A DNA stretch of 64,000 nt from Parasedimentitalea marina (lineage in GTDB: Bacteria > Pseudomonadota > Alphaproteobacteria > Rhodobacterales > Rhodobacteraceae): contig NZ_CP033219.1 in NCBI RefSeq assembly GCF_004006175.1, forward strand, positions 4,340,001-4,404,000, in the 5' to 3' direction. Below, piece by piece: positions 1 to 64,000 of the stretch (the stretch's first letter is position 1; every line of letters starts with the position of its first letter). The notes below the pieces were generated by a model. It was not told the origin of the DNA. It saw nothing but the letters and a program-made list of their open reading frames with translations, and made no database searches. Both the position numbers and the translations under genes were made by a program.

Positions 1-1887
1 ATTGCCCACACGCTCGGACAAAAAGGCCGCCATATATCGATCGGTGGTGTCGCGTTCGGCCATCATCGACCGACGCTCGGTGTCGGAAATATGGGTGGCG
101 GTTTGCTCGAGTTTGTCGACTTCGGCTGGGTCCAACCCGTCCTTGCCCCAGCCGTGCGAGGTCACCAGTGCCCGGTGTACGATCAGGTCAGCATAGCGCC
201 GGATCGGCGACGTGAAGTGGGCATACTTGCTGAGCGCCAAGCCAAAGTGGCCGAAGTTTTCGACGCCGTAATAGGCCTGGGTCATCGAGCGCAGAGTTGA
301 GATATTGATCAGCTCGGCCTCGTCGGTGTCTGCCGCAGCATTCAGCAGGGCATTCAAATGCCGGGTTTGCAGCACCTGACCCTTGGCCAGTGTCAGCCCC
401 GCCGCTGACGCAATTTCACGCAGGGCATCCAGTTTCTCGGGCGAGGGTTCCTCGTGAACGCGAAACAGCTGAGGCGCGCGTTTGGCAATCAGGGTTTCGG
501 CTGCTGCAACATTGGCCAGCACCATGAACTCTTCGATCAGGCGGTGTGCGTCCAGCCGGTCGCGGAAGTTGATGGAGCGAACTTTGCCGCTGTCATCCAG
601 AATGATTTTGCGCTCGGGCAAGTCCAATTCCAGCGGCTGCCGGGCGGCGCGGGCCATTTTCAGGGCGGCGTAGGCGGCATAAAGCGGCTTGATCACTTCG
701 TCCAGCAGCGGGCCGGTGCGGTCATTAGGGGCGCCATCCATGGCCTCTTGGACTTCGGCGTAATGTAGCGAGGCGGCAGAACGCATCAGAGCGCGTTCAA
801 AGCGATGCGCGATCTTGTTGCCGTCGGCATCCAGCTGCATGCGTACTGCAATACAGGGACGCGGAACACCTTCGTGTAGCGAGCAGAGGTCACCGGACAG
901 CCGGTCGGGCAGCATCGGCACCACGCGGTCGGGGAAATAGCTGGAGTTACCCCGCTTGCGTGCCTCGCGGTCCAATGCGGTGCTAGGGCGCACATAGGCG
1001 GCGACATCTGCGATAGCGACCCAGACGACATGACCGCCCGGGTTCTTGGGATCGTCATCGCCGTGGGCATAGCAAGCGTCATCGTGGTCGCGGGCGTCCG
1101 ATGGATCGATGGTGACCAGAGGCATGTCGCGCAGGTCCGTGCGGCCTTTTAGATCCATGGGCTTGGCCTTGTCGGCCTCGGCTACAACTGAATCCGGGAA
1201 ATTATCGGGGATACCGTGTTGGTGAATGGCAATCAGCGAGACCGCCTTGGGGGCGGATGGGTCGCCCAGACGTTCAACGATGCGGGCGCGCGGCAGGCCC
1301 ATGCGCCCTTTGGGGCCGGCCTGTTCGGCCTCGACCAGCTCGCCGTCGCGGGCATCATGGGCGGCGGCCTCGGCGACCATCCATTCAGACGAGGCGGATT
1401 TGTCGATCGGGACGATACGCCCACCTTCGGATCGTTTGCGGTATATGCCCAAAATTCGTTTCGGATTGGTGCCAATACGGCGGATCAGGCGGGCCTCGTA
1501 GGCGTGGTCTTCGTCTTGCACCACGGTTAAGCGGGCCAGAATGCGGTCGCCCTGTCCCAGTGCCGGATCGCCCTTGCGGGGTATAATCAGAACGATGGGT
1601 TCTGCCCCGGTCCCGTGCCACTCCATTGGTTGTGCAAACAGATCGCCGTCGTCGTCGGGCGATTTGACCAGCAGCATGGTCACTGGCGGCAATTGATCCG
1701 GATCGCCATAGCTTTTCTTGCGCTTTTGCAGGTGGCCTTCGGCCTCCAGCTCTTTCAGCATGCGCTTCAGATCAATGCGGTCAGATCCTTTGATACCAAA
1801 GGCCTTGGCAATGTCGCGTTTCGAGGTGAGGGTCGGGTTGGCTGAAATCCAGTCGAGGATCTCTGCCTTGGAGGGTATACGGCTCAT
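1..1887 (-). CDS. rnr: Ribonuclease R, 3' end beyond window
   Basis: Processive 3'-5' exoribonuclease that degrades structured RNA in the cytoplasm. The gene reads leftward from an ATG and stays open for 629 codons to the window edge, so the C-terminus (rest of the RNB domain, S1 domain) is missing; the family is usually about 750 residues or more. An N-terminal winged-helix segment (about residues 1-70) is followed by cold-shock-like OB regions and the RNB catalytic domain. The magnesium-binding cluster DPSDARDHDD is intact, with Asp261, Asp267, Asp269 and Asp270. Near the edge, the HFTSPIRRYADL stretch typical of RNB enzymes is present. It lies 44 bp downstream of the dapE/acetyltransferase/DUF2064 run on the same strand and may be cotranscribed. 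Identification is firm. Confidence 0.95.
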   Translation of the reverse strand, partial: MSRIPSKAEILDWISANPTLTSKRDIAKAFGIKGSDRIDLKRMLKELEAEGHLQKRKKSYGDPDQLPPVTMLLVKSPDDDGDLFAQPMEWHGTGAEPIVLIIPRKGDPALGQGDRILARLTVVQDEDHAYEARLIRRIGTNPKRILGIYRKRSEGGRIVPIDKSASSEWMVAEAAAHDARDGELVEAEQAGPKGRMGLPRARIVERLGDPSAPKAVSLIAIHQHGIPDNFPDSVVAEADKAKPMDLKGRTDLRDMPLVTIDPSDARDHDDACYAHGDDDPKNPGGHVVWVAIADVAAYVRPSTALDREARKRGNSSYFPDRVVPMLPDRLSGDLCSLHEGVPRPCIAVRMQLDADGNKIAHRFERALMRSAASLHYAEVQEAMDGAPNDRTGPLLDEVIKPLYAAYAALKMARAARQPLELDLPERKIILDDSGKVRSINFRDRLDAHRLIEEFMVLANVAAAETLIAKRAPQLFRVHEEPSPEKLDALREIASAAGLTLAKGQVLQTRHLNALLNAAADTDEAELINISTLRSMTQAYYGVENFGHFGLALSKYAHFTSPIRRYADLIVHRALVTSHGWGKDGLDPAEVDKLEQTATHISDTERRSMMAERDTTDRYMAAFLSERVGN

Positions 1888-1931
1888 ATCCCCCGCCTAG
1901 CATGGTCAGAGGGCAAGGTCATCGGAAAATA

Positions 1932-2513
1932 TCAGGTAGTGGATTTTGTTAGGTCAGCGATGGTATCTACGTCGCGCAGAGGGTCAGTTAGGGCAATGCG
2001 GTACCCAGGCAAGGTTGCCATACTGTCATGTAGTGCGTGCTCACTGGACCAACGGACATTGGTGAACAGACCAGGGGGCTGGCGTTGCGGGTGCTTTAAG
2101 CCGATCAGCCAATAGCCACCGTCCAGCGCGGGACCGAACGCCGCATCGTGATCCCCTAGCATTGTAAAAGCGCGTGCAATGTGAGCGGGAGAGATATCGG
2201 GGATATCCGCACCGATCAGACAGACCGGACCGGGCGCCGCTGTCCGCAACATACGCGCCATGCGTTGACCCAGGTCGCCGTGTCCCTGTGGTATCCGGGA
2301 TAGGTCAGCGGGCCATATGCGCGCAGGCACTGCGTTGTCCGGCGCTACGGCCAGTACCGTCCGCCATCGTGGGTCGCGCAGGCGACGGATCAGCCGGGTG
2401 GCGTGATGGCGATACCACCAGGCCGCCGCAACCATACCCATGTCACGTCCTAACCGAGTCTTGACCCGTCCAGCCTGCGGCAGCTTTAGCATGATGATCA
2501 GCGTCGGCTTCAC
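1932..2513 (-). CDS. DUF2064 / TIGR04282-type glycosyltransferase-like protein
   Basis: A 193-residue protein of the DUF2064 family, which has a GT-A nucleotide-sugar-transferase fold and is annotated in some genomes as an arsenosugar-biosynthesis-type glycosyltransferase. Visible family features are the N-terminal LKLPQAGRVKTRLG motif (nucleotide binding), the LIGADIPD motif near the middle (metal and sugar-nucleotide binding) and the GPALDGGYWLIGL stretch. The start is GTG and overlaps the upstream acetyltransferase stop by one base (TAGTG), which implies translational coupling. No arsenic genes lie nearby, so the arsenosugar link should not be assumed; the biochemical role is unknown. Confidence 0.8.
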   Translation of the reverse strand: MKPTLIIMLKLPQAGRVKTRLGRDMGMVAAAWWYRHHATRLIRRLRDPRWRTVLAVAPDNAVPARIWPADLSRIPQGHGDLGQRMARMLRTAAPGPVCLIGADIPDISPAHIARAFTMLGDHDAAFGPALDGGYWLIGLKHPQRQPPGLFTNVRWSSEHALHDSMATLPGYRIALTDPLRDVDTIADLTKSTT

Positions 2514-2935
2514 TAGAAGGTCAGCACCATATCTCGATGTTCTATTCCTGCGTCCAGATAGACCGGCCCATCCACCGAAAAGCCAAGCTTTTCATAGAAC
2601 CCAAGGGCGTGAAGCTGCGCGCCCAGCTTGGCCTTGCTGACATCGGGCCTGTCCCTAGCAATCTGCACTGCGGCTTTGATCAGCCCGGCTCCTAATCCGG
2701 TGCCGCGCGCTGATTTCAACACGCAAACCCGGCCAATCTTGGCGATATCGCCTTGATACACCACCCGAGCAGTTCCGATTGGCAGTCCCTTCTCTGTCGC
2801 CAACAGATGTGTGGCCAGTTTATCCAACTCGTCTATTTCTTCTTCGACAGGGACGTCTTGCTCGACAACAAAAACTTGATGGCGCAATGCGAAACAGATG
2901 TCGTGATCATTCGTAATCGAGATCAAGGGGCTCAT
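2513..2935 (-). CDS. GNAT-family N-acetyltransferase (ElaA-like)
   Basis: A 140-residue GCN5-related acetyltransferase that would transfer an acetyl group from acetyl-CoA to an amine; the acceptor is unknown. The central [20 protein letters not shown] segment is the beta4-alpha3 acetyl-CoA pyrophosphate-binding region with its R-G-T-G-L-G loop. The N-terminal [18 protein letters not shown] region matches the ElaA/YjcF-like subgroup. The ATG overlaps the dapE stop (ATGA), and the gene's own stop overlaps the GTG of the next gene, so dapE, this gene and the DUF2064 gene form a tightly coupled unit. Whether it acts in diaminopimelate metabolism is only suggested by context. Confidence 0.85.
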
Positions 2936-4077
2936 GCAAAATAGTCCGTCAGAATACGGTGATAGATAGCTTTCAACTGGTGGATCTGCGCGACCTCGAC
3001 CCGCTCATCCACTTGGTGCATGGTTCGGCCAACCAGCCCAAATTCTACCACCGGGCAGTGGCTCTTTACAAACCGCGCGTCCGAGGTGCCACCAGTGGTC
3101 GACAACTTGGGTTTCACGCCGCATTCAGCCTCGACCGATGCTGAGACCAGGTCGGACAGTGGACCGGGGGCTGTGATAAAGCTTTCGCCGGAAATCTTGA
3201 TCTTGGCGTCGATTCTGAGGTCAAACTCCGCAGCTATTTTGGCGGCTTCATCCTGTAGCCATTGAGTAAGGTCCGCGCCGGTATGGGCGTCATTAAACCG
3301 GATGTTCACCGTCGCCGATGTCTGCGCGGGGATAACGTTGGTGGCGCTGTTGCCGGTGTCGATGGTCACCACTGCCAGTGTTGAGGCATCAAAGTGTTCA
3401 GTGCCCTGATCCAGTTCGTGACTGGCCAGATGATCCATCAATCTGACCATCGCGTTCAGCGGATTGTTGGCGCGGTGCGGATAGGCTGAGTGGCCCTGAA
3501 CACCGGTCACCGTGAACCAGGCCGTCATCGATCCACGACGACCGATTTTAATCATCTCGCCCATGGTGTCGGGGCAGGTGGGTTCGCCAACCAAACAAAC
3601 CGACATCGCCTCATCTTCTGCCGTCATGTAGTCCAGCAGCGCGGTCGTGCCGTCCACGGCGTCGCCTTCTTCGTCGCCTGTAATGGTCAGGATGACAGCA
3701 CCGTTAGGCGGTGTGTCGCGGACAAAATCAATGGCCGCCGCAGCAAAGGCAGCCACCCCTGACTTCATGTCGGTTGCTCCACGGCCGTACATGAAGCCGT
3801 CTTTTTCTTCGGCGCCGAAGGGTGGCATGGTCCAGGCCGCCTCATCCCCCAGTGGCACCACATCGGTGTGGCCGTTAAACCCAAAGGTCCGTTCGTGTCG
3901 CTTTTCGCCCCAACGGGCAAATAGGTTGCTGACCTCGCCCCGATCAACGCGCGAACATGTGAAACCAGCCTCGGTCAGCAGCTTATCCAGCAGAACCAGC
4001 GCGCCGCCCTCAACCGGTGTGACCGAGGCGCATTGAATCAGATCGGCGGTGAGACGGGCGGGATCGATGGCGGGCAT
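2932..4077 (-). CDS. dapE: Succinyl-diaminopimelate desuccinylase DapE
   Basis: Hydrolyses N-succinyl-L,L-2,6-diaminopimelate to succinate and L,L-diaminopimelate in the succinylase branch of lysine and peptidoglycan-precursor synthesis. It is a di-zinc M20 peptidase-like enzyme of 381 residues. Metal ligands and catalytic residues are visible: His70 and Asp72 (GHTDVV), Asp103 ([10 protein letters not shown]), Glu136 and Glu137 (TGDEEGDA), and a late His in [10 protein letters not shown]. The ATG in front of the PAIDPARL sequence was chosen because it gives the usual family length; a longer in-frame extension would add 78 residues of non-family sequence. Its pathway partner dapD lies about 47 kb away on the same strand. 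Confidence 0.96.
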
Positions 4078-4399
4078 TTGCGAACTCCGGAAAATATGTA
4101 TTGCCTTGGCGTAACGCGAATTTAGATGCGGTGCAATTCGGGTGTTTTTTCGTGCGTATAGTAAATGTGACGCAAAAGCAGCGACATGACATGAAACTAT
4201 CTGGCCGGATGACAGATCGCTTCGGCCTATGTTAAGGGTTTCTTTAATAAAGAACCCGAGGCAGGGCATCCGAGCACAGCGGTCACCGTAATAGCGGGGC
4301 CACAATTTCAACCACCGTCAACAGGCGGGGTCCGTGTGAAATGACGGGGGAGAACCCTCGCGGTGGATGTTTTGTCTCATTGTGGAATGAGGCAGAGAC
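4078..4399. other. Divergent intergenic region with a hairpin
   Basis: This 322-bp gap separates dapE (leftward) from the Hint-domain gene (rightward) and must hold both promoters. I see no supported gene in it. A dyad at 4236-4257 pairs TTCTTTA with TAAAGAA around one base, extended by GGG/CCC across a one-base bulge. It could be a hairpin or a regulator site; it has no U-tract on either strand. Confidence 0.5.
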
Positions 4400-5971
4400 A
4401 TGGTTGCAGCATCAGAACTTACTTATCAGACGAATGCCAGCGCCATGGATATGGCAGATGCGATTTTTGGTGACGGTGTCACGGTTGTTAGCGCCGATTA
4501 CACTGGCGATAGCCGGTCTTCAGCGATTTATTCAGATGGTGACAGTATTGCGCCGGGCGCTACACCTGGTGACACCGGTGTCATATTATCTACCGGCCGA
4601 GCAAACCAATATACGAATTCATCTGGACAAGCGAACCAGGACACAAATCAATCTCGAAATACCAGCGGTGAAAACAACAATTCCGACTTCAACAATGCTG
4701 CCGGAACCAACACCTATGATGCCTCTTACCTGGACGTTACCTTTATCCCCGACGCGTCGGTAATGACGATGCAGTTCATCTTTTCCTCTGAAGAATACCC
4801 CGAGTTCCAAAATTCAGTTTATCAGGATTTTGTGGGTGTTTGGATCAACGGTGTGCAAGTCGACATGGCGGTCGGAAACGGTGATGCTGATCCTGGTAAC
4901 CTGAACTCTACCAACAATGAAAATCTGTTCCTTGATAACTCTGGTGACGCCTATAACACTGAAATGGATGGGCTGACGGTCACCATGACGCTGACTATGA
5001 CTGTCATTCCGGGGGTCGAAAACACCATTCGTATTGGTATCGCCGATGTGTCTGATAGCAGTTATGACAGCAATCTTTTGATCGCCGGAGATTCAATACA
5101 AGTTGATTTGGTCGCGCTGGAAGATTCTACAAATCTGTATCCAAACGGCAGCAAGACAATCGATGTTTTGGCCAATGACATTAATAACTCCGGCGGAACG
5201 CTGACCATTACACATGTGAATGGAGTCGCGGTTTCTGCTGGGTCTGTGGTGACGTTGAACACTGGTCAGACAGTTCTTCTGAACGCTGATGGCACACTGA
5301 CATTGACGGGGGACGGCGACACTGAGAACTTTAACTTCACCTACACGGCGTCTGACGGGACCAATTCGGACACTGGTTTCGTCAACGTCAGCTCGATTCC
5401 ATGTTTCGTTGCCGGATCACGGATCCGCACCCCCTACGGTGAGTTTCCGGTCGAAGACCTGCAACCAGGCGACTTGGTTGAAACCCGCGACGATGGTGCT
5501 CAACCAATTCGCTGGATTGGTGCCCGGCTGGTCGAGGCAGAGGGGGATTTTGCCCCCATTCACATCCGCAAGGGAACTTTTGGATCGCACGAAGACCTGT
5601 TGGTGTCGCCTCAGCACCGGGTTCTTGTACGCGACAGCCTGGCCGAATTGCTGTTTGGGGAAGCCGAAGTGCTGGTGGCTGCCAAGGATTTGCTAAACGA
5701 TCGCTCGGTGACCCGTCGCCCCGGCGGTGAAGTGACCTATGTGCATTTGATGTTTGATCGCCATCAGGTGATCTTTTCTGAGGGGCTCGAAACTGAAAGC
5801 TTTCTGCCGGGTCCGCAGACTACAAAATTGCTAGAGCAGCCAGCTGTCGATGAAATTTGTGCATTATTCCCTGAATTGGACCCAGCCACGGGCGAGGGAT
5901 ACGGGTCCGCAGCCCGGCCAACGTTGAAATCTTACGAAGCCCGGCTGTTGTCGGCGACAAGGGCTGCTTGA
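4400..5971 (+). CDS. Choice-of-anchor-L / Ig-like / Hint_2 domain protein
   Basis: A 523-residue, probably secreted surface protein. Residues about 1-235 form a choice-of-anchor-L-type region (YTGDSRSSAIYSDGDSI and GVILSTGR motifs). Residues about 236-330 look like a bacterial Ig/cadherin-like repeat (IDVLANDI and FTYTASDG motifs). Residues about 333-480 are a Hedgehog/intein-type Hint_2 domain of the kind common in Rhodobacteraceae. The Hint nucleophile Cys335 (IPCFVAGS) and the block-B histidine His406 (SPQHRVLV) are present, so self-cleavage is plausible. There is no N-terminal signal peptide; acidic, Asp/Asn-rich composition suggests type I-like export, which is inference. A GAGG precedes the ATG. 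The next gene, four bases on, encodes a second Hint protein. Confidence 0.85.
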   Translation: MVAASELTYQTNASAMDMADAIFGDGVTVVSADYTGDSRSSAIYSDGDSIAPGATPGDTGVILSTGRANQYTNSSGQANQDTNQSRNTSGENNNSDFNNAAGTNTYDASYLDVTFIPDASVMTMQFIFSSEEYPEFQNSVYQDFVGVWINGVQVDMAVGNGDADPGNLNSTNNENLFLDNSGDAYNTEMDGLTVTMTLTMTVIPGVENTIRIGIADVSDSSYDSNLLIAGDSIQVDLVALEDSTNLYPNGSKTIDVLANDINNSGGTLTITHVNGVAVSAGSVVTLNTGQTVLLNADGTLTLTGDGDTENFNFTYTASDGTNSDTGFVNVSSIPCFVAGSRIRTPYGEFPVEDLQPGDLVETRDDGAQPIRWIGARLVEAEGDFAPIHIRKGTFGSHEDLLVSPQHRVLVRDSLAELLFGEAEVLVAAKDLLNDRSVTRRPGGEVTYVHLMFDRHQVIFSEGLETESFLPGPQTTKLLEQPAVDEICALFPELDPATGEGYGSAARPTLKSYEARLLSATRAA

Positions 5972-5975
5972 TCCG

Positions 5976-7070
5976 ATGGCCTGGCTGGCGGTGTCGTCCC
6001 CGCATTGCAATCGATTTAACGCACGTGGACTTGAAGCAGATGTTGTATCTGGGCAGAGGAGCCCAGATCCGGATACCCTATTGGTTCGGGGGTCATTGGT
6101 GGTGGAATTGCGACTGCCAAACAGTCAGCGACCTGAGCCAATGGTGTTGTTTACGCAAGATGGGGACTGGCCTGTAAGGCTGGCCTTGCGGGCAGTTCCT
6201 GGCGGCGGTCTGAATCTGGTCCTGGAACAGTCAGGTACAATTGAGCACCGGACCTTGAACCCAACCGAATCTGGTCGAACAGACCTGTTACGCCTGACTT
6301 ATTCATGGGATGCCCCCCGGCGATGGGGTCGGTTGGCGCTAGAGCGGGTAGATGGTGGTCTGGCGCAGATCGTCGACCTGAAAAACCCACGACCTTGGCG
6401 ACTGGCTGACCTGAAGGCCATGCTACAGCCAAGTCCGTTTCGCTTCGTTTCCTCGGATGTGCAATATTTGGCGCTGTCTGATCAAATAGAGCCGGTCGGC
6501 CCAATGCCATCGTTGGCAGAGCATACGCCAATTGCAACGCCGCAGGGCTACCGGTCTTTGGCGACACTGCAACGCGGCGACCTGGTACTGGCGGGCGATG
6601 GCACCACGGTACCAGTCTTACATGTTGTAAGGCGATCTATGCCGACTCTGGGGTCGTTTCATCCAATTCGATTGCGGGCACCTTATTTTGGATTGCAACA
6701 AGACATTGACGTGGCGCCGTCGCAGCGGTTGGTGTTGTCAGGGTCAGAGGTAGAGTATTTGTTTGGCCAGCAATCAGTATTGGTGCCTGCGCGTCATCTT
6801 CTGGCCACTCATACAGCGCTCCAGCCCATGATCGATCAGCCGGTGAAGACCTTTATGCAATTGCTGTTACCCGATCATGCCGCGCCTCTGGCGGCTGGCG
6901 CCGTCGTGGAAAGTTTGTTTATAGGACGCCTGCGCCGGGACAAAACCCGGTTGGCTGCAAGCCTATTGGCGGAGTTCGACCGATCTAGCCTACCTGAACA
7001 TGGCCGTTCAAAGTATCCTGTATTGCGTTCCTTTGATGCCACGGTCTTGGCGGAACGTCGGATTGCTTAA
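5976..7070 (+). CDS. Hint_2 domain protein with altered catalytic residues
   Basis: A 364-residue protein whose C-terminal part (about residues 177-320) aligns with the Hint_2 domain of the preceding gene: compare EHTPIATPQG, LQRGDLVLAGDG, EVEYLFGQQSVLVPARHLL. The two residues expected to drive self-splicing differ: the position of Cys335 in the neighbour is Ser179 here (MPSLAEH), and the block-B His is Gln (APSQRLVL). The N-terminal half (about 30-160) resembles a beta-sandwich carbohydrate-binding or LamG-like domain, but I cannot name it. Four bases separate it from the upstream gene, so the two are probably cotranscribed and may have arisen by duplication. Likely a non-processing Hint scaffold. 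Confidence 0.8.
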   Translation: MAWLAVSSPHCNRFNARGLEADVVSGQRSPDPDTLLVRGSLVVELRLPNSQRPEPMVLFTQDGDWPVRLALRAVPGGGLNLVLEQSGTIEHRTLNPTESGRTDLLRLTYSWDAPRRWGRLALERVDGGLAQIVDLKNPRPWRLADLKAMLQPSPFRFVSSDVQYLALSDQIEPVGPMPSLAEHTPIATPQGYRSLATLQRGDLVLAGDGTTVPVLHVVRRSMPTLGSFHPIRLRAPYFGLQQDIDVAPSQRLVLSGSEVEYLFGQQSVLVPARHLLATHTALQPMIDQPVKTFMQLLLPDHAAPLAAGAVVESLFIGRLRRDKTRLAASLLAEFDRSSLPEHGRSKYPVLRSFDATVLAERRIA

Positions 7071-7075
7071 ATTGT

Positions 7076-8200
7076 GTGCACTTGCGCGACAGCAGCGTTC
7101 AGATTAGACGTGGATCACGCTTTTTTCATCATCTGAATGGCCCTTTGTTGCGAACTTTTGCCTCCCTTATATTTCTGCTGGTGACATGGGGACAGTCTCT
7201 GACTGCACAGACCCTATCTGTTGCTACAGTTACCCGACCACCATTTTCACTTGTTGAAAATGGTCGCGATTCCGGGTTCTCAATCGAACTTTTGGCGGCT
7301 CTGACCGAGCGATTGGGATGGGAGTATGAGATCAACAGGGTTGATGTATTCTCTGACATGCTGGGCGTCGTGCGTCGTGGCGAGGTCGATTTGGCGATAG
7401 CCAATATTTCCATCACAGCTGCCCGTGAAATTGAAATGGACTTTAGTCAGCCGATTTTTGAAAGCGGTTTGCAGATGATGGTCAAGATCGAGGACATGCA
7501 GGCGCCGTCATTGTTGAAGGCGGTATTGTCTTGGGATCTGGTGGTGGCCATAGGCATCGCTTTTGTGCTGCTGGTTGGGGGTGGCATGTTGATGTGGGTG
7601 TTCGAGAGGCGTGCTCAGCCGTATTTCGACCGCCCATTGAAAGAAGCGTGGTTTCCCTCGTTCTGGTGGGCGTTGAACCTGGTGGTCAATGGTGGTTTTG
7701 AAGAACGGGTACCGCGCACGCCAATTGGGCGGATGTTTGGTGTGACCTTGGTGATTTCGTCGCTATTCGTGGTTTCAGTATTTGTAGCCAAGATCACTGC
7801 AGTCATGACTGTGGATGCGATCACCGGGTCAGTGAATTCAATCAATGATCTGTATGGCAAGCACGTCGGCACCATCAAGGGGTCAACGGCTGCTGGATTT
7901 CTTGACCGGCGCGAGATTGAGTATCGCGAGTATGATGGACTGTCTGATATGATCGCGGATTTTGAGGAAGGCGCTATTCGGATTGTCGTCTTTGATGCAC
8001 CTATTCTGAGTTATTATACCGCCCACGATGGTGCCCGCTTTGGGCGCACTGTGGGGCCGGTTTTTCTCAAAGAAAATTACGGCATCATTTTTCCCGATGG
8101 CTCGGACCGGGTAGAAGACGTTAATCGCACCCTGCTGGCCCTGCGTGAAGATGGAACCTACGACGCGATTTACCGCCGTTGGTTTGGCGCACGCGACTAG
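7076..8200 (+). CDS. Bacterial ionotropic glutamate receptor-like channel
   Basis: A 374-residue protein with the GluR0-type arrangement: signal peptide/TM (about residues 24-44), first lobe of an SBP_bac_3 amino-acid-binding domain (46-140), TM1 (about 154-176), a re-entrant pore segment (193-213), TM2 (217-244), then the second binding lobe (250-374). The pore region FWWALNLVVNGGFEERVP lines up with the potassium-channel pattern FWWAL-TTVGYGD-xVP, but the filter TVGYGD is replaced by NGGFEE. The second-lobe GTIKGSTAAGFL motif and the central R-E/D ligand-binding pattern are typical of amino-acid receptors. The start is a GTG five bases after the previous stop. Ligand and ion selectivity are unknown. 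Confidence 0.82.
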   Translation: MHLRDSSVQIRRGSRFFHHLNGPLLRTFASLIFLLVTWGQSLTAQTLSVATVTRPPFSLVENGRDSGFSIELLAALTERLGWEYEINRVDVFSDMLGVVRRGEVDLAIANISITAAREIEMDFSQPIFESGLQMMVKIEDMQAPSLLKAVLSWDLVVAIGIAFVLLVGGGMLMWVFERRAQPYFDRPLKEAWFPSFWWALNLVVNGGFEERVPRTPIGRMFGVTLVISSLFVVSVFVAKITAVMTVDAITGSVNSINDLYGKHVGTIKGSTAAGFLDRREIEYREYDGLSDMIADFEEGAIRIVVFDAPILSYYTAHDGARFGRTVGPVFLKENYGIIFPDGSDRVEDVNRTLLALREDGTYDAIYRRWFGARD

Positions 8201-8216
8201 GGAAGCCATCTTTGGG

Positions 8217-8564
8217 TCAGAGAACCGTGGATTGCTCATCGCCAAAAAACGGCGTCATGTGGGCGACAATCACTGAGTTTTCCTCTAGCGCACGCTGCAT
8301 CAGAGCCCGTTCTTCGTCGTCAATTTCGTGACCTTCGGCTTCGCGCTCAGCCAAGGTGCCATATCCGGTGACATCCAACGGAGCAGTGTCTGCCTGTTTC
8401 AGGATCGCGACTGTCTCGCGCACCGCCTCTGCCTCATCGATACCCGAGGCAAAAATCATCAGCGCAGCGCCTGTGGCGCCTTTGGGCAGGCCATCGCCCT
8501 CTTTGCGGCCAATCTGGACCACAAGTGTATAAACCTGCTGGCGGGATATTTTCTTCTTTTCCAT
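8217..8564 (-). CDS. Conserved hypothetical protein, 115 aa
   Basis: A small acidic cytosolic protein I do not recognise by domain. It starts MEKKKISRQQVYTLVVQIGRK and contains GATGAALMIFASGIDEAEAV, a helix-rich pattern without signal peptide or membrane segment. A longer start at 8600 exists, but the ATG at 8564 gives the more natural N-terminus. It converges with the glutamate-receptor gene, 16 bp away. About 260 bp upstream of it, up to the FAH gene, holds no supported gene. Confidence 0.6.
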   Translation of the reverse strand: MEKKKISRQQVYTLVVQIGRKEGDGLPKGATGAALMIFASGIDEAEAVRETVAILKQADTAPLDVTGYGTLAEREAEGHEIDDEERALMQRALEENSVIVAHMTPFFGDEQSTVL

Positions 8565-8824
8565 GTTGCTGCCATAGACCCGTGCGGGGGCGGGGGTCAA
8601 CCAGTGTCAGAAGGCGGATTTGAAAACTCGGAAAAAGTTCTGAGGTTCACGTGGAAATCGGCAATTATAAAACAGTATTGTGGGTTCTGCTGCAAAAAAT
8701 GTGGGAAAACGCCCCGTCAGTCAGGTCTGACGCATCACGGTCGCATCCAGATCTGCCCGACGATCCGTAGGGTGTCGGGCAGGCAGATTGGCTTATTCGA
8801 AAGATATCAATTGCTAGTAGGCGC

Positions 8825-9508
8825 TTAAGTAACCTTGACCGTCAATTCGTCGAGGCCCTGAATTGTCAGAACCATTTCGTCACCGCGCTGAATGGGGCCA
8901 ACTCCAGACGGTGTACCCGCCATGATGACGTCACCGGCGGCAAGCTCAAAGTAGTCGGACAAGTAAGAGATCATTTCTGGAACTTTCCAGATCATCTGAT
9001 TCATGTCGCCAGTCTGTTTGACGTCACCGTTTACTTTCAGTTCGATCAGCCCAGCGTCCAAATGACCAACATCGGCGGCAGATTGCAGCGGACCAACGGG
9101 ACCCGAAAGTTCGAAAGCTTTACCAATTTCCCAAGGACGGCCCATTTTCTTGGCCTGTCCCTGAAGGTCACGCCGCGTCATATCCAGCGACGGCGCATAT
9201 CCCCAAACGTGATCAAGCGCATCCTCAAGTTTGATGTTGGTGCCGCCGGACTTCAGTGCAACCAACAGCTCAGCCTCGTGATGGACGTCTTCGCTTTGGG
9301 CCGGGTAGGGGAACTCTCCGCTGGCATCCAGATTGTTTGGGTTCTTTTGAAAGAAGAATGGCGGCTCGCGGTCTGGATCGTGACCCATTTCAACCGCATG
9401 GGCGGCGTAATTCCGACCAATGCAATAAACACGTCGAACAGGGAATGCCCCGCCGCCGGCCACTGGAATCGCCGGTGTTGGCGGAGTTGTTATCACAAAA
9501 TCAGTCAT
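8825..9508 (-). CDS. Fumarylacetoacetate hydrolase-family protein
   Basis: A 227-residue member of the FAH superfamily, closest in pattern to fumarylpyruvate/maleylpyruvate-type hydrolases and oxaloacetate decarboxylases, which cleave C-C bonds in beta-diketo acids using Mg2+ or Mn2+. The N-terminal YCIGRNYAAHAVEMGHDP motif, the metal-ligand motif HHEAELLV and the C-terminal GDVIMAGTPSGVGP motif are intact. The ATG follows a GGGAGG ribosome site by about five bases. It is divergent from an FCD-type GntR regulator and adjacent to an ABC importer, a typical catabolic arrangement. The true substrate is not fixed by sequence. Confidence 0.9.
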   Translation of the reverse strand: MTDFVITTPPTPAIPVAGGGAFPVRRVYCIGRNYAAHAVEMGHDPDREPPFFFQKNPNNLDASGEFPYPAQSEDVHHEAELLVALKSGGTNIKLEDALDHVWGYAPSLDMTRRDLQGQAKKMGRPWEIGKAFELSGPVGPLQSAADVGHLDAGLIELKVNGDVKQTGDMNQMIWKVPEMISYLSDYFELAAGDVIMAGTPSGVGPIQRGDEMVLTIQGLDELTVKVT

Positions 9509-9621
9509 TTAGACCTCCCAAATCAGTTTTAGTTGATGCATTCATAACGTGATAATTTCAACAAATCAATCGCAACCAATCCGTTTTATGTTGAATTGCG
9601 TTATCCAATCGGTAATGGTTA

Positions 9622-10362
9622 GTGAGAATTTCGTGGAATCACGGAAGATTGGTTAGTCATCAGGATGTCGCTTTGCAAAACTCAGGCCGAACACTAAACA
9701 CATCACCGTCCGTCGAACGGTTGCGCAACTTTATTGCGGAGGGTGGTTATGAGGCCGGCAGTAAGCTTCCGGCAGAACGTGAGCTGACCGAGAGTCTTTC
9801 TATGACTCGAACTGAGTTGCGCAAAGCTCTTGATACGCTGGAACGCGAGGGAGCGGTATGGCGGCATGTGGGTAAAGGCACGTTTGTCTCTGATGGCAGT
9901 AGTGCGGAAACTGAAGATGCGCTGATTAATTTAGGTCGTAAATTGACGCCGTTCCGGATGATGCGCGCACGTTTGGTGATTGAGCCTGCAATTGCCCGGG
10001 AAGCTGCGGTAAACGCGTCCGGTGACGACCTCACGTTGATGCAGCGGGCCATGAAAAGAGCCCGATCGGCAACGACCTGGGCCGAGTACGAAGAACAAGA
10101 TGACTTACTGCACCACTTGATTGCGCAAAGCAGTGACAATTTGCTGCTTGTATCGATGTTTCAACAACTTAATCAAGTTCGCCGCGCGGTGGCCTGGGGC
10201 AATGTTGTTCGCGAAACAACGCGTCCGTCACCAGAGCACATTAGTTTTGATGAACACGAGGCGATCGTAACCGCGATTGCGAACCGTGATTCTGAGGCTG
10301 CCTATAGCGCCATGCGCAATCACCTGCGTTCGGTCTCGGATCGTCTGTTTGAGGAGGCATAA
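9622..10362 (+). CDS. GntR/FadR-type transcriptional regulator (FCD domain)
   Basis: A 246-residue regulator with an N-terminal winged helix (about residues 28-92: KLPAERELTESL, TRTELRKALDTLEREG, VGKGTFV) and an all-helical FCD ligand domain (about 105-240) containing the metal/carboxylate-binding Asp and His residues (DLLHHLIAQSSDN, FDEHEAIVTAI). It probably senses an acid intermediate of the neighbouring pathway. The start is uncertain: GTG at 9622 is used, but an in-frame TTG 17 codons later is possible. It sits 82 bp ahead of the ABC transporter binding-protein gene and diverges from the FAH gene, so it likely controls both. Confidence 0.88.
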   Translation: MRISWNHGRLVSHQDVALQNSGRTLNTSPSVERLRNFIAEGGYEAGSKLPAERELTESLSMTRTELRKALDTLEREGAVWRHVGKGTFVSDGSSAETEDALINLGRKLTPFRMMRARLVIEPAIAREAAVNASGDDLTLMQRAMKRARSATTWAEYEEQDDLLHHLIAQSSDNLLLVSMFQQLNQVRRAVAWGNVVRETTRPSPEHISFDEHEAIVTAIANRDSEAAYSAMRNHLRSVSDRLFEEA

Positions 10363-10444
10363 CACCAACAATAAAGATCGGGGACCCGCACAAGTGCGAA
10401 ACCCCGGCGCCAGAATAAAAATGACGTTCACTGGGAGGAGAACT

Positions 10445-11419
10445 ATGAAACATTTTGTACAGAAGATGACGCAGACGGCACTGGCGGTGCCGCTGGCGAT
10501 CGCCATGACGTTTACTGCGGCTCAAGCGGACACGCTGAAGATCGCACTGGCCGAAACACCATCAGACGAGTTGGCCGCCTTCTTTGTCGCGCTTGATCGG
10601 GCTAAAGCCAACGGTCTTGATTATGAATGGACAGCATTTTCTGACGAAGAACTTGCAGTTCAGGCGATCTTAAGCGGTCAAATGGACATCGGCTTTGGTA
10701 CTCCGTACTCAGCCATGCAGCGGTCAAAAGCCCCGATCCGGATCATTTTCCAGCTCTCCAAGCTGAAGTTCTTTCCTGTTGCAGTCGAGGAATACACCGA
10801 CCTGTCGCAGTTGGACGGACAGCCAATTATGCTGCATTCGCGCGGCGGCGGAACCGATTCAATTGCCAACGTGATTGAGGATCGGATGAGCATGTCTTTT
10901 GGTGATCGTTCGTATGTACCAGGGTCGTCGAACCGGGTTGTTGCCATGTTGGCAGGTCAAGCTGACGCCACGATTTTGGACCTGTCCAACAAGAATAAAA
11001 TCATCGCCGAAGCGGGCGATCGGTTTAACGTGCTGCCAATGTTCGACGTGGACGCCAGTGACGAGGCGCTGTTCGCCAATCTGGACTGGATTAAGGACAA
11101 CAGCGAACAGGTCGATATCCTTGTCGAAGCGCTGGTAAGCGTTTGGCAGGACATGGCTGAAGACCCAACCGTCATCAGTCGTGAAACCAACCCGGATGGG
11201 CCAATTGGCCAGCTTCCTGCTGAGATCCTCGCTGAACTTGATGGGTTCTACACCGAAGCGGTTGCTGGTGGACTGTATGATCCCAACGGTGGCGGTCGCA
11301 TCGCTGCCAAGGCAGATCTTGATTGGTATGCAGCAGCGGGCCAATTGGACGGAAACCCAGAGGAAATGAACATCGAGGATTTCTGGTATCTTGCTCCGCT
11401 TGATGCCGCGATGAAGTAA
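10445..11419 (+). CDS. ABC transporter substrate-binding protein (SsuA/NMT1-like)
   Basis: The 324-residue periplasmic binding protein of an ABC importer of the nitrate/sulfonate/taurine/thiamine-precursor class. A cleavable signal peptide (residues 1-27, ending AQA) leads into the mature domain with LSGQMDIGFGTPYSAM, a motif region typical of NMT1/SsuA proteins. The ATG at 10445 follows a strong GGAGG; longer upstream starts are not supported. A 13-bp perfect stem-loop directly follows the stop codon, before the permease gene. Ligand is unknown; the class takes up small sulfonates, aromatic acids or heterocycles. Confidence 0.9.
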   Translation: MKHFVQKMTQTALAVPLAIAMTFTAAQADTLKIALAETPSDELAAFFVALDRAKANGLDYEWTAFSDEELAVQAILSGQMDIGFGTPYSAMQRSKAPIRIIFQLSKLKFFPVAVEEYTDLSQLDGQPIMLHSRGGGTDSIANVIEDRMSMSFGDRSYVPGSSNRVVAMLAGQADATILDLSNKNKIIAEAGDRFNVLPMFDVDASDEALFANLDWIKDNSEQVDILVEALVSVWQDMAEDPTVISRETNPDGPIGQLPAEILAELDGFYTEAVAGGLYDPNGGGRIAAKADLDWYAAAGQLDGNPEEMNIEDFWYLAPLDAAMK

Positions 11420-11425
11420 TCCACT

Positions 11426-11460
11426 GTGGTTACCGATCGTCGGACTTGATCGGTAACCAC
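11426..11460 (+). terminator. Strong stem-loop after the binding-protein gene
   Basis: A perfect 13-bp inverted repeat (GTGGTTACCGATC and its complement) around a 9-base loop lies between the binding-protein stop codon and the first permease. No U-tract follows, so it more likely protects the 3' end of the abundant binding-protein mRNA or partly attenuates transcription than acts as a full terminator. Confidence 0.7.
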
Positions 11461-11492
11461 ACCTACACATTCCCTCTAAATGTCGAGGCGAC

Positions 11493-12254
11493 ATGAAATA
11501 TCGATCCCTCTATATCAAAGTGATCTCAGCGCTCCTGGTTTTCGGAGCCTGGGAAATCGCGGGACGCATTCCGATCAGTTATGCATTCCCAACCTTCTTC
11601 GAATCTATGTCCGCATTGGCGCGGATGACTTTCGACGGCAGTATCTTTGTTGCCTATTCTGAAACTCTAAAACCACTGGTTATCGGTGTGGCCATTTCAA
11701 CTGTGCTTGGCATCGGGCTGGGTCTTTGGATTGGACTAAGCGAACGGTTCGAATGGCTTTTCTCGCCAATCTTTATCGTGATGCAGGCAGCACCTCTGGC
11801 AGCGCTTATTCCGCTGCTTGTGATGGCATACGGAATTGGGCTGACATCGAAAGTCTTTGTGGTCTGTATCATGGCTATGCCGGTGATCGTATTGAGCACC
11901 AGCAGTGCCGTGCGCAACACGCCAAGCTCAATGCAGCAAATGGCGACGTCGTTCTTGGCCAAAGATCATCATATCTTGCTTAAGATCATCATTCCGGCGG
12001 CCTCTCCGGTTATCTTTTCCGGGCTTCGCCTGGGGGTGTCGGCTGGCTTCATTGGCGCAATCCTGTCCGAGCTGAAGATCACACCAACCGGTGTCGGAGA
12101 CATCATAAGCTATAGCCGCTCAATTGCTGACTACCCGAGCATGTATGCAGCTATTTTCTCGATTATCTTGTTGGCAGTTCTCTTCCTGAACCTGCTCGAG
12201 AAAATCGAAAACCTACTCTTTAAAGGAAATGATCGTGGATATGTCACAGACTAA
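11493..12254 (+). CDS. ABC transporter permease (first of two)
   Basis: A 253-residue inner-membrane permease of the BPD_transp_1 type with about six hydrophobic segments. The cytoplasmic EAA loop, which docks on the ATPase, is seen around residues 150-185 (MQQMATSFLAKDHHILLKI followed by PAASPVIFSGLRLG). It pairs with the ATPase whose start lies 26 bp inside this gene, and with a second, non-identical permease downstream, so the transporter is probably a heterodimer of permeases. Confidence 0.9.
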   Translation: MKYRSLYIKVISALLVFGAWEIAGRIPISYAFPTFFESMSALARMTFDGSIFVAYSETLKPLVIGVAISTVLGIGLGLWIGLSERFEWLFSPIFIVMQAAPLAALIPLLVMAYGIGLTSKVFVVCIMAMPVIVLSTSSAVRNTPSSMQQMATSFLAKDHHILLKIIIPAASPVIFSGLRLGVSAGFIGAILSELKITPTGVGDIISYSRSIADYPSMYAAIFSIILLAVLFLNLLEKIENLLFKGNDRGYVTD

Positions 12255-13041
12255 TAGTGATTTTGCGGGTGTTCAGCAACCTGAACAGGACATCGCCGTT
12301 TCCGTGAGGGGCGTCTCGAAGAACTATGGTGCGGTCGAAGCGCTAAAGGACATGTCGCTGGAATTTCCGCGTGGTCAGCTGACCTCGTTGCTTGGACCTT
12401 CGGGTTGCGGGAAAACGACCCTGCTAAAGATCATTGGCGGGTTGCTAAAACCAGACTCCGGCGAGATTGTCGTCAACGGAAAACCCGTCGTTGGTCCCGG
12501 CCCTAACCGCGCCTTTGTTTTTCAGGACTTTGCTCTTTTGCCCTGGGCCAACGTGCTGCGAAATGTGGCCTTCGGGCTGGAATTGCGCGGTGTCGCAAAA
12601 TCAGAGCGCGAAGACAAAGCGGCCAAATATATCAAGGATGTGGGCCTTGCAGGATTTGAGCAGGCGTATCCGCATGAACTTTCAGGCGGAATGCGGCAGC
12701 GCGTTGGCTTGGCACGCGCCCTGTCCGTTGACTCCAAAGTCCTGCTACTGGACGAGCCGTTTTCGGCAGTTGACGAACAGACACGGCGCAAGTTCCAAGA
12801 GGATCTTCTGTCTCTGGTTGCCAATGAGAACAAGACCTTCATTTTCGTCACCCACTCGATTGAAGAGGCGGTTTATGTTTCTGATCAGATCGCAATCCTG
12901 CTGCCGCGGCCTAGTCGGGTCTCCGAGATTATTCGGCCATCAAGCTTTCGCTTGAAAGGGGCCGAAAACATCCGGCGAGACCCGGAGTACCTGGATATCG
13001 TTGATGAAATTTGGGCGTCACTACGCAACTACGTCGAATAG
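12229..13041 (+). CDS. ABC transporter ATP-binding protein
   Basis: The 270-residue ATPase of the importer, of the SsuB/TauB/NrtD group. It has all nucleotide-binding motifs: Walker A GPSGCGKTT (about residues 56-64), Q-loop FVFQDFALLPW, signature LSGGMRQR (about 150), Walker B LLLDEPFSAVD (about 172) and the switch His in FVTHSIEEA. The ATG at 12229 overlaps the permease by 26 bp; an ATG four codons later is an alternative. It ends 10 bp before the second permease. Confidence 0.93.
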   Translation: MIVDMSQTNSDFAGVQQPEQDIAVSVRGVSKNYGAVEALKDMSLEFPRGQLTSLLGPSGCGKTTLLKIIGGLLKPDSGEIVVNGKPVVGPGPNRAFVFQDFALLPWANVLRNVAFGLELRGVAKSEREDKAAKYIKDVGLAGFEQAYPHELSGGMRQRVGLARALSVDSKVLLLDEPFSAVDEQTRRKFQEDLLSLVANENKTFIFVTHSIEEAVYVSDQIAILLPRPSRVSEIIRPSSFRLKGAENIRRDPEYLDIVDEIWASLRNYVE

Positions 13042-13050
13042 GGGATCGCC

Positions 13051-13803
13051 ATGTGGATTCGAGGATACAAACTACCAGCGATGTCGTCGCTTTTGGTCTG
13101 GGGGCTCCTTTGGGAAGTCGTCGGCCAATTGGGAATGACATTTTTCATACCACCACTGTCAGATGTCTTTGTCACCCTGTTCGAAATCATCGGAACGCCG
13201 GCTTTTTTGAAAGCGCTGAGTGAAACCGCTCAGGCCTTTTGTGCCGGGGTTTTCTTCTCTGTTGCGATCGGCATTCCGGTGGGCATTTTGATGGGGCGCA
13301 GCCGGTTGCTGGATGAGTTGCTACTACCGTGGGTGAACATCTTTGTGAGTGCACCACTGACGGCGTTGGTTCCAGTGCTAATGGTTCTTTTCGGCTTCGG
13401 CATGAAATCTATTATCATCACGACCACACTGTTCGGTATCTGGATTATCATCTTGAATACCCGCGCTGGAGTGCGTCAGATCAACCGGTCTCTGGTGGAA
13501 ATGGCCACCAGCTTTGGTGCGTCGCCGATGGATGCCTTCTTGAAAGTTTATTTCTGGGCAGCGTTGCCGGAAATTCTGGGCGGTGTCCGGATCGGTGTCA
13601 TCCGAGCCGTGAAGGGGGTTATCATCGGGCAACTTCTGATCTCAATCGTAGGATTTGGTGCATTGTTTGAACTCTACGCTTCAAACTTCCTGATGAGCCA
13701 CTTCTGGGCGGTGTTGATAGTCCTGTTTACACTGGCTTTTTCGATCTCAGAATTCTTGGGATACCTGGAAAAAAAGGTGGCTTACTATGCCGCCAGCCGC
13801 TGA
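13051..13803 (+). CDS. ABC transporter permease (second)
   Basis: A 250-residue BPD_transp_1 permease with six predicted membrane spans and an EAA loop around residues 150-180 (VEMATSFGASPMDAFLKVYF, then ALPEILGGVRIG). It differs clearly from the first permease, so the operon encodes one binding protein, one ATPase and two permeases. It is followed after 65 bp by the acyl-CoA ligase gene, probably in the same transcript. Confidence 0.9.
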   Translation: MWIRGYKLPAMSSLLVWGLLWEVVGQLGMTFFIPPLSDVFVTLFEIIGTPAFLKALSETAQAFCAGVFFSVAIGIPVGILMGRSRLLDELLLPWVNIFVSAPLTALVPVLMVLFGFGMKSIIITTTLFGIWIIILNTRAGVRQINRSLVEMATSFGASPMDAFLKVYFWAALPEILGGVRIGVIRAVKGVIIGQLLISIVGFGALFELYASNFLMSHFWAVLIVLFTLAFSISEFLGYLEKKVAYYAASR

Positions 13804-13868
13804 GTATCGTTAATTTGATATCCTAGCCCTGATCTAAAGACCAAACGGTAATAATACGAGGCTCAACT

Positions 13869-15404
13869 ATGTCTGCGACTTTGCAAACACTTCTTGCACT
13901 TCACGATACTGCGCTTCCGGCGATTGGGGCTCCTGGCCAGGAATGGCTTTCTTACGGGGGCTTACGGGCCCTTGGCACTGAAGTTAGGGCACAGCTGCGG
14001 CGCGCTGGCGTTGGCGTTAACGACAGGGTCGCCATTGTTCTTCCCAATGGGCCAGAAATGGCGACTGCATTTGTGACCATTGCCCAGGCGGCGGTCACGG
14101 CTCCGCTTAATCCGGCTTATCGATTAGAAGAATACGAATTCTATCTTTCTGACCTGAAGGCCAAAGCACTGGTTGTTGGGCAGGGCGACGACAACCCAGC
14201 GGTAGAGGCGGCACGCAAGATCGGAATGACGATCCTGCGATTGCATGCTGACACGGCTGGACCTGCCGGGACATTCGAATTGACGGCAGAGGGCCCAACG
14301 GTTGAGACTGCGGGCGACGCGATGCCAGATGCCGATAGCACCGCACTGATCTTGCACACTTCTGGCACAACATCGCGGCCCAAGATCGTTCCATTGCTCC
14401 AGTCTAACCTGGTGGCATCTGCCCAGAATATTCGTGACTCTCTGGCCTTGTCCCAGACGGACCGTTGTATGAACGTGATGCCACTGTTTCACATCCACGG
14501 ATTAGTTGCGGCTGTTTCGGCCTCACTGGCGGCAGGTGGGTCCGTCTGGTGCGCGCCCGGGTTTGATGCCCTGAAGTTCTTTGGCTGGATGAAGCAGGCG
14601 ACGCCCACATGGTATTCGGCCGTTCCAACCATGCATCAGGCGATCCTGACCCGCGCGGCCCGCAATGCGGATGTGATCGCCGAGACGCCGCTGCGGTTCC
14701 TGCGATCCTCGTCGGCGTCCCTGCCTGCCCAAGTGATGGTCGCCTTGGCCGAAACTTTTGATGCCCCGGTGATCGAGGCCTACGGGATGACAGAGGCGAC
14801 CCATCAGATGACCAGCAACCCGCTTGTACGCGGAACACAGGTGCCGGGATCGGTTGGCATCGCTGCCGGCCCAATGGTGCAGATTGCCCACGAAGTTGAA
14901 AATGCTTTGCTGGATGGCACTGGCGAGGTGGTCATTTCTGGGGCCAACGTGACGCTTGGATATGAAAGCAATCCAGAGGCCAACGAGAAGAATTTCTTTG
15001 ACGTGGATGGCACCCGGTGGTTCCGGACTGGCGACCAGGGCGCAATTGATGCCGGTGGCTTCCTGCATCTGACGGGGCGGTTGAAGGAAATTATCAACAG
15101 GGGCGGTGAGAAAATCAGCCCACTGGAAGTGGACGGTGTCTTGCTGGACCATCCGGCCATCGCGCAGGTTGTGACCTTTGCGATCCCGCACCCAAAATTG
15201 GGTGAGGAAGTTGCCGCCGCGGTTGTGTTGCGCGATGGTCAGGATGCCACAGATCAAGAGATCCGGACATTTGCGGCTACGCGAATTGCGGACTTTAAGG
15301 TCCCTCGCAAGGTCATCATTCTGGACGAGATTCCAAAAGGCGCGACGGGTAAGATGCAACGGATCGGGCTTGCTGAAAAGCTGGGCCTGGCACCAGCTGA
15401 ATAA
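13869..15404 (+). CDS. Acyl-CoA synthetase, oxalyl-CoA synthetase (AAE3)-like
   Basis: A 511-residue ANL-superfamily ligase that would activate a carboxylic acid as its adenylate and then its CoA thioester. The P-loop LHTSGTTSRPK (about residues 160-170), MPLFHIHGL, the A5 motif GMTEATHQM (about 303), the hinge region LTGRLKEIINRGGEKISP and the terminal catalytic Lys in GATGKMQR are intact. TSGTTSRPK, FHIHGL and MTEATHQMTSNPL are closer to plant/yeast oxalate-CoA ligases (AAE3/Pcs60) than to long-chain fatty acid ligases, from memory of those families. Oxalate or another short dicarboxylate is thus a reasonable, unproven substrate. A GAGG lies upstream of the ATG. Confidence 0.88.
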   Translation: MSATLQTLLALHDTALPAIGAPGQEWLSYGGLRALGTEVRAQLRRAGVGVNDRVAIVLPNGPEMATAFVTIAQAAVTAPLNPAYRLEEYEFYLSDLKAKALVVGQGDDNPAVEAARKIGMTILRLHADTAGPAGTFELTAEGPTVETAGDAMPDADSTALILHTSGTTSRPKIVPLLQSNLVASAQNIRDSLALSQTDRCMNVMPLFHIHGLVAAVSASLAAGGSVWCAPGFDALKFFGWMKQATPTWYSAVPTMHQAILTRAARNADVIAETPLRFLRSSSASLPAQVMVALAETFDAPVIEAYGMTEATHQMTSNPLVRGTQVPGSVGIAAGPMVQIAHEVENALLDGTGEVVISGANVTLGYESNPEANEKNFFDVDGTRWFRTGDQGAIDAGGFLHLTGRLKEIINRGGEKISPLEVDGVLLDHPAIAQVVTFAIPHPKLGEEVAAAVVLRDGQDATDQEIRTFAATRIADFKVPRKVIILDEIPKGATGKMQRIGLAEKLGLAPAE

Positions 15405-15421
15405 TCCCAAAGGATAGTACC

Positions 15422-16402
15422 ATGAAGATTTGTATCTATGGCGCCGGCGCTATTGGTGGTTACATGGGGGCGAAACTGGCCCTGGCCGGTGTTGATGTCA
15501 GCCTGGTCGCACGCGGTCCACATTTGGCGGCGATGCGGGACAAAGGTTTGACGCTTCTGGAACACGGGGCCGATCCGGTCACTGTGCCTGTTACGGTCAG
15601 TGACGATCCAGCCAGCCTTGGTCATCAAGACTTTGTAATCGTGACATTAAAAGCCCACTCCGTACCGGGTATTGTGCCAATGATGCAACCGCTTTTGGGG
15701 CCGAATAGCTCGGTGGTCAGTGGCGTTAACGGTGTTCCGTGGTGGTACTTCCATAAGATTGGTGGCCCATTGGAAGGCACGCGGTTGACCAGCGTCGATC
15801 CCGGAAATGCACAGTGGGACGGTATCGGACCGGACAATGTACTGGGCTGCGTTGTTTACCCGGCCGCAGAAGTCAGTGAGCCGGGCACAATTCGCCATAT
15901 CGAAGGCAATAGGTTCTCGCTGGGTGAACCTGATGGCTCTAAATCAGACCGGGCTGTCGCCCTGTCGAACATGTTAAAATCGGCGGGCCTGAAGGCGCCT
16001 GTGCGGCCAAAACTACGCGATGAGATTTGGGTGAAATTGTGGGGCAATCTGTCATTCAATCCTATCTCGGTTCTTACCGATGCAACCCTGGAAGTATTGT
16101 GCACAGACCCCGGCAGTCGCGCGGTGGCGCGGGCTATGATGGTCGAAGCGCAGACAATTGCCGAGAAACTGGGTGTTAAATTTCCGATCGATGTGGACAG
16201 ACGGCTGGACGGTGGGGCAGCAGTGGGCGCTCATCGTACCTCTATGTTGCAAGACCTTGATAGTGGTCGGCCGATGGAAATTGACGCTTTGGTTGGGTCT
16301 GTTAAGGAGCTCGGTCTTCGTACAAATACGCCGACGCCGACTCTTGATAGCGTTCTGGCACTGGTTCAGCTCCGTGCTAGATCTGCAGGATTATACAGCT
16401 GA
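15422..16402 (+). CDS. 2-Dehydropantoate 2-reductase (ApbA/PanE) family protein
   Basis: A 326-residue NAD(P)H-dependent reductase of the ketopantoate reductase family. The N-terminal Rossmann motif GAGAIGGYMGAKLA binds the dinucleotide, and the C-terminal helical domain carries the family LRDEIWVKLWGNLSFNPIS motif with its catalytic Lys and conserved Asn. It lies 17 bp after the acyl-CoA ligase and ends at a clear terminator, so it belongs to the importer/ligase operon. Context argues for reduction of a 2-keto acid intermediate rather than pantothenate synthesis, but that is inference. Confidence 0.86.
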   Translation: MKICIYGAGAIGGYMGAKLALAGVDVSLVARGPHLAAMRDKGLTLLEHGADPVTVPVTVSDDPASLGHQDFVIVTLKAHSVPGIVPMMQPLLGPNSSVVSGVNGVPWWYFHKIGGPLEGTRLTSVDPGNAQWDGIGPDNVLGCVVYPAAEVSEPGTIRHIEGNRFSLGEPDGSKSDRAVALSNMLKSAGLKAPVRPKLRDEIWVKLWGNLSFNPISVLTDATLEVLCTDPGSRAVARAMMVEAQTIAEKLGVKFPIDVDRRLDGGAAVGAHRTSMLQDLDSGRPMEIDALVGSVKELGLRTNTPTPTLDSVLALVQLRARSAGLYS

Positions 16403-16482
16403 TCTGTCATCTTTTGATTTGCGGCGTTCGTGAACGCGACTAAGAAAGCGCATGGGAACCCTACAAATCGTTTCACGATTGC

Positions 16483-16525
16483 AAAATGGCCTGTCCCGAT
16501 CAAAATCAGGGCAGGCCATTTTTTT
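16483..16525 (+). terminator. Rho-independent terminator
   Basis: AAAATGGCCTG pairs with CAGGCCATTTT, extended by CCC/GGG across a bulge, followed by a run of seven T. The A-run on the left makes it usable from both sides, fitting its place between the convergent PanE-like and Gfo/Idh genes. Confidence 0.85.
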
Positions 16526-16541
16526 ATTTCAAGCTAAAGCG

Positions 16542-17561
16542 TTAGATATCTTCCAGAAGGATAGTCCGGTTTTCTTCGGCAGACAGAGTGATCGCTTCTA
16601 GAACTTCGATGTTGTGAACCATTTCCTCGGGACTGAACGGATAAACCGTACGCCCCTGCGCTGCATCGACGAATGCCTCAAGATTCCGCGTCACTGCGTC
16701 ATCCCAATCATAGGCTGTTTGCTGAATCGGTGTCCCCGTTCGCGATCGTAAAAACTGTACCTTTCCACCTGGGGTATCCGGGTGAGTGTCATTGAGAACT
16801 TCGATCCATTCTTCGGTTCCGAAGACATGCATCCGGATGAAATGGGGGGTATGCAATACAGCGCTAAGCGTTGCGGTGACGCCGCTTTCAAAGCCAAGCT
16901 GCGCGGTGACAACATCGCCAGTTTCCCAGCCCAAAGATCGACTGGCCGTCATGGCCTGAACCGTCTTGACCCTACCGAAAAACGAGATGAACAAATCGGT
17001 TAGGTGAATACCCATTGCTGTCATACCCGCCGCTGGCGAGACGGCTTTTGATGTGCGCCAATCATCTTTGGGCGTGCCGATCAGCTTGTCGTGGCTAAAG
17101 GCGGCCTCGGCATGCATGATGGTCCCTAATTCGGCTTTGTCCAACGCACTTTTCAACGCCAAAAGCGCGGGTTCAAAGCGGCGTTCGTGACCGATCCCCA
17201 ATTGCACTCCGGCTTTCTGGCAAGCAGCCATTGACCGGCGGGCACTGTCGGCGGTCAATCCAAGTGGCTTTTCGCAAAATACATGTTTGCCCGCATTGGC
17301 GCAGGCGATGACCTGTTCTTCGTGCAGTGGATTGGGGGTGGTCAGAATAGCGGCGTCGACGTCGTCGTGATTGATTGCCTCTTCCAAAGACGAGAATATC
17401 TGCAAACCCATTGCCTGAATATTCGGATGGTTTGCCTCGACGGGCTCGACCACTCCTGCGATATGAATGGTCTTATGGCTTTTCAGGCGGTTGGCAAAAT
17501 GCTTACCCCACCAGCCGAATCCAACAATGGCGACGGAGAATTTATTCGTTGCGGTGCTCAC
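16542..17561 (-). CDS. Gfo/Idh/MocA-family oxidoreductase
   Basis: A 339-residue NAD(P)-dependent dehydrogenase. It has the Rossmann motif VGFGWWGKHFANRL near the N-terminus, the CEKPLGLTADSARR motif with the conserved E-K-P, and a C-terminal beta-sheet substrate domain. Family members act on sugars, inositols and related polyols. The chosen GTG start overlaps the flavin reductase stop (GTGA); the longer ATG-initiated frame would run deep into that gene. It is therefore coupled to the flavin reductase, which is unusual company for this family. Confidence 0.88.
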   Translation of the reverse strand: MSTATNKFSVAIVGFGWWGKHFANRLKSHKTIHIAGVVEPVEANHPNIQAMGLQIFSSLEEAINHDDVDAAILTTPNPLHEEQVIACANAGKHVFCEKPLGLTADSARRSMAACQKAGVQLGIGHERRFEPALLALKSALDKAELGTIMHAEAAFSHDKLIGTPKDDWRTSKAVSPAAGMTAMGIHLTDLFISFFGRVKTVQAMTASRSLGWETGDVVTAQLGFESGVTATLSAVLHTPHFIRMHVFGTEEWIEVLNDTHPDTPGGKVQFLRSRTGTPIQQTAYDWDDAVTRNLEAFVDAAQGRTVYPFSPEEMVHNIEVLEAITLSAEENRTILLEDI

Positions 17562-18070
17562 AGGCTGGCTCCAATTTTCGAGAACTGGCCTTTGTGAAAC
17601 AACAAGGGATTCTTGTCGTCCTTGCTGATGCGGCATACGCGGCCCAGATAAATCTCGTGATCTCCGCCGGCGAAGCGGTCGACAGTCTCACACTCTAAAA
17701 CAGCCGAAGCCTGAGCTAATACCGGGATGCCATTCAGCCCCGTGCGCCAATCAACACCAGCGAATTTATCTTCGGATGGACGTGAGAAGTTCAGAGCCAG
17801 GTCTTTTGACTGGTCGCATAGAATGTTGATGGCAAAAGACGAGTGAGAGCGGAAAGCGGTCAGGCTGGGCGCCTTCAACGACAAGCTCCACAAGATAAGC
17901 GGTGGATCCAGCGATACTGACGAAAATGAGTTAGCGGCGAGCCCGACGGGGGCGCCATTGTCGCCGATCGTTGTGATAATTGTTACCCCTGTTGCGAACT
18001 GGCCCAAGACATCGCGAAGGGCTAAAGGGTCGATGCTCTCGACGCTGAGATCTGTAGCAAGCGCGTTCAT
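17558..18070 (-). CDS. Flavin reductase (FMN reductase of a two-component monooxygenase)
   Basis: A 170-residue flavin reductase-like domain protein of the HpaC/DIM6 type, which uses NAD(P)H to supply reduced FMN to a partner oxygenase. Visible family features are LGQFATGVTIITT near the N-terminus, LAANSFSSVSLDPPLILWSL (flavin binding), SFAINILCDQ and the LVFHKGQF-like LLFHKGQF at the C-terminus. It is divergent from the luciferase-like monooxygenase, its obvious partner, 235 bp away. The intergenic region holds two candidate operators. Confidence 0.92.
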   Translation of the reverse strand: MNALATDLSVESIDPLALRDVLGQFATGVTIITTIGDNGAPVGLAANSFSSVSLDPPLILWSLSLKAPSLTAFRSHSSFAINILCDQSKDLALNFSRPSEDKFAGVDWRTGLNGIPVLAQASAVLECETVDRFAGGDHEIYLGRVCRISKDDKNPLLFHKGQFSKIGASL

Positions 18071-18125
18071 TTTTCTATCCTACTGATACGTTTCAACCAC
18101 AAACATTCATGAGAAATGTCATTTT

Positions 18126-18148
18126 AACAACTTATGAGATCTTATATC
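18126..18148. promoter_or_regulatory. 23-bp element, copy 1
   Basis: The 23 bases here match the minus strand of 23312-23334 at 20 positions. The core is AACAACTTATGAG followed by a second CTTAT one helical turn on. It lies 56 bp upstream of the flavin reductase start, in the divergent promoter region. Confidence 0.6.
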
Positions 18149-18177
18149 TGCTCTCAGTTTTTTTGATGCCGTGATTT

Positions 18178-18190
18178 TTCCGTGACGGAA
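18178..18190. promoter_or_regulatory. Perfect dyad TTCCGTGACGGAA
   Basis: Six-base perfect arms around a single central base, in the divergent region between the flavin reductase and the monooxygenase. A candidate dimeric-regulator site; the regulator is not identified. Confidence 0.45.
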
Positions 18191-18305
18191 GAGTGCTACC
18201 AAGGCTATCTGAATATCTGATAACATACATTAGAAACCATCATTATCTCTGCAGGCTGTCGTCTGACATATTTGAAGAAACTCGAGGTCATGTCCGGAGA
18301 CGCAG

Positions 18306-19403
18306 ATGCAGTTATCATTTTTCACAATGCCCATTCACCCGCTGAACAAGCCTGTATGGCAAAGTATTCAGGAGGACCGTGAAGCATTTATCCTGGCCGA
18401 TGAGCTTGGCTTTGTGGAAGGATATTGCGGTGAGCACACCACGGATCAGGCCGAAATCATCACCTCGACCGTCGCCTTTCTTGCCAGCCTGGCCTATGAA
18501 ACCAAGAATATCCGGTTGGGCACTGGCACAGTAAATCTGCCCAATTCGCATCCCGCACGGGTCGCTGCTGAGGTGGCGATGCTGGATCATATGCTGAAGG
18601 GCCGTTTTAATTTTGGTATTTCGCCCGGCGGGTTGATGTCGGACGCCGAAGTGTTTGGTAACCTTGATAAAGATCGCAACGCTATGTTTATCGAGTGCAT
18701 CAACATGGTGCTGCAGATCTGGGAAGGCAAAGCACCTTACAACTTGCAGGGCGACTATTATTCGGTGACCACCGAGAAAACCATGATGCCGGAAATCGGA
18801 CAGGGCGAATTTATTAAACCCTACCAGGATCCGCATCCGCCGATTGTCGGCACTGTTGTAGCCCCGTACTCTAAGGGTGTTACCGCCATGGCAGCACGTG
18901 GATGGGAGCCGATTTCTGCAAACTTCTTACTGCCCAAATGGGTCGCTACCCATTGGCCAAACTATGCCGAGGGCTGTGCCCAGGGCGGGCGGGAAGCCAA
19001 ATTTGAAAATTGGAGCGTGGCCAAGAACCTCTGTGTCGCAGACGACATGGCAACGGCTAAACGCTATGCCCGCGATCCTAACAGCCCCTATGTTCTGTAT
19101 TTCAAACAACTGCTGACCAAGCTGCGCTCGGGCGGACGATTGAATCTGTTCAAAGAAGATCAGAACATGAATGACGAGGATGTGACGCTAGATTACGTGC
19201 TGGATCGTCTGGTCATTTACGGTGATCCGTCAAGTGTGGCCGATCAGGTTCTGGCCTTCCAAGAGCAGACCGGCCCCTTTGGTAAGTTGGTCTATGCGGG
19301 TCAGGATTGGCTGGACTATAATCTGGGCCGCCGTTCGATGATCTTAATGGCAGAGCAGGTTCTGCCCAAAATCAACACAGCAATTGGGGCGGGTGAACAA
19401 TGA
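18306..19403 (+). CDS. LLM-class flavin-dependent monooxygenase
   Basis: A 365-residue luciferase-like (TIM-barrel) monooxygenase that would use FMNH2 and O2. Family features include GYCGEHTTDQAEI in the early barrel, IRLGTGTVNLPNSHPARVAAEVAMLDHMLKGRF (shown here in description only as the GTGTVNLP and HPARVAAE motifs) and GISPGGLMSDAE. Length and pattern fit the type II Baeyer-Villiger/alkanal group, which needs a separate flavin reductase; that partner is the divergent neighbour. Its stop overlaps the start of a lactonase-like hydrolase (ATGA), consistent with an oxygenase making an ester or lactone that the hydrolase opens. Substrate is unknown. Confidence 0.88.
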   Translation: MQLSFFTMPIHPLNKPVWQSIQEDREAFILADELGFVEGYCGEHTTDQAEIITSTVAFLASLAYETKNIRLGTGTVNLPNSHPARVAAEVAMLDHMLKGRFNFGISPGGLMSDAEVFGNLDKDRNAMFIECINMVLQIWEGKAPYNLQGDYYSVTTEKTMMPEIGQGEFIKPYQDPHPPIVGTVVAPYSKGVTAMAARGWEPISANFLLPKWVATHWPNYAEGCAQGGREAKFENWSVAKNLCVADDMATAKRYARDPNSPYVLYFKQLLTKLRSGGRLNLFKEDQNMNDEDVTLDYVLDRLVIYGDPSSVADQVLAFQEQTGPFGKLVYAGQDWLDYNLGRRSMILMAEQVLPKINTAIGAGEQ

Positions 19404-20215
19404 GCAACCTGGTAACAGGACAGGTGACCACCGCAGGCGGGGTCCGTATCTCATATCAAATCGACGGAGCGGAAGACGCGCCTTGGATCGTGCTTTCTAA
19501 TTCCTTGGCAACGGATCGGCGGGTGTGGGACCCACAGATGGAGGCGCTGACCAAGTCGCGGTGTGTTTTGCGATATGATGCCCGTGGCCATGGTCAAAGT
19601 GGTCCGGGTACACCGCCCTATAATCTGGGCTTGCTTGCAGATGATGTTGTTGCGTTGATGGACCATCTTGGTATCGAAACGGCTGAATTCATGGGCATTT
19701 CACTTGGTGGTATGACTGGCCTGGCCTTGGCAATTGCACATCCGAAACGGGTCAGTAAGCTGATTTGCTGCGATGCTCGAGCCGATTCTCCGGATGCCTA
19801 TAAAGCTATCTGGGACGGGAATATCGCACGCTTGCATGAAAACGGCATCAGTGTCCTATGTGAGCCCACAATGGAGCGTTGGTTTACTGCTGGATTTCTT
19901 GCAGATACGGCGAATTCAGAAACCCTGACCACTGTTCGCTCGATGATCAATACAACTGCTGCCGCAGGGTATGAGGGCGCGGCGCGCGCGCTGCAGAACC
20001 TTGATTTATTGCCCAATCTGCCAAAAATATCCTGTGCCGTTTTATATGCAACTGGTGAGTTTGACATGGCGGCACCTGTGCCGGTTATGCAGGCAATGTG
20101 TGACGCGACTCCGCAGGCTGAGTTCGTTGTGATCGAAGGGGCAGCTCATTTGTCGAACCTGGAACAGCCAGACAGTTTCACCAAAGCCGTTACGGCGTTT
20201 TTGGGTTTGAAGTAA
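19400..20215 (+). CDS. Alpha/beta hydrolase, 3-oxoadipate enol-lactonase-like
   Basis: A 271-residue alpha/beta hydrolase resembling PcaD. The nucleophile elbow GISLGG supplies the catalytic Ser (about residue 100); the early NSLATDRRVWDPQ and RYDARGHGQS motifs and the late catalytic His (GAAHLSNLEQP) match the enol-lactonase group. Coupled to the monooxygenase by an ATGA overlap, so it most likely hydrolyses the lactone or ester formed by that enzyme. No other protocatechuate-pathway genes are present, so a true PcaD role is unlikely. Confidence 0.88.
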   Translation: MSNLVTGQVTTAGGVRISYQIDGAEDAPWIVLSNSLATDRRVWDPQMEALTKSRCVLRYDARGHGQSGPGTPPYNLGLLADDVVALMDHLGIETAEFMGISLGGMTGLALAIAHPKRVSKLICCDARADSPDAYKAIWDGNIARLHENGISVLCEPTMERWFTAGFLADTANSETLTTVRSMINTTAAAGYEGAARALQNLDLLPNLPKISCAVLYATGEFDMAAPVPVMQAMCDATPQAEFVVIEGAAHLSNLEQPDSFTKAVTAFLGLK

Positions 20216-20217
20216 AA

Positions 20218-20253
20218 CTTAGTGGCGGGGAGTACAGGCCACTCGCCACTAAG
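20218..20253 (+). terminator. Stem-loop after the hydrolase gene
   Basis: CTTAGTGGCG and CGCCACTAAG form a 10-bp perfect stem around a 16-base loop immediately after the stop codon. There is no T-run, so it may be a weak terminator or an mRNA-stability element. Confidence 0.55.
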
Positions 20254-20428
20254 GTCCAGCAAGGTTCACAGAATAATCCGAATGGCGAGCTGGCCAGTCC
20301 AATGGTCAGCCCGTGCCTTAGGACGTAGACTGTCTATGGGCAGGCTGAGAACGATGAAAATAGCACCGTCGCAAAATTATTCCACCCAATGAGTAATCGC
20401 GACATTGCCCAACGTCATGGAGAGAGTG

Positions 20429-21226
20429 ATGCCTATAGATGCTCTACCTCAAATAATGGTAGCGCCAAATGGCGCGCGACGCACAACCCGGGATCATCCT
20501 TCAGTGCCGATGCAATTGGACGATACCATCGCCACCGCACTTGCGTGCAAAGCGGCGGGCGCCGGCGGGTTGCATGCTCATGTGCGTGACACTGATGGGG
20601 GGCATATTCTGGATGCAGGTCTGTATTTGGAATTGCTGGCTGAGATGAAACACCGCGCGCCCGATTTTACCGTGCAAATAACGACCGAGGCCGTGGGCCA
20701 ATACACCCCGAAAGAACAACGGGCGCTGGTTACGGCGGTCATGCCAGACTTTGTTTCAATCGCCCTGCGCGAAATGGTAGCAGGCGAAGACGACAAGGAT
20801 CTGTGCAAGTTCTATCACTGGGCCTATGTGTCAGGGATCGGCGTGCAGCATATTCTTTACACCCCTGAGGAAGTCTTGAAACTGGCTTCATTTGTTGAAA
20901 AAGGGGTGATTCCAGCGCAAGATTTGGAAGTACTGTTTGTTCTGGGCAGGTATTCGACCAACCAGCAAAGCAGTGTTTCGGATATGTCGCCATTTGTCGC
21001 CAATGCAACGCAAGTTCTTAAAGATGCTGATTGGGCGTTATGTGCCTTTGGTCAACAAGAAACCTCTTGTCTGGCCGAGGCGGTGCGCCAAGGCGGCAAA
21101 GCGCGGATTGGTTTTGAAAACAATCTGCACAACAGCGACGGGTCAATTGCGGTGGACAATGCGGAACGTGTTCACGAACTGGTTGCCGAACTAAAGCGTG
21201 AAAAATTGGCGGACATGCCAAATTGA
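20429..21226 (+). CDS. Beta-keto acid cleavage enzyme (BKACE, DUF849)
   Basis: A 265-residue TIM-barrel enzyme of the 3-keto-5-aminohexanoate cleavage (Kce) family, which uses zinc and acetyl-CoA to split a beta-keto acid into acetoacetate and a new acyl-CoA. The early APNGARR motif, the zinc-binding HAHVRD motif and the late GFENNLHNSDG segment are typical. The ATG at 20429 has a GGAGAG upstream; a start at 20405 would add eight residues. It sits between the monooxygenase/hydrolase pair and an AEC transporter. A role in the last steps of the same pathway is inference. Confidence 0.9.
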   Translation: MPIDALPQIMVAPNGARRTTRDHPSVPMQLDDTIATALACKAAGAGGLHAHVRDTDGGHILDAGLYLELLAEMKHRAPDFTVQITTEAVGQYTPKEQRALVTAVMPDFVSIALREMVAGEDDKDLCKFYHWAYVSGIGVQHILYTPEEVLKLASFVEKGVIPAQDLEVLFVLGRYSTNQQSSVSDMSPFVANATQVLKDADWALCAFGQQETSCLAEAVRQGGKARIGFENNLHNSDGSIAVDNAERVHELVAELKREKLADMPN

Positions 21227-21234
21227 TCTTTGCC

Positions 21235-22116
21235 ATGGTAAATGTTCTGGCCCCTATCTTTGCTATTACGTTAATTGGTTTTGTGCTTGGGCGATCCAAG
21301 ATTGAACTTCACGCGGGAACGCTCAGCACAACTGTTCTTTTGGTTGCTACGCCTGCGCTGATCTTCTCGTCTCTCACATCCTATGGTGTGACACCCACGA
21401 TGTTGTTGGAAATGGCCGCAGCGGCGATTCTTTGTCTATCGGCTTCTGCCGTGTTGAGCATGCTGACTATCAAGATGTTCGGCTTGTCCATGCGGTCCTT
21501 TCTGCCTAGCCTGATGTTGCCAAATTCCGGAAACATGGGCCTGCCACTGGTCATGCTGGCCTTTGGGGACGAGGGGCTGAAACTGGGCGTGTCCTATTTT
21601 TTTTTTGTTGCGCTTGTCCAGCACTCTGTTGGTTTTTCGATCGCCTCGGGCAGTTATTCTATGAGTCATCTGTTAAAGCAGCCGCTGATCTACGCTGTGG
21701 CTGCGGTGATCCTGGTTTCCACAACAGGGATAGCCGTTCCTGAGGTCGTTTTGACCACCACTGAAATACTTGGCGGAATGATGGTTCCTGCAATGTTGAT
21801 ACTTCTTGGCAGTTCACTGGCGGGGCTAACAATCTCGGACTTAAGGCCGGCGCTCGTCGTGGCTGTCTCCAGACTGGTAATAGGGGTGCTATCCGCACTC
21901 GCTGTCATCTGGGTTTTGGGTTTAGAGGGCAGGGTTGCGGGGGTGGTGTTTTTGCTGTCCACGATGCCAACGGCGATCATAACTTATGTGTTTGCACAAC
22001 GTTACCGCCCAGAACCGGGCCAGATCGCCAGCGCAGTGGTTGCATCAACGCTGTTGACCTTTGGTTGCCTGCCTTTTCTGCTATGGTTTGCGGTAAAAGT
22101 TTTGGAGCAGAGTTAA
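21235..22116 (+). CDS. AEC-family transporter (auxin efflux carrier-like)
   Basis: A 293-residue membrane protein with about ten hydrophobic segments in two halves, matching the Mem_trans/AEC family, whose bacterial members move malonate, malate or other small organic acids. The MLPNSGNMGLPLVMLAFG segment is the conserved Asn/Gly crossover of the first half. The ATG at 21235 is chosen because it gives the usual N-terminus; a TTG at 21223 overlapping the BKACE stop is a real alternative. It probably imports or exports an acid tied to the neighbouring pathway. Confidence 0.88.
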   Translation: MVNVLAPIFAITLIGFVLGRSKIELHAGTLSTTVLLVATPALIFSSLTSYGVTPTMLLEMAAAAILCLSASAVLSMLTIKMFGLSMRSFLPSLMLPNSGNMGLPLVMLAFGDEGLKLGVSYFFFVALVQHSVGFSIASGSYSMSHLLKQPLIYAVAAVILVSTTGIAVPEVVLTTTEILGGMMVPAMLILLGSSLAGLTISDLRPALVVAVSRLVIGVLSALAVIWVLGLEGRVAGVVFLLSTMPTAIITYVFAQRYRPEPGQIASAVVASTLLTFGCLPFLLWFAVKVLEQS

Positions 22117-22199
22117 CAGCTTAATTGGTTTTATGTATCATTTGCTTGATAGTGATCGAAGTGTTTTTGGTTCCCCTTCAACAATTGCGGCTCTGATAT

Positions 22200-23129
22200 A
22201 TGAAGAATGTAAAAATCCAACACTTGCGGTTCTTTGTTGCTGTCTACGAAGAGAATTCGATAACTGCCGCTGCTAATCGTGTTCATGCCACTCAGTCGGG
22301 TGTCAGCATGCAAATCCGCGACCTGGAAACGATCCTGGGCTTGACCCTGTTTGATCGGGCGTCGACGGGGGTGACACCGACCAAAGCCGGCGATCGGATC
22401 TATTGGCGGGCAACCCGGATTCTGTTGGAAATTGACGAGTTGCAAGAGGATGTCGCAACACATACGGACGAGCTGTATGGCTGTGTTCGGGCGGGCATCA
22501 TGCCAACTTTTGCAAAATCAATTCTGGCTCCGGCCCTGATCAGGTTCTCAGAACAAAATCCCTATGTCGACGTCAAAATTACCGAAGGCTATAGCGAAAT
22601 TCTTACCACCAAAGTCGCAAATGGTGAATTGGACCTTGCTGTTGTCCCAGGTGGCGATATCCCGGTTGGTGTTCGTTCTTCGCATGTTGAAACGGATATA
22701 GAAGTTCTAATTCAAAGATGCACCACTGACAGCCAGTCCCGTGAACTCGTCAATTTGGCTTCCGCACCTCCATTAAAGATTATGCTTCCAGGTCCGGGCA
22801 ATGCGCGCCGCTCCAAAATCGATCAGTACCTTAGCAATTTCTGTGCTTCTGATCATATGATCATGGAGCTGGACAGTATGATGACCACATTGGATATGGT
22901 GAACCGCGGCGAGTGGTCAGCAATTGTCCCTGGGTGTCTGTGTATCGCAAATATTGATGACAAAAATATGCGACTGTCACCGGTGTTGGATCCTCCTCTG
23001 ACCGTCGATTACTTGTTGATCGAACCGATAACAAAAGCGCGAAGCAAAGCAGTACAGGTCTTTGCCGGCGAACTGTGTGATGAAATCGAACGCGGTTGCC
23101 AACAATGCCGAGATCAATTCACTTCATAA
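22200..23129 (+). CDS. LysR-family transcriptional regulator
   Basis: A 309-residue LysR regulator. The N-terminal winged helix (residues about 6-64: LRFFVAVYEENSITAAANRVHATQSGVSMQIRD, given as the NSITAAANRVHATQSGVS core) is followed by a periplasmic-binding-fold effector domain (about 93-300). It faces no divergent gene; it lies after the AEC gene and about 380 bp before the TRAP/TTT operon, so it could act on either block. A copy of the 23-bp shared element lies between it and that operon. Confidence 0.92.
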   Translation: MKNVKIQHLRFFVAVYEENSITAAANRVHATQSGVSMQIRDLETILGLTLFDRASTGVTPTKAGDRIYWRATRILLEIDELQEDVATHTDELYGCVRAGIMPTFAKSILAPALIRFSEQNPYVDVKITEGYSEILTTKVANGELDLAVVPGGDIPVGVRSSHVETDIEVLIQRCTTDSQSRELVNLASAPPLKIMLPGPGNARRSKIDQYLSNFCASDHMIMELDSMMTTLDMVNRGEWSAIVPGCLCIANIDDKNMRLSPVLDPPLTVDYLLIEPITKARSKAVQVFAGELCDEIERGCQQCRDQFTS

Positions 23130-23511
23130 TTTAGTTATTTTTCAAAGTGTAATGTAGTGCTTAGTCGGCTGGTAAGTCGAGTTTCCCAACAGTCAAACCG
23201 GTGTCGTATTTGGCCATGTCGCGGTAACACGCGGCGGTCTTTTTGCGGCTTGTGCTTGAGGTAAAATTTGGGACCTGAAATCAAGGCCGGGTATCAAGAA
23301 AACTGAACACAGACATAAGTACTCATAAGTTGTTTTGGTGTCGGGAAAAGGTACAATTTGGAGTCAAGAAAGGGCGAAGGTGCCAAATTATGCTAAGAGA
23401 CCGGACATCGTTCAATGGAGGAACAGCAGCGTTGGGCATAGCTGATCAGCAGCTGGGCCGTGCCGTCAATTTGCCCTTGAGCGTCCAGATTAATCAGCGC
23501 GGTGCAGCTTA
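23130..23511. other. Gene-poor region with possible gene remnants
   Basis: I see no convincing intact gene in this 382-bp gap. On the minus strand (about 23162-23275) there is a coding-like stretch ending in KYDTGLTVGKLDLPAD and a stop, without an upstream start. On the plus strand a 60-codon frame ends (TAATG) exactly on the ATG of the next gene; its product, ending LPLSVQINQRGAA, is unrecognised. Both may be remnants of decayed genes. Copy 2 of the 23-bp element is also here. Confidence 0.4.
23312..23334. promoter_or_regulatory. 23-bp element, copy 2
   Basis: Read on the minus strand it matches 18126-18148 at 20 of 23 positions, with two ACTTATG blocks ten bases apart. Relative to the downstream TRAP/TTT operon it has the same orientation that copy 1 has to the flavin reductase gene. 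Confidence 0.6.
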
Positions 23512-24492
23512 ATGACTGTCACTCTCAAATTTGGCGGATACCAAGGGGATCAATCCGTTCATACGCTAGGTGTGCTGGCCTTTTGCGATGCATTGGAACG
23601 ACATTCTGATGGTGAAGTCCGAGTTGACTTTGAGCAAAATATTTCAGCTTCCGGACGTCAGGCTTCTGATTTGTTGTCAATGACGGAAAGCGGAACGCTG
23701 GATGCTTGCTATTTTTCGTCCAGCTATCTGACCAAACGAGTGCCGGATCTGGGCTTGTTCGATCAGCACTTTTTGGCTCCGGATCGTCCCCAAACCTTTG
23801 CGATGCTGGATGGTGCGTTTGGCAAGCAGTTGGCTGCAAAAGTAGAATCGCAAACCGGGTACAAGGTCATGGGGTATTGGGACAATGGCTTGCGCCATAT
23901 CACGTCCGCTAAGGGCCCAATTCGCAGCCCGGATGATTGTCGGGGAATGACGATCCGGACGCTGGCCAACGAAGATCACCAACGCGTCTTTCGGTCGCTT
24001 GGATTTGACCCTGTGACCATCGATGTCAGTGATCTGGCAGACGCGGTCGAGGCGAGGCGTGTTGACGCGCAGGAGAACCCGCTCACAAATACCTATAATT
24101 TCGGACTGCACAAAACCCACAGCCATGTTGTTTTGACCAAACATCTGCTTGGCGTGGCGTTGGTGTTGTTCAACAAAGATAACTTCGCGTCATGGTCGAA
24201 GTCTGTTCAGAAGGCGGTGTCGGCAGCGTTGCAAGAAGCTACTGCGAAACAGCGCCATGCGGCCGTAGCTGACGACATGAGTTGCGCTAAGAACATGCGC
24301 GAACAGGGCGTTGAATTTACCAACCTTTTACCAGAGGAGCGCGCCAAGTTCGTCGCCGCTTCCCGTGACGAGGTTGCGATGATGCGCACAATCTTTGATG
24401 CCGGGTTGCTAGAATTGTTTGACCAAGAGCTGACGAAAACAGCCACAGGGTCCCGGCATCAAAACGAACAAAGATCAGGGAAGAGTGAATGA
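23512..24492 (+). CDS. TRAP transporter DctP-type binding protein lacking a signal peptide
   Basis: A 326-residue protein of the TRAP DctP family. The body is well conserved: KFGGYQGDQSVHT at the very N-terminus, GYWDNGLRHITSAKGPI, and the ligand-binding region VEARRVDAQENPLTN. Normally a 20-30 residue signal peptide precedes this body; here the protein starts directly with MTVTLKFGG and an in-frame TAA lies nine codons upstream, so no leader is encoded. No DctQ or DctM gene is near. Its stop overlaps the start of a TctB gene (ATGA). Either a 5'-truncated exported protein or a cytosolic ligand binder. Confidence 0.85.
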   Translation: MTVTLKFGGYQGDQSVHTLGVLAFCDALERHSDGEVRVDFEQNISASGRQASDLLSMTESGTLDACYFSSSYLTKRVPDLGLFDQHFLAPDRPQTFAMLDGAFGKQLAAKVESQTGYKVMGYWDNGLRHITSAKGPIRSPDDCRGMTIRTLANEDHQRVFRSLGFDPVTIDVSDLADAVEARRVDAQENPLTNTYNFGLHKTHSHVVLTKHLLGVALVLFNKDNFASWSKSVQKAVSAALQEATAKQRHAAVADDMSCAKNMREQGVEFTNLLPEERAKFVAASRDEVAMMRTIFDAGLLELFDQELTKTATGSRHQNEQRSGKSE

Positions 24493-25046
24493 AACTTGCA
24501 GTTTCCAGTGATGGAATGGGGAAAACGGTGATGATAGGGAAACTTAAATTAACCCCTGAATTGGCCGTTGTGGCGGTTCTGATGGTGCTGGCTGGCCTAA
24601 GCGTGGTCTTTATCGGTGCGCTGGTGGCCCCGCCCAAAGTTTTGATGGGTCGGTCGCTAACCGCTATTCCACCTAACTTATTCCCGATTATCGTCCTGTC
24701 TCTTCTGGGGCTTCTATGTGCTGGCTATCTGTATTGGCGCAGTCGGAATGCTGACGTGGGTGAGATTGGTGGTTTCAATTTTCAGGGGTGGGATCGCGCA
24801 GCGGCGCTCTTTGGATTGATGCTTATGTATGCACTGACGATGGAGCCATTCGGCTTTTTGATATCGTCGGCCATTTCACTGGCCCTGATCTCTTGGCTCG
24901 CGGGCAATCGCACAATTTGGCAAATTATCGCCCTGTCACTGATTGGCCCGCCAACCCTGTACCTGCTGGCCACTCGAATTTTGGCGGTGTCTCTGCCCGA
25001 ACTCAGTGCCATCGAATTTGCTTATTCACGCCTGCTGGGAGGCTGA
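24489..25046 (+). CDS. Tripartite tricarboxylate transporter TctB-family small subunit
   Basis: A 185-residue membrane protein with four to five hydrophobic segments (about 28-50, 66-86, 103-123, 128-165), matching the poorly conserved TctB family. It overlaps the TRAP-type binding protein gene by four bases and precedes TctA by 41 bp. In the complex it pairs with TctA to energise uptake of a carboxylate delivered by a TctC binding protein. A start at the second Met (MGKTVMIGK) would also work. Confidence 0.85.
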   Translation: MKLAVSSDGMGKTVMIGKLKLTPELAVVAVLMVLAGLSVVFIGALVAPPKVLMGRSLTAIPPNLFPIIVLSLLGLLCAGYLYWRSRNADVGEIGGFNFQGWDRAAALFGLMLMYALTMEPFGFLISSAISLALISWLAGNRTIWQIIALSLIGPPTLYLLATRILAVSLPELSAIEFAYSRLLGG

Positions 25047-25087
25047 GAAAACAATGAATGCCGATCCTAAATCTAAAGGAAAAATGA

Positions 25088-26569
25088 ATGCTTGATCAGT
25101 TCCTAGAAGGCTTCGCTATGGCGATGCGCGTGGACACTTTTGTGCTGATGGGGGCAGGGCTGTTTGGCGGAATGCTAGTTGGCGCACTACCTGGTTTCAC
25201 GACTTTGATGGCAATGGCCATCTTGCTACCAATCTCGTTCTTTCTTGACCCGATTGTTGGTATTCCGTTTCTACTGGGCGTCTACAAAGGCGGCATCTTT
25301 GGCGGCAGTATTCCAGCTATCTTGGTCTCGATGCCTGGTACCGGTGCTGCCGTGGCCACGTCGAGGGATGGCTATGCGCTGACCAAACAGGGCAAATCCC
25401 GCAAAGCGCTGGATATGGCACTGTTTTCCTCAGTGTTCGGCGATACCGCCAGCGATATCTTTACAATATTCATGATCTTTCCAATTGCCTTTTTGGTCAT
25501 GCAATTTGGTCCACCCGAACTGTTCGCGGTTCTGTTGCTAAGCCTGGTCATCATTGCCGCTACTTCAGGGTCCAGCACAATGAAAAGCCTGATCATGATG
25601 GCTGTCGGTCTGTGGCTGTCCTTTATTGGCACCGATCCTTTGGGGGGGGTAGAACGGTTTACATTCGGGCTGTTTGATCTGAAGTCCGGCATTCCGCTGC
25701 TGCCGATGCTAATCGGCGTGTTTGCGATCCCCGAGATTGCAGGCGTGGTGATCCGCAATGAAAAAGTGAAACAGCTGGCATCGCTGATGGGCGAACGTCT
25801 GACCTTTCGTGAATTCCGCGCAACTCTGAAGACGATCTGCCGGTCGACGGTTATTGGCACTGGCATCGGCATTATTCCAGGACTGGGGCAAGTGGTTGCC
25901 GCAATGATGGGATATGCGGCGGCCAAAAATGCCTCGGACCATCCCGAGACCTTTGGTCAGGGCGATTTAGAAGGCGTAGCCGCTGCCGAAGCTGCCAATA
26001 ACGCGGTGAATGGGCCGACTATGGTGCCTCTGCTGACACTTGGTATTCCGGGTGACAATGTGACAGCCATTCTGCTGGGCGCCTTTGTGGCCCAAGGCCT
26101 TCGTCCTGGTCCGCAATTGTTCGAAGAGCAGGGGGCCACGGTTTTTGCCATCCTGATTGCCATGGTATTCGCCAACCTGATGTTCCTGGTCATTGGCTAC
26201 CTGTCGATCCCGTTCTTTTCACGGCTGGTCCGGATCAAAACCTCGGTGCTGATCCCCGTGGTGATCATGTTCGCCTTTGCTGGTGCCTATGTGTTCCGGT
26301 CCGACACCTTTGACCTGCTGATGTTGGTTGGATTTGGGATTTTCGGATTGATCGCAAAGGCTGGAAAATTCGATGTCATGCCGATGGTTATGGGATTCAT
26401 CCTCGGCCCGCCAATGGAATACGCTTTCGGTCAGACCATCGCCATGGGGAACGGTTCTACACTCGCATTCCTCTTTGACGAACGGATCGCTGCGCTGATG
26501 ATTTTGGTCGCCACGCCGATGATCGGATTGCTCCTGTGGAGACGGATGAAAACTGTCCCCTCAGACTAA
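25088..26569 (+). CDS. Tripartite tricarboxylate transporter TctA-family permease
   Basis: The 493-residue large permease of a TTT importer with about 12 membrane spans. The two family repeats are visible: GALPGFTTLMAMAILLP near residue 32 and LTLGIPGDNVTAILLGAF near residue 320. The central GTGIGIIPGLGQVVAAMMGYAAAK (residues about 258-281, quoted by its GIIPGLGQ core) is also typical. It is followed, 68 bp on, by its TctC gene. Confidence 0.93.
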   Translation: MLDQFLEGFAMAMRVDTFVLMGAGLFGGMLVGALPGFTTLMAMAILLPISFFLDPIVGIPFLLGVYKGGIFGGSIPAILVSMPGTGAAVATSRDGYALTKQGKSRKALDMALFSSVFGDTASDIFTIFMIFPIAFLVMQFGPPELFAVLLLSLVIIAATSGSSTMKSLIMMAVGLWLSFIGTDPLGGVERFTFGLFDLKSGIPLLPMLIGVFAIPEIAGVVIRNEKVKQLASLMGERLTFREFRATLKTICRSTVIGTGIGIIPGLGQVVAAMMGYAAAKNASDHPETFGQGDLEGVAAAEAANNAVNGPTMVPLLTLGIPGDNVTAILLGAFVAQGLRPGPQLFEEQGATVFAILIAMVFANLMFLVIGYLSIPFFSRLVRIKTSVLIPVVIMFAFAGAYVFRSDTFDLLMLVGFGIFGLIAKAGKFDVMPMVMGFILGPPMEYAFGQTIAMGNGSTLAFLFDERIAALMILVATPMIGLLLWRRMKTVPSD

Positions 26570-26637
26570 TGGTCCAAGCCGCGGCATCAGCTGCTTGGTT
26601 CAAAATACTTCTACAACGATGCAATAGGGAGGAAGAC

Positions 26638-27609
26638 ATGCTTAAATCAACTATCAAACGGGTGGCTGCAACCGCAGTTGCCGCTGGGTTCGCAGTGACC
26701 GCGTCATTGGGAGCAGCCCAGGCAGAGTATCCGGAAAAGCCAATCACTATGGTTATTCCACTGGGGGCCGGCGGCTCGCATGACTTGAATGCACGTGTGA
26801 TCACTTCGATCATTCCTACGTATCTAAATCAGGCGATGATCGTCCGTCTGACACCTGGTTCGGGCGGCCAAAAAGGCACGCAGGAAGTCGCCAATTCGGC
26901 GGCCGACGGGTATACGCTGCTGTTCACGCACAACTATATCGACATGCTTCAGCAGCACGTTGAAAACCTGCCATACGATCCAATGGAAGATTTCATTCCA
27001 ATTGCCCGGGTTAACTATGCGCCTGCTGGCATCGTGGTTCGGGCAGACAGCCCATATCAAACCTTTGACGATCTCGTCGCAGCGGCCCAGGCAAACCCAG
27101 ACTCGATCCGGATGTCGCATTCGGGCAACTGGGGGGCGTTCTTTGTACCTGCAGCTCAGATCATGAAAGCACGGGATTTCAGCTTGAACCTGGTTCCTTA
27201 CAAAGGTGGCGGACCAGCTCTGCAGGCGCTGCTTGCGGGTGATTCCGATGTGACGATGGGCTTCCCATCGACTTTGGGGTCGCTGCTTGATGCGGGGACC
27301 ATTCGGGTTCTGGCAACTGCTGGTTCCGAGCGGATGTTCGACGATGTTCCTACTCTTGCTGAAGTTGGCGTAGAGGGTGACATTGGCTTCATGCACCGTG
27401 TTGTTCTGGCTCCAAAAGGCACGCCGGACGATGTGGTCGCCACCTTGACCGACGCCTTCGGTAAGCTTGTTGAAGATAAAACCTTCACACGTATGATGGG
27501 TCGCTTGAATGAGACCATCGATCTGCTGGATGGAGCGGAATACCAGGCAATGCGTCAAGAGCAGGACGCTGCCTATGCTGACCTCGTCAAAGTTCTGACA
27601 AGCCAGTAA
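26638..27609 (+). CDS. Tripartite tricarboxylate transporter TctC/BUG-family binding protein
   Basis: A 323-residue periplasmic binding protein of the BUG/TctC family. A signal peptide (residues 1-29, ending AQA) precedes YPEKPITMVIPLGAGGSHD, the conserved start of BUG proteins that holds the carboxylate-binding loop; ADGYTLLFTH and VPTLAEVGVEG are also typical. The ATG at 26638 follows GGGAGGAAG; a longer frame overlapping TctA is not supported. It ends at a strong terminator. This is the expected binding partner of the TctAB pair, which makes the extra TRAP-type protein in the operon odd. Confidence 0.93.
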   Translation: MLKSTIKRVAATAVAAGFAVTASLGAAQAEYPEKPITMVIPLGAGGSHDLNARVITSIIPTYLNQAMIVRLTPGSGGQKGTQEVANSAADGYTLLFTHNYIDMLQQHVENLPYDPMEDFIPIARVNYAPAGIVVRADSPYQTFDDLVAAAQANPDSIRMSHSGNWGAFFVPAAQIMKARDFSLNLVPYKGGGPALQALLAGDSDVTMGFPSTLGSLLDAGTIRVLATAGSERMFDDVPTLAEVGVEGDIGFMHRVVLAPKGTPDDVVATLTDAFGKLVEDKTFTRMMGRLNETIDLLDGAEYQAMRQEQDAAYADLVKVLTSQ

Positions 27610-27616
27610 CAAAAAT

Positions 27617-27653
27617 AGGGCCGTGCAGAGTATTATCTGCACGGCCCTTTTCT
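27617..27653 (+). terminator. Rho-independent terminator after tctC
   Basis: AGGGCCGTGCAGA pairs perfectly with TCTGCACGGCCCT around a six-base loop, followed by TTTTCT. It closes the TRAP/TTT operon and also separates it from the convergent Ldh-family gene. Confidence 0.9.
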
Positions 27654-27692
27654 ATTCTGAATTTCATGTGGTTTTGTGACCCGCCTAGAATA

Positions 27693-28748
27693 TCACAACG
27701 GGGCAACACCCAAGTCTTGCGCCAGCGTGTTCAACACAGCCAACAAGGTAGCTGGCAAGGGAATTCCATGTTCAGATCTTTCCTGTGTCACCTGCGCAAG
27801 CCGCTCTCCGGGCAGACGAATACTATCAAATCCCGGCAGCCGAGGCGAAGATTTCATCTCCTGCCAGATCTTATCAATATCCGATTTGAACTGGGCCGGG
27901 TCGGCAAAGGCCTTGATATCCAGCGCAATCACAAAATGTCCGGTGTTGGTTGTCGTTTCAGAATCCGCGTTGAAATCAACGACCTCACGGCCAAAGGCTG
28001 CGCCGTTCAAGGTGCCCGCGAGAATTCCAAAAATCAGCGACAGGCCATAACCCTTGGGGCCGCCAATAGGCAGCAGAAACCCCTCGGAGGCGCGGTTGGG
28101 GTCGGTCAGCGGTTGACCGTTTTTGTCGATCATCCAGCCTTCGGGCATGGTTTCGCCCCGTTGGGCCGCCGTCTTGACCTTGCCGTAGGCAGCAACTGTC
28201 GTCGCCATGTCCAGAATGATAGGTGGGTTGTTGGTCGACGGCAGAGCAATAGAAATAGGGTTCGTACTCAGCAGCATTTCGGTGCCACCCCAGGGAGGCA
28301 TATGGTTGGCGCTGCCGACGGCCACATAGATGCCAATCATGTCTTCTTCTGCCGGCATCGCGGCATAAAGCGAGGCCGGACCCGCGTGGTTCGAGTGCCG
28401 TGCCCCAACCCAGGCTACGCCGGTGGTTCTGGCTTTCTCCATGGCCAGCTGTGTGGCATGGTTCATGACCAAATGCCCCAACCCGTTGCCACCATCAATC
28501 AAGGCTGTGGCGGCACGCTCTTCAACGGTACGAAACTGCGCGTTGACGTCCAGCCCACCGGCCTGAATGCGGCGGATGTATTGCGGCAGTCGGAAAACGC
28601 CATGCCCATCCTGACCAATAAGATCAGCACGGGCCATCAAGCCCGCCGCCTGCTCTGCATTGGTCTCGGTCATGCCGCATGATCGAAAGCAACGCGCAAT
28701 GAAGGCGCGCAAGTCATCATGGGGCGTCAAGGCGGGAAAATCGGGCAT
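27693..28748 (-). CDS. Ldh-family (malate/L-lactate/ureidoglycolate-type) dehydrogenase
   Basis: A 351-residue NAD(P)-dependent 2-hydroxyacid or imine reductase of the Ldh_2 family (YlbC/ComC/AllD group), structurally unlike classic lactate dehydrogenase. Visible motifs: DLIGQDGHGVFRLPQY with the catalytic His, ARHSNHAGPAS, PWGGTEMLLSTNPISIALP (dinucleotide/substrate region; described by its GGTEMLLSTNP core) and the late GPKGYGLSL. The ATG at 28748 is preferred over an adjacent TTG. It is divergent from a small cupin gene and convergent with the TTT operon. Confidence 0.9.
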   Translation of the reverse strand: MPDFPALTPHDDLRAFIARCFRSCGMTETNAEQAAGLMARADLIGQDGHGVFRLPQYIRRIQAGGLDVNAQFRTVEERAATALIDGGNGLGHLVMNHATQLAMEKARTTGVAWVGARHSNHAGPASLYAAMPAEEDMIGIYVAVGSANHMPPWGGTEMLLSTNPISIALPSTNNPPIILDMATTVAAYGKVKTAAQRGETMPEGWMIDKNGQPLTDPNRASEGFLLPIGGPKGYGLSLIFGILAGTLNGAAFGREVVDFNADSETTTNTGHFVIALDIKAFADPAQFKSDIDKIWQEMKSSPRLPGFDSIRLPGERLAQVTQERSEHGIPLPATLLAVLNTLAQDLGVAPL

Positions 28749-28810
28749 CAAAATCTGCCTTCCTGTGTTTTAAGGCGCAGAGCGCCAATTCAATTGAAAA
28801 GAGGTGAAAC

Positions 28811-29215
28811 ATGTCGAACGGGTTTTCCATCAGGTACCATGAGGTAAATGTATTCAGCAGGGGGGACGGCGTTGAAACCCGTTTGCTTGTGGGTAAGGGC
28901 TGTGCAGATGAGACGCCGTTTACCAGCGGCACAACGGTCTTTCCCAAAGGCTGTGGTGCGCCGCTGCATTCTCATAATTGCGCTGAACAGGTGACCATTC
29001 TGGAGGGCACTGCCGAAGCAATGATCGGCGGGGAGACGATCCAGCTGAGTAAGCTGGATACGTCTTTTGTCCCCGCCAATGCACCGCATTACTTTCGCAA
29101 TACTGGCGATACGCCACTTGTCATTTTGTGGATCTACGGAGCCCGCGATGTGACCCGAACCTTTACCGAGACCGGGGAAACTGTCCCCCATATGTCGTCC
29201 GGCGATCAAGTTTGA
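28811..29215 (+). CDS. Cupin-domain protein
   Basis: A 134-residue single cupin. The two cupin motifs are recognisable: motif 1 around GCGAPLHSHNCAEQVTILEG (with the metal-binding H-x-H and later Glu) and motif 2 around VPANAPHYFRNTGDTP. Such proteins act as small dioxygenases, isomerases or ligand sensors; the function here is not evident. A good AGAGGTGA ribosome site precedes the ATG. It ends at a strong stem-loop shared with the convergent gene. Confidence 0.85.
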   Translation: MSNGFSIRYHEVNVFSRGDGVETRLLVGKGCADETPFTSGTTVFPKGCGAPLHSHNCAEQVTILEGTAEAMIGGETIQLSKLDTSFVPANAPHYFRNTGDTPLVILWIYGARDVTRTFTETGETVPHMSSGDQV

Positions 29216-29228
29216 TCCTGGCCCAAAC

Positions 29229-29260
29229 ATACCGCCTAAAGTCAGACCTTTAGGCGGTAT
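29229..29260. terminator. Bidirectional stem-loop between convergent genes
   Basis: ATACCGCCTAAAG and its exact complement form a 13-bp stem with a six-base loop. The right arm lies inside the last codons of the leftward cupin-like gene, whose TGA falls in the loop. Confidence 0.75.
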
Positions 29261-29703
29261 TCGTTCGGGATCGACAATGGTGTGTTGGGACCATCGAGGA
29301 ACTCAACCGTGCAAAACGACAGCATGGTGTCGCCAATGTTCTCAACGGAATGAACCATAGAATCCATCTCGCCATAAGCGAAGTGACGTGTCTCGCCCAC
29401 ATAATGCGTCACATCCCGAATTTCGCCAGAAGAGAAATATCCACGTGCCTTGCCATCTGCGAGGGCGGACCAGAAGTAGGTATTGACGTGACGGTGAAAC
29501 GCACAGCGATTGCCGGGCGCAATATGCAGGTGCCAAACCCGGAGCTTGTCAGTTTCCGAAACCAGAACCGACCCGACAACACCGTTGTCTTGATGCTCGA
29601 GCATCTCGGCATGCATGCCCTCGGGCCAATGGGCAAAGGCGGCAGGATCGGTTGCCATTTCCACGTGGTCGGACCCGTGTGTGGGGATAGATGTATTGGT
29701 CAT
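29242..29703 (-). CDS. Cupin-like hypothetical protein
   Basis: A 153-residue cytosolic protein with a cupin-type beta-barrel pattern: HIAPGNRCAFHRHVNTYFW holds a likely metal-binding H-x-H and GEMDSMVHSVENIGDTML the second motif. No catalytic role is evident. The ATG at 29703 follows an AGGAA site; a longer frame to 29748 overlaps the aldolase gene and is less likely. It is the last gene of the ADH/DHDPS run and its final codons lie within a stem-loop. Confidence 0.75.
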   Translation of the reverse strand: MTNTSIPTHGSDHVEMATDPAAFAHWPEGMHAEMLEHQDNGVVGSVLVSETDKLRVWHLHIAPGNRCAFHRHVNTYFWSALADGKARGYFSSGEIRDVTHYVGETRHFAYGEMDSMVHSVENIGDTMLSFCTVEFLDGPNTPLSIPNEYRLKV

Positions 29704-29744
29704 TTGGACGTTCCTGACAGAATTGGCAAAAGCCGAAGTTGCGA

Positions 29745-30656
29745 TCAAGCGGAGTGCACCGCCGCTAGATCGGCTCGAAATGCGGCCTGTTGATCAGAGG
29801 TGAGGCCAACCAAAGGTGGGCCCATGCGGGTCCAGGTGTCATCGCCGGTTCTCCAGGCCTCGGCCTGTTTCATGGCAGCCATCATCGGATATTTTGACGC
29901 CATCGCCCGCGCTCTTTTTACAGCTGCCATGGCGGTTTCGCGCTCGGGGCCATCGGATGTTTGCAATGCCGTCTGTGCCAGCGCGCCGAATATATTGGTC
30001 GAGCCCGAGATGATACCCGCCGTTCCAATGGACAGACCCTGCCACAGCATCGCTTCAGAGGAAGGGTAAACGTCAAATCCCTCGGAAATGCCGCCAGTAG
30101 CTTCGACAATGGCACGGCTTTGTTCAAAGTCACCGCTGCTGTCTTTTAACCCGGCGATGATGGGACCAAAGGCCTTGCGCAACCGCACCACCAGTTCGGG
30201 TGACAGCGGGGTTTGGGACATCTGCGGAAAGTGGTAAAGATAGACCCGCAGATCATCACTGCCAACCTGTTCGACCAGTCTGGCGTAGGCGGCAAACAAA
30301 CCATCATCGGATACGTTTTTGTAATAGTAGGGCGGCAGCACCAGTACATTACAAAATCCAGCCTCAAGCGCAGCTTTGGTTAATGCAATGCTGTCGCCAA
30401 TTGCTGGCGCACCAGTTCCGAAAATCACTTGATCGGATTTGAACCCAGCGGCTTGAAACGCTTGTGGTAGGCCCAGTCGGTCGCGCATCGCAACAGAACT
30501 GCCTTCGCCTGTTGTGCCGGTAGGGGCAACGCCATCACAGCCACCGTCGGTTACAAGATGGCGGCAATACCCCGTCAGCTTGTCAGTATCGAGCGATCCG
30601 TCCGCGTGGAACGGTGAAATTGCTGCCGCATAGATGCCGCGTTTAGCCTTGGTCAT
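29745..30656 (-). CDS. DapA/KDG-aldolase-family lyase
   Basis: A 303-residue class I aldolase of the dihydrodipicolinate synthase/N-acetylneuraminate lyase family. The pyruvate-binding GTTGEGSS motif (about residues 47-54), the proton-relay Tyr in VYLYHFP and the Schiff-base Lys in IAGLKDSSGD are all intact. Members include 2-keto-3-deoxy acid aldolases and dehydratases. Next to a Zn alcohol dehydrogenase (ATGA overlap) and an FCD regulator, a role in sugar-acid breakdown is more likely than lysine synthesis; this is inference. Confidence 0.9.
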   Translation of the reverse strand: MTKAKRGIYAAAISPFHADGSLDTDKLTGYCRHLVTDGGCDGVAPTGTTGEGSSVAMRDRLGLPQAFQAAGFKSDQVIFGTGAPAIGDSIALTKAALEAGFCNVLVLPPYYYKNVSDDGLFAAYARLVEQVGSDDLRVYLYHFPQMSQTPLSPELVVRLRKAFGPIIAGLKDSSGDFEQSRAIVEATGGISEGFDVYPSSEAMLWQGLSIGTAGIISGSTNIFGALAQTALQTSDGPERETAMAAVKRARAMASKYPMMAAMKQAEAWRTGDDTWTRMGPPLVGLTSDQQAAFRADLAAVHSA

Positions 30657-31852
30657 TGTGATTTACCTTCGGTGATTTGGTCCGTAGTTGCCGTTGGCTG
30701 GCGCATTGAAACAACGACTTTGATAGCGTCATCGATGCGTTCACGCGCGTAGCGTAGCGCAGTTGGCAGGTCTTCCAATGGAAATGTATGTGTGTGGATC
30801 AGGCTGGCATCGAACCGCTTCTCGGCCATAAAGGCCATGGCCCGATGGGTGGCTGATCGGCCCTCGCCACGGATGCCGTACAGGTAGATATTATTGACCG
30901 CCAAGGCCCCCAGATCAAAATTAACGGCTTTCTTGGGAAAGGCGGCCAGACAGATCTTGCCGCCACGATTGGTCATATGCACCGCCTGATTGACGGTTGT
31001 TTCATTGCCGGCGCAGTCGACCACATAGTCCGCACCCTTGCCGGTGATCTCTTTGATCCGGGCGACAACGTCTTCTTCTTTTGGGTTGATGACTATGTCC
31101 GCACCCAGCTTGGTGCCGATCTGGTTGCGGTTTTCGCGGGTGCCAACCAGGATCACAGGCGAGGCCCCAAGGGCCTTGGCCACTGCAACTGCCAGCAATC
31201 CGATAGGTCCCGGGCCAATCACAACGACGCTTTCACCTGCGACCAACCCGCCCAATTCGGTCAGGCCGTACATCGACGTACCGGCAGTAACCACCAGCGT
31301 CGCCTCCTCGTCAGTCATAGTGGCGGGAACGCGGATCATGGTGTTGATGTTGTTCACCGCATATTCGGCAAAGCCGCCGTTGGTGGTGAAGCCATTGGCC
31401 CGATGGCCCTTGTCGGTGTCGCCGTAGTTCAGACCGTAGTTGTGACAGGACGTGTACATGCCCATGCGGCATCGTTTGCATTGGCCGCAACCGGCGTGAA
31501 TTTCAACGGTGACCCGCTCGCCAATTTCAAACTCATCCACACCGGGGCCGAGAGCGGCGATTGTGCCCATATACTCGTGGCCAGGCGTGAACTCTTTGTT
31601 AAAAGGGGCCCCGCCCTCGATCAGGGCAGGGGTGCCGTAAGTCAGGATCTCGAGGTCGGTGGCGCAGATGGCTACCGCATCGATCCGAACCAGTGCCTCT
31701 GAGCGACCAGGGACAGGCACATCCTTAGTTTTCAGTGTTAGCTCTTCTGGATCGCCCAAGACCCAGGCCTTCATCGACTGTGGCACCGGCATTCTGGATG
31801 AGGTGGTGACCCCGTGCCAGCTGGAATCCACGTCTGTATTTTTGATATTCAT
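30653..31852 (-). CDS. Zinc-dependent alcohol dehydrogenase (MDR family)
   Basis: A 399-residue medium-chain dehydrogenase. The catalytic zinc ligands are Cys in AICATDLE and His-Glu in PGHEYMG; the structural zinc site is CGQCKRCRMGMYTSC with four Cys. The NAD-binding motif GPGPIGLLAVAVAK follows. The family oxidises sugar alcohols, threonine or similar substrates. The gene starts 18 bp from a TTGGTCGACCAA operator and diverges from the matching FCD regulator. Its stop overlaps the aldolase start. Confidence 0.93.
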   Translation of the reverse strand: MNIKNTDVDSSWHGVTTSSRMPVPQSMKAWVLGDPEELTLKTKDVPVPGRSEALVRIDAVAICATDLEILTYGTPALIEGGAPFNKEFTPGHEYMGTIAALGPGVDEFEIGERVTVEIHAGCGQCKRCRMGMYTSCHNYGLNYGDTDKGHRANGFTTNGGFAEYAVNNINTMIRVPATMTDEEATLVVTAGTSMYGLTELGGLVAGESVVVIGPGPIGLLAVAVAKALGASPVILVGTRENRNQIGTKLGADIVINPKEEDVVARIKEITGKGADYVVDCAGNETTVNQAVHMTNRGGKICLAAFPKKAVNFDLGALAVNNIYLYGIRGEGRSATHRAMAFMAEKRFDASLIHTHTFPLEDLPTALRYARERIDDAIKVVVSMRQPTATTDQITEGKSQ

Positions 31853-31870
31853 GTCCCGCCTCTTCGATCA

Positions 31871-31882
31871 TTGGTCGACCAA
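31871..31882. promoter_or_regulatory. Palindromic operator TTGGTCGACCAA, copy 1
   Basis: A perfect 12-bp palindrome 18 bp upstream of the alcohol dehydrogenase start. It matches the TGGT-n-ACCA type site of FadR/FCD-subgroup GntR regulators, and the regulator gene is next door. Confidence 0.75.
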
Positions 31883-31966
31883 TATATCGATTCAAAAATC
31901 AATACTTGGACATCGATACAGTGTTTGACCTATGTTAGTATAGACTCAACGAAGGAAGAATATCTG

Positions 31967-32011
31967 ATGCCGGGCATAATCAAAAATGATATCAATTTGG
32001 TCGACCAATGA
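31967..32011 (+). CDS. 14-residue leader ORF upstream of the FCD regulator
   Basis: ATG-started frame encoding MPGIIKNDINLVDQ, with a GAAGGAAG ribosome site about seven bases upstream. Its TGA overlaps the regulator ATG (ATGA). The regulator has no ribosome site of its own because operator copy 2 fills that position, so the leader probably drives its translation by coupling. Confidence 0.5.
   Translation: MPGIIKNDINLVDQ
31997..32008. promoter_or_regulatory. Palindromic operator TTGGTCGACCAA, copy 2
   Basis: Identical to the copy at 31871-31882, centre to centre 126 bp. Its last base is the A of the regulator's ATG, so binding would block transcription of the regulator: a simple autorepression arrangement. 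Confidence 0.75.
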
Positions 32012-32685
32012 AAGGTGGTTCGCTGGCCAGGGTTCGATCCTGGTTAAAGGCCGAATCGCAACCCGAAGGTTTCAAGTTGCCGTCGGAACGTGAACTGGCC
32101 CCTCAATTGGGGTTAAGTCGGACAGATTTACGCAAGGCGCTATTGGTGTTGGAGGCCGAAGGGCGGTTAGAGCGCAGGGTTGGGCGGGGTACATTTTTGT
32201 GCAACGCGCCGGCTGACAGTACCGGACTTGAGGCTGGAACGGATACCGCCAGTCTGGCAGAGCGCACTGGGCCGATGGAGGCAATGAATGCGCGATTGGC
32301 GCTAGAGCCAGAGTTGGCTCAGATGGCTGCATTGCAGGCAACCAGACAGCAAGTCTCCCAATTGGGCGCACTTGCGCAGGCGATGCGGGTTGCACCCGGA
32401 TGGCTCGCATATGAAGAGCTGGATGCCGATTTCCACGACCTTCTGGCACGAAGTGCCGGTAATTCGTTGCTGTATGAGTTACATCGAATCGTCAACGCGG
32501 TGCGTAAGGTGGTTGTCTGGCGTCGCTTAAATCCGGCCAATCAGGCACCGCCGACTGATTATCATTCGCTGGACGAGCATGACGCTATCGTCATGGCATT
32601 GGAACATCGCGACCCGGCTGCAGCACGAGCGGCGATGCGCGCGCACCTGCGGGCAACAATCGATGCGATGACTGGTGACACATAG
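32008..32685 (+). CDS. GntR/FadR-type regulator (FCD domain)
   Basis: A 225-residue regulator with a winged helix (residues about 8-68: KLPSERELAPQLGLSRTDLRKAL, RRVGRGTF) and an FCD effector domain (about 85-220) with the DFHDLLARSAGN and LDEHDAIVMAL metal-ligand segments. It resembles the regulator at 9.6 kb in layout. Divergent from the Zn-ADH/aldolase operon and flanked by two identical palindromes, it most likely represses both units. The ATG used lies inside operator copy 2. Confidence 0.9.
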   Translation: MKGGSLARVRSWLKAESQPEGFKLPSERELAPQLGLSRTDLRKALLVLEAEGRLERRVGRGTFLCNAPADSTGLEAGTDTASLAERTGPMEAMNARLALEPELAQMAALQATRQQVSQLGALAQAMRVAPGWLAYEELDADFHDLLARSAGNSLLYELHRIVNAVRKVVVWRRLNPANQAPPTDYHSLDEHDAIVMALEHRDPAAARAAMRAHLRATIDAMTGDT

Positions 32686-32754
32686 GAAAAGGGCCACCCG
32701 GATTGGATGAATCTGTCCTGGGGGATACAGGTTCCGGAGCGGTTTTTTCATAAA

Positions 32755-32762
32755 GTCCGGAC
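32755..32762. promoter_or_regulatory. GTCCGGAC palindrome, upstream copy
   Basis: A perfect 8-bp palindrome followed by AAAT, 83 bp upstream of an identical copy that sits inside the promoter of the Gfo/Idh gene. Probably an auxiliary operator for the same regulator. Confidence 0.5.
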
Positions 32763-32828
32763 AAATGGTGGAGGTATTGGATCTGAGATCGATAATAAGC
32801 GGATGAAAAATTGCAATTTTTAGGATGA

Positions 32829-32856
32829 TTGACAAATGTCCGGACAAATGTAAATT
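32829..32856 (+). promoter_or_regulatory. Promoter with embedded GTCCGGAC operator
   Basis: TTGACA (32829-32834), a 16-bp spacer and TAAATT (32851-32856) form a good sigma70-type promoter. The spacer contains GTCCGGAC (32838-32845) flanked by ACAAAT on both sides, so a bound repressor would exclude polymerase. The Gfo/Idh gene starts 37 bp downstream. Confidence 0.65.
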
Positions 32857-32892
32857 TGGGTAAAAGGAAGACTTACGCGAAGGAAGTATCGA

Positions 32893-33972
32893 ATGAGACA
32901 AGTAGAAGTGGCCGTCATTGGTGCCGGTTGGTGCGGTGGTATCCGTGCAGTGACGTTGTCCCGGTCAGCATTGGTCGACAAGCTACACATCTGCGAGATC
33001 CGTCCCGAGCGTCTGGAAGAAATTGCAGCCGAGACCAACCCGGCGACCGCAACCACTGACTATATGGACATCATCAACAACCCAGCGATTGAGGTGGTCT
33101 ACATCTCAACCACACCCGAGCAGACCCATTACCCCATCGCGCGCGCCTGCATGAAGGCTGGAAAGCACGTATTGCTGGAAAAGCCACTGGCTTTGGAACT
33201 GGCCGAAGCGGATGAGCTGATTGCGCTGTCGCATGAGAAGAATGTCAAATTCACCGTCGGCTATTCGCAGCGGTTCAACCCCAAAATCGCCTTTGCCAAG
33301 AAATCGATTGCCGATGGCACTCTCGGCAAGGTGGTCAATGTCATGGTCAGCCGCCACCTGTCGCGCAACCTAGGCAAAAAGATTGCCAATCGGGTGAAAC
33401 TTTCGCCGGCAGCAATGGAATCCACTCATGATCTGGATTTTGTATTTTGGCTGCTTGAGCCGGCCAAACCGGTTCGGGTGTATTCGCAAGGCGCATATGG
33501 CTACATGAAGGATCTGAACGGATCTTATGACTGCATGTGGTCAACCGTGACCATGGATGACGGAACGCTTGTCGTGATTGGCGGCGGATGGAACCTGCCA
33601 CCAAGCTACCCAAATTACTGTGGAACTTGGATTGAAATCACCGGTACGGACGGGGCTTTGATATTGGACGACACCAGCCGCGATAATTGGCTGAACACTG
33701 TTGCGGATGGCACTCAATATCCAATGTCCACTATGCCCGGCGAGCAGGTCGATCATGTTTTTGCGGGCCAGATGGGCCCAGAAACCATCCACTTCCTAGA
33801 GGCGGTGCTGCTGGACAAGGATGTAATGGTCTCGCCCGAGCACGCGCGGATCGTCATGGAAACTTATTCGGCCGCAGATGTATCTGCTGAGATTGACGAA
33901 CCAGTCAAACTTCCGCTGTCAAACCAGGCGTTGGCCCAATTGGCGGATATGAAGGCTCAAAACGCGGGCTAA
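32893..33972 (+). CDS. Gfo/Idh/MocA-family oxidoreductase
   Basis: A 359-residue NAD(P)-dependent dehydrogenase, likely for a sugar or polyol. It carries the Rossmann start VIGAGWCGGIRAV, the LLEKPLALELAEADELI segment with E-K-P, and the substrate-domain motif STHDLDFVFWLL with the catalytic His of the family. A GAAGGAAG precedes the ATG. It begins an operon with a hydroxyisobutyrate-dehydrogenase-like gene and a UTRA-type GntR regulator, apparently under GTCCGGAC control. Confidence 0.9.
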   Translation: MRQVEVAVIGAGWCGGIRAVTLSRSALVDKLHICEIRPERLEEIAAETNPATATTDYMDIINNPAIEVVYISTTPEQTHYPIARACMKAGKHVLLEKPLALELAEADELIALSHEKNVKFTVGYSQRFNPKIAFAKKSIADGTLGKVVNVMVSRHLSRNLGKKIANRVKLSPAAMESTHDLDFVFWLLEPAKPVRVYSQGAYGYMKDLNGSYDCMWSTVTMDDGTLVVIGGGWNLPPSYPNYCGTWIEITGTDGALILDDTSRDNWLNTVADGTQYPMSTMPGEQVDHVFAGQMGPETIHFLEAVLLDKDVMVSPEHARIVMETYSAADVSAEIDEPVKLPLSNQALAQLADMKAQNAG

Positions 33973-34008
33973 GCCTAGACTAAAAGGCGCAATTTGAGGG
34001 AGGCCACC

Positions 34009-34869
34009 GTGCGGGACAGCGTAGGAATTTTTGGTTTAGGCCTGATTGGCATGACGCTTGCCCGGCGCTTGATTTCTGCCGGATACACGGTCACCGGAAC
34101 CGACCCTCGAACAGAACAGCTGGACAGGTTGAATGCCCTTGGTGGTACCGGAGGCTCCCCAGATGAGGTGTGGCAGGCGGACGTCATTTTTTCTGCGGTA
34201 TTCGACACCGGTCAACTGGAGGACCTGATTGCAAATGCGCCGGTTGGGGCTAGGCGCGCAATTGCATCCTTCAGTACCTGCGATCCCGGTCAAATGGCCG
34301 GGATCGCGGTCAAAGCAATGGCCAAAGGCTGGCATTTGCTAGAAACACCAATTTCTGGCACCAGCCGACAGTTAAGCGCTGGCGAGGCGGTCTTTTTCGT
34401 CGCCGGTGACAAAGATCAGGCCTCTCGATTAGACGTCATTCTGAAAGCACTGGGCAAGGCGCACTACTATGTTGGCGCCCTTGGCAATGGCAATCGGACC
34501 AAGCTAGCCATCAACCTGGTCCTGGGCTTGAATCGCGCCGCTTTGGCTGAAGGCATTGTTTTTGCGCAAAGCATGGGTCTGGACGCGGCTTCATTTCTTG
34601 AACTCGCACAAAAATCAGCAGCACAGTCGCAGGTGATGGCAGGAAAGGGGCCGCTGATGGTGGCGCAAGACTTCGAGGCTCAGGGTAGAATTAGCCAGTC
34701 TGCCAAGGATTTTCGCCTGATACAGGACACTGCACAGGCAACAGGTCAGCATTTGCCCTTTGTCGAGACCTATGGTGCGATGATGGATGACTGCCTGAAT
34801 AACGCTGAGGGGGATTTGGACAATTCGGCGATCATTTTAGCCATTGCCCGGTCACGTTCCGACAGCTAA
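34009..34869 (+). CDS. 3-Hydroxyisobutyrate dehydrogenase-like NAD(P) oxidoreductase
   Basis: A 286-residue beta-hydroxyacid dehydrogenase. The N-terminal FGLGLIGMTLARRL is the dinucleotide-binding loop, ETPISGTSRQLSAGEAVFFVAGD the substrate-loop region (TPISGTSRQ core) and GNGNRTKLAINLVLG contains the catalytic Lys. Members reduce tartronate semialdehyde, methylmalonate semialdehyde or similar acids. The GTG at 34009 is chosen because GGGAGG lies five bases upstream; a TTG at 33994 is less likely. It follows the Gfo/Idh gene by 36 bp. Confidence 0.88.
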   Translation: MRDSVGIFGLGLIGMTLARRLISAGYTVTGTDPRTEQLDRLNALGGTGGSPDEVWQADVIFSAVFDTGQLEDLIANAPVGARRAIASFSTCDPGQMAGIAVKAMAKGWHLLETPISGTSRQLSAGEAVFFVAGDKDQASRLDVILKALGKAHYYVGALGNGNRTKLAINLVLGLNRAALAEGIVFAQSMGLDAASFLELAQKSAAQSQVMAGKGPLMVAQDFEAQGRISQSAKDFRLIQDTAQATGQHLPFVETYGAMMDDCLNNAEGDLDNSAIILAIARSRSDS

Positions 34870-34965
34870 TTTGCAGCTCTTGTGCCGGATGCAGCTGCGG
34901 TCTGTGGGGATGTCCGGAGAGAGACTAGACATTGACGTTGGCCTTTTGCAGACCCGGAACATTGT

Positions 34966-35709
34966 ATGACCAAGCCTCAGAAACCCGTAAAAAGCACTCG
35001 GTATCAGGAAGTCGCTGATGCGCTGCGCGTGGAAATCGCCTCGGCGACGTACAAAATTGGTCAATGTCTTCCCACCGAACACGAGCTTTGCCAAAGGTTT
35101 TCGGCCAGCCGGTTTACTGTGCGCAAGGCGATCGACGTGTTGCGTGATCTAGGGCTGCTTGAGTCTCGGTCTGGATATGGAACTTTTGTTGTCTCGTTGC
35201 GGCCACAGGAAAAGGTCGTACAGACATTGTCTTCGTTTGAAGAGTTGCTGCAATATCCGGCAGAGACCTATCGCAAGCAAATAGAGGCGAAGACCATTAC
35301 TGCCTCGCCCGAACTGGCATTGCTGTTGCAGGCGTCAGCCGGTCAGGAGTGGGTTTGGCTGCAGGCCATGCGGCTGGCCGTGCATTCCGAGGCGGCGATC
35401 TCTTGGCTGGAAGCCTATATTGCGCCTGAATTAGCTGATGTCGTTGAGCTTCCCAACCCGTCTGGGGCTTCACTGCTAAGGCAAATCCAGGACACCCATG
35501 ACGTGCACGCAGCCAACGCGCAGGTCGAGGTCTTTGTCACAACTATCGACGACAAACTGGCACTGCCGCTTAAAGTTCAGCAAGGTGTCCCAGCCCTTGG
35601 GATTGTCCGACGGTACCGCAACGAGAATGGACAAGTTTATTTGGTGACTCACTCCATTCATCCAGAAAACCGGTTCCGTTTGAACTTTGAATTAGAGCGT
35701 CAAAATTAG
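34966..35709 (+). CDS. GntR/HutC-type regulator (UTRA domain)
   Basis: A 247-residue regulator with a winged helix (residues about 8-75: LPTEHELCQRFSASRFTVRKAIDVL, SRSGYGTFV) and a C-terminal UTRA ligand domain (about 95-240). It closes the Gfo/Idh and HIBADH-like operon. GTCCGGAC-type palindromes are found in the operon promoter, just upstream of this gene (GTCCGGAG at 34912) and just downstream (35750), making it the likely binder. Its start has only a weak ribosome site. Confidence 0.9.
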   Translation: MTKPQKPVKSTRYQEVADALRVEIASATYKIGQCLPTEHELCQRFSASRFTVRKAIDVLRDLGLLESRSGYGTFVVSLRPQEKVVQTLSSFEELLQYPAETYRKQIEAKTITASPELALLLQASAGQEWVWLQAMRLAVHSEAAISWLEAYIAPELADVVELPNPSGASLLRQIQDTHDVHAANAQVEVFVTTIDDKLALPLKVQQGVPALGIVRRYRNENGQVYLVTHSIHPENRFRLNFELERQN

Positions 35710-35720
35710 CGGGAGGGGTA

Positions 35721-35741
35721 AGGGCCAGCGGAGTTGGCCCT
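35721..35741 (+). terminator. Stem-loop after the UTRA regulator
   Basis: AGGGCCA pairs with TGGCCCT around a seven-base loop, 12 bp after the stop codon and between convergent genes. Short and without a T-run, so only a probable terminator. Confidence 0.45.
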
Positions 35742-35749
35742 CAAGATTT

Positions 35750-35757
35750 GTCCGGAC
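35750..35757. promoter_or_regulatory. GTCCGGAC palindrome, downstream copy
   Basis: Same palindrome as in the 32.8 kb promoter, located between the regulator stop and the end of the convergent PACE gene; a near copy (GTCCGGCT) follows ten bases later. Its position at a 3' end makes a direct operator role less clear. Confidence 0.35.
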
Positions 35758-35759
35758 TG

Positions 35760-36188
35760 TCAGGGCGTGTCCGGCTCGGGAGATCGTATAAACCGTTTTC
35801 GGCTGTGGTCGTAGACCCAGTTGAATGCGACGCTGAACGTAAAGAAAAAGACGACAGCTCCGATGTCCCAGATCAGCACCTGCATGAAGCTTTCATTCAG
35901 CGCCCACATGAGCAGAGGGAAGGTCGCCACCACGATTCCCATTTCGAACCCAAAACCATGCAGGAGGCGGGTGGCGAACGTACGCAAGATCCGTTTTTCA
36001 CCAAAAAGGACATCAAATCCCCAGTTGTAGAAAAAGTTCCAAAGCATCGCGATCACTGTCATAGCCAAGCCAAGAGCAGCCATCTTGCCGCCGTCTTGCT
36101 TTGTCACGAACATGGAAATCGGAATGAAGGTAATTAGCGCGATAGCCTCAAACAATATCATATGTAGAATGCGTTCTTTGAAACTCAT
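35760..36188 (-). CDS. PACE-family multidrug efflux transporter
   Basis: A 142-residue membrane protein with four membrane helices arranged as two tandem bacterial transmembrane pair (BTP) domains, the hallmark of the proteobacterial antimicrobial compound efflux family (AceI-like, chlorhexidine or short diamines). Each half has the family signature: SFKERILHMILFEA with the essential Glu near residue 15 in helix 1, and NFFYNWGFDVLF, then LLHGFGFEMG and NWVYDH in the second half. The ATG at 36188 has GGAGCG upstream. It stands alone among catabolic genes. Confidence 0.88.
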   Translation of the reverse strand: MSFKERILHMILFEAIALITFIPISMFVTKQDGGKMAALGLAMTVIAMLWNFFYNWGFDVLFGEKRILRTFATRLLHGFGFEMGIVVATFPLLMWALNESFMQVLIWDIGAVVFFFTFSVAFNWVYDHSRKRFIRSPEPDTP

Positions 36189-36245
36189 ATTGCGCTCCGT
36201 TTTCAAACCTATTTTCGAGAATTCAGTCAGTTTCTTGGGCTTTGC

Positions 36246-36270
36246 TGGGCCGATATGACATATCGGCCCA
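36246..36270 (-). terminator. Stem-loop between the SDR and PACE genes
   Basis: TGGGCCGATA and TATCGGCCCA form a perfect 10-bp stem around a five-base loop. It lies 180 bp beyond the SDR stop. The surrounding 262-bp gap (36189-36450) shows no other supported gene. Confidence 0.5.
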
Positions 36271-36450
36271 AGTCATATCCGACAAGTGAGACTTAATCGT
36301 TCTACATCAATGGTTTCTTCAGTGCATTTTAGGGCAGCATCATCCGCCTTGGTGAGCGCGATGTAGGTACCATGCGGCGACAATACAGCCCTGACTGGAA
36401 AATAAGTTGCAGATTGGCACCCGGAAAAGCGTGTATTGTCTGGATGCGTT

Positions 36451-37197
36451 TTAGGTTGCCCAGCCGCCATCGATGATGTGTGTCTGACCAGTGGTAAAGC
36501 CGCTTGCATCGGAGGCCAGATACAGCGCCAGTGCCGCGATTTCCTCGGCATCCCCCACGCGCCCCATAGGCTGGCGGGCGATGAATTCCTTCATGGCGTG
36601 ATCATAGTCACCGGTATCGCGCAATCGGTCGTGCAGGCTGGGACTGTCAACGGTGCCGGGGCAAATGGCATTGCAGCGAATGCCCTGGGTTACAAAATCT
36701 GCAGCAATTGATTTTGTCAGGCCAATCACCGCTGCCTTGGACGCGCAATAGGCAAACCGGTTCGGTACGCCTTTAATTGACGAAGCCACGGACGACATGT
36801 TCACAATAGACCCGCCCCCTTTGGCCAACATGCCAGGAATCACAGCCTTGCATAGGCGGTACTGGGCTTTGACATTCAGGTTGAATGCGAAATCCCAGTC
36901 GTCTTCCGGACAGTCCAGAATATTGCCTGCGTGCACGACGCCGGCACAGTTGAACAGCACGTCCAAGGGGCCAAGATCGGACAAAACCGACTCCACGTTT
37001 TCAGCGCTGGTGGCATCCATTTTCAGTGCGGCTACGCCTTCGACTTGATCCAGTTCAGTCAAGGTTATGTCATTGATGTCGGTCGCAAAGACCTTTGCCC
37101 CGGCTCGGGCAAAAGCCAGCGCACTGGCCCGGCCAATGCCTTGACCAGCTGCCGTTATCAATGCGGTTTTTCCTGTTAGATCTAAATTATAAGCCAT
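36451..37197 (-). CDS. SDR-family oxidoreductase
   Basis: A 248-residue classical short-chain dehydrogenase. NAD(P) binding motif TAAGQGIGRA, structural NCAGVV, and the catalytic Ser (MSSVASS), Tyr and Lys (YCASK) are complete; the closing LYLASDASGFTTGQTHIIDGG is typical. It resembles the DHRS6-like/2-keto-3-deoxy-L-fuconate dehydrogenase group. It follows an aminotransferase gene by 8 bp, with which it is cotranscribed. Confidence 0.9.
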   Translation of the reverse strand: MAYNLDLTGKTALITAAGQGIGRASALAFARAGAKVFATDINDITLTELDQVEGVAALKMDATSAENVESVLSDLGPLDVLFNCAGVVHAGNILDCPEDDWDFAFNLNVKAQYRLCKAVIPGMLAKGGGSIVNMSSVASSIKGVPNRFAYCASKAAVIGLTKSIAADFVTQGIRCNAICPGTVDSPSLHDRLRDTGDYDHAMKEFIARQPMGRVGDAEEIAALALYLASDASGFTTGQTHIIDGGWAT

Positions 37198-37205
37198 GTT
37201 TCATC

Positions 37206-38375
37206 CTATCCCAAATATGTACCGAGTCTTTCAAACGCATCATGCAACACGGGTTCGGGTTGGGCGTAGCATAGACGCAGGTAGCCCTCGCCCTGTGTGC
37301 CAAAGGCAATGCCGGGGGCCAGTCCCACTTTCGTCTTGTCGATGATCTCCAGTGCTGCTGCGAAGCTGTCGTTAAGGCCGTCCACTTTGAAAAAGCAGTA
37401 AAACGCGCCATCCGGCTGAATAAACTGAACACGGTCAAATTGTGACAACCGGTCCGCCGCAATGGCATACCCCGTTGCAATTTTGGTTTGCAAATCGGTG
37501 ATTTCGCTTTCACCTTGCGTGACGGCAATTCGACCAGCGTCTTGAATAAAGCCGGCGGTGCAAGAGGTATTGAATTCAGTTAGCTGGCCTAACTTGGCCG
37601 CGAGCGACTTTGGGGCAGTCAGCCACCCCAGGCGCCAACCGGTCATCGACCAGCATTTCGAAAACGAGTTTACCGAGATCAACAGATCGTCAGGATCTGC
37701 AATCGACAGGAATGATGGTGCGTGTTTCGCATGACGATACAGCCGTGTGTAGACGTCATCTGCGACAATCCAAATTCCGTGTTTGCGGCAATGATCTAGA
37801 ACGATCCGCTGTTCTGCCGCTGTCATGGTCCAACCTGTCGGATTGTTCGGAGAATTGATCAGAACAGCCTTGGTGTCTGGGGTGAGCGCATCCAGAAAAT
37901 CGTCAAGATCAAGGGACCAGCGCCCAGCTTTTGGTGCGAGTGTTACTGAATGCAATGCTGCGCCCATAGCCGTGAATGCTCCTGCCAGGTTTGGCCAGCC
38001 CGGCTCTAGGACTACCACGCGATCCCGGGGCGAAATCAGAATTTCGGCCGTCAGCATCAGCCCCTGCATTCCAGATGGTGTGACCGTTATGTTTTCGCGG
38101 TTCAGCGCCGATGTGAATAAGCCATTCGAATAGCTGGCCAGCGCATCGCGAAGATCGGGTGCCCCATTGTTGGGTTGGTATTTATGATTGCCCGCCCTTA
38201 ACGATGCAACGGCGGCATCCACGATCAGCGGGCTTGTCGCCCATGCCCCTTCGCCAAACCAAAGGGGTAGCACATCGGTTTGTCCCATCCCGATTTCCGC
38301 GACTTCACGGATCTTCGAGGCTGCCAAGGCCTGTGCGCGATCTGAAAGATAAGAATGAGGGGCCAATTTGGTCAT
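37206..38375 (-). CDS. Pyridoxal-phosphate aminotransferase, class I/II
   Basis: A 389-residue fold-type I aminotransferase of the aspartate-aminotransferase-like group. The NSPNNPTGW motif, DDVYTRLYR (PLP-ring Asp/Tyr) and the Schiff-base lysine in SVNSFSKCWSMTGWRLG are intact. It is divergent from an Lrp/AsnC regulator with a perfect dyad between them, so an amino acid probably controls it. It is followed by an SDR, suggesting transamination then reduction of the keto acid, or the reverse. Confidence 0.9.
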   Translation of the reverse strand: MTKLAPHSYLSDRAQALAASKIREVAEIGMGQTDVLPLWFGEGAWATSPLIVDAAVASLRAGNHKYQPNNGAPDLRDALASYSNGLFTSALNRENITVTPSGMQGLMLTAEILISPRDRVVVLEPGWPNLAGAFTAMGAALHSVTLAPKAGRWSLDLDDFLDALTPDTKAVLINSPNNPTGWTMTAAEQRIVLDHCRKHGIWIVADDVYTRLYRHAKHAPSFLSIADPDDLLISVNSFSKCWSMTGWRLGWLTAPKSLAAKLGQLTEFNTSCTAGFIQDAGRIAVTQGESEITDLQTKIATGYAIAADRLSQFDRVQFIQPDGAFYCFFKVDGLNDSFAAALEIIDKTKVGLAPGIAFGTQGEGYLRLCYAQPEPVLHDAFERLGTYLG

Positions 38376-38447
38376 GGCAAAACTATCTGTCGTTTAGCAG
38401 CAGGAGTCGCCTTGCAAATCGTGTGAAGGAGTAGGCAATATGACTAT

Positions 38448-38470
38448 AAGATAGGAAATTTACCTATCTT
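38448..38470. promoter_or_regulatory. Dyad AAGATAGG-N7-CCTATCTT
   Basis: Perfect 8-bp arms around an A/T-rich seven-base centre, ending 18 bp before the Lrp-family start codon and 73 bp from the aminotransferase start. Geometry fits an Lrp/AsnC site. Confidence 0.6.
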
Positions 38471-38488
38471 CTGTCCTGATGAGGTCAA

Positions 38489-38914
38489 ATGTCAAAGCTG
38501 ATCGATGAGAAAATCCTGGCAGAATTGCGTCAAAATTCCCGTATTCCTGTTACCACACTTGCGAACCGGGTGGGGCGATCGCGTACGGCGGTGCAGGCCA
38601 GGATTAATCGCTTGCAACAGGACGGCCGTATTCAGCGATACACTATCGATGAGCCGGGGCGCACAAAAGACAGTGATGTTGGCGCGATGGTTCTGATCTC
38701 GGTCACGGTGCGTAGTAAAAGTCAGGACTTGCTGTCTCACCTTCGGGGGCTACCCCAAGTTATCGGATGTTTTGGAATCGCAGGCGATTTTGATTTTGCC
38801 CTGCTGTTGTCCAGGATGGAAAACGCCGAGCTTCAAAAGTTGCTAGAGCAGATATATTTGCTGGACGGTGTGCGCAAAACTGAAACAACTTTGGCTCTCT
38901 ACCGGGAGTTCTAA
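38489..38914 (+). CDS. Lrp/AsnC-family transcriptional regulator
   Basis: A 141-residue Lrp-type regulator: N-terminal helix-turn-helix (residues about 5-60: DEKILAELRQNSRIPVTTLA, GRSRTAVQARINRLQ) and C-terminal RAM ligand domain (about 68-141, containing GCFGIAGDFDFALLL). A single residue variation of the usual VTGxYDYLL motif is seen, normal for the family. Divergent from the aminotransferase/SDR operon; it likely senses the amino acid they process. Confidence 0.92.
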   Translation: MSKLIDEKILAELRQNSRIPVTTLANRVGRSRTAVQARINRLQQDGRIQRYTIDEPGRTKDSDVGAMVLISVTVRSKSQDLLSHLRGLPQVIGCFGIAGDFDFALLLSRMENAELQKLLEQIYLLDGVRKTETTLALYREF

Positions 38915-38934
38915 TCCCTTGCCGTCAAGCGACT

Positions 38935-39285
38935 TCATTTAGTCGTGTCAGTGACCGGTAGATTTTCAGCCCAACTATTCGACCAGGCGCCGAAAGGCTG
39001 GAGTAAGTCAAATAGTTCTGAGCCTGTTGTGGTTAGCTGATAGCCTGTGTCGCCACGTTCAACCAACCCACTTGATGTCAGTTCTTTCAGGCGCTTGTTC
39101 AAAACGGTTGGTGAGACCTTCTCGCAGCGTTGCTGAATTTCGCGGAACGTCAGGGTGCTGTTTGAGAGTTGCCAAATAACACCAAGCGCCCAGCTTCGCC
39201 CGAGTAAATCAAAAAGAGCCATGATTGGCTTGCCTGATTTTGACCCGCGAACGGGATTGCCAGGCATTGGAAATTTCGACGGCAT
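38935..39285 (-). CDS. HxlR-family winged-helix regulator
   Basis: A 116-residue regulator with the HxlR pattern: LLGRSWALGVIWQLSNSTLTFREIQ, CEKVSPTVLNKRLKELTSSGLVER (recognition helix SPTVLNKRLKEL) and a wing. The family responds to electrophiles, oxidants or small metabolites; there is no obvious redox Cys motif beyond one Cys in QRCEKVS. The ATG at 39285 is chosen because GGAG lies seven bases ahead; the ATG at 39297 lacks a ribosome site. It is divergent from an EamA transporter with two tandem dyads between them. Confidence 0.85.
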   Translation of the reverse strand: MPSKFPMPGNPVRGSKSGKPIMALFDLLGRSWALGVIWQLSNSTLTFREIQQRCEKVSPTVLNKRLKELTSSGLVERGDTGYQLTTTGSELFDLLQPFGAWSNSWAENLPVTDTTK

Positions 39286-39297
39286 AGCAGACTCCAT

Positions 39298-39343
39298 TTG
39301 CTACTATATGTGTAGCACTCTATTGCTACAACTTATGTAGCAA
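39298..39343. promoter_or_regulatory. Tandem dyads TTGCTAC-N7-GTAGCAA
   Basis: Two copies 25 bp apart (39298-39318 and 39323-39343), the second perfect and the first with one end-base change. They fill the whole gap between the HxlR regulator and the EamA gene, as expected for its operators. Confidence 0.75.
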
Positions 39344-39360
39344 ATTTCTGGGGTCGTACC

Positions 39361-40251
39361 ATGCTTATTCTTCCAATTCTTGCCGCCGTAAGTGCGTCTT
39401 TCGGCTGGGCAACTGGAATTGTCTTGGCGCAGAGGCCAGCGAAGGCACTCGGTGCGTTTGAGTTTACCCGCATTCAGCTTATTGCCTGTTCGGCAATTGT
39501 GGCAGTCATCTGTAGCGCGCTGGGATACTGGCCATCGGTAAAGTGGAGCTACTGGCCATCTTTTGCGGCAAGTATCTGTGTCGGAATCGTCTTGGGCAAT
39601 CTTGCGATGATTGAGTGCCTGCGCCAGGGCGGGCCTATGCGTACTGAACTATTGCTGTCCTTGAAGGCTCCGTTGGTGGCTGTGATGGCGTACCTCTGGC
39701 TGCAGGAGGTACCTTCCGGCACAGACATATTTGGCGCTGGGGTAACGCTTCTTGGTGTTTGTCTTGCCGTATTCTTTGGCGGAAACGAGGGCTCCGATAG
39801 CGATGTGACGACGGGAAGAATGGCGATTATTTTACTGCTTGGCGTCACAGCCACTGGGTTTCAGGGTTTTGGATTTCTTATCATGAAGCCCGCGATGCTT
39901 GCAGGGACAGAGCCATTGGCAGCCTCGGCAATTCGCCTGTTGGGGGCCGCCCTTTTGATTTCAGTTATTGCACTCTGGCCCGCCAAAACTTTTCGGGGCC
40001 ATAGTGAATTGTCGCCGTCGCTACTTGGATGGGTGATCTTGCCGGGATTCATCGGCTATGGAGTGTCATCCTCGCTGCTGCTCTATGCCTTTGCGAACTT
40101 TGATGCGGGGATAGCCGCAGCGCTGGGCTCACTGTCACCTGTACTTGTGTTGCCGATACTTTGGCAAAAGGAGGGTCTTGTTCCACGTTTTCAGGCAGTG
40201 TGTGGGGCAATATTGGCCGTCATTGGCACCGCTATCATCGTGATTTTCTGA
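39361..40251 (+). CDS. EamA/DMT-family transporter
   Basis: A 296-residue drug/metabolite transporter with ten membrane helices in two EamA repeats; the repeat-end signatures AYLWLQEVPSG (first half) and LPILWQKEGLVPRF (second half) are visible. Such proteins export amino acids, drugs or metabolites. Controlled by the divergent HxlR regulator through the dyads that end 17 bp before its ATG. Substrate unknown. Confidence 0.9.
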   Translation: MLILPILAAVSASFGWATGIVLAQRPAKALGAFEFTRIQLIACSAIVAVICSALGYWPSVKWSYWPSFAASICVGIVLGNLAMIECLRQGGPMRTELLLSLKAPLVAVMAYLWLQEVPSGTDIFGAGVTLLGVCLAVFFGGNEGSDSDVTTGRMAIILLLGVTATGFQGFGFLIMKPAMLAGTEPLAASAIRLLGAALLISVIALWPAKTFRGHSELSPSLLGWVILPGFIGYGVSSSLLLYAFANFDAGIAAALGSLSPVLVLPILWQKEGLVPRFQAVCGAILAVIGTAIIVIF

Positions 40252-40322
40252 GCCGCTCTGGGGGCTGCATTTGATATGACTTGAGTTGACAGTTTTGGCT
40301 GGGGGCAAATCTACGGCTACCG

Positions 40323-41267
40323 TCAATTGACGTCTTTGACTGGGGCTGCGGAATTGGTCTGATACTCCCAGGGGCGATTATTCTTAAACCGCTCTTTCAG
40401 GAAGTCGACAAAGGCCCTTAGGTTTGGTGCCATGCTTCGATGCGGTAGAAACACCACGCTGAAATCTACCGACGGACCACGGCAGTCAGGAAGAAGGGGC
40501 ACAAGACGTCCCGACTGGACGTGGTCATGCGTCATCCAGGCAGGAAGAAGAGCGACCCCCAAACCGTCCAATGTCATGGATAAAAGCGCCTCGTGGTCCC
40601 GTACTGAAAGGCGCGGTGTCACGCGGACATCAATCTGGTCCTTTCCACGTCTGACGGCCAGGTCAATTGGGCCGTAGGTGATCGCGCTGGACAAGAAAGC
40701 ATGTTCCGGCAATTGGTTTGGGTGCTCTAAGTCGGGCATCGCAGATGCATATTCCGGGCTGGCGTAAAAGTACTGGGTAGAGGAGCCAAGCGGGATCGCA
40801 CAGAGCGAGACATCATCGATTGCTCCCTTTCGCACGGCAATATCGCACCGCTCTTCGCTCAGGTCCACTTTGCGATTGGTGATGGTAAGATTAAGTCGAA
40901 TATCCGGGTGTAATTTTAAGAATTCCGGCAGAAGTGGCAGGATGAAAGTCCGCCCTAAGGTGGCAGGAACACTGACATTTAAAAGACCACTCGGTGTGGA
41001 GTGCATCACCTTGATAGCATAGTCGGCATCGCGCGCCTCGCTTACCAGGCGGGCGCAATGTTCATAGTATACTCGACCACTCTCGGTCAGTCCCAACTTG
41101 CGTGTGGTGCGATGCATGAGTTTAACGTCGAGTCTTGTCTCAAGCGAGGCAACGCGACGGCTGACATTGGACTTGGACATTTTTAATACGTCAGCTGCTT
41201 GGGAAAAGCTGTTCTTCTCAACCACGGCCGCAAAGGTCGCCATATCTGTTAGCAGTTCCGCATCCAT
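40323..41267 (-). CDS. LysR-family transcriptional regulator
   Basis: A 314-residue LysR regulator of the CrgA/AphB-like group: winged helix (residues about 5-64, EKNSFSQAADVLKMSKSNVSRRV core) and an effector domain from about 92. It is divergent from the second TTT operon, across a 201-bp gap that contains the A/T-rich stretch around 41310-41345, and so is its likely activator or repressor. Confidence 0.92.
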   Translation of the reverse strand: MDAELLTDMATFAAVVEKNSFSQAADVLKMSKSNVSRRVASLETRLDVKLMHRTTRKLGLTESGRVYYEHCARLVSEARDADYAIKVMHSTPSGLLNVSVPATLGRTFILPLLPEFLKLHPDIRLNLTITNRKVDLSEERCDIAVRKGAIDDVSLCAIPLGSSTQYFYASPEYASAMPDLEHPNQLPEHAFLSSAITYGPIDLAVRRGKDQIDVRVTPRLSVRDHEALLSMTLDGLGVALLPAWMTHDHVQSGRLVPLLPDCRGPSVDFSVVFLPHRSMAPNLRAFVDFLKERFKNNRPWEYQTNSAAPVKDVN

Positions 41268-41468
41268 TTATTATCCCACTCATGCAACAATGTGTTCTGA
41301 CTGACGTTATTGTCAGATATATGAAATACTCTTATACATGTAAAGGCACCTGTAGAAGGGCCGGATGCAGCAGGAGTGTCGGGCAGTGCAGGTTGAAAAT
41401 CGGGCCTGAAGCAAAGCGTTCAAGCAGTACATGTCCGAAAGAATTCACATATTCTGGGAGGAATAAGA

Positions 41469-42449
41469 ATGAAGTTACTTGCATCACATTTGAAGGCTGC
41501 GACTGCGGCCGTTGTTGCGGGGCTTGGCATTGCCGCAACTCCAGCAAGCGCTGTTGATCTGCCGTGCGATACGGCCCAACTGATCGTTCCATGGGGTCCC
41601 GGCGGCGGAACAAGCGTAATTTTCGGCATTTTTGAACAAGCAATTCAGAACTCTGATTCACCAGTGAAAATCAAGGTTGTGACCATGCCAGGGCAGGGCG
41701 GCGGATTGGGTGCCAAAGAGGCGCATGCAGCTAAGCCGGATGGTTGCACATTGTTTGCCATTCACCAGCACTTGCCCGTGAACTACATCAATGGTGTGAC
41801 GGATTTTAACTGGGACGGTTTTGAACCAGTTGCTATGCTGACAGACACACCTGAAATCATCGGTGCTGGCGGACACGTCGAATATAATGATCTCGACGGT
41901 ATGCTGGCTGCTGCCAAAGCAAGCCCGGGAAGCATTCCGACGGGCGTGTCCATGGGCGCGACCAGCCATTTCCTTTGGATTATCCTTGGCTCCAAAACAG
42001 GCGCGGATTTTGCCTATGTGCCATTTCAGGGTGGTACGGCTGGACGTATCACCGGCCTATTGAACGGTAGCATCGATCTGGGTGGTATCAACATGGCCGC
42101 AGCCCGCACACAGCGCGGCGATGGTAACCTGAAGGCCTTTGCCATTGCCTCGAACGAGCGCAGTGACTTGATCCCCGACGTGCCAACGCTGAAAGAGCTG
42201 GGCGTGGACATGACCTTCTCGTTGACGCGGGGCGTGATGCTACCAAAGGGTACGTCTCCGGAAATCGTTGCGCTCTGGGCTGAGGTCTTCAAAGGCCCAA
42301 CTGAGGATGCAACCTTTGTCGCCGAGCAAGCCGCAAAGGGCACCTCGGTCGAGTACCTTGGACCAGAAGACTATGCAAAGTGGTGGGAAGCGACTTCGGC
42401 TGAATTTATCGACGCCGCAAAAGAACTGAAAATGGGCCGCTTCCAATAA
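41469..42449 (+). CDS. Tripartite tricarboxylate transporter TctC/BUG-family binding protein (second system)
   Basis: A 326-residue periplasmic binding protein. The signal peptide (about 1-29, ending ASA) precedes LIVPWGPGGGTS, the BUG beta1-loop; PFQGGTAGRITGLLNGSIDLGG is the usual second binding loop (GGTAGRITGL core). GGGAGGAATAAG gives a strong ribosome site. A GC-rich stem-loop follows its stop codon, before tctB. It starts the second complete TTT operon of the window. Confidence 0.93.
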   Translation: MKLLASHLKAATAAVVAGLGIAATPASAVDLPCDTAQLIVPWGPGGGTSVIFGIFEQAIQNSDSPVKIKVVTMPGQGGGLGAKEAHAAKPDGCTLFAIHQHLPVNYINGVTDFNWDGFEPVAMLTDTPEIIGAGGHVEYNDLDGMLAAAKASPGSIPTGVSMGATSHFLWIILGSKTGADFAYVPFQGGTAGRITGLLNGSIDLGGINMAAARTQRGDGNLKAFAIASNERSDLIPDVPTLKELGVDMTFSLTRGVMLPKGTSPEIVALWAEVFKGPTEDATFVAEQAAKGTSVEYLGPEDYAKWWEATSAEFIDAAKELKMGRFQ

Positions 42450-42459
42450 AGCAGTCCCG

Positions 42460-42481
42460 GCGAGGCCTTGGGGCCTCGCCA
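42460..42481 (+). terminator. GC-rich stem-loop after tctC
   Basis: GGCGAGGCC pairs perfectly with GGCCTCGCC around a four-base loop, 10 bp after the binding-protein stop. No T-run follows; probably an attenuator or 3'-end protector giving more binding protein than permease. Confidence 0.65.
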
Positions 42482-42542
42482 AATATACCTTCAACAAAAT
42501 GACGAACAACGGACCGGTGGTTCGTGTGAATAGGAATATGGT

Positions 42543-43025
42543 ATGCGATTAAACAGAGATACGGCGGTTGCAATAGTGTCGCTTCTCATCTGCGGTGGGC
42601 TGCTGATCAACACGTTTCAGATGCCGCCCCCGATGTTCAATCAAATGCCAGCCACGTTATGGCCCCGAATGATTCTGGTGCCGCTGGCCCTGTTGTCGTT
42701 GCTTTTGCTGGCCAAAGCGCAAATGGCCGAGGTTGATGAAAGTCTCGAGAGCCGCAGCCTGTCCGAGTGGTTTACCTACTATAAAAACCCGATTGTTTGT
42801 TTTGCCCTGTTCTTTCTATTTCTCATCACCATGCCGATCCTTGGAATGCTGATTGGCGGGTTGCTGTATGTCTTTATCACGCTGGGATTTCTGGGCGGTT
42901 GGTCGTCTAGGCTGATGATCCAGCACGGACTGGTCTCAATCTTCTTTGTTGTGGGCATGTGGGCAATTTTCACCCAACTTCTCGGGGTGTTTTTGCCCGA
43001 AGGCATCTTGCTGAGAGTGTACTAA
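42543..43025 (+). CDS. TctB-family small permease subunit (second system)
   Basis: A 160-residue membrane protein with four hydrophobic segments (about 8-26, 40-58, 83-120, 128-148) typical of TctB. It ends three bases before TctA, so the two are coupled. Little primary-sequence conservation exists in this family; position decides the call. Confidence 0.85.
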   Translation: MRLNRDTAVAIVSLLICGGLLINTFQMPPPMFNQMPATLWPRMILVPLALLSLLLLAKAQMAEVDESLESRSLSEWFTYYKNPIVCFALFFLFLITMPILGMLIGGLLYVFITLGFLGGWSSRLMIQHGLVSIFFVVGMWAIFTQLLGVFLPEGILLRVY

Positions 43026-43028
43026 GAC

Positions 43029-44693
43029 ATGGACCTTTTCTCTAATATCGCGCTGGCAGGCCCCGAGCTGTTCACGCTTACGACGATGGCCCTGATGTTG
43101 TTGGGTACTTTTGTTGGCCTGCTGGCGGGCGCTATTCCAGGCTTTACAATTGCGATGGCAGTGGTGCTGGTTTTGCCGTTCACCTTTGCCATGTCGCCGG
43201 TTCAGGGACTGGCCACGATGATCGCCGTTTACGTCGGTGGCCTGTCAGGTGGCTTGATGTCGGGCATTCTGACCGGCATACCCGGGACCCCGTCGTCGGT
43301 CGCGACCACCTTTGATGGTTACCCGATGGCGAAATCGGGCAGACCCGGATTGGCGCTGGGTATTGGCGTCTGGTCTTCGTTCTTTGGCGGTATCATTGCA
43401 TCTGTGGTTTTGATGCTGATTGCGCCGCAACTGGCGATGATCGGTTTGGAATTCCAGCCCGTCGACTTCTTTGCGCTGGTTCTTTTTGCATTGACCGTGA
43501 CAGCTAGTCTGGCTGGCGACCAACTGCTGAAAGGTTTGATTGGTGCTCTGTTTGGTTTGTTGATTGCGACCATTGGCAGTGATGTTGTATTTGGCTTGCC
43601 TCGCTTCAATTTTGGTGTCGATGAGGTCTCCAAAGGCTTTGCGTTCCTACCAGTGCTAGTTGGACTGTTCGCGTTTAGCCGCCTGCTAAGCGACGTGCGT
43701 GACAGTTCAAGTGCTGGACAGAAACTTGGCGGCGACGAGACCGCGAATGTGGTCAAAATCGATTACGTCGCATCCTGCAAAGTGGTGCTGGCCCGATGGG
43801 TCAATGTCATACGGTCCTCTTTGTTGGGGGTCTTCGTTGGTGTCCTTCCTGCGGCCGGCAGCACGATCTCAAACATTCTGGCCTATGATCAGGCCAAGAA
43901 ATCTTCGAAAGAACCCGAAACCTTTGGCAAAGGCGCTATCGACGGTATTATCGCGCCCGAAGCGGCGAATAATGCGACTGCTGGTGGTGCGTTGATTGTG
44001 ATGATGGCGCTGGGTCTGCCCGGCGATATCATGACCGCTATCATGCTGGGCGCGCTGCTGGTGCACGACGTTATCCCAAGCCCTTCGTTCATTTCGGACG
44101 AGCCGATGATCGCCTATTCGATCTTCCTCGCCTTTTTTGTCGCCAATTTCATGATGCTGTTCCTTCAGTCCATCACCCTGCGTGGCTTTGTGCTGGTGAC
44201 AAAGGTGAAGATGTACATGCTGACTGCGGTGATCCTGTTCTATTGCGCGGTTGGTATTTTTGCGCTGAACAACATTGCCTATGACATGTGGACCTTGTTG
44301 ATATTTGGTATCCTTGGCTTCGTGATGCGCGCCTTGGGATTTCCGATCGTTCCGATCGTTCTGGGGGTTGTTCTGGGCCAAATCGCCGAAGTGCGCCTGA
44401 GCCAGGTTTATGCACGCGGTGATGGGCTTGATGTGTTCCTGACACGGCCATGGGCGCTATTCTTTATCCTGCTCAGCGGATTTTCGATCATGTTCCCATC
44501 TTACCAAAAACAACGCGGGAAAAAGGCCTGGGCGCATTATTTCACCCCTGTTTTGCTGATCGTTCTGGCGGTTCCCGTCTTTATGATGCCTGGCACTATC
44601 CGGCCGATCATTGCCGGGGTTATGGCACTGACCGGGATCACCCAACTAATAATGCAGGTCAGATCGCCTAAGGCGCTCGATACCTCGCAGTAA
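43029..44693 (+). CDS. TctA-family large permease subunit (second system)
   Basis: A 554-residue permease with about 12 membrane spans. The two repeats of the family are GAIPGFTIAMAVVLVLPF (near residue 36) and MALGLPGDIMTAIMLGAL (near residue 325); FVGVLPAAGSTISNILAY is the central motif. It is 61 residues longer than the TctA at 25 kb, mostly at the C-terminus, where two extra hydrophobic segments are seen. It is followed by an SDR gene. Confidence 0.93.
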   Translation: MDLFSNIALAGPELFTLTTMALMLLGTFVGLLAGAIPGFTIAMAVVLVLPFTFAMSPVQGLATMIAVYVGGLSGGLMSGILTGIPGTPSSVATTFDGYPMAKSGRPGLALGIGVWSSFFGGIIASVVLMLIAPQLAMIGLEFQPVDFFALVLFALTVTASLAGDQLLKGLIGALFGLLIATIGSDVVFGLPRFNFGVDEVSKGFAFLPVLVGLFAFSRLLSDVRDSSSAGQKLGGDETANVVKIDYVASCKVVLARWVNVIRSSLLGVFVGVLPAAGSTISNILAYDQAKKSSKEPETFGKGAIDGIIAPEAANNATAGGALIVMMALGLPGDIMTAIMLGALLVHDVIPSPSFISDEPMIAYSIFLAFFVANFMMLFLQSITLRGFVLVTKVKMYMLTAVILFYCAVGIFALNNIAYDMWTLLIFGILGFVMRALGFPIVPIVLGVVLGQIAEVRLSQVYARGDGLDVFLTRPWALFFILLSGFSIMFPSYQKQRGKKAWAHYFTPVLLIVLAVPVFMMPGTIRPIIAGVMALTGITQLIMQVRSPKALDTSQ

Positions 44694-44727
44694 ACCGACA
44701 CAAGAATTCATATACTGGAGAACAAAA

Positions 44728-45513
44728 ATGGACTTGGGCCTCAAAGGCAGAACCGCACTTATCTTGGGTGCATCGCAGGGACTGGGTCGGGCTATAGCCA
44801 AGCGGTTGGCCGCAGAAGGCGCGAACCTAGTGCTGTCGTCGCGCAGGTTGGCTGCGCTGGAAGAACTGGCGAGCGAGCTGAGCGAAAAGCACGGTGTTAC
44901 CGTTCGCTGTGACGCGGTTGATCTGACGGATACAGAGGCGCTGGGCGGTTTTTGCGATCGCATCCGGTCGGATTACAAGCCGGATATGCTGCTCAATAAC
45001 GCGGGTGGGCCACCACCCTCGCCGTCAATTGGCGTGGCATCGGATGTGTGGAAGTCTGCAGCTCAGGGTTTGCTGTTTAGCCTGATCCAAGTGACCGAAG
45101 CTGCCGTAGAAGGCATGCGTGCCAAGCAATGGGGCCGGATTGTAACCATTGGATCATCGGGTGTGATTCAGCCAATCCCAAATCTTGCAGTGTCCAATAC
45201 CATCCGTGGTGCCATGGCTGGGTTTTGCAAAACACTGTCCGCAGAAGTGGCCGGTGATGGCATAACCGTCAATATCATCTTACCAGGTAAGATCGACACG
45301 GCGCGTGTCGGGCAACTGGACACTGCCCGCGCAGGTCGCGAAGGCAAGACGCTCGAGCAGGTTCGTACCGAAATCGCAGCATCTCTTCCGGCCAAACGCT
45401 ATGGCCGCCCCGAAGAATTTGCCAATGTGGCCGCTTTTTTGATGAGTGAGCCCGCAGGCTATGTCACTGGTCAGATGACTCGTGTTGATGGTGGCATGAT
45501 CCGTAGTATTTAG
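44728..45513 (+). CDS. Atypical SDR-family protein (SxxxR in place of YxxxK)
   Basis: A 261-residue short-chain dehydrogenase-like protein. The NADP motif GASQGLGRAIAKRL, an Arg pair for phosphate (SSRR) and the structural NNAGGPP are normal. The catalytic Ser region TIGSSGV is present, but where YxxxK is expected the sequence reads SNTIR, so Tyr is Ser and Lys is Arg. This variant is known in a FabG-like subgroup and may not be a standard dehydrogenase. It opens the enzyme part of the operon after the TTT transporter. Confidence 0.88.
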   Translation: MDLGLKGRTALILGASQGLGRAIAKRLAAEGANLVLSSRRLAALEELASELSEKHGVTVRCDAVDLTDTEALGGFCDRIRSDYKPDMLLNNAGGPPPSPSIGVASDVWKSAAQGLLFSLIQVTEAAVEGMRAKQWGRIVTIGSSGVIQPIPNLAVSNTIRGAMAGFCKTLSAEVAGDGITVNIILPGKIDTARVGQLDTARAGREGKTLEQVRTEIAASLPAKRYGRPEEFANVAAFLMSEPAGYVTGQMTRVDGGMIRSI

Positions 45514-45528
45514 GAGGCGAAAATTGGC

Positions 45529-47238
45529 ATGACCAATTCGCAAAAAATGGACAAGGTAGCTCGTTCGGGCGGGCAGATTCTAGCAGATCAGCTGAAGGTG
45601 TTGGGCGCAGATAAAGTATTCTGCGTCCCCGGAGAGAGCTTTCTGGACCTTTTGAATGGGCTCTACACCCAATCGGACAGTATTCAGACAGTTATGTGCC
45701 GCCATGAAGGGGGCGCCGCCAACATGGCGGACGCCTACGGAAAAATGACCGGCAAACCGGGGATCTGTGCGGTGACCCGGGGACCTGGCGCCACTAATGC
45801 GTCTAACGGGGTGCACACCGCATTTCAGGACTCCACGCCGATGATCCTGCTCATCGGTCAGGTCGGTCGCTCTATGGTGGATCGCGAAGCCTTTCAGGAA
45901 GTCGACTATCGGCGGATGTTTGGCCAAATGGCCAAATGGGTGGCCCAGATTGACGATGCCAGCCGCATTCCGGAATACATGTCACGCGCTTGGAAAACGG
46001 CTCTTTCAGGCCGCCCTGGTCCGGTGGTTCTGGCCCTGCCAGAAGACATGCTGACCGATGTGGTCAGCGTCGCTGATCTAACGCCCACGCCACTGGCAAA
46101 ACCTGCACCAACCCCGGCTTCAGTGCACGAACTGGGTACATTGTTACAAAACGCCAAGGCCCCGCTGATGTTGGTCGGCGGACCAGGCTGGAGCGCGGAA
46201 TGTGGTCACAAGGCGATGGCAGTAGCATCACGCATGGGACTGCCGGTTGCGACCAGTTTTCGGTGTCAGGACTATGTCGATAACAATCATCCCAATTACG
46301 TGGGTGTTCTTGGTATTGCGCCATCTCCTGAATTGCTCAGGCGTATCGCCGATGAGGTCGACTTGCTGATTGTGGTGGGCTCGCGTCTGGGCGAAATGAC
46401 AACGCAGGGCTATGAGCTGATCAATATTCCCGATCCGCAGATGGATTTTGTACACATCCATCCCGCGGCCGAAGAGTTGGGCCATGTTTACAACCCGACA
46501 CTTAGTATGGTTGCCACCGCGGATGCGTTTTTTGACAGTCTGGACGTATTACCTGATGGTGATGGTGTTACTCGATGGGCCGACTGGCGAGAGCAGCAAA
46601 CTGCTGATTACAAGTCGTTCCTGAAGCCTACCGACGTCCCCGGTTCGTTGAATATGGCGCATGTTATTCGCCACATTACCGAAGTGATGCCCAAAACCAC
46701 TGTTCTGACAAACGGTGCTGGGAATTACACCGTTTGGGGGCACCGTTTTCACCAACACACCGACTATCGCACCCAATTGGCCCCAACCAGCGGCTCGATG
46801 GGGTATGGGGTGCCTGCGGCCATCGCAGCCAAGTTGGTGGCGCCCGAACGCGCGGTTATCGCACTGGCGGGAGACGGCTGCTTTTTGATGACGGGACAAG
46901 AGCTGGCGACCGCCAAGCAATATGGTGCGGATGTTATTTATCTGGTGATCAACAACGGTATGTTTGGCACCATCCGCATGCATCAGGAACGCTATTACCC
47001 GGCTCGCACAATCGGCACCGACCTGCATAACCCGGACTTTGTGGCCTATGCCGCCTCCTTTGGAATTGCAGGCGAGTTGGTCACGAAGACCGATGAATTT
47101 CCCGCCGCGCTTGAACGCGCGCGCGCGGCGTCGGGGGGATACCTGATCGAGCTGGTGGTGGATCCACAGGCGCTGACACCGACCCAAACACTGGCCCAAG
47201 CCACGCAACAGGGTCGACAAAATACGGCAGCGTCATGA
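45529..47238 (+). CDS. Thiamine diphosphate-dependent enzyme, acetolactate synthase-like
   Basis: A 569-residue ThDP enzyme with three domains: PYR (about 10-175), central (about 190-320) and PP (about 365-540). The catalytic Glu60 (CRHEGG) and the Mg/ThDP motif starting GDGCFLMTGQE (about 447) and ending INNGMFG are intact. Resemblance is to the acetolactate synthase/benzoylformate decarboxylase/oxalyl-CoA decarboxylase group; the FAD-type acetolactate synthase role is unlikely because no small subunit or ilv gene is near. It probably decarboxylates or ligates a 2-keto acid of the pathway. A strong AGGAGGCG precedes the ATG. Confidence 0.88.
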   Translation: MTNSQKMDKVARSGGQILADQLKVLGADKVFCVPGESFLDLLNGLYTQSDSIQTVMCRHEGGAANMADAYGKMTGKPGICAVTRGPGATNASNGVHTAFQDSTPMILLIGQVGRSMVDREAFQEVDYRRMFGQMAKWVAQIDDASRIPEYMSRAWKTALSGRPGPVVLALPEDMLTDVVSVADLTPTPLAKPAPTPASVHELGTLLQNAKAPLMLVGGPGWSAECGHKAMAVASRMGLPVATSFRCQDYVDNNHPNYVGVLGIAPSPELLRRIADEVDLLIVVGSRLGEMTTQGYELINIPDPQMDFVHIHPAAEELGHVYNPTLSMVATADAFFDSLDVLPDGDGVTRWADWREQQTADYKSFLKPTDVPGSLNMAHVIRHITEVMPKTTVLTNGAGNYTVWGHRFHQHTDYRTQLAPTSGSMGYGVPAAIAAKLVAPERAVIALAGDGCFLMTGQELATAKQYGADVIYLVINNGMFGTIRMHQERYYPARTIGTDLHNPDFVAYAASFGIAGELVTKTDEFPAALERARAASGGYLIELVVDPQALTPTQTLAQATQQGRQNTAAS

Positions 47239-47302
47239 CACAGGCCCGTCGCCACTTTGGTCGATCTGCGCCGGTCATCAGACGAAGGAAACGAGACAGA
47301 AA

Positions 47303-47680
47303 ATGATTGTTGAACAACGAACCTACAGTCTGCATATCGGCGCCGCTCCGAAATACCTGAAGCTTTACGAAGCCGAAGGTCTCGCCATCCAGCGTTCTAT
47401 TCTTGGCCGGATGGTGGGGTATTTCTCAAGCGATATGGGGGCGTTGCACCAAATTGTGCACATGTGGGCCTATAAAGACTATGCCGAAAGAGAGCAGCGC
47501 CGCGCGCGCTTGAATGCTGATCCAATTTGGCAGGCATATGCCCCCAAAACCCGTCCATTTCAGATCTCGCAGGAAACCAAAATCCTGATCCCTGCGCATT
47601 TCAGCCCCTGGGCAACCGATGATCCAGCTTTGGATATGGCGGCAAATCACACTTTAGACCAAGGACAGACCAATGATTGA
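47303..47680 (+). CDS. NIPSNAP-family protein
   Basis: A 125-residue ferredoxin-fold (dimeric alpha/beta barrel) protein. EQRTYSLHIGAAPKYLKLYEAEG and VHMWAYKDYAEREQRRARL (MWAYKDYAERE core) are the NIPSNAP signatures. Bacterial members often sit in catabolic operons and can act as small hydratases or monooxygenase-like enzymes; the function here is unknown. It overlaps the glutathione transferase gene by eight bases. Confidence 0.88.
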   Translation: MIVEQRTYSLHIGAAPKYLKLYEAEGLAIQRSILGRMVGYFSSDMGALHQIVHMWAYKDYAEREQRRARLNADPIWQAYAPKTRPFQISQETKILIPAHFSPWATDDPALDMAANHTLDQGQTND

Positions 47681-48302
47681 CCTTTACACATGGACCACAC
47701 CGAATGGGCGTAAAGTCTCTATTCTGCTAGAGGAACTGGGGATCGACTATAACGTCCATTCCATCAACATTGGACAAGGTGAGCAAAAGACGCCAGAGTT
47801 TCTGAAGATTGGTCCTAACAACAAAATTCCTGTGATTGTGGATAGTGATACCGGTGTTTCTGTCATGGAAACCGGGGCTATCATGATCTATCTGGCAGAA
47901 AAATACGGCAAGTTTCTACCGCAGGATTTGCAAAAGAAGACCGAGGTCATGGAATGGCTGATGTGGCAGATGGGTGGGCTGGGTCCGATGCTTGGTCAGG
48001 CGCATCACTTCGTTCATTTCAACCCGGGTGTAGCCGAATACGCCGAAGACCGGTTCCGGACTGAAGTCGCGCGCCTATATGGCGTTCTTGATGCGCGCCT
48101 GGCTGGGCGTGACTATATCTGCGACGAATACAGCATTGCCGATATGGCCTGCTGGCCCTGGATCTCGCGCTATGAATGGCAGGAAATGGATCTGGCAGAC
48201 TATCCAAATATTCGGGCTTGGTACCAGCGCCTGCTTGCACGTGATGCCGTCCAAAAGGGCTATCACGTCCCAAAAGTTATGGGTGAAATCCCTGCCGGGT
48301 AA
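47673..48302 (+). CDS. Glutathione S-transferase, nu-class/YfcG-like
   Basis: A 209-residue GST with the thioredoxin-fold domain (about 1-80) and the helical domain (about 88-205). TWTTPNGRKVSILLEEL has the Thr/Asn active-site arrangement of the YfcG/Ure2p group, NKIPVIVD the cis-Pro loop and ETGAIMIYLAEKYG the gamma-glutamyl contact. YfcG-type enzymes act as glutathione disulfide reductases or in glutathione adduct removal. Overlap with NIPSNAP suggests a joint role; which reaction is unknown. Confidence 0.9.
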   Translation: MIDLYTWTTPNGRKVSILLEELGIDYNVHSINIGQGEQKTPEFLKIGPNNKIPVIVDSDTGVSVMETGAIMIYLAEKYGKFLPQDLQKKTEVMEWLMWQMGGLGPMLGQAHHFVHFNPGVAEYAEDRFRTEVARLYGVLDARLAGRDYICDEYSIADMACWPWISRYEWQEMDLADYPNIRAWYQRLLARDAVQKGYHVPKVMGEIPAG

Positions 48303-48358
48303 TGCTGGTCAGATTGGAAATTTCTATTCTTAACGCTTGAATGTCAAAGGATATAAGA

Positions 48359-49864
48359 ATGCTTACAGGAAAACACCTTATTGCAGGTCAATGGGTGGGC
48401 AGTGATCAGACATTTGCCAATATGCCGGTGTCTGGCGCTGTGGATCACTTCAGTGTCGGCACGCCGATACTGGTGGATGCTGCTGCCAAAGCGGCCGAAG
48501 AGGCGTTCTGGAGCTTTGGCTATAGCAGCCGAGCTGAGCGTGCGAATTTTCTGCGTGCCATCGCCGATCAGATTGATGCTCGCGGCGATGACATCACTGC
48601 CATGGGGATGAAAGAAACCGGACTTCCCGAGGCCCGTCTGATGGGCGAGCGGGGCCGGACAGTCGGTCAGTTGCGGCTTTTTGCGGACCACATCGAGGCT
48701 GGCGATTATCTGGATCGTTGTCATGACGGTGCATTGCCGGATCGCGCGCCTTTACCTCGCCCTGATCTTAGAATGGTGCAGCGGCCCATTGGTCCGGTGG
48801 CTGTCTTCGGGGCCTCAAATTTTCCGCTGGCGTTTTCGACGGCCGGTGGCGATACGGCAGCCGCTTTGGCTGCCGGATGTCCGGTTGTTGTCAAAGGTCA
48901 TTCCGCGCACCCGGGTGTGGCTGATATCGTCGCCCAGGCAATCCATGAAGCGATTAAAGAATGCGATATCCACCCCGGTGTCTTCAGCCAGATACAGGGT
49001 GGCAACCGCGCCGTGGGGCAGGCGGTTGTTCAGCACCCACTGATCAAGGCTGTTGGCTTTACCGGATCTCTGGCCGGTGGACGGGCGCTGTTTGACCTGT
49101 GCGCAGCACGCCCCGAGCCGATCCCATTCTTTGGCGAGCTGGGCTCGGTCAATCCCATGTTCATTCTGGACGGTGCCCTGTCGCAACGCGGCGCTGATCT
49201 TGGCACGGCCTGGGCTGGGTCTCTGACCATGGGGGCAGGGCAGTTTTGCACCAATCCCGGAATTGCCGTGGTGGTCGAGGGGGATGCGGTTGAGGCCTTT
49301 GCAGCAGCTGCAAAAACAGCGCTTGCGGAAACTGCAGGGCAGACGATGCTGACCGATGGCATTGCTTCAGCCTATCATGACGGAACAGCGCGTGTGGCTG
49401 GAACTCCTGGCATTCGTACAGTTCTGACAACCACCTGCGAAGGGCGCATGGCCACGCCATATCTGTTTGCATCCACGGCTGTAGAATGGATGGCCAACGC
49501 GGCGCTGGGCGAAGAAGTCTTTGGCCCGCTTGGCCTGATCATCACTGCAAAAGACAAAGCTGAGCAGGTGGCCGTCGCGCAATCGTTCCAGGGCCAGCTG
49601 ACCTGTACCATCCACATGGAGGATGCGGATCTATCGGACGCGCAGGCCCTGTTTCCAGTGCTGGAGCGCAAAGCCGGGCGTATCCTGGTCAATGGGTTCC
49701 CAACTGGCGTCGAGGTCAGTGACACGATGGTGCACGGCGGTCCTTATCCGGCTTCTACAAACTTTGGTGCGACGTCAGTTGGGACGCTGTCCATACGCCG
49801 TTTCCTGCGGCCAGTGTGTTATCAAAACTTGCCAGACTCTCTTTTGCCATCAGATTTGGTGTAA
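48359..49864 (+). CDS. Aldehyde dehydrogenase, 2,5-dioxovalerate dehydrogenase-like
   Basis: A 501-residue aldehyde dehydrogenase of the alpha-ketoglutaric semialdehyde (KGSADH) group, which oxidises 2,5-dioxopentanoate to 2-oxoglutarate with NADP. The N-terminal AGQWVGSD, the cofactor motif FGASNFPLAFST, the catalytic Glu (FFGELGSVNP, about residue 259) and Cys (GAGQFCTNPG, about 296) match. The ATG at 48359 has AAAGGA seven bases before it; an ATG at 48341 is the alternative. Its presence points to a sugar-acid or hydroxyproline-type pathway ending in 2-oxoglutarate, which is inference. Confidence 0.9.
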   Translation: MLTGKHLIAGQWVGSDQTFANMPVSGAVDHFSVGTPILVDAAAKAAEEAFWSFGYSSRAERANFLRAIADQIDARGDDITAMGMKETGLPEARLMGERGRTVGQLRLFADHIEAGDYLDRCHDGALPDRAPLPRPDLRMVQRPIGPVAVFGASNFPLAFSTAGGDTAAALAAGCPVVVKGHSAHPGVADIVAQAIHEAIKECDIHPGVFSQIQGGNRAVGQAVVQHPLIKAVGFTGSLAGGRALFDLCAARPEPIPFFGELGSVNPMFILDGALSQRGADLGTAWAGSLTMGAGQFCTNPGIAVVVEGDAVEAFAAAAKTALAETAGQTMLTDGIASAYHDGTARVAGTPGIRTVLTTTCEGRMATPYLFASTAVEWMANAALGEEVFGPLGLIITAKDKAEQVAVAQSFQGQLTCTIHMEDADLSDAQALFPVLERKAGRILVNGFPTGVEVSDTMVHGGPYPASTNFGATSVGTLSIRRFLRPVCYQNLPDSLLPSDLV

Positions 49865-49885
49865 CATCTGACCCAGAGGCCCGCG

Positions 49886-50842
49886 ATGCAGACAACAAAA
49901 CTGGGACGTACTGAACTTGACGTCAGCGTTGCGGGACTGGGCTGTGGCGGGCATGCCCGGCTGGGACAATCCTATGGTCACAGCACTGATCAGTCCGTTG
50001 CACTGGTCAGAACGGCGCTAGATGTAGGCGTAAATTTTGTCGACACCGCCGCTGTCTATGGCACTGAAAACATCGTTGGACAGGCGATCAGCACCTGCCG
50101 GGAATGGGTTATTGTCTCGACCAAGCAAGGAATTGTGCAACCTGGAACCTCGGCACTGGGGCAGGCCTTTTTATCAGCCGAGATGTTTACTACCCGAGTC
50201 GAAGACAGTCTTAGGCGGTTAGGCACCGACTATATCGATGTCATGCATTTGCACGGGGTGATGGCTGATCAATACAGTTATTGCTTGGCCGAGCTGGTCC
50301 CAGCGATGGTAAAGCTGCGGGATCAAGGCAAAATCAGGTTTATCGGACTGACAGAGCGTTTTATCGAGGACACAAATCATACGATGCTGTCGCGCGCTCT
50401 GAAGGATGACATCTGGGATGTTATCATGACCGGGTTCAATATGATCAATCCCTCAGCCAGACACTCAATCTTGAAAAAGACCCAGGAAAATAACGTGGGC
50501 ACATTGAATATGTTTGCCGTTCGGCGTGCCCTTGGTAGTCGTGCTGCGACCGTTGAGATCATTACTGAATTGCAAAAAGGTGACCAAATTGACCTTTCTG
50601 ATGAGCAAGCGGAAAACGCACTGGAATTTTTGACTGATCCTGATGTGGCCAGCAGTGTGTTAGAGGCAGCCTATCGGTTTTGCCGCCATGAGCCTGGCAT
50701 TGATATTGTCTTGACAGGCACCGGTTCGGCCAAGCATTTGACCGAAAATATTGCCGCCCTCAAGATGCCCCCGCTGCCCGACAAAGTACAGGATCGCTTG
50801 CGTGACATTTTTGGCAATGTGGATTCGGTGTCTGGGAATTAG
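49886..50842 (+). CDS. Aldo/keto reductase family protein
   Basis: A 318-residue TIM-barrel reductase. The N-terminal LGRTELDVSVAGLGCGGHARLG (LGRTELDVS core), NFVDTAAVYG with the catalytic Asp and Tyr, YIDVMHLHGV with the His, and the C-terminal GTGSAKHLTENI are typical. The catalytic Lys region reads VIVSTKQG. Members reduce aldehydes or oxidise sugars such as L-fucose. It is the last gene of the cluster and is followed by a large inverted repeat. Confidence 0.85.
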   Translation: MQTTKLGRTELDVSVAGLGCGGHARLGQSYGHSTDQSVALVRTALDVGVNFVDTAAVYGTENIVGQAISTCREWVIVSTKQGIVQPGTSALGQAFLSAEMFTTRVEDSLRRLGTDYIDVMHLHGVMADQYSYCLAELVPAMVKLRDQGKIRFIGLTERFIEDTNHTMLSRALKDDIWDVIMTGFNMINPSARHSILKKTQENNVGTLNMFAVRRALGSRAATVEIITELQKGDQIDLSDEQAENALEFLTDPDVASSVLEAAYRFCRHEPGIDIVLTGTGSAKHLTENIAALKMPPLPDKVQDRLRDIFGNVDSVSGN

Positions 50843-50892
50843 GCTTTAAGCGTCGATAGGTCAGGCAGTCTTTTACCAAGGTGGTTCGTAAC

Positions 50893-51007
50893 GGGGCTTT
50901 GCCCCCACCGCCATTCTGGCGGCTCCCCCAGGATACTTAGTGGCCAGATGAAGACTGGATCCTTTATTCATCTGGCCCAAATATCCTGGGGTCTGGGGCA
51001 AAGCCCC
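50893..51007. repeat. Large imperfect inverted repeat
   Basis: The left arm starts GGGGCTTTGCCCC and ends GGCCAGATGAA; the right arm is its imperfect complement, ending GGGGCAAAGCCCC. Matching blocks are GGGGCTTTGCCCC, CCCCAGGATA and GCCAGATGAA. The left arm carries an extra internal hairpin, CCGCC/GGCGG. It lies between the convergent aldo/keto reductase and dapD genes. Similar GGGGCAAAGCCCC elements are common between Roseobacter genes, from memory. Confidence 0.75.
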
Positions 51008-51034
51008 AGCCGCCGGCGGCAATACAGAAGTTGA

Positions 51035-51862
51035 TTAGTCGCGCAGCAGTTCATTGATGCCGGTCTTAGAACGAGTCTTCGCATCGACGCGTTTGACAAT
51101 TACCGCACAATAAAGACTAACACCGTTTTTCGATGGCAATGAGCCCGACACAACAACTGAGTATGGCGGTACTTCACCGTACATGACTTCACCTGTTTCA
51201 CGATCGACAATTTTAGTCGATTGGCCAATGTAGACGCCCATACCAAGCACTGATCCTTCACGGACGATGCAACCTTCTACAACTTCTGAACGCGCGCCGA
51301 TAAAGCAGTTGTCCTCGATGATCGTTGGGCCAGCTTGCATGGGTTCTAGTACACCGCCAATACCGACGCCGCCGGATAGGTGCACGCTTTTGCCGATCTG
51401 AGCACAGGAACCAACGGTCGCCCAGGTATCTACCATTGTGCCTTCGTCGACGTAGGCACCCAGATTTACAAAAGATGGCATCAAGACCACACCGGGAGCG
51501 ATAAAGGCGGATTTGCGAACGATGGCGTTGGGGACCGCCCGGAAGCCGGCTGCTTTCCACTGATTTTCACCCCAACCGATGAATTTACTGTCGACCTTGT
51601 CCCACCATCCGCTACCCTGTGGGCCACCGGATTGCATTTCCATATCTTTGATGCGGAACCCCAGAAGAACGGCTTTTTTAGCCCATTGGTTCACCTGCCA
51701 GTCACCAGTCGCCTGTTTTTCTGCGACGCGCAGGCTACCTGAGTCCAGGGCATTCAGCGTGTCCTGGATGGCCTCACGCGTTTCTCCGGTGGTGGCGGGA
51801 GTGATGCTATCGCGGACCTCCCAGGCGGCTTCGATGGCGGTTTCCAGCTGGGCGTTGGACAT
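51035..51862 (-). CDS. dapD: 2,3,4,5-Tetrahydropyridine-2,6-dicarboxylate N-succinyltransferase DapD
   Basis: Transfers succinyl from succinyl-CoA to tetrahydrodipicolinate, the first committed step of the succinylase lysine route. The 275-residue protein has a small helical N-terminal domain (residues 1-95) and a left-handed beta-helix of hexapeptide repeats (about 100-240: [20 protein letters not shown] region, [28 protein letters not shown]). The ATG before [10 protein letters not shown] is chosen: GGAG precedes it and it gives the usual length; a longer frame would add 21 residues. Partner DapE is at 2.9-4.1 kb. Confidence 0.95.
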
Positions 51863-52080
51863 GTGTTGTAGCTCCGAAAACGTAATGGTTCGAGCTGTCA
51901 TAGCGGTATTTGTTGATAAGGTCATCGCCGGATTTCAACGAAAATGTCGTTATTGGCCTCAATTCCCGTGAAATTTTGAGATTCCTGCAAGTCGCGTACA
52001 TCAGGCCATGCTTTGCTTCTCCGTTCTACTGGTCTGACCTCCAATAGAAAAAGGCATTCCTTTTTGGGCAGCGCAAATAC

Positions 52081-52680
52081 TTAGCGCACACGCCGTAGGT
52101 GGCGTCGCAGGATCTCGCAGGCGGCTGCGGCATCACGGCGGGCCATGGCATGAACAATAGCGGCGTGATCCTTATCGGTTCGGCGACTCCAGCGGTGTTG
52201 CCAGTTGGCAAACAGATGTCGCGCAGAGGCAATGTGAAGGTCGTCAATTGCAGCCAGTAAACGGGGCATCGCACAGGGGGTTAGAATGACCCGGTGAAAT
52301 CTACGGTTCAGCTTTTCCCAGACAATCATACTATCGGCCTCGTCGCAGGCGATACGGGCGGCGTCGGCTGCATCAAGGTCCTGCGGCGTCAGGTTTGCGA
52401 CGGCATGGGTAAGCGCAAGAATCTCAAGGGAAACCCGCATTTCGATGACTTCGTGTATTTCGCTGGGATCCTGTGCGGTGACCCGTGTTCCACGCCGTGG
52501 AATAGACTGTGCCAACCCGTGGGCTTCGAGCCGTAATAGCGCTTCGCGTACCGGCACGTGGCTGGTGTCAAATTCACGTGCAATATGGTCCTGACGGAGT
52601 TTCTCTCCGGCGGGTAGGTCACCTGCAACGATGCGCTCGCTTAGGCTGTGATAGATGGAATCGGCGATTGTTGGAGTCAT
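52081..52680 (-). CDS. GntR-family regulator (FCD domain)
   Basis: A 199-residue regulator with a winged helix (about residues 6-70: AGEKLRQDHIAREFDTSHVPVREALLRLEAHGL) and a short FCD domain (about 78-198). FNRRFHRVILT and HAAIVHAMARRD provide the metal-ligand segments. It lies 38 bp downstream of a threonine/serine dehydratase gene on the same strand and probably controls it. The 218-bp region between this gene and dapD has no supported gene. Confidence 0.88.
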   Translation of the reverse strand: MTPTIADSIYHSLSERIVAGDLPAGEKLRQDHIAREFDTSHVPVREALLRLEAHGLAQSIPRRGTRVTAQDPSEIHEVIEMRVSLEILALTHAVANLTPQDLDAADAARIACDEADSMIVWEKLNRRFHRVILTPCAMPRLLAAIDDLHIASARHLFANWQHRWSRRTDKDHAAIVHAMARRDAAAACEILRRHLRRVR

Positions 52681-52718
52681 AGATAATAGATAAAATTCTA
52701 GTCGGCTGCCTACAAGGG

Positions 52719-53639
52719 CTATCCCAGTGGATCAGGCGCAATATTTCCGCCACAAATTAGCACGGCAACACGTTCATCCAATTCGGGGCGATAGGCCCCG
52801 GACATTAATGCGGCCAATGCGGTGGCACCTGCCGGTTCCACGAGAATCCGGTGTTGCATCCACAGGGCCTTTTGGGCGGTGGTGATCGCCCTGTCTGAGA
52901 CCGTAACGGATGTTATGTTTTGGGAACTGGCCAAGTCATAGCAGATGTTGCCGATCCGCTTGGCTCCTAGCGCATTGGCAGCCACACCCGAGACTTCGAC
53001 ATCCACTGGTTGTTGGTTTTGCAATGCAGCGTGCAGTGCGCATGAAGTTTCTGGCTCTACCGCGATAATTTTTTTGCTGCCGCTAAACCAGGCCATGGCA
53101 CCTGCGATCAGTCCACCACCACCGACTGCTATCAATAGTGTATCGGCCTGCATTCCCTGTGACTGCCATTCGGAAAAACATGTGCCTTGCCCTGCGACCG
53201 TTGCAGGCGCGTCATAGGCGTGCACCTGCATGGCGCCTGTTTCGGTTTCATACTGTTGCGCCAGTTCTAGCGCATTGGAATAGGCACCCGGAACCACTTG
53301 CAGGTCTGCGCCCGAGGATTTGATCAGGGCAATTTTGGCAGGGCCGGCCATTTCCGGGACGTAGATTCGTGCGCGATGGCCTAGTTTATGCGCTGCATAT
53401 CCCACGGCCGCGCCGTGGTTGCCGCCGGATGCAGCCACCAGGCCAGCCCCAGGTACATCCTGATTAAGCAGAGTGTTAAAGGCTCCGCGCGCCTTGAAGC
53501 TACCAGTGTGTTGCATGTGCTCCAATTTCAATTCAATCGGGGCGTTTAGTCCAAATCCCTGAACTTGTAGCGTCGGTGTGATCTGGATATGGCCATTAAT
53601 CCGTTCAGATGCTGCCTCAATGTCGTTTTTCCAACCCAT
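52719..53639 (-). CDS. Threonine/serine dehydratase (fold-type II PLP enzyme)
   Basis: A 306-residue PLP enzyme of the threonine dehydratase/serine racemase family, without the C-terminal regulatory ACT domain of biosynthetic IlvA. The Schiff-base Lys49 sits in HTGSFKARGAFN, the phosphate-binding loop is AVGGGGLIAG and SGGNHGAAVGYAA is the substrate loop. Likely a catabolic enzyme releasing ammonia from a hydroxyamino acid. Divergent from the LOG gene; regulator downstream. Confidence 0.9.
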   Translation of the reverse strand: MGWKNDIEAASERINGHIQITPTLQVQGFGLNAPIELKLEHMQHTGSFKARGAFNTLLNQDVPGAGLVAASGGNHGAAVGYAAHKLGHRARIYVPEMAGPAKIALIKSSGADLQVVPGAYSNALELAQQYETETGAMQVHAYDAPATVAGQGTCFSEWQSQGMQADTLLIAVGGGGLIAGAMAWFSGSKKIIAVEPETSCALHAALQNQQPVDVEVSGVAANALGAKRIGNICYDLASSQNITSVTVSDRAITTAQKALWMQHRILVEPAGATALAALMSGAYRPELDERVAVLICGGNIAPDPLG

Positions 53640-53713
53640 CTCACGTGCCTTTGCCTAGTGTTGCGGCGGTTGACCTTATAGGCTGAAAGAAAACACGCAA
53701 GCAGGATCCCAAA

Positions 53714-54562
53714 ATGAAAGAAGACCGCCACAGCCGACTTCGCGACGCCCATTCCGATCGGGATCAGGCCGAGCACGTGCCCTCGACACCGCAGAGTGTA
53801 TCTCCGGCTTATCGCCTGGCATTTGCCGATGAGGATTTTCTTTGCCGCGAAGAGCTGCGACCGGTTCGGCTGCAGTTGGAACTGCTGAAGCCGCAATTGT
53901 TACTGGACGAACGCGGCATCGAAAGCACCATCGTGCTGTTTGGGGGCGCCCGTATTCCGGACCCTGCGCATAAGGATCAGGCGCGTACGAAAACGCTGGC
54001 GGATTTGTCCGAATTTTATGACGAAGCGCGTGAGTTTTCCCGTTTGATGACGTTGAAATCTATCGAAACGGGCGGCCGTGAACATGTGATTGTTACAGGT
54101 GGTGGCCCCGGCGTGATGGAGGCCGGTAACCGTGGTGCGGTAGATGCGGGCGGGGCCTCAATTGGATTGAGCATAGTCTTGCCGCATGAACAGGCACCGA
54201 ACGAGTATGTGACCCCGGATCTCAGCTTTAATTTTCACTATTTCGCGATCCGCAAGATGCATTTCCTAATGCGTGCCCGCGCGATCTGCGTGTTCCCCGG
54301 TGGGTTTGGCACCATGGACGAGTTGTTCGAAAGCCTGACTTTGATTCAGACGGGCCGCATGGAACGAGTGCCGTTCCTGCTGTTTGGCAAGGCGTTTTGG
54401 GAAAAGGTGATCAACTGGGACGCGCTGGCGGATGCCGGCACGATTTCAGATAAGGATCTTGACCTGTTCCGCTTTGTTGATACGGCGCAAGAGGCGATGG
54501 AACTCATTGAAAACTGGGAGCCAGCACCACCGCGCGATACTCTTCCCGGGCGGGAAAAGTAG
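53714..54562 (+). CDS. LOG-family protein (TIGR00730, lysine-decarboxylase-like)
   Basis: A 282-residue Rossmann-fold protein of the LOG family. The GGGPGVMEAGNRGA and PGGFGTMDELFE motifs are the nucleotide-phosphate-binding and catalytic elements; members hydrolyse the N-glycosidic bond of AMP or cytokinin nucleotides. The first 65 residues are a charged extension upstream of the core, also seen in larger bacterial relatives. Not an actual lysine decarboxylase despite the common annotation. Confidence 0.88.
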   Translation: MKEDRHSRLRDAHSDRDQAEHVPSTPQSVSPAYRLAFADEDFLCREELRPVRLQLELLKPQLLLDERGIESTIVLFGGARIPDPAHKDQARTKTLADLSEFYDEAREFSRLMTLKSIETGGREHVIVTGGGPGVMEAGNRGAVDAGGASIGLSIVLPHEQAPNEYVTPDLSFNFHYFAIRKMHFLMRARAICVFPGGFGTMDELFESLTLIQTGRMERVPFLLFGKAFWEKVINWDALADAGTISDKDLDLFRFVDTAQEAMELIENWEPAPPRDTLPGREK

Positions 54563-54575
54563 GGGTTATTCTTAC

Positions 54576-54596
54576 TGGGCGGGATAAAGCCGCCCA
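54576..54596. terminator. Stem-loop between convergent genes
   Basis: TGGGCGG and CCGCCCA form a seven-bp stem with a seven-base loop, 14 bp after the LOG stop codon and before the end of the leftward small gene. Followed by an A/T-rich but not T-only stretch. Confidence 0.55.
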
Positions 54597-54629
54597 TCAA
54601 AATTATGCATTCAGGGGAATAAAGCGGGA

Positions 54630-54839
54630 TCAGGCCATGTCTGTTGGCAGAACACCCAGTTCAACGCCTTGGGGCAGACTGGTCAGAACCTGTGATCCAC
54701 GCACGTCTTTGATTGCATAGCCGTAACCTTTGAGCCGGAATTTCCATTCACGCGCGCTGAGTGCTTTTTCACGTTCATCGCGGATTAGGTTTAGAACGCC
54801 GTCCTCGATCATGCTGCCGCCGATATCTGCCTGTGCCAT
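54630..54839 (-). CDS. Small conserved hypothetical protein, 69 aa
   Basis: A 69-residue cytosolic protein beginning MAQADIGGSMIEDGVLNLI with a basic, helical middle (REKALSAREWKFRLKGYGYA). The ATG at 54839 has an AGGAG nine bases upstream, which supports it over a longer frame. No domain recognised. It is downstream of rlmN, separated by a gap holding a branched structural element. Confidence 0.65.
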   Translation of the reverse strand: MAQADIGGSMIEDGVLNLIRDEREKALSAREWKFRLKGYGYAIKDVRGSQVLTSLPQGVELGVLPTDMA

Positions 54840-55004
54840 TTTTTGGTCTCCTGGTTTGATTGTCCTCAGGATAGAAACTGATTGTTCAGGATGGCGAAAC
54901 TTTACCGGAATTGAGGAAAAGCTGAGACGAAATGTGGCGGTCTGCCCCATGCGTGAAGGAAGTGTTTAGAGTGGTGCTGGCTTGATCAGCAATGACACTC
55001 TTCG

Positions 55005-55066
55005 ACATGATTGCAGCGCCGACCTGCGGTCGGGCGCTGCCCGGCGAAAACGCCGAACAATCATGT
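55005..55066. repeat. Branched (three-way) inverted-repeat element
   Basis: An outer 9-bp stem, ACATGATTG with CAATCATGT, encloses two hairpins: CAGCGCC-GACC against GGTC-GGGCGCTG with a TGC loop, and CGGCG-AAAA-CGCCG. All pairings are contiguous, so the 62 bases can fold as a three-way junction. Its GTCGGGCGCTGCCCGGCG block resembles sequence in the repeats near 61.2 and 63.7 kb. Confidence 0.7.
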
Positions 55067-55111
55067 AAGGGTGAACCAGTGTGGGTTAAGTAATCCGGAT
55101 GCCGCTAAGAG

Positions 55112-56299
55112 TCAGGAGGACATTCCGGCTTCAGCCTCGATCTGTTTGCGGCTTTTGCGCGAACGTTCCGTGGCGGATTTCAGTTGGCCGCAGGCAGCCA
55201 TGATATCTTCGCCGCGGGGTTTGCGGATGGGTGAGGCATAGCCCGCCTCGTGGATGATATCTGCAAAAGTATGGATACGGTTGCCCGAACTGCGTTTGTA
55301 CGGTGCACCAGGCCATTCGTTGAACGGGATCAGATTGATCTTAGCCGGGATACCTTTGATCAACTCGACCAAACGATGCGCGTCTTCTTTGCTGTCGTTT
55401 ACACGGTCCAGCATCACATATTCAAAGGTAATGCGCTCTGAGTTGGCAACACGTGGATAGGCCCGAAGAGCCTCTAGCAGGGCTTCGATGTTCCAGCGTT
55501 TGTTGATCGGCACCAGTTTGTCACGCACGTCGTCTGTGGTGGCATGGAATGAAACGGCCAGCATGCAGCCAATTTCTTCTGCGGTGCGGGCGATTTCCGG
55601 TACCACACCACTGGTCGACAGAGTGATACGGCGACGACTGAGTTGAATGCCCTCGGGATCCATCGCAATTTTCATCGCGTCACGGACGTTCTCGAAATTA
55701 TAGAGCGGTTCGCCCATGCCCATCAGGACAATGTTGGACAGACGCCGGGTACGGTCGTCGGCGCGGGTGCCGGGTACCGGCCATTCGTCCAGATCGTCGC
55801 GGGCCATCATCACCTGCCCGATGATCTCGGCGGAAGTCAGGTTGCGGACCAGTTTCTGAGTGCCAGTGTGACAGAACGAACAGGTCAGGGTGCAACCCAC
55901 CTGAGACGAGATGCATAGGGTGCCGCGGTCGGTTTCGGGGATATAAACCACTTCGACCTCGTGACCGCCGGCGATGCGGACCAGGTATTTGCGGGTGCCA
56001 TCCTCGGACACCTGCCGGGTGATCACTTCGGGGATTTCAATGACACAGTGCTGGGCCAGGTCCGCGCGCAGGTCTTTAGACAGATTGGTCATATCGGCAA
56101 AGTCGCGTTTGCCCCACTGATAGATCCACTGCCAGATCTGGCCGACCCGCATTTTGGCCTTTTTCTCTGGAGTGCCAAGGTCGATCAGAGTCGCCCGCAA
56201 TTGCTCGCGCGTTTGGCCAACAAGATTGATCTTGCCGCCTTCGGGTAACTTGCGTGGCAGGGTCAAAACGTCTTGGGTGATCGGTGTGTCGGCTGTCAT
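55112..56299 (-). CDS. rlmN: 23S rRNA/tRNA adenine-C2 methyltransferase RlmN
   Basis: Radical-SAM enzyme that methylates A2503 of 23S rRNA and A37 of some tRNAs. The 395-residue protein has an N-terminal helical domain (about 20-100) and the radical SAM barrel. Cluster ligands Cys136, Cys140 and Cys143 are in [12 protein letters not shown]; the [12 protein letters not shown] motif and the late catalytic Cys in the C-terminal tail (MAACGQL) are also present. Stand-alone housekeeping gene; 185 bp upstream up to the IalB-like gene holds its promoter. Confidence 0.96.
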
Positions 56300-56484
56300 G
56301 GCTTGGGACTCGGATATATAAGAGTGGATGCAGCTCTATATAGGAGTTTGCGCCAAGATCAAAAGTTTTCGGTAATAATCGTTACTGGCCGCCGCTGGCC
56401 AACAATTCGTCTGATTGGCCAGATGGGTAAAACCTCCTGCGTCTATGCGATTCAGGAGGGTGCTAGATTTCTAACAAGATTGGA

Positions 56485-57021
56485 TTATTTGGCGCAGCGT
56501 TTGTCCGCGTCTTCGATAGCAGCGGTAAAGCCCAACAGCGAGAAACTGTCCTGGGTCTGGGTGCCACGGGCTGACCGGGCGGTCAGAATCGCTTGTGAGC
56601 CGCGCTTCATTGCAGTGATGATCTTGGTGTCATCAGCTGCGGTTGCGGGCCATGCCCATTCGCCCTCGGTGAACAATTCGAACTCGGATTCGCCGATTTT
56701 CATGTTCACTGTGGACCCCGGTGCAAATGGGTAGCCACCGGTAAAGGTAACTTGTCCACTTTCTTCGCCGTCGGGGCGATAGAAAACAAACAGCTGAATT
56801 TCGCTACGGCGCACGGCAACAACGCGTCCATCACGGGTGTTGACCGATTCTTTCGGTGCCGAGACGCCCCAGCATTCGATCGGGTCATTCCCCTGAAAAA
56901 CACTCCAGTCCACGTTGGCGGCAACGCGGTTGGTGCTTTGGTTCTGTTGTGCAGCTGCTGTGGTGGCGGCGATGCCAGCCAGACACAGACCAATAATTAC
57001 ATGGGCAAATTTAGATGCCAT
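56485..57021 (-). CDS. Invasion-associated locus B (IalB)-family protein
   Basis: A 178-residue secreted or periplasmic protein with a signal peptide (residues 1-25, ending AAA-QQ) and the IalB domain. WSVFQGNDPIECWGVSAPKES holds the first conserved Cys and the family W-x-V start; a second Cys (DKRCAK) is at the end, so a disulfide is likely. The ATG at 57021 follows GGAG; a longer frame would add eight residues. In non-pathogens the role is unclear. Confidence 0.85.
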   Translation of the reverse strand: MASKFAHVIIGLCLAGIAATTAAAQQNQSTNRVAANVDWSVFQGNDPIECWGVSAPKESVNTRDGRVVAVRRSEIQLFVFYRPDGEESGQVTFTGGYPFAPGSTVNMKIGESEFELFTEGEWAWPATAADDTKIITAMKRGSQAILTARSARGTQTQDSFSLLGFTAAIEDADKRCAK

Positions 57022-57190
57022 TTGTCCCGACTCCAAGACTGTCATTACCTCAATAGTGCCAGCGGGCCTGCAGTGTTACCCACCGTCTAGGCCAGTTTCC
57101 CTAGCATGTTGACAGAACCATACTAACGTCAGTAGCACCACTGGTGAAAGTGCGATTGGCAGGAAATCGCCAAGAAAAAGGGCTAATAGC

Positions 57191-58189
57191 ATGACAAATC
57201 CGGTTCCAATGGCTGAAATCTGGCGTGGTCAGTTACTGGAGAGCCTTCACCTGGGCCATGCAGTTGTCTGCGATGACAGCGGTCAGGTGGTGCGCAGTTG
57301 GGGAGATCCTGATGCGGTGGTTTACCCGCGCAGCTCCTCCAAGATGATCCAGGCGCTGCCTTTGATCACCTCTGGGGCTGCAGAGAAGTTCGGTCTGACC
57401 AGTGAACAGCTGGCCCTGTCCTGTGCGTCGCACACTGGGGCGGCGATCCACACTGATCGGGTCCGTGCGTGGCTGTCGCAACTGGGACTAAGCGATGGTG
57501 ATTTTCGGTGTGGGCCGCAAATACCCGGCGATGCTCCTGCGCGCAATTCAATGATCAAGACGGATTCCAGCCCATGTCAGGTGCATAACAACTGCTCTGG
57601 CAAGCACGCAGGTTTCCTGACTCTGGCGCAGCATATGGGTGCCGGTCCGGAATATATCGATGTTGATCACCCGGTACAGCAAGCTGGTTTGGCGGCATTT
57701 GAGGAAACCACCGGCCAGGATAGTCCCTGCTACGGTATCGATGGGTGCTCGGCTCCGAACTTTGCCACCACGGTCACGGGCATGGCCCGGTCAATGGCCT
57801 GGTTTGCCTCGGCAGCGGATCGATCAGATCGGGCTTCGGTCGCGGCGCAGCAACTGGTGGCAGCGATGACCCGGCACCCTGATCTGGTGGCCGGCGAGGG
57901 TAAGGCCTGTACCAACCTGATGCGCGCCATGGGTGGCAAGGTTGCGATCAAGACCGGGGCCGAGGGGTTCTATATCGCCATCATCCCGGAAAAGCGCTTG
58001 GGTGTTGCGTTGAAAATCTCAGACGGTGCAACCCGTGCCAGCGAATGCGCGATTGCTGCCATTCTGGTGTCGCTGGGTGTTTTGGATGCCAATCATCCGG
58101 AAACAGCAAAGTACATGAATGTACCGCTGCTGAATCGCCGTGACGTCAATTGTGGCGTGGTGCGGCCTGCCACTGAATTACTGTTCTGA
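57191..58189 (+). CDS. Asparaginase II family protein
   Basis: A 332-residue asparaginase of the Rhizobium etli type II (PF06089) class, unrelated to E. coli AnsA/AnsB. Typical features: VYPRSSSKMIQALPLI near residue 45 with the Ser-Ser-Lys motif, SCASHTGAAIHTDRV, NNCSGKHAGFL with the conserved Cys and His-Lys, and CYGIDGCSAPNFA. It converts asparagine to aspartate and ammonia, probably in the cytoplasm. Convergent with the YCII-like gene and ends near a GC-rich stem-loop. Confidence 0.92.
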   Translation: MTNPVPMAEIWRGQLLESLHLGHAVVCDDSGQVVRSWGDPDAVVYPRSSSKMIQALPLITSGAAEKFGLTSEQLALSCASHTGAAIHTDRVRAWLSQLGLSDGDFRCGPQIPGDAPARNSMIKTDSSPCQVHNNCSGKHAGFLTLAQHMGAGPEYIDVDHPVQQAGLAAFEETTGQDSPCYGIDGCSAPNFATTVTGMARSMAWFASAADRSDRASVAAQQLVAAMTRHPDLVAGEGKACTNLMRAMGGKVAIKTGAEGFYIAIIPEKRLGVALKISDGATRASECAIAAILVSLGVLDANHPETAKYMNVPLLNRRDVNCGVVRPATELLF

Positions 58190-58200
58190 GCGATTTCTTT

Positions 58201-58220
58201 GCCCGGCCAGTAGGCCGGGC
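58201..58220. terminator. GC-rich stem-loop between convergent genes
   Basis: GCCCGGCC and GGCCGGGC, a perfect 8-bp stem with a four-base loop, lies between asparaginase and the YCII-domain gene. There is no clear T-run; a similar element follows serC (63667-63686). Confidence 0.6.
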
Positions 58221-58227
58221 AGGGTTC

Positions 58228-58542
58228 TTACATCTCTAGAATTTCGGCAACTTCGACAGAGCCGTCGCCGTCAACAACCATTGGGCACCCTTTGGCCATG
58301 TCACTGGCAGCTGAGATGTCGGCAGCTTCAACCACCGAATAACCGGCCAGCGGGTTGGTTCCGCCATCGTCTGCAATGCCGCCATGACTGACGGTTTTGG
58401 ACAGACCAACAGGAGCGCCCGGTACGATCAGGGCATCCCCCATCGATGCCATCCAGCTTTTCCAAGCCGCCATGACTTTGGCGCCGTCCTCGGGCGTGTC
58501 GGGCTTCTTGCCACCATGATAGGCGAAAATGAATTGGGCCAT
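58228..58542 (-). CDS. YCII-related domain protein
   Basis: A 104-residue dimeric alpha/beta-barrel protein of the YCII/DGPF family: FAYHGGKKPDTPEDGAKVMAAW (FAYHGG core), DALIVPGAPVGLSKTVS and YSVVEAADISAASDMAKGCP. Function unknown; such proteins accompany SRPBCC and ArsR genes, as here, possibly in one leftward operon with the next two genes. Confidence 0.88.
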   Translation of the reverse strand: MAQFIFAYHGGKKPDTPEDGAKVMAAWKSWMASMGDALIVPGAPVGLSKTVSHGGIADDGGTNPLAGYSVVEAADISAASDMAKGCPMVVDGDGSVEVAEILEM

Positions 58543-58589
58543 TGCTAGTATCCTTTTGTTGAATAGAAACGGATGAAAGTGCCGGGTCG

Positions 58590-59018
58590 TCAGGTGATAT
58601 TGGTTGCGAGCTTACGCAAGGATGATGTCCAGCCCGACTCGTGCCGCGCGCTTTGCTCGCTGTCATCCAAATCGCGGTGATCAATCAACAATCGCGCGCC
58701 TGATGTACTGGAAACGACGGTAAAGGTCACATGGCTTTCGCCACCGCGCTGGTCATCGTCGTCGTGCCAACCCCAGGTGAAACCAACCGATTTGGGTGCA
58801 TCCACATGGGTCACATGGCCCGACACCTTGAATTGTTGACCCTCGCCGTTGCGCATGATCGAAAACCACGGCCCGGTGCGGTTAAAGTTCAGGTCATGCT
58901 CGGGCACGTCCATGCCTTCGGGGCCCCACCATTTCAGCAATTTTTCGGGTGTGGTGATCCAATGGAAAAGCCGTTCCGGGGTAACTGAGAATTCGCGTTC
59001 CAACCGCAGGTCGGTCAT
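58590..59018 (-). CDS. SRPBCC (AHSA1-like) domain protein
   Basis: A 142-residue START-fold protein of the AHSA1/ATPase-activator group: LEREFSVTPERLFHWITTPEKLLKWWGPEG (WWGPEG core) and FTWGWHDDDDQ with a hydrophobic-ligand cavity pattern. Its ATG overlaps the ArsR stop (ATGA), so regulator and ligand-binding-fold protein are coupled, a pairing found widely in bacteria. Function unknown. Confidence 0.9.
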   Translation of the reverse strand: MTDLRLEREFSVTPERLFHWITTPEKLLKWWGPEGMDVPEHDLNFNRTGPWFSIMRNGEGQQFKVSGHVTHVDAPKSVGFTWGWHDDDDQRGGESHVTFTVVSSTSGARLLIDHRDLDDSEQSARHESGWTSSLRKLATNIT

Positions 59019-59335
59019 TTATCGTCCTCCTTAAGCGCGGCCTCTAGCCGGTCCAGGCTGGGTTCCCAGAACTCGCGCTTTGATTTTGTCCACGTGGCGA
59101 TCAGTTGCAGTCCTTCGGGACGTGCGGAATACAGGCGTTGGGTGCCCTGGGCGCGTTGTTGTATCAACCCGGCCTCGCGCAGGACCTTTAGATGTCGTGA
59201 AATAGCTGGCGCAGTGATGCCCGAACCGCGCACCAGATCCCCCGCCGGCAATTCGCCGTGATCCATGAGTTGTTCCACAATTGACATGCGGATCTCGTCA
59301 GCAAGCGCTGAAAATGATTTTAGAAGCGGTGTCAT
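59015..59335 (-). CDS. ArsR-family winged-helix regulator
   Basis: A 106-residue regulator: FSALADEIRMSIVEQLMDHGELPAGDL, ITAPAISRHLKVLREAGLI (recognition helix) and a wing. It lacks the ELCVCDL-type metal-binding Cys motif of ArsR, so it is not a classical metal sensor. Translationally coupled to the SRPBCC gene; repeats just upstream of its start are its likely operator. Confidence 0.9.
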   Translation of the reverse strand: MTPLLKSFSALADEIRMSIVEQLMDHGELPAGDLVRGSGITAPAISRHLKVLREAGLIQQRAQGTQRLYSARPEGLQLIATWTKSKREFWEPSLDRLEAALKEDDK

Positions 59336-59355
59336 GAGGGTAATATTAACTTAAT

Positions 59356-59380
59356 CGTTAATTAAAGCAAACGTTAATTA
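59356..59380. promoter_or_regulatory. Direct repeats CGTTAATTA upstream of the ArsR gene
   Basis: CGTTAATTA occurs at 59356-59364 and 59372-59380, 16 bp apart, and TTAAC/GTTAA form an inverted pair just beside the first copy. The cluster begins 21 bp before the ArsR-family start codon, fitting autorepression. Confidence 0.6.
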
Positions 59381-59413
59381 TGCGAGGCAGGTAATACAGC
59401 CCGAGAAAAAGGG

Positions 59414-60172
59414 TCAGATCATATCCCACAATAGTTTCATAGCCAGCGAAACTGAAGTGACTACCAGCAGTGGCTTGATCAACCGGGCGCCCTGTTTTTG
59501 GGCCATCCTTGCACCCACTGCCGCACCCGCAATTTGTGCAGCACCCATGGCCAACCCGGTGGCCCACCAAGGTGTCGCCACAAAGGCAAAGGCCAGCAGC
59601 GCGCCGGCATTTGACGCAAAGTTCAGCAGTTTGGTGTGGGCGGTGGCTTTTAGAATGCCGTAACCAGCCATGGATACAAAGGCGAGCATGTAAAAGCTGC
59701 CTGCGCCCGGTCCTAACAACCCATCGTAAGCACCGCATAAAGGCACCATGATCGCGGCAAACAGAAATGGAGTCATCCGGCGGTGCCGATCTGTGTCACC
59801 CAGTCCCTTTTTGGTCGCAAAGAACACAGCGATGCCAATCAACAACAGCGGAAGGATCATACGGATCCAGCCGGTTGGCAGGACTGAAACCAACAGTGCC
59901 CCGGCGATGGCGGCGACAAAGGCAACAAGGGCTGCGCCGCCTTGTTCACGCAGGTTCACATGGCCGCCCCTTGCATAGGTCAGCGCCGCTGTGGCCGTGC
60001 CAAATAGGCCCTGGATTTTGTTGGTGGCCAGCGCGGTCAACGGATTGGCACCGGCTAACAGCAACACAGGCACCGTGATCAAACCTCCACCGCCGGCCAC
60101 GGCGTCCATGAAACCCGCAACAAACCCTGCCGCCAACAAGAGCAGCAGGGTCTCGAAACCCACTTCAAGCAT
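59414..60172 (-). CDS. TSUP-family (TauE/SafE) membrane transporter
   Basis: A 252-residue membrane protein with about eight hydrophobic segments. The two half-repeats start LLLAAGFVAGFMDAVAGGGGLITVPVLL (DAVAGGGGLI core, the family motif) and PLCGAYDGLLGPGAGSFYMLAFV. Relatives export sulfite, sulfolactate or sulfoacetate. It begins three bases after the serB stop, so it is cotranscribed with serB; the functional link is not obvious. Confidence 0.9.
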   Translation of the reverse strand: MLEVGFETLLLLLAAGFVAGFMDAVAGGGGLITVPVLLLAGANPLTALATNKIQGLFGTATAALTYARGGHVNLREQGGAALVAFVAAIAGALLVSVLPTGWIRMILPLLLIGIAVFFATKKGLGDTDRHRRMTPFLFAAIMVPLCGAYDGLLGPGAGSFYMLAFVSMAGYGILKATAHTKLLNFASNAGALLAFAFVATPWWATGLAMGAAQIAGAAVGARMAQKQGARLIKPLLVVTSVSLAMKLLWDMI

Positions 60173-60175
60173 GGA

Positions 60176-61051
60176 TTATCCTTTGAATTCGTCGCGGTCG
60201 TAGCCTTGCACATACAGCAAGGCGGTCAGGTCACCGTGATTGATGCGAATGTCGCATTCCGCCGCAACCGAGGGTTTGGCGTGCAGCGCAACTCCGGCCC
60301 CTGCACGTTTTAACATGCCCAGATCATTGGCGCCGTCGCCGACCGCCATTACATCTGCCTCAGTTATGCCTAGCTTGGCGGTGATCTGTTCCAGCGCCTC
60401 GACCTTGGCTTGGCGTCCCAGAATGGGGCGTCCCGCTTCACCCGTTAGTTTGCCGTTGGCCACATGCAATGTATTGGCGCGGTTCTCGTCAAAACCTAGT
60501 TCCGCAGCAACCTTAGCGGTGAAAGCGGTGAACCCACCTGACACCAGCGCGGCATAGGCGCCATCTGCTTTCATCGTCGCCAAAAGGGCAGGGCCGCCAG
60601 GCATCAGGGTGATGCGTTCATCCAGCACTTTGGCGATGACGGATTCGGGCAGGCCTTTGAGCAAGCCAACACGCTCGGTCAGCGCGCCGTTGAAATCCAG
60701 CTCGCCATTCATTGCGCGGGCTGTGATGTCCTTGACCCGCGCGCCAACGCCAGCCTCTTCGGCCAGCTCGTCGATACATTCCTGCTGGATCATGGTGCTG
60801 TCCATATCAGCCAGCAGCATCTTCTTGCGGCGACCCTCGGCGGGTTGGATCACCAGATCGACACTCAAGTTCTGCAGATCGGCCCAGACCTCCCATTGGT
60901 TGTCGGGCAGGGTGTCCAGCGGGAACTCGGCGGCCTCGTCCGGGGAGAGCCAAGTTGCATCGCCGCCACCCCATGCGTTGCGCAGTGAATCGACCAGTGT
61001 CGGATCCAGCGATGGGGTGTTTGGGCTGCAAAGTAGGGTGACGAAATACAT
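60176..61051 (-). CDS. serB: Phosphoserine phosphatase SerB
   Basis: Removes the phosphate from L-3-phosphoserine, the last step of serine synthesis. The 291-residue HAD enzyme has catalytic Asp82 and Asp84 (LLADMDSTM), the second motif VSGGFTAF, and the Mg motif AVGDGANDLGML. The first 75 residues are the N-terminal region common to this SerB type. The ATG at 61051 is chosen because it gives family length and the MYFVTLL start; the longer frame includes intergenic repeats. serC and serA lie 1.5 kb away, reading rightward. Confidence 0.94.
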   Translation of the reverse strand: MYFVTLLCSPNTPSLDPTLVDSLRNAWGGGDATWLSPDEAAEFPLDTLPDNQWEVWADLQNLSVDLVIQPAEGRRKKMLLADMDSTMIQQECIDELAEEAGVGARVKDITARAMNGELDFNGALTERVGLLKGLPESVIAKVLDERITLMPGGPALLATMKADGAYAALVSGGFTAFTAKVAAELGFDENRANTLHVANGKLTGEAGRPILGRQAKVEALEQITAKLGITEADVMAVGDGANDLGMLKRAGAGVALHAKPSVAAECDIRINHGDLTALLYVQGYDRDEFKG

Positions 61052-61145
61052 TCGTGGGCTCCGTTTGGTATCGGCAGTTGAATGTCTAATACCGGGAGAG
61101 GGCGGGAGGAGCCAGCCCAAGACCACGCACGCATTGAACTACTGA

Positions 61146-61210
61146 GGGCAGTGCCCGACCGAGGAGGGTGCGAAAGCACCCGCCGTGGGGGCGGGCGGGT
61201 GCTGCCCGAC
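61146..61210 (-). repeat. Dispersed GC-rich repeat, copy 1
   Basis: Read on the minus strand, this 65-bp element starts GTCGGGCAGCACCC and ends GTCGGGCACTGCCC and aligns along its length with 63679-63744 on the plus strand. It contains the hairpin GGGTGC-GAAA-GCACCC. It lies between the AI-2E gene and serB. Confidence 0.75.
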
Positions 61211-61243
61211 GTTCCGCCGGGCGATAAGTTTAGTTAAATGGGA

Positions 61244-62284
61244 TCACAAGTCGCCGCGTTCCGACATCATCACGGCGATGAAGCGGGTATTTGGTATCTC
61301 AGCCAGGATGATCATAACCATCGCCGTCAGCGGCACGGCCAGAATCGCTCCCATCATGCCCCACAGCGCGGTCCAGATCGCCAGTGACAACAGTACGGTG
61401 AATGGGCTGAGGTTTACAGAACGGCCAAGAAACTTGGGCTCAATATAATAGCCAACTGCAATCTGCGGGATCATCAGTGTGACCAACGCAACAGCCGCAT
61501 GGCCGAACGAAGCAAACTGGATCAGGCTAACGGTGACTGGGAAGACTACTGCGATGATCGAGCCGATATAAGGGATGTAATTCAGCAACCCGATGATAAT
61601 GGCCCAAAACGCTGGATGGCTGATCCCCAGCATGATCAGGATACCATATGAGACGAATGCCAAGATGATGTTGACCAGGGTCTTAGCGGCCAAATAGCTG
61701 CCGATCTTTTCATTGATCTGGCGCGCGATTTCCAAAGTGTGAGTGGCTTGCTCGGGATTACCCATTGCCCGTTGGGTTTTGTTCGGCAGGCTATCCAGTT
61801 CGGCTAAGATGAAAACGGCATACAATGCTGCAGCAACAATAACGGATCCACCATTTGAGATTGTTGCAACAGCGGCCGGCATCAGCGTAGTGGCATCAAG
61901 CAGATCGAGAATGCGTTCGCCAAAGTTGGCCCATTGGGGGGTCTCCTTCACTCCAAGAAAGTCGAGAAACCGAAGCTGCAGCGCATCAAAGTTCTCAGTG
62001 TATTGGGGCAGGGCGGCAGAAATCGAGGCGGCATTTGTAGTGATGAACGAGGCCAGCAGCAGGAAGGCGGCCGTTATGGCCAGCAGCACCAGTAATCTGC
62101 GCCAACTGCGAGGTAAGCGACCAACTACTGGGATGCGAACCATGGCATCCGCCGCAGTGGTCAAGATGTAGACTGCGATGATGCCCACCAGAACGGGCAG
62201 CATGATGGACTGCCCAACGATCAGCAGCCAGCCCACCATGATCATCAGTGCGACCGAATAGGTCGCCATTGCCAATTTGCTCAT
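61244..62284 (-). CDS. AI-2E family transporter (TqsA/PerM-like)
   Basis: A 346-residue inner-membrane protein with about eight hydrophobic segments, matching the AI-2E transporter family (formerly UPF0118). The C-terminal half carries the conserved GLLNYIPYIGSIIAVVFPV motif and PQIAVGYYIEPKFLGRSVNLSPFTVLLSL (PKFLGRSVNLSP core). Members export AI-2 or act as Na+/H+ antiporters; substrate cannot be told. Divergent from serC with a 225-bp shared upstream region. Confidence 0.88.
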   Translation of the reverse strand: MSKLAMATYSVALMIMVGWLLIVGQSIMLPVLVGIIAVYILTTAADAMVRIPVVGRLPRSWRRLLVLLAITAAFLLLASFITTNAASISAALPQYTENFDALQLRFLDFLGVKETPQWANFGERILDLLDATTLMPAAVATISNGGSVIVAAALYAVFILAELDSLPNKTQRAMGNPEQATHTLEIARQINEKIGSYLAAKTLVNIILAFVSYGILIMLGISHPAFWAIIIGLLNYIPYIGSIIAVVFPVTVSLIQFASFGHAAVALVTLMIPQIAVGYYIEPKFLGRSVNLSPFTVLLSLAIWTALWGMMGAILAVPLTAMVMIILAEIPNTRFIAVMMSERGDL

Positions 62285-62429
62285 TTATCAACACCTGATT
62301 CCAAATCTTAAGCGTCAGTAAATACGCAGCCGAGCTTGTGGGCAATGTGTCGTAGTAAGTTTCCGATCGTAGTCCCTGTGCGTCGCAATCGATCCCGGAA
62401 TGGCCGTAATCTGTCGTTTTTCCTGTTGC

Positions 62430-62505
62430 CTGCCGCGTTGCAGCACCGTAGATCCGGCAGTGGGACACCCTTCCCCAACGAAGGGCACTTATCTGTAAGG
62501 ATAGC
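62430..62505 (+). ncRNA. Structured 5' leader of serC (serC-motif-like)
   Basis: Ahead of serC lie three consecutive hairpins: CTGCCG/CGGCAG (62430-62460), CCCTTC-CCCAAC-GAAGGG (62468-62485) and a short TTATC/GATAG stem around TGTAAG (62489-62504) that covers the AAGGA ribosome site. This agrees with my recollection of the alphaproteobacterial serC leader motif; a covariance-model search was not possible here. It could regulate serC by occluding the ribosome site. Confidence 0.5.
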
Positions 62506-62509
62506 ATCA

Positions 62510-63658
62510 ATGGCTACTCAGCAACCGGCTACGCGGCCGGCCAACCCGCGTTTTTCTTCGGGCCCCTGTGCCAAACCCCCTACATTCGAATTGTCCAAAC
62601 TGGCCGACGCCCCCTTGGGTCGCAGCCACCGCGCAGCTGTTGGCAAGGCCAAGCTGAAGGATGCCATCGAAGGCACTCGCGAGATTTTGGGCATCCCCGC
62701 TGATTACCGTATCGGTATCGTCCCTGCGTCGGACACCGGTGCCGTTGAAATGGCCCTATGGTCGCTACTTGGCGAACGCAAAGTGGAAATGCTGGCTTGG
62801 GAAAGTTTTGGTGCCGGCTGGATCACCGATGTGGTCAAACAGCTGAAAATCGACGCCGAGGCCAAGGTCGCTGACTACGGTCAGATCGTTGATTTGGCAT
62901 CGGTTGAGTGCACCAATGACGTTGTGTTCACCTGGAACGGCACCACATCGGGTGTGCGGGTTCAAAATGGTGACTGGATCGACGCCAACCGCGACGGCTT
63001 GACCATCTGTGATGCGACCTCGGCCGCCTTTGCGATGGATCTGCCCTGGGACAAACTGGATGTGACCACCTTTTCCTGGCAGAAGGTTCTGGGCGGCGAG
63101 GCCGCCCATGGTGTGATCGTGCTAAGCCCACGTGCTGTTGAACGCCTGGAAAACTACACCCCGACCTGGCCCCTGCCCAAGATCTTCCGCCTGACCAAAG
63201 GTGGCAAGCTGATCGAAGGTATCTTTACCGGTGCCACCATCAACACGCCGTCGATGCTGGCGGTTGAGGACTACCTGTTCGCACTCGACTGGGCCCGTTC
63301 GATTGGTGGCCTGGAAGGTCTGATCGCCCGCGCCGACGCCAATGCGCAGGCTGTGTTTGACTTTTGCGCCGCCAACGATTGGATCGCTAATCTGGCCGAG
63401 GATGACGCGACACGGTCGAACACCTCAGTCTGTCTGAAATTCACCGATAATCGCATTCAGGACGGCGCGGCCTTTGCCAAGGCCGTGGCCAAACGGCTGG
63501 AGTCGGAAAATATCGCGCTGGATATCGGTGCCTATCGTGACGCCCCAGCCGGTTTGCGGATCTGGTGTGGTGGCACGGTCGAAACCTCAGACATTCAGGC
63601 GATGTTGCCTTGGCTCGCTTGGGCCTTTGAGGCTGAAATCGCCGCACAAAAATCTTAA
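62510..63658 (+). CDS. serC: Phosphoserine aminotransferase SerC
   Basis: Converts 3-phosphohydroxypyruvate to phosphoserine using glutamate. The 382-residue PLP enzyme is of the alphaproteobacterial/archaeal-type SerC (TIGR01365-like) rather than the E. coli type: it starts [16 protein letters not shown], with [14 protein letters not shown] and [10 protein letters not shown], and the Schiff-base Lys near residue 192 ([10 protein letters not shown]). The ATG at 62510 follows AAGGA; a longer in-frame extension covers the structured leader and is rejected. Precedes serA by 126 bp, which holds a repeat. Confidence 0.95.
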
Positions 63659-63678
63659 TTGTCTTGCCCGGCCGATAG

Positions 63679-63744
63679 GTCGGGCAGCGCCCAACCGCCC
63701 CCACGGGCGGGCGCTTTGCACCCTCCCTCGATCGGTCGCTGCCC
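63679..63744 (+). repeat. Dispersed GC-rich repeat, copy 2
   Basis: GTCGGGCAGCGCCC at the start and GGTCGCTGCCC at the end; it matches the reverse complement of 61146-61210 over about 65 bp with scattered changes. A GCCCGGCC/GGTCGGGC hairpin (63667-63686) overlaps its left end. It fills the gap between serC and serA, which still appears transcribable. Confidence 0.75.
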
Positions 63745-63784
63745 TTGGCGAATATCCGACCCCCGAATAAAAGGACCAGAAACC

Positions 63785-64000
63785 ATGGCTCCCAAAGTAC
63801 TCGTCTCCGACAAACTCTCCGAAACTGCCGTTCAGATCTTCCGTGACCGCGGCATCGATGTTGATTTCATGCCTGACCTGGGCAAAGACAAAGACAAGCT
63901 GGCTGAAGTGATCGGTCAGTATGACGGTCTGGCGATCCGTTCGGCCACCAAAGTCACCCCCACCATTCTGGAAGCTGCGACCAACCTGAAGGTTGTGGCC
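63785..64000 (+). CDS. serA: D-3-phosphoglycerate dehydrogenase SerA, 3' end beyond window
   Basis: First enzyme of serine synthesis, oxidising 3-phosphoglycerate to 3-phosphohydroxypyruvate with NAD. Only the first 72 codons are in the window; they start MAPKVLVSDKLSETAVQIF and include YDGLAIRSATKVT, the substrate-binding R-S-x-T-K-V motif of SerA. The NAD-binding domain lies beyond the edge. AAAGGA precedes the ATG. Adjacent to serC, as usual in alphaproteobacteria. Confidence 0.95.
   Translation, partial: MAPKVLVSDKLSETAVQIFRDRGIDVDFMPDLGKDKDKLAEVIGQYDGLAIRSATKVTPTILEAATNLKVVA

Follow-up and report, generated by a model that had tools for sequence, protein, structure and literature searches.

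In Parasedimentitalea marina, the genes around a luciferase-like monooxygenase (LLM) are likely to serve the opening and breakdown of a small ring-shaped acid. Taken as a whole, the reading is of a LysR-controlled module for the catabolism of a small cyclic organic acid, with a probability of about 0.5. Comparison with other genomes supports a recurrent unit in which a flavin reductase and a hydrolase resembling enol-lactonases accompany an oxygenase with affinity to type II Baeyer-Villiger enzymes. The initial annotation had proposed a ring-opening route; this unit speaks for it, but the neighbouring operon was lost from the route and the keto-acid cleavage step became doubtful.

Gene content and organization of the cluster

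All genes named in the initial annotation were present in the window (the whole 64,000-nucleotide stretch analysed), confirming that observation. The features are as follows.

16542..17636, - strand, Gfo/Idh/MocA-family dehydrogenase (GFO1), core gene; PF01408, 91 bits
17558..18070, - strand, flavin reductase, 170 aa; PF01613, 133.6 bits
18071..18305, no strand, intergenic region between the divergent genes, with conserved blocks that are partly dyad-like
18306..19403, + strand, LLM, 365 aa, oxygenase component; PF00296, 131.9 bits
19400..20215, + strand, PcaD-like alpha/beta hydrolase, presumed (enol-)lactonase; TIGR02427, 242.1 bits
20429..21226 (called from TTG 20405), + strand, BKACE-fold zinc enzyme, non-canonical subfamily; PF05853, 163.7 bits
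21223..22116, + strand, AEC-family (auxin efflux carrier type) transporter; PF03547, 75.6 bits
22200..23129, + strand, LysR-type regulator; PF00126 and PF03466
23512..24492, + strand, DctP-type (TRAP) solute-binding protein, overlapping tctB; PF03480, 209 bits
24489..25046, + strand, TctB small permease subunit; PF07331
25088..26569, + strand, TctA large permease subunit; PF01970, 434 bits
26536..27609, + strand, TctC solute-binding protein; PF03401
27693..28751, - strand, Ldh_2-family dehydrogenase (malate/sulfolactate/ureidoglycolate type); PF02615, 390 bits
28811..29215, + strand, cupin protein, peripheral; PF07883
29242..34869, peripheral genes of weak membership named from Pfam: cupin-like (-), DHDPS-like aldolase (-), Zn-dependent dehydrogenase (-), GntR (+), second Gfo/Idh (+), HIBADH-like (+)

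The flavin reductase and GFO1 on the minus strand diverge from the LLM on the plus strand with 235 bp between them, so the divergent arrangement described earlier was borne out, with Pfam matches for both partners. GFO1 had been assigned to the neighbouring operon, but it is encoded on the opposite strand, and it overlaps and is conserved together with the flavin reductase gene. Its Rossmann domain begins at residue 33, so translation of GFO1 probably starts further downstream than the called ATG. The start of the PcaD-like gene (19400) falls within the LLM stop codon, which agrees with the proposed coupling of oxygenase and hydrolase. A BKACE-family gene followed by an acid transporter was also found as described, the AEC gene lying just beyond the segment first annotated. 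For the BKACE-family gene, ATG 20429, four bases after GGAGAG, is a more likely start than the called TTG 20405. To the right, the cluster extends over LysR, DctP-TctBA-TctC and Ldh_2. The plus-strand ORF at 27666, antisense to the Ldh_2 gene, had no Pfam match, and the cupin-like protein of the peripheral genes, likewise without a Pfam match, was named by eye.

In an alignment of the window with nine relatives, conserved blocks were observed in the intergenic region, for example around TATCTGAATATCTGATA and CATTAGAAACCATCATTATC; they are presumed to be LysR sites. A scan for promoters and terminators gave scores no better than those of shuffled sequences.

Recurrence of the gene set in other genomes

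The 35 closest LLM loci, 45 more distant LLM loci and 36 control stretches were compared (E<=1e-10, at least 50% coverage, at least 35% identity). The locus counts are lower bounds because only 50 of the 80 LLM loci are longer than 20 kb. Genes encoding the flavin reductase (31/35 close, 24/45 distant), the PcaD-like hydrolase (31/35 close), a GFO1 homologue at 40% identity or more (24/35 close, 15/45 distant), the BKACE-family enzyme (22/35 close) and the AEC carrier (21/35 close, 0/45 distant) were each found in none of the 36 controls. LysR was found in 32/35 close and 23/45 distant loci and in no control, or in 1/36 controls when no identity limit was set. Flavin reductase, hydrolase, GFO and LysR occurred jointly in 21/35 close and 10/45 distant loci and in 0/36 controls; the check proposed initially, a search for the same gene set elsewhere, was thus positive for this core. 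The LLM itself was present in 22 of the 295 sampled genomes of the family, the window's own included. Strains carrying the cluster include Pelagimonas varians DSM 23678 and Yoonia ponticola DSM 101064 (loci L026 and L042).

Of the genes to the right, close loci carried DctP in 8/35, TctB in 18/35, TctC in 16/35, Ldh_2 in 10/35 and the cupin gene (28811..29215) in 8/35, all with 0/36 controls, and TctA in 19/35 with 2/36 controls. For the peripheral genes at 35% identity or more, DHDPS was found in 2/35 and the second GFO in 8/35 close loci, and in two loci (L038 and L042) the LLM is also adjoined by peripheral genes of 29242..34869. The neighbour genes of the LLM differ from locus to locus. 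A quick tree had many open forks, with unsure placement of L008 and L093, and no conclusion was built on it.

The NMT1-type ABC importer, the acyl-CoA ligase, the PanE-like reductase and the FAH hydrolase, which had been counted as pathway parts, were rejected on locus counts. The NMT1 binding protein and the PanE-like gene occurred in none of the 80 LLM loci at any identity, the ligase in 1/80 (28% identity) compared with 5/36 controls, FAH in 2/80 compared with 1/36 controls (any identity), each ABC permease in 3/80 (below 35%) with 0/36 controls, and the GntR gene of that region in 3/80 with 0/36 controls. The ABC ATPase was found in 27/80 LLM loci, yet also in 17/36 controls.

Oxygenase, reductase and hydrolase

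The best PDB relative of the LLM by sequence was 3,6-diketocamphane 1,6-monooxygenase (DKCMO; 86 bits in phmmer, about 23% identity), and the predicted fold again placed this enzyme first (4uwm/5aec at ranks 1-4, TM 0.81-0.82), which suggests a type II Baeyer-Villiger affinity as a resemblance at about 23% identity. Fourteen LLM residues, chosen beforehand as invariant, were unchanged in 81/81 copies. The separate flavin reductase presumably provides the LLM with reduced flavin, and the two-component Baeyer-Villiger pattern suggested initially is consistent with this fold affinity and with the frequency of the reductase in close loci. The diketocamphane system has the same LLM fold and the same division into oxygenase and separate flavin reductase, and a lactone product would be expected here too; in the window, however, the reductase, an enol-lactonase-like hydrolase and acid carriers are co-clustered.

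The LLM could instead be a desulfonase or an unrelated reductase in a loose island of catabolic genes. The functional diversity of LLM enzymes and the neighbours that differ between loci would allow this, but MsuD/SsuD appear only from rank 37 down among the predicted-fold relatives, sequence and predicted fold place a type II enzyme first, and the joint occurrence of the four core genes argues against a loose island. A desulfonase, named at the outset as grounds for refutation, is not what the LLM looks like, and this explanation is very improbable.

The hydrolase retained the Ser101/Asp222/His250 triad in 55/55 copies, and its best PDB relative was the 3-oxoadipate enol-lactonase 2xua (171 bits), followed by 3om8, a probable hydrolase (143 bits). 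It resembles PcaD in its TIGR02427 match, triad and best PDB match but differs in falling just below the equivalog cut-off (255.85 bits) and in its coupling to the LLM, and no further protocatechuate genes were found among its scanned neighbours. A plain ending from PcaD through 3-oxoadipate to BKACE was rejected because a BKACE elsewhere in the same genome (L141) exceeds the 3-oxoadipate cut-off (495 compared with 350 bits), while the window copy lies far below it. It is also conceivable that no ring is opened: the LLM would turn an acyclic or exocyclic ketone into an ester, and the alpha/beta hydrolase would serve as the esterase for that product. An LLM is reported to convert progesterone to testosterone acetate by Baeyer-Villiger oxidation (PMC12239570), and esterases sharing the hydrolase's fold come next in its PDB matches; the hydrolase is nevertheless nearer to 2xua and 3om8 than to the named esterases (104 bits or lower), and the carriers suggest a small acid, making an ester route improbable.

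The BKACE-fold zinc enzyme

The enzyme described as a beta-keto acid cleavage enzyme matched PF05853 well above the cut-off of 24.8 bits, shares the TIM-barrel fold of the family (Kce, BKACE15, 3-oxoadipate:acetyl-CoA acetyltransferase) with a TM of 0.81 to Kce, and carries the Kce-type zinc ligands H57, H59 and E238 in 33/33 subfamily rows. In contrast, the catalytic glutamate (E143 in Kce, E171 in BKACE15) is replaced by Ile150 in the window copy; this position was Ile in 32/33 and Leu in 1/33 subfamily rows but Glu in 33/33 canonical rows, and counting distinct members only, 31/31 had Ile or Leu. Relative to Kce, the substitutions are Glu143 to Ile, Asp231 to Asn and Gly84 to Glu, with Arg226 kept. 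In BKACE15, changing the catalytic glutamate (E171, placed here from the conserved Arg, 83 residues away, and not by aligning BKACE15) to Leu abolished activity. The four NCBIfam BKACE models gave 50-87 bits for the window copy against cut-offs of 350-725. The family assignment and the zinc ligands therefore stand, but the cleavage step is doubtful because the subfamily is without the catalytic glutamate, and the reaction is not readable from the family name.

Relatives of the window copy (E<=1e-45) were found in 77 of the 295 family genomes. The altered residues were checked in seven of the 77 and are carried by six (G000, G011, G012, G019, G020 and G023), the copy of G014 being degenerate. 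No BKACE gene was found in 13/35 close and 42/45 distant LLM loci, contig ends truncating some of them. Of the 22 LLM-bearing family genomes, 11 had no BKACE relative at E<=1e-45. The last step of the pathway is therefore not fixed.

Proposed pathway and possible N-heterocycle substrates

We infer the substrate, the order of steps, each reaction and the regulation as follows. The acid would be taken up through the DctP/TctBA/TctC and AEC carriers, and the flavin reductase would supply reduced FMN to the LLM, which may insert a single oxygen atom as type II Baeyer-Villiger enzymes do, converting the ring to a lactone or enol-lactone that the PcaD-like hydrolase would open. The Gfo/Idh dehydrogenase may oxidise or reduce a hydroxyl, either on the ring before lactone opening or on the chain after it; that it could act at several points was counted against this explanation. 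The resulting oxo-acid would go to the BKACE-fold zinc enzyme for a reaction other than the standard acetyl-CoA-dependent cleavage. The organic-acid-type carriers of the close clade support a cyclic-acid module.

RutA/RutF and TgnA/TgnB each pair an LLM with a flavin reductase, and RutA/RutF open the uracil ring. TgnA/TgnB open the trigonelline ring (PMC8269262). The window shares the pairing of LLM and flavin reductase, and the LLM might likewise be an N-heterocycle ring-opening oxygenase (pyridine/pyridone-type), with the PcaD-like enzyme hydrolysing a lactone- or amide-like product. Distant loci (at least 40% identity, the query's own locus counted) carried a molybdenum hydroxylase large subunit (17/45), a PuuE-allantoinase-like hydrolase (19/45), an HsaA-like two-component hydroxylase (12/45) and a 2,6-dihydroxypyridine-hydroxylase-like enzyme (8/45; best PDB match 2vou, E 7e-47), each with 0/36 controls, as well as an iron-sulphur subunit (16/45, 1/36 controls, query locus again counted). 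The molybdenum and dihydroxypyridine-type enzymes leave room for an N-heterocycle substrate and, standing beside the same LLM, fit other chemistry, which argues against the cyclic-acid module. In the 35 close loci, however, such enzymes were found only in L055 (an iron-sulphur subunit and another molybdopterin protein), and none occurred among the window genes scanned (8.8-38.4 kb), nor did a Tgn/Rut-type aldehyde dehydrogenase or amidase. The Rut models were far below cut-off (RutD 99.2 against 238.5 bits, RutF 73.5 against 254.75). For this cluster an N-heterocycle substrate is held to be less likely than a cyclic acid. Homarine was also considered; it is linked to Mgd in a cited report (PMC13390433), and no Pfam match pointing to Mgd was found among the scanned window genes. 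In L008 a TPP enzyme adjoins the distant LLM, for which reason riboflavin catabolism (PMC12746152) was considered.

A broader and more tentative view, held at rather less than even odds, is that one oxygenase-hydrolase-dehydrogenase core serves an undescribed ring-opening pathway of Alphaproteobacteria, one clade using it for a carbocyclic acid and others for N-heterocycles, and that the zinc enzyme has a new activity within the BKACE superfamily, in which the role of the catalytic acid would have passed from position 143 to newly invariant glutamates (E95, E123 and E219 in the window).

Implications

If true, the cyclic-acid module names a testable route for the bacterial opening of small cyclic acids. 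The analysis also flags proteins annotated as beta-keto acid cleavage enzymes that are without a residue needed in one studied member, and if the remaining BKACE relatives of the family agree, automatic BKACE annotation would mislead pathway reconstruction.

Gene organization of the cluster

A real, recurrent and uncharacterised catabolic cluster is present in the window (positions 4,340,001-4,404,000 of the 4.42-Mb contig; genome, 5.08 Mb). As the initial annotation had described, the genes for the flavin reductase and the luciferase-like monooxygenase (LLM) are divergent, the LLM overlaps a PcaD-like hydrolase gene, and a BKACE-family gene and an AEC carrier follow. Gene identities come from domain scans.

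Genes in the window (coordinates, strand, identity)
8825-16402: FAH hydrolase (-) at the left end; GntR, NMT1-type ABC importer, AMP-dependent acyl-CoA ligase and PanE-like reductase (all +)
16542-17636, -: Gfo/Idh dehydrogenase (GFO), overlapping the flavin reductase
17558-18070, -: flavin reductase (FlvRed), 170 aa
18306-19403, +: LLM
19400-20215, +: PcaD-like hydrolase, overlapping the LLM stop
ending at 21226, +: BKACE-family gene
21223-22116, +: AEC carrier
22200-23129, +: LysR
23512-27609, +: DctP, TctB, TctA, TctC, in that order
27693-28751, -: Ldh_2 dehydrogenase (390 bits)
29242-34869: cupin-like, DHDPS-like aldolase, Zn-dehydrogenase, GntR, second Gfo/Idh, HIBADH-like

The genes at 8825-16402 form a separate operon-like group. 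DctP (TRAP-type) overlaps tctB, which belongs to a tripartite tricarboxylate transporter with its own TctC; one TctB/TctA permease pair thereby comes with two binding proteins of different families. The ORF at 27666 (+), opposite Ldh_2, had no Pfam match. The Zn-dehydrogenase scored 202 bits as threonine 3-dehydrogenase and 190 as scyllo-inosose 3-dehydrogenase, both below cut-off, and this group of genes recurs beside the LLM in L038 (Monaibacterium) and L042 (Yoonia).

Across the 235-bp divergent region, alignment with nine relatives showed conserved blocks, of which two are dyad-like, and LysR may act through them; consensus promoter scans gave a result no better than shuffled DNA.

Recurrence in other genomes

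Named genome contigs were scanned with an alignment of five LLMs, and the best 80 of 546 relatives were split by LLM identity into close loci (L022-L056, n = 35, 74-94%) and distant loci (L057-L101, n = 45, 63-68%). The 36 controls comprised 20 same-genome stretches (one of 13 kb, the others of 20 kb) and 16 stretches of 20 kb from four relatives.

Neighbours of the LLM in the best 80 of 546 loci (at least 35% identity and half coverage): close, distant, control
LysR: 32/35, 23/45, 0/36
FlvRed: 31/35, 24/45, 0/36
PcaD: 31/35, 23/45, 0/36
GFO: 24/35, 17/45, 0/36
BKACE: 22/35, 3/45, 0/36
AEC: 21/35, 0/45, 0/36
TctA: 19/35, 0/45, 2/36
TctB: 18/35, 0/45, 0/36
TctC: 16/35, 0/45, 0/36
DctP: 8/35 (close)
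ABC binding protein, both permeases, PanE, ligase: 0, 0, 0
FAH: 0/35, 1/45, 1/36
Left-hand GntR: 2/35, 1/45, 0/36
Left-hand ATPase: 0/35, 11/45, 3/36

The core of the gene set therefore recurs elsewhere, with flavin reductase and PcaD-like genes at most close loci and at none of the controls. The ABC importer, ligase, PanE-like reductase and FAH hydrolase, also proposed for the pathway initially, were found at 0/35 close loci; on these counts the left neighbours (FAH to PanE) are taken as bystanders, not linked to the LLM across the 80 loci. The core idea of the proposed pathway was retained, and its wider extent was not.

The nearest relative among the best 80 of 546 (L022, LLM 94%) has the gene order of the window, GFO-FlvRed-LLM-PcaD-BKACE-AEC-LysR-DctP-TctB-TctA-TctC, with an MCP receptor and a GMC oxidoreductase left of GFO. 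Distribution is patchy: the LLM (E<=1e-120) occurs in 22/295 family genomes, the window's genome counted, and in 0/7 same-genus genomes at E<=1e-60. On a Marinovum algicola plasmid, an LLM (76%) is accompanied by genes for a flavin reductase, LysR, TRAP and a PcaD-like protein.

An OsmC-family gene occurs in 20/35 close loci (40% identity), about 0.9 kb past the LLM (L023-L028, L031 and others) and often between PcaD and BKACE, whereas that gap is only ~190 bp in the window. The flavin reductase ORF has an extra part (median ~318 aa, against 170 aa in the window) in L038, L040, L042, L043, L046, L048, L049 and L053; the NCBIfam model of p-hydroxyphenylacetate hydroxylase reductase is 309 long. 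One LLM copy (G182:C23:79724-80812, 77% identity) has an in-frame TAA, so the cluster there is possibly decaying. On Paracoccus methylovorus plasmid p2 (L008), an LLM relative (54%) neighbours an acetolactate-synthase-like TPP enzyme, flavin reductase, SDR, Asp/Glu racemase and aldehyde dehydrogenase, perhaps another uncharacterised pathway.

No description of the gene set was recognised in open-licence literature, and 'undescribed' is used in that scope. The idea of this chemistry is not new, since a SAR202 study proposed type II Baeyer-Villiger monooxygenases (BVMOs) with lactone opening for marine organic matter (PMC5395668).

Oxygenase and hydrolase

For the LLM, 3,6-diketocamphane 1,6-monooxygenase ranked first both in the sequence search (86 bits) and in comparison of the AlphaFold2 model (mean pLDDT 85, TM 0.81), and sulfonate monooxygenases appeared only from rank 37 in the latter, which argues against the desulfonase considered initially. 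Fourteen residues preselected as invariant, including His44, were unchanged in 81/81 copies; the active-site shape of the model is unreliable because pLDDT is <50 at 45-51, 109-121 and 363-365. The PcaD-like hydrolase scored 242.1 bits against TIGR02427 (PcaD; cut-off 255.85), has 2xua as closest PDB match and keeps its triad in 55/55 copies, and its substrate would be a lactone or enol-lactone.

The BKACE-fold enzyme

The model of this enzyme (pLDDT 94.5) had its best fold matches among DUF849/BKACE proteins, Kce included (TM 0.81), ahead of cis-epoxysuccinate hydrolase. In Kce numbering (chain index minus 6), the window copy and its relatives keep R226 and the zinc ligands H46, H48 and E230, and E143 is replaced by I (once L), D231 by N, E141 by Q and G84 by E in 33/33 subfamily rows, which include the window copy and one other gene twice each and therefore represent 31 distinct genes. 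The canonical set, which consists of Kce, 3no5 and 31 genome copies, has E143 in 33/33 and D231 in 32/33 (one X), and is not a random family sample because its genome copies are mostly the top-scoring ones per genome among the matches listed. Outside these counts stand L035 and L037 (cluster copies ending at contig edges), the outlier L170 (M at 143, D at 231) and L178:9842-10597, a degenerate copy in which R and Y replace both zinc histidines. The other four BKACEs of the window's genome are all canonical.

In a study on BKACE15 from Paracoccus denitrificans, Glu171 was proposed as the catalytic base, Leu abolishing activity and Asp keeping 5% (PMC11961710). This residue would correspond to Kce E143, judging from an equal 83-residue spacing to the conserved Arg (21 canonical rows) rather than from alignment with BKACE15. 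As this base is missing, the family name does not tell which reaction is catalysed, and the enzyme initially assigned to beta-keto acid cleavage calls for another explanation.

A relative of this enzyme (E<=1e-45) is present in 11/22 family genomes with the LLM (9 of these within 10 kb of it) and in 66/273 without it. The enzyme is therefore linked to the cluster, although it also occurs elsewhere and is not part of every copy. Of the subfamily members in genomes that lack the LLM (L172-L179), five had their neighbourhoods scanned for domains (L172, L173, L175, L176 and L177). A class-III aminotransferase adjoins the gene in L172 (genome G020), L173 (G001) and L177 (G023); the one neighbour tried in each of L175 and L176 had no domain match, and gene lengths in L174 equal those of L173, mirrored. 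These neighbours fit oxo-acid substrates, and the aminotransferase-linked members represent a distinct use of this unusual enzyme.

Candidate substrates

A carbocyclic acid is one candidate substrate of the cluster, in line with the affinity of the LLM to BVMOs, its lactonase-like partner and the organic-acid type of the carriers in the close clade. The other candidate, an N-heterocycle, draws on the distant loci at 40% identity, where each count includes the locus that supplied the query: a molybdenum hydroxylase large subunit occurs in 17/45 (controls 0/36 at 40%, 1/36 without limit) and its iron-sulphur subunit in 16/45 (controls 1/36), a PuuE-like hydrolase adjoins the LLM in 19/45, and an HsaA-like hydroxylase and a dihydroxypyridine-hydroxylase-like enzyme (top PDB match 2vou) are found in 12/45 and 8/45 (controls 0/36 at 40% for all three). 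None of these enzymes was found at the 35 close loci, except that L055 carries the iron-sulphur subunit together with a different molybdopterin protein. Different ring types may be served by one shared core.
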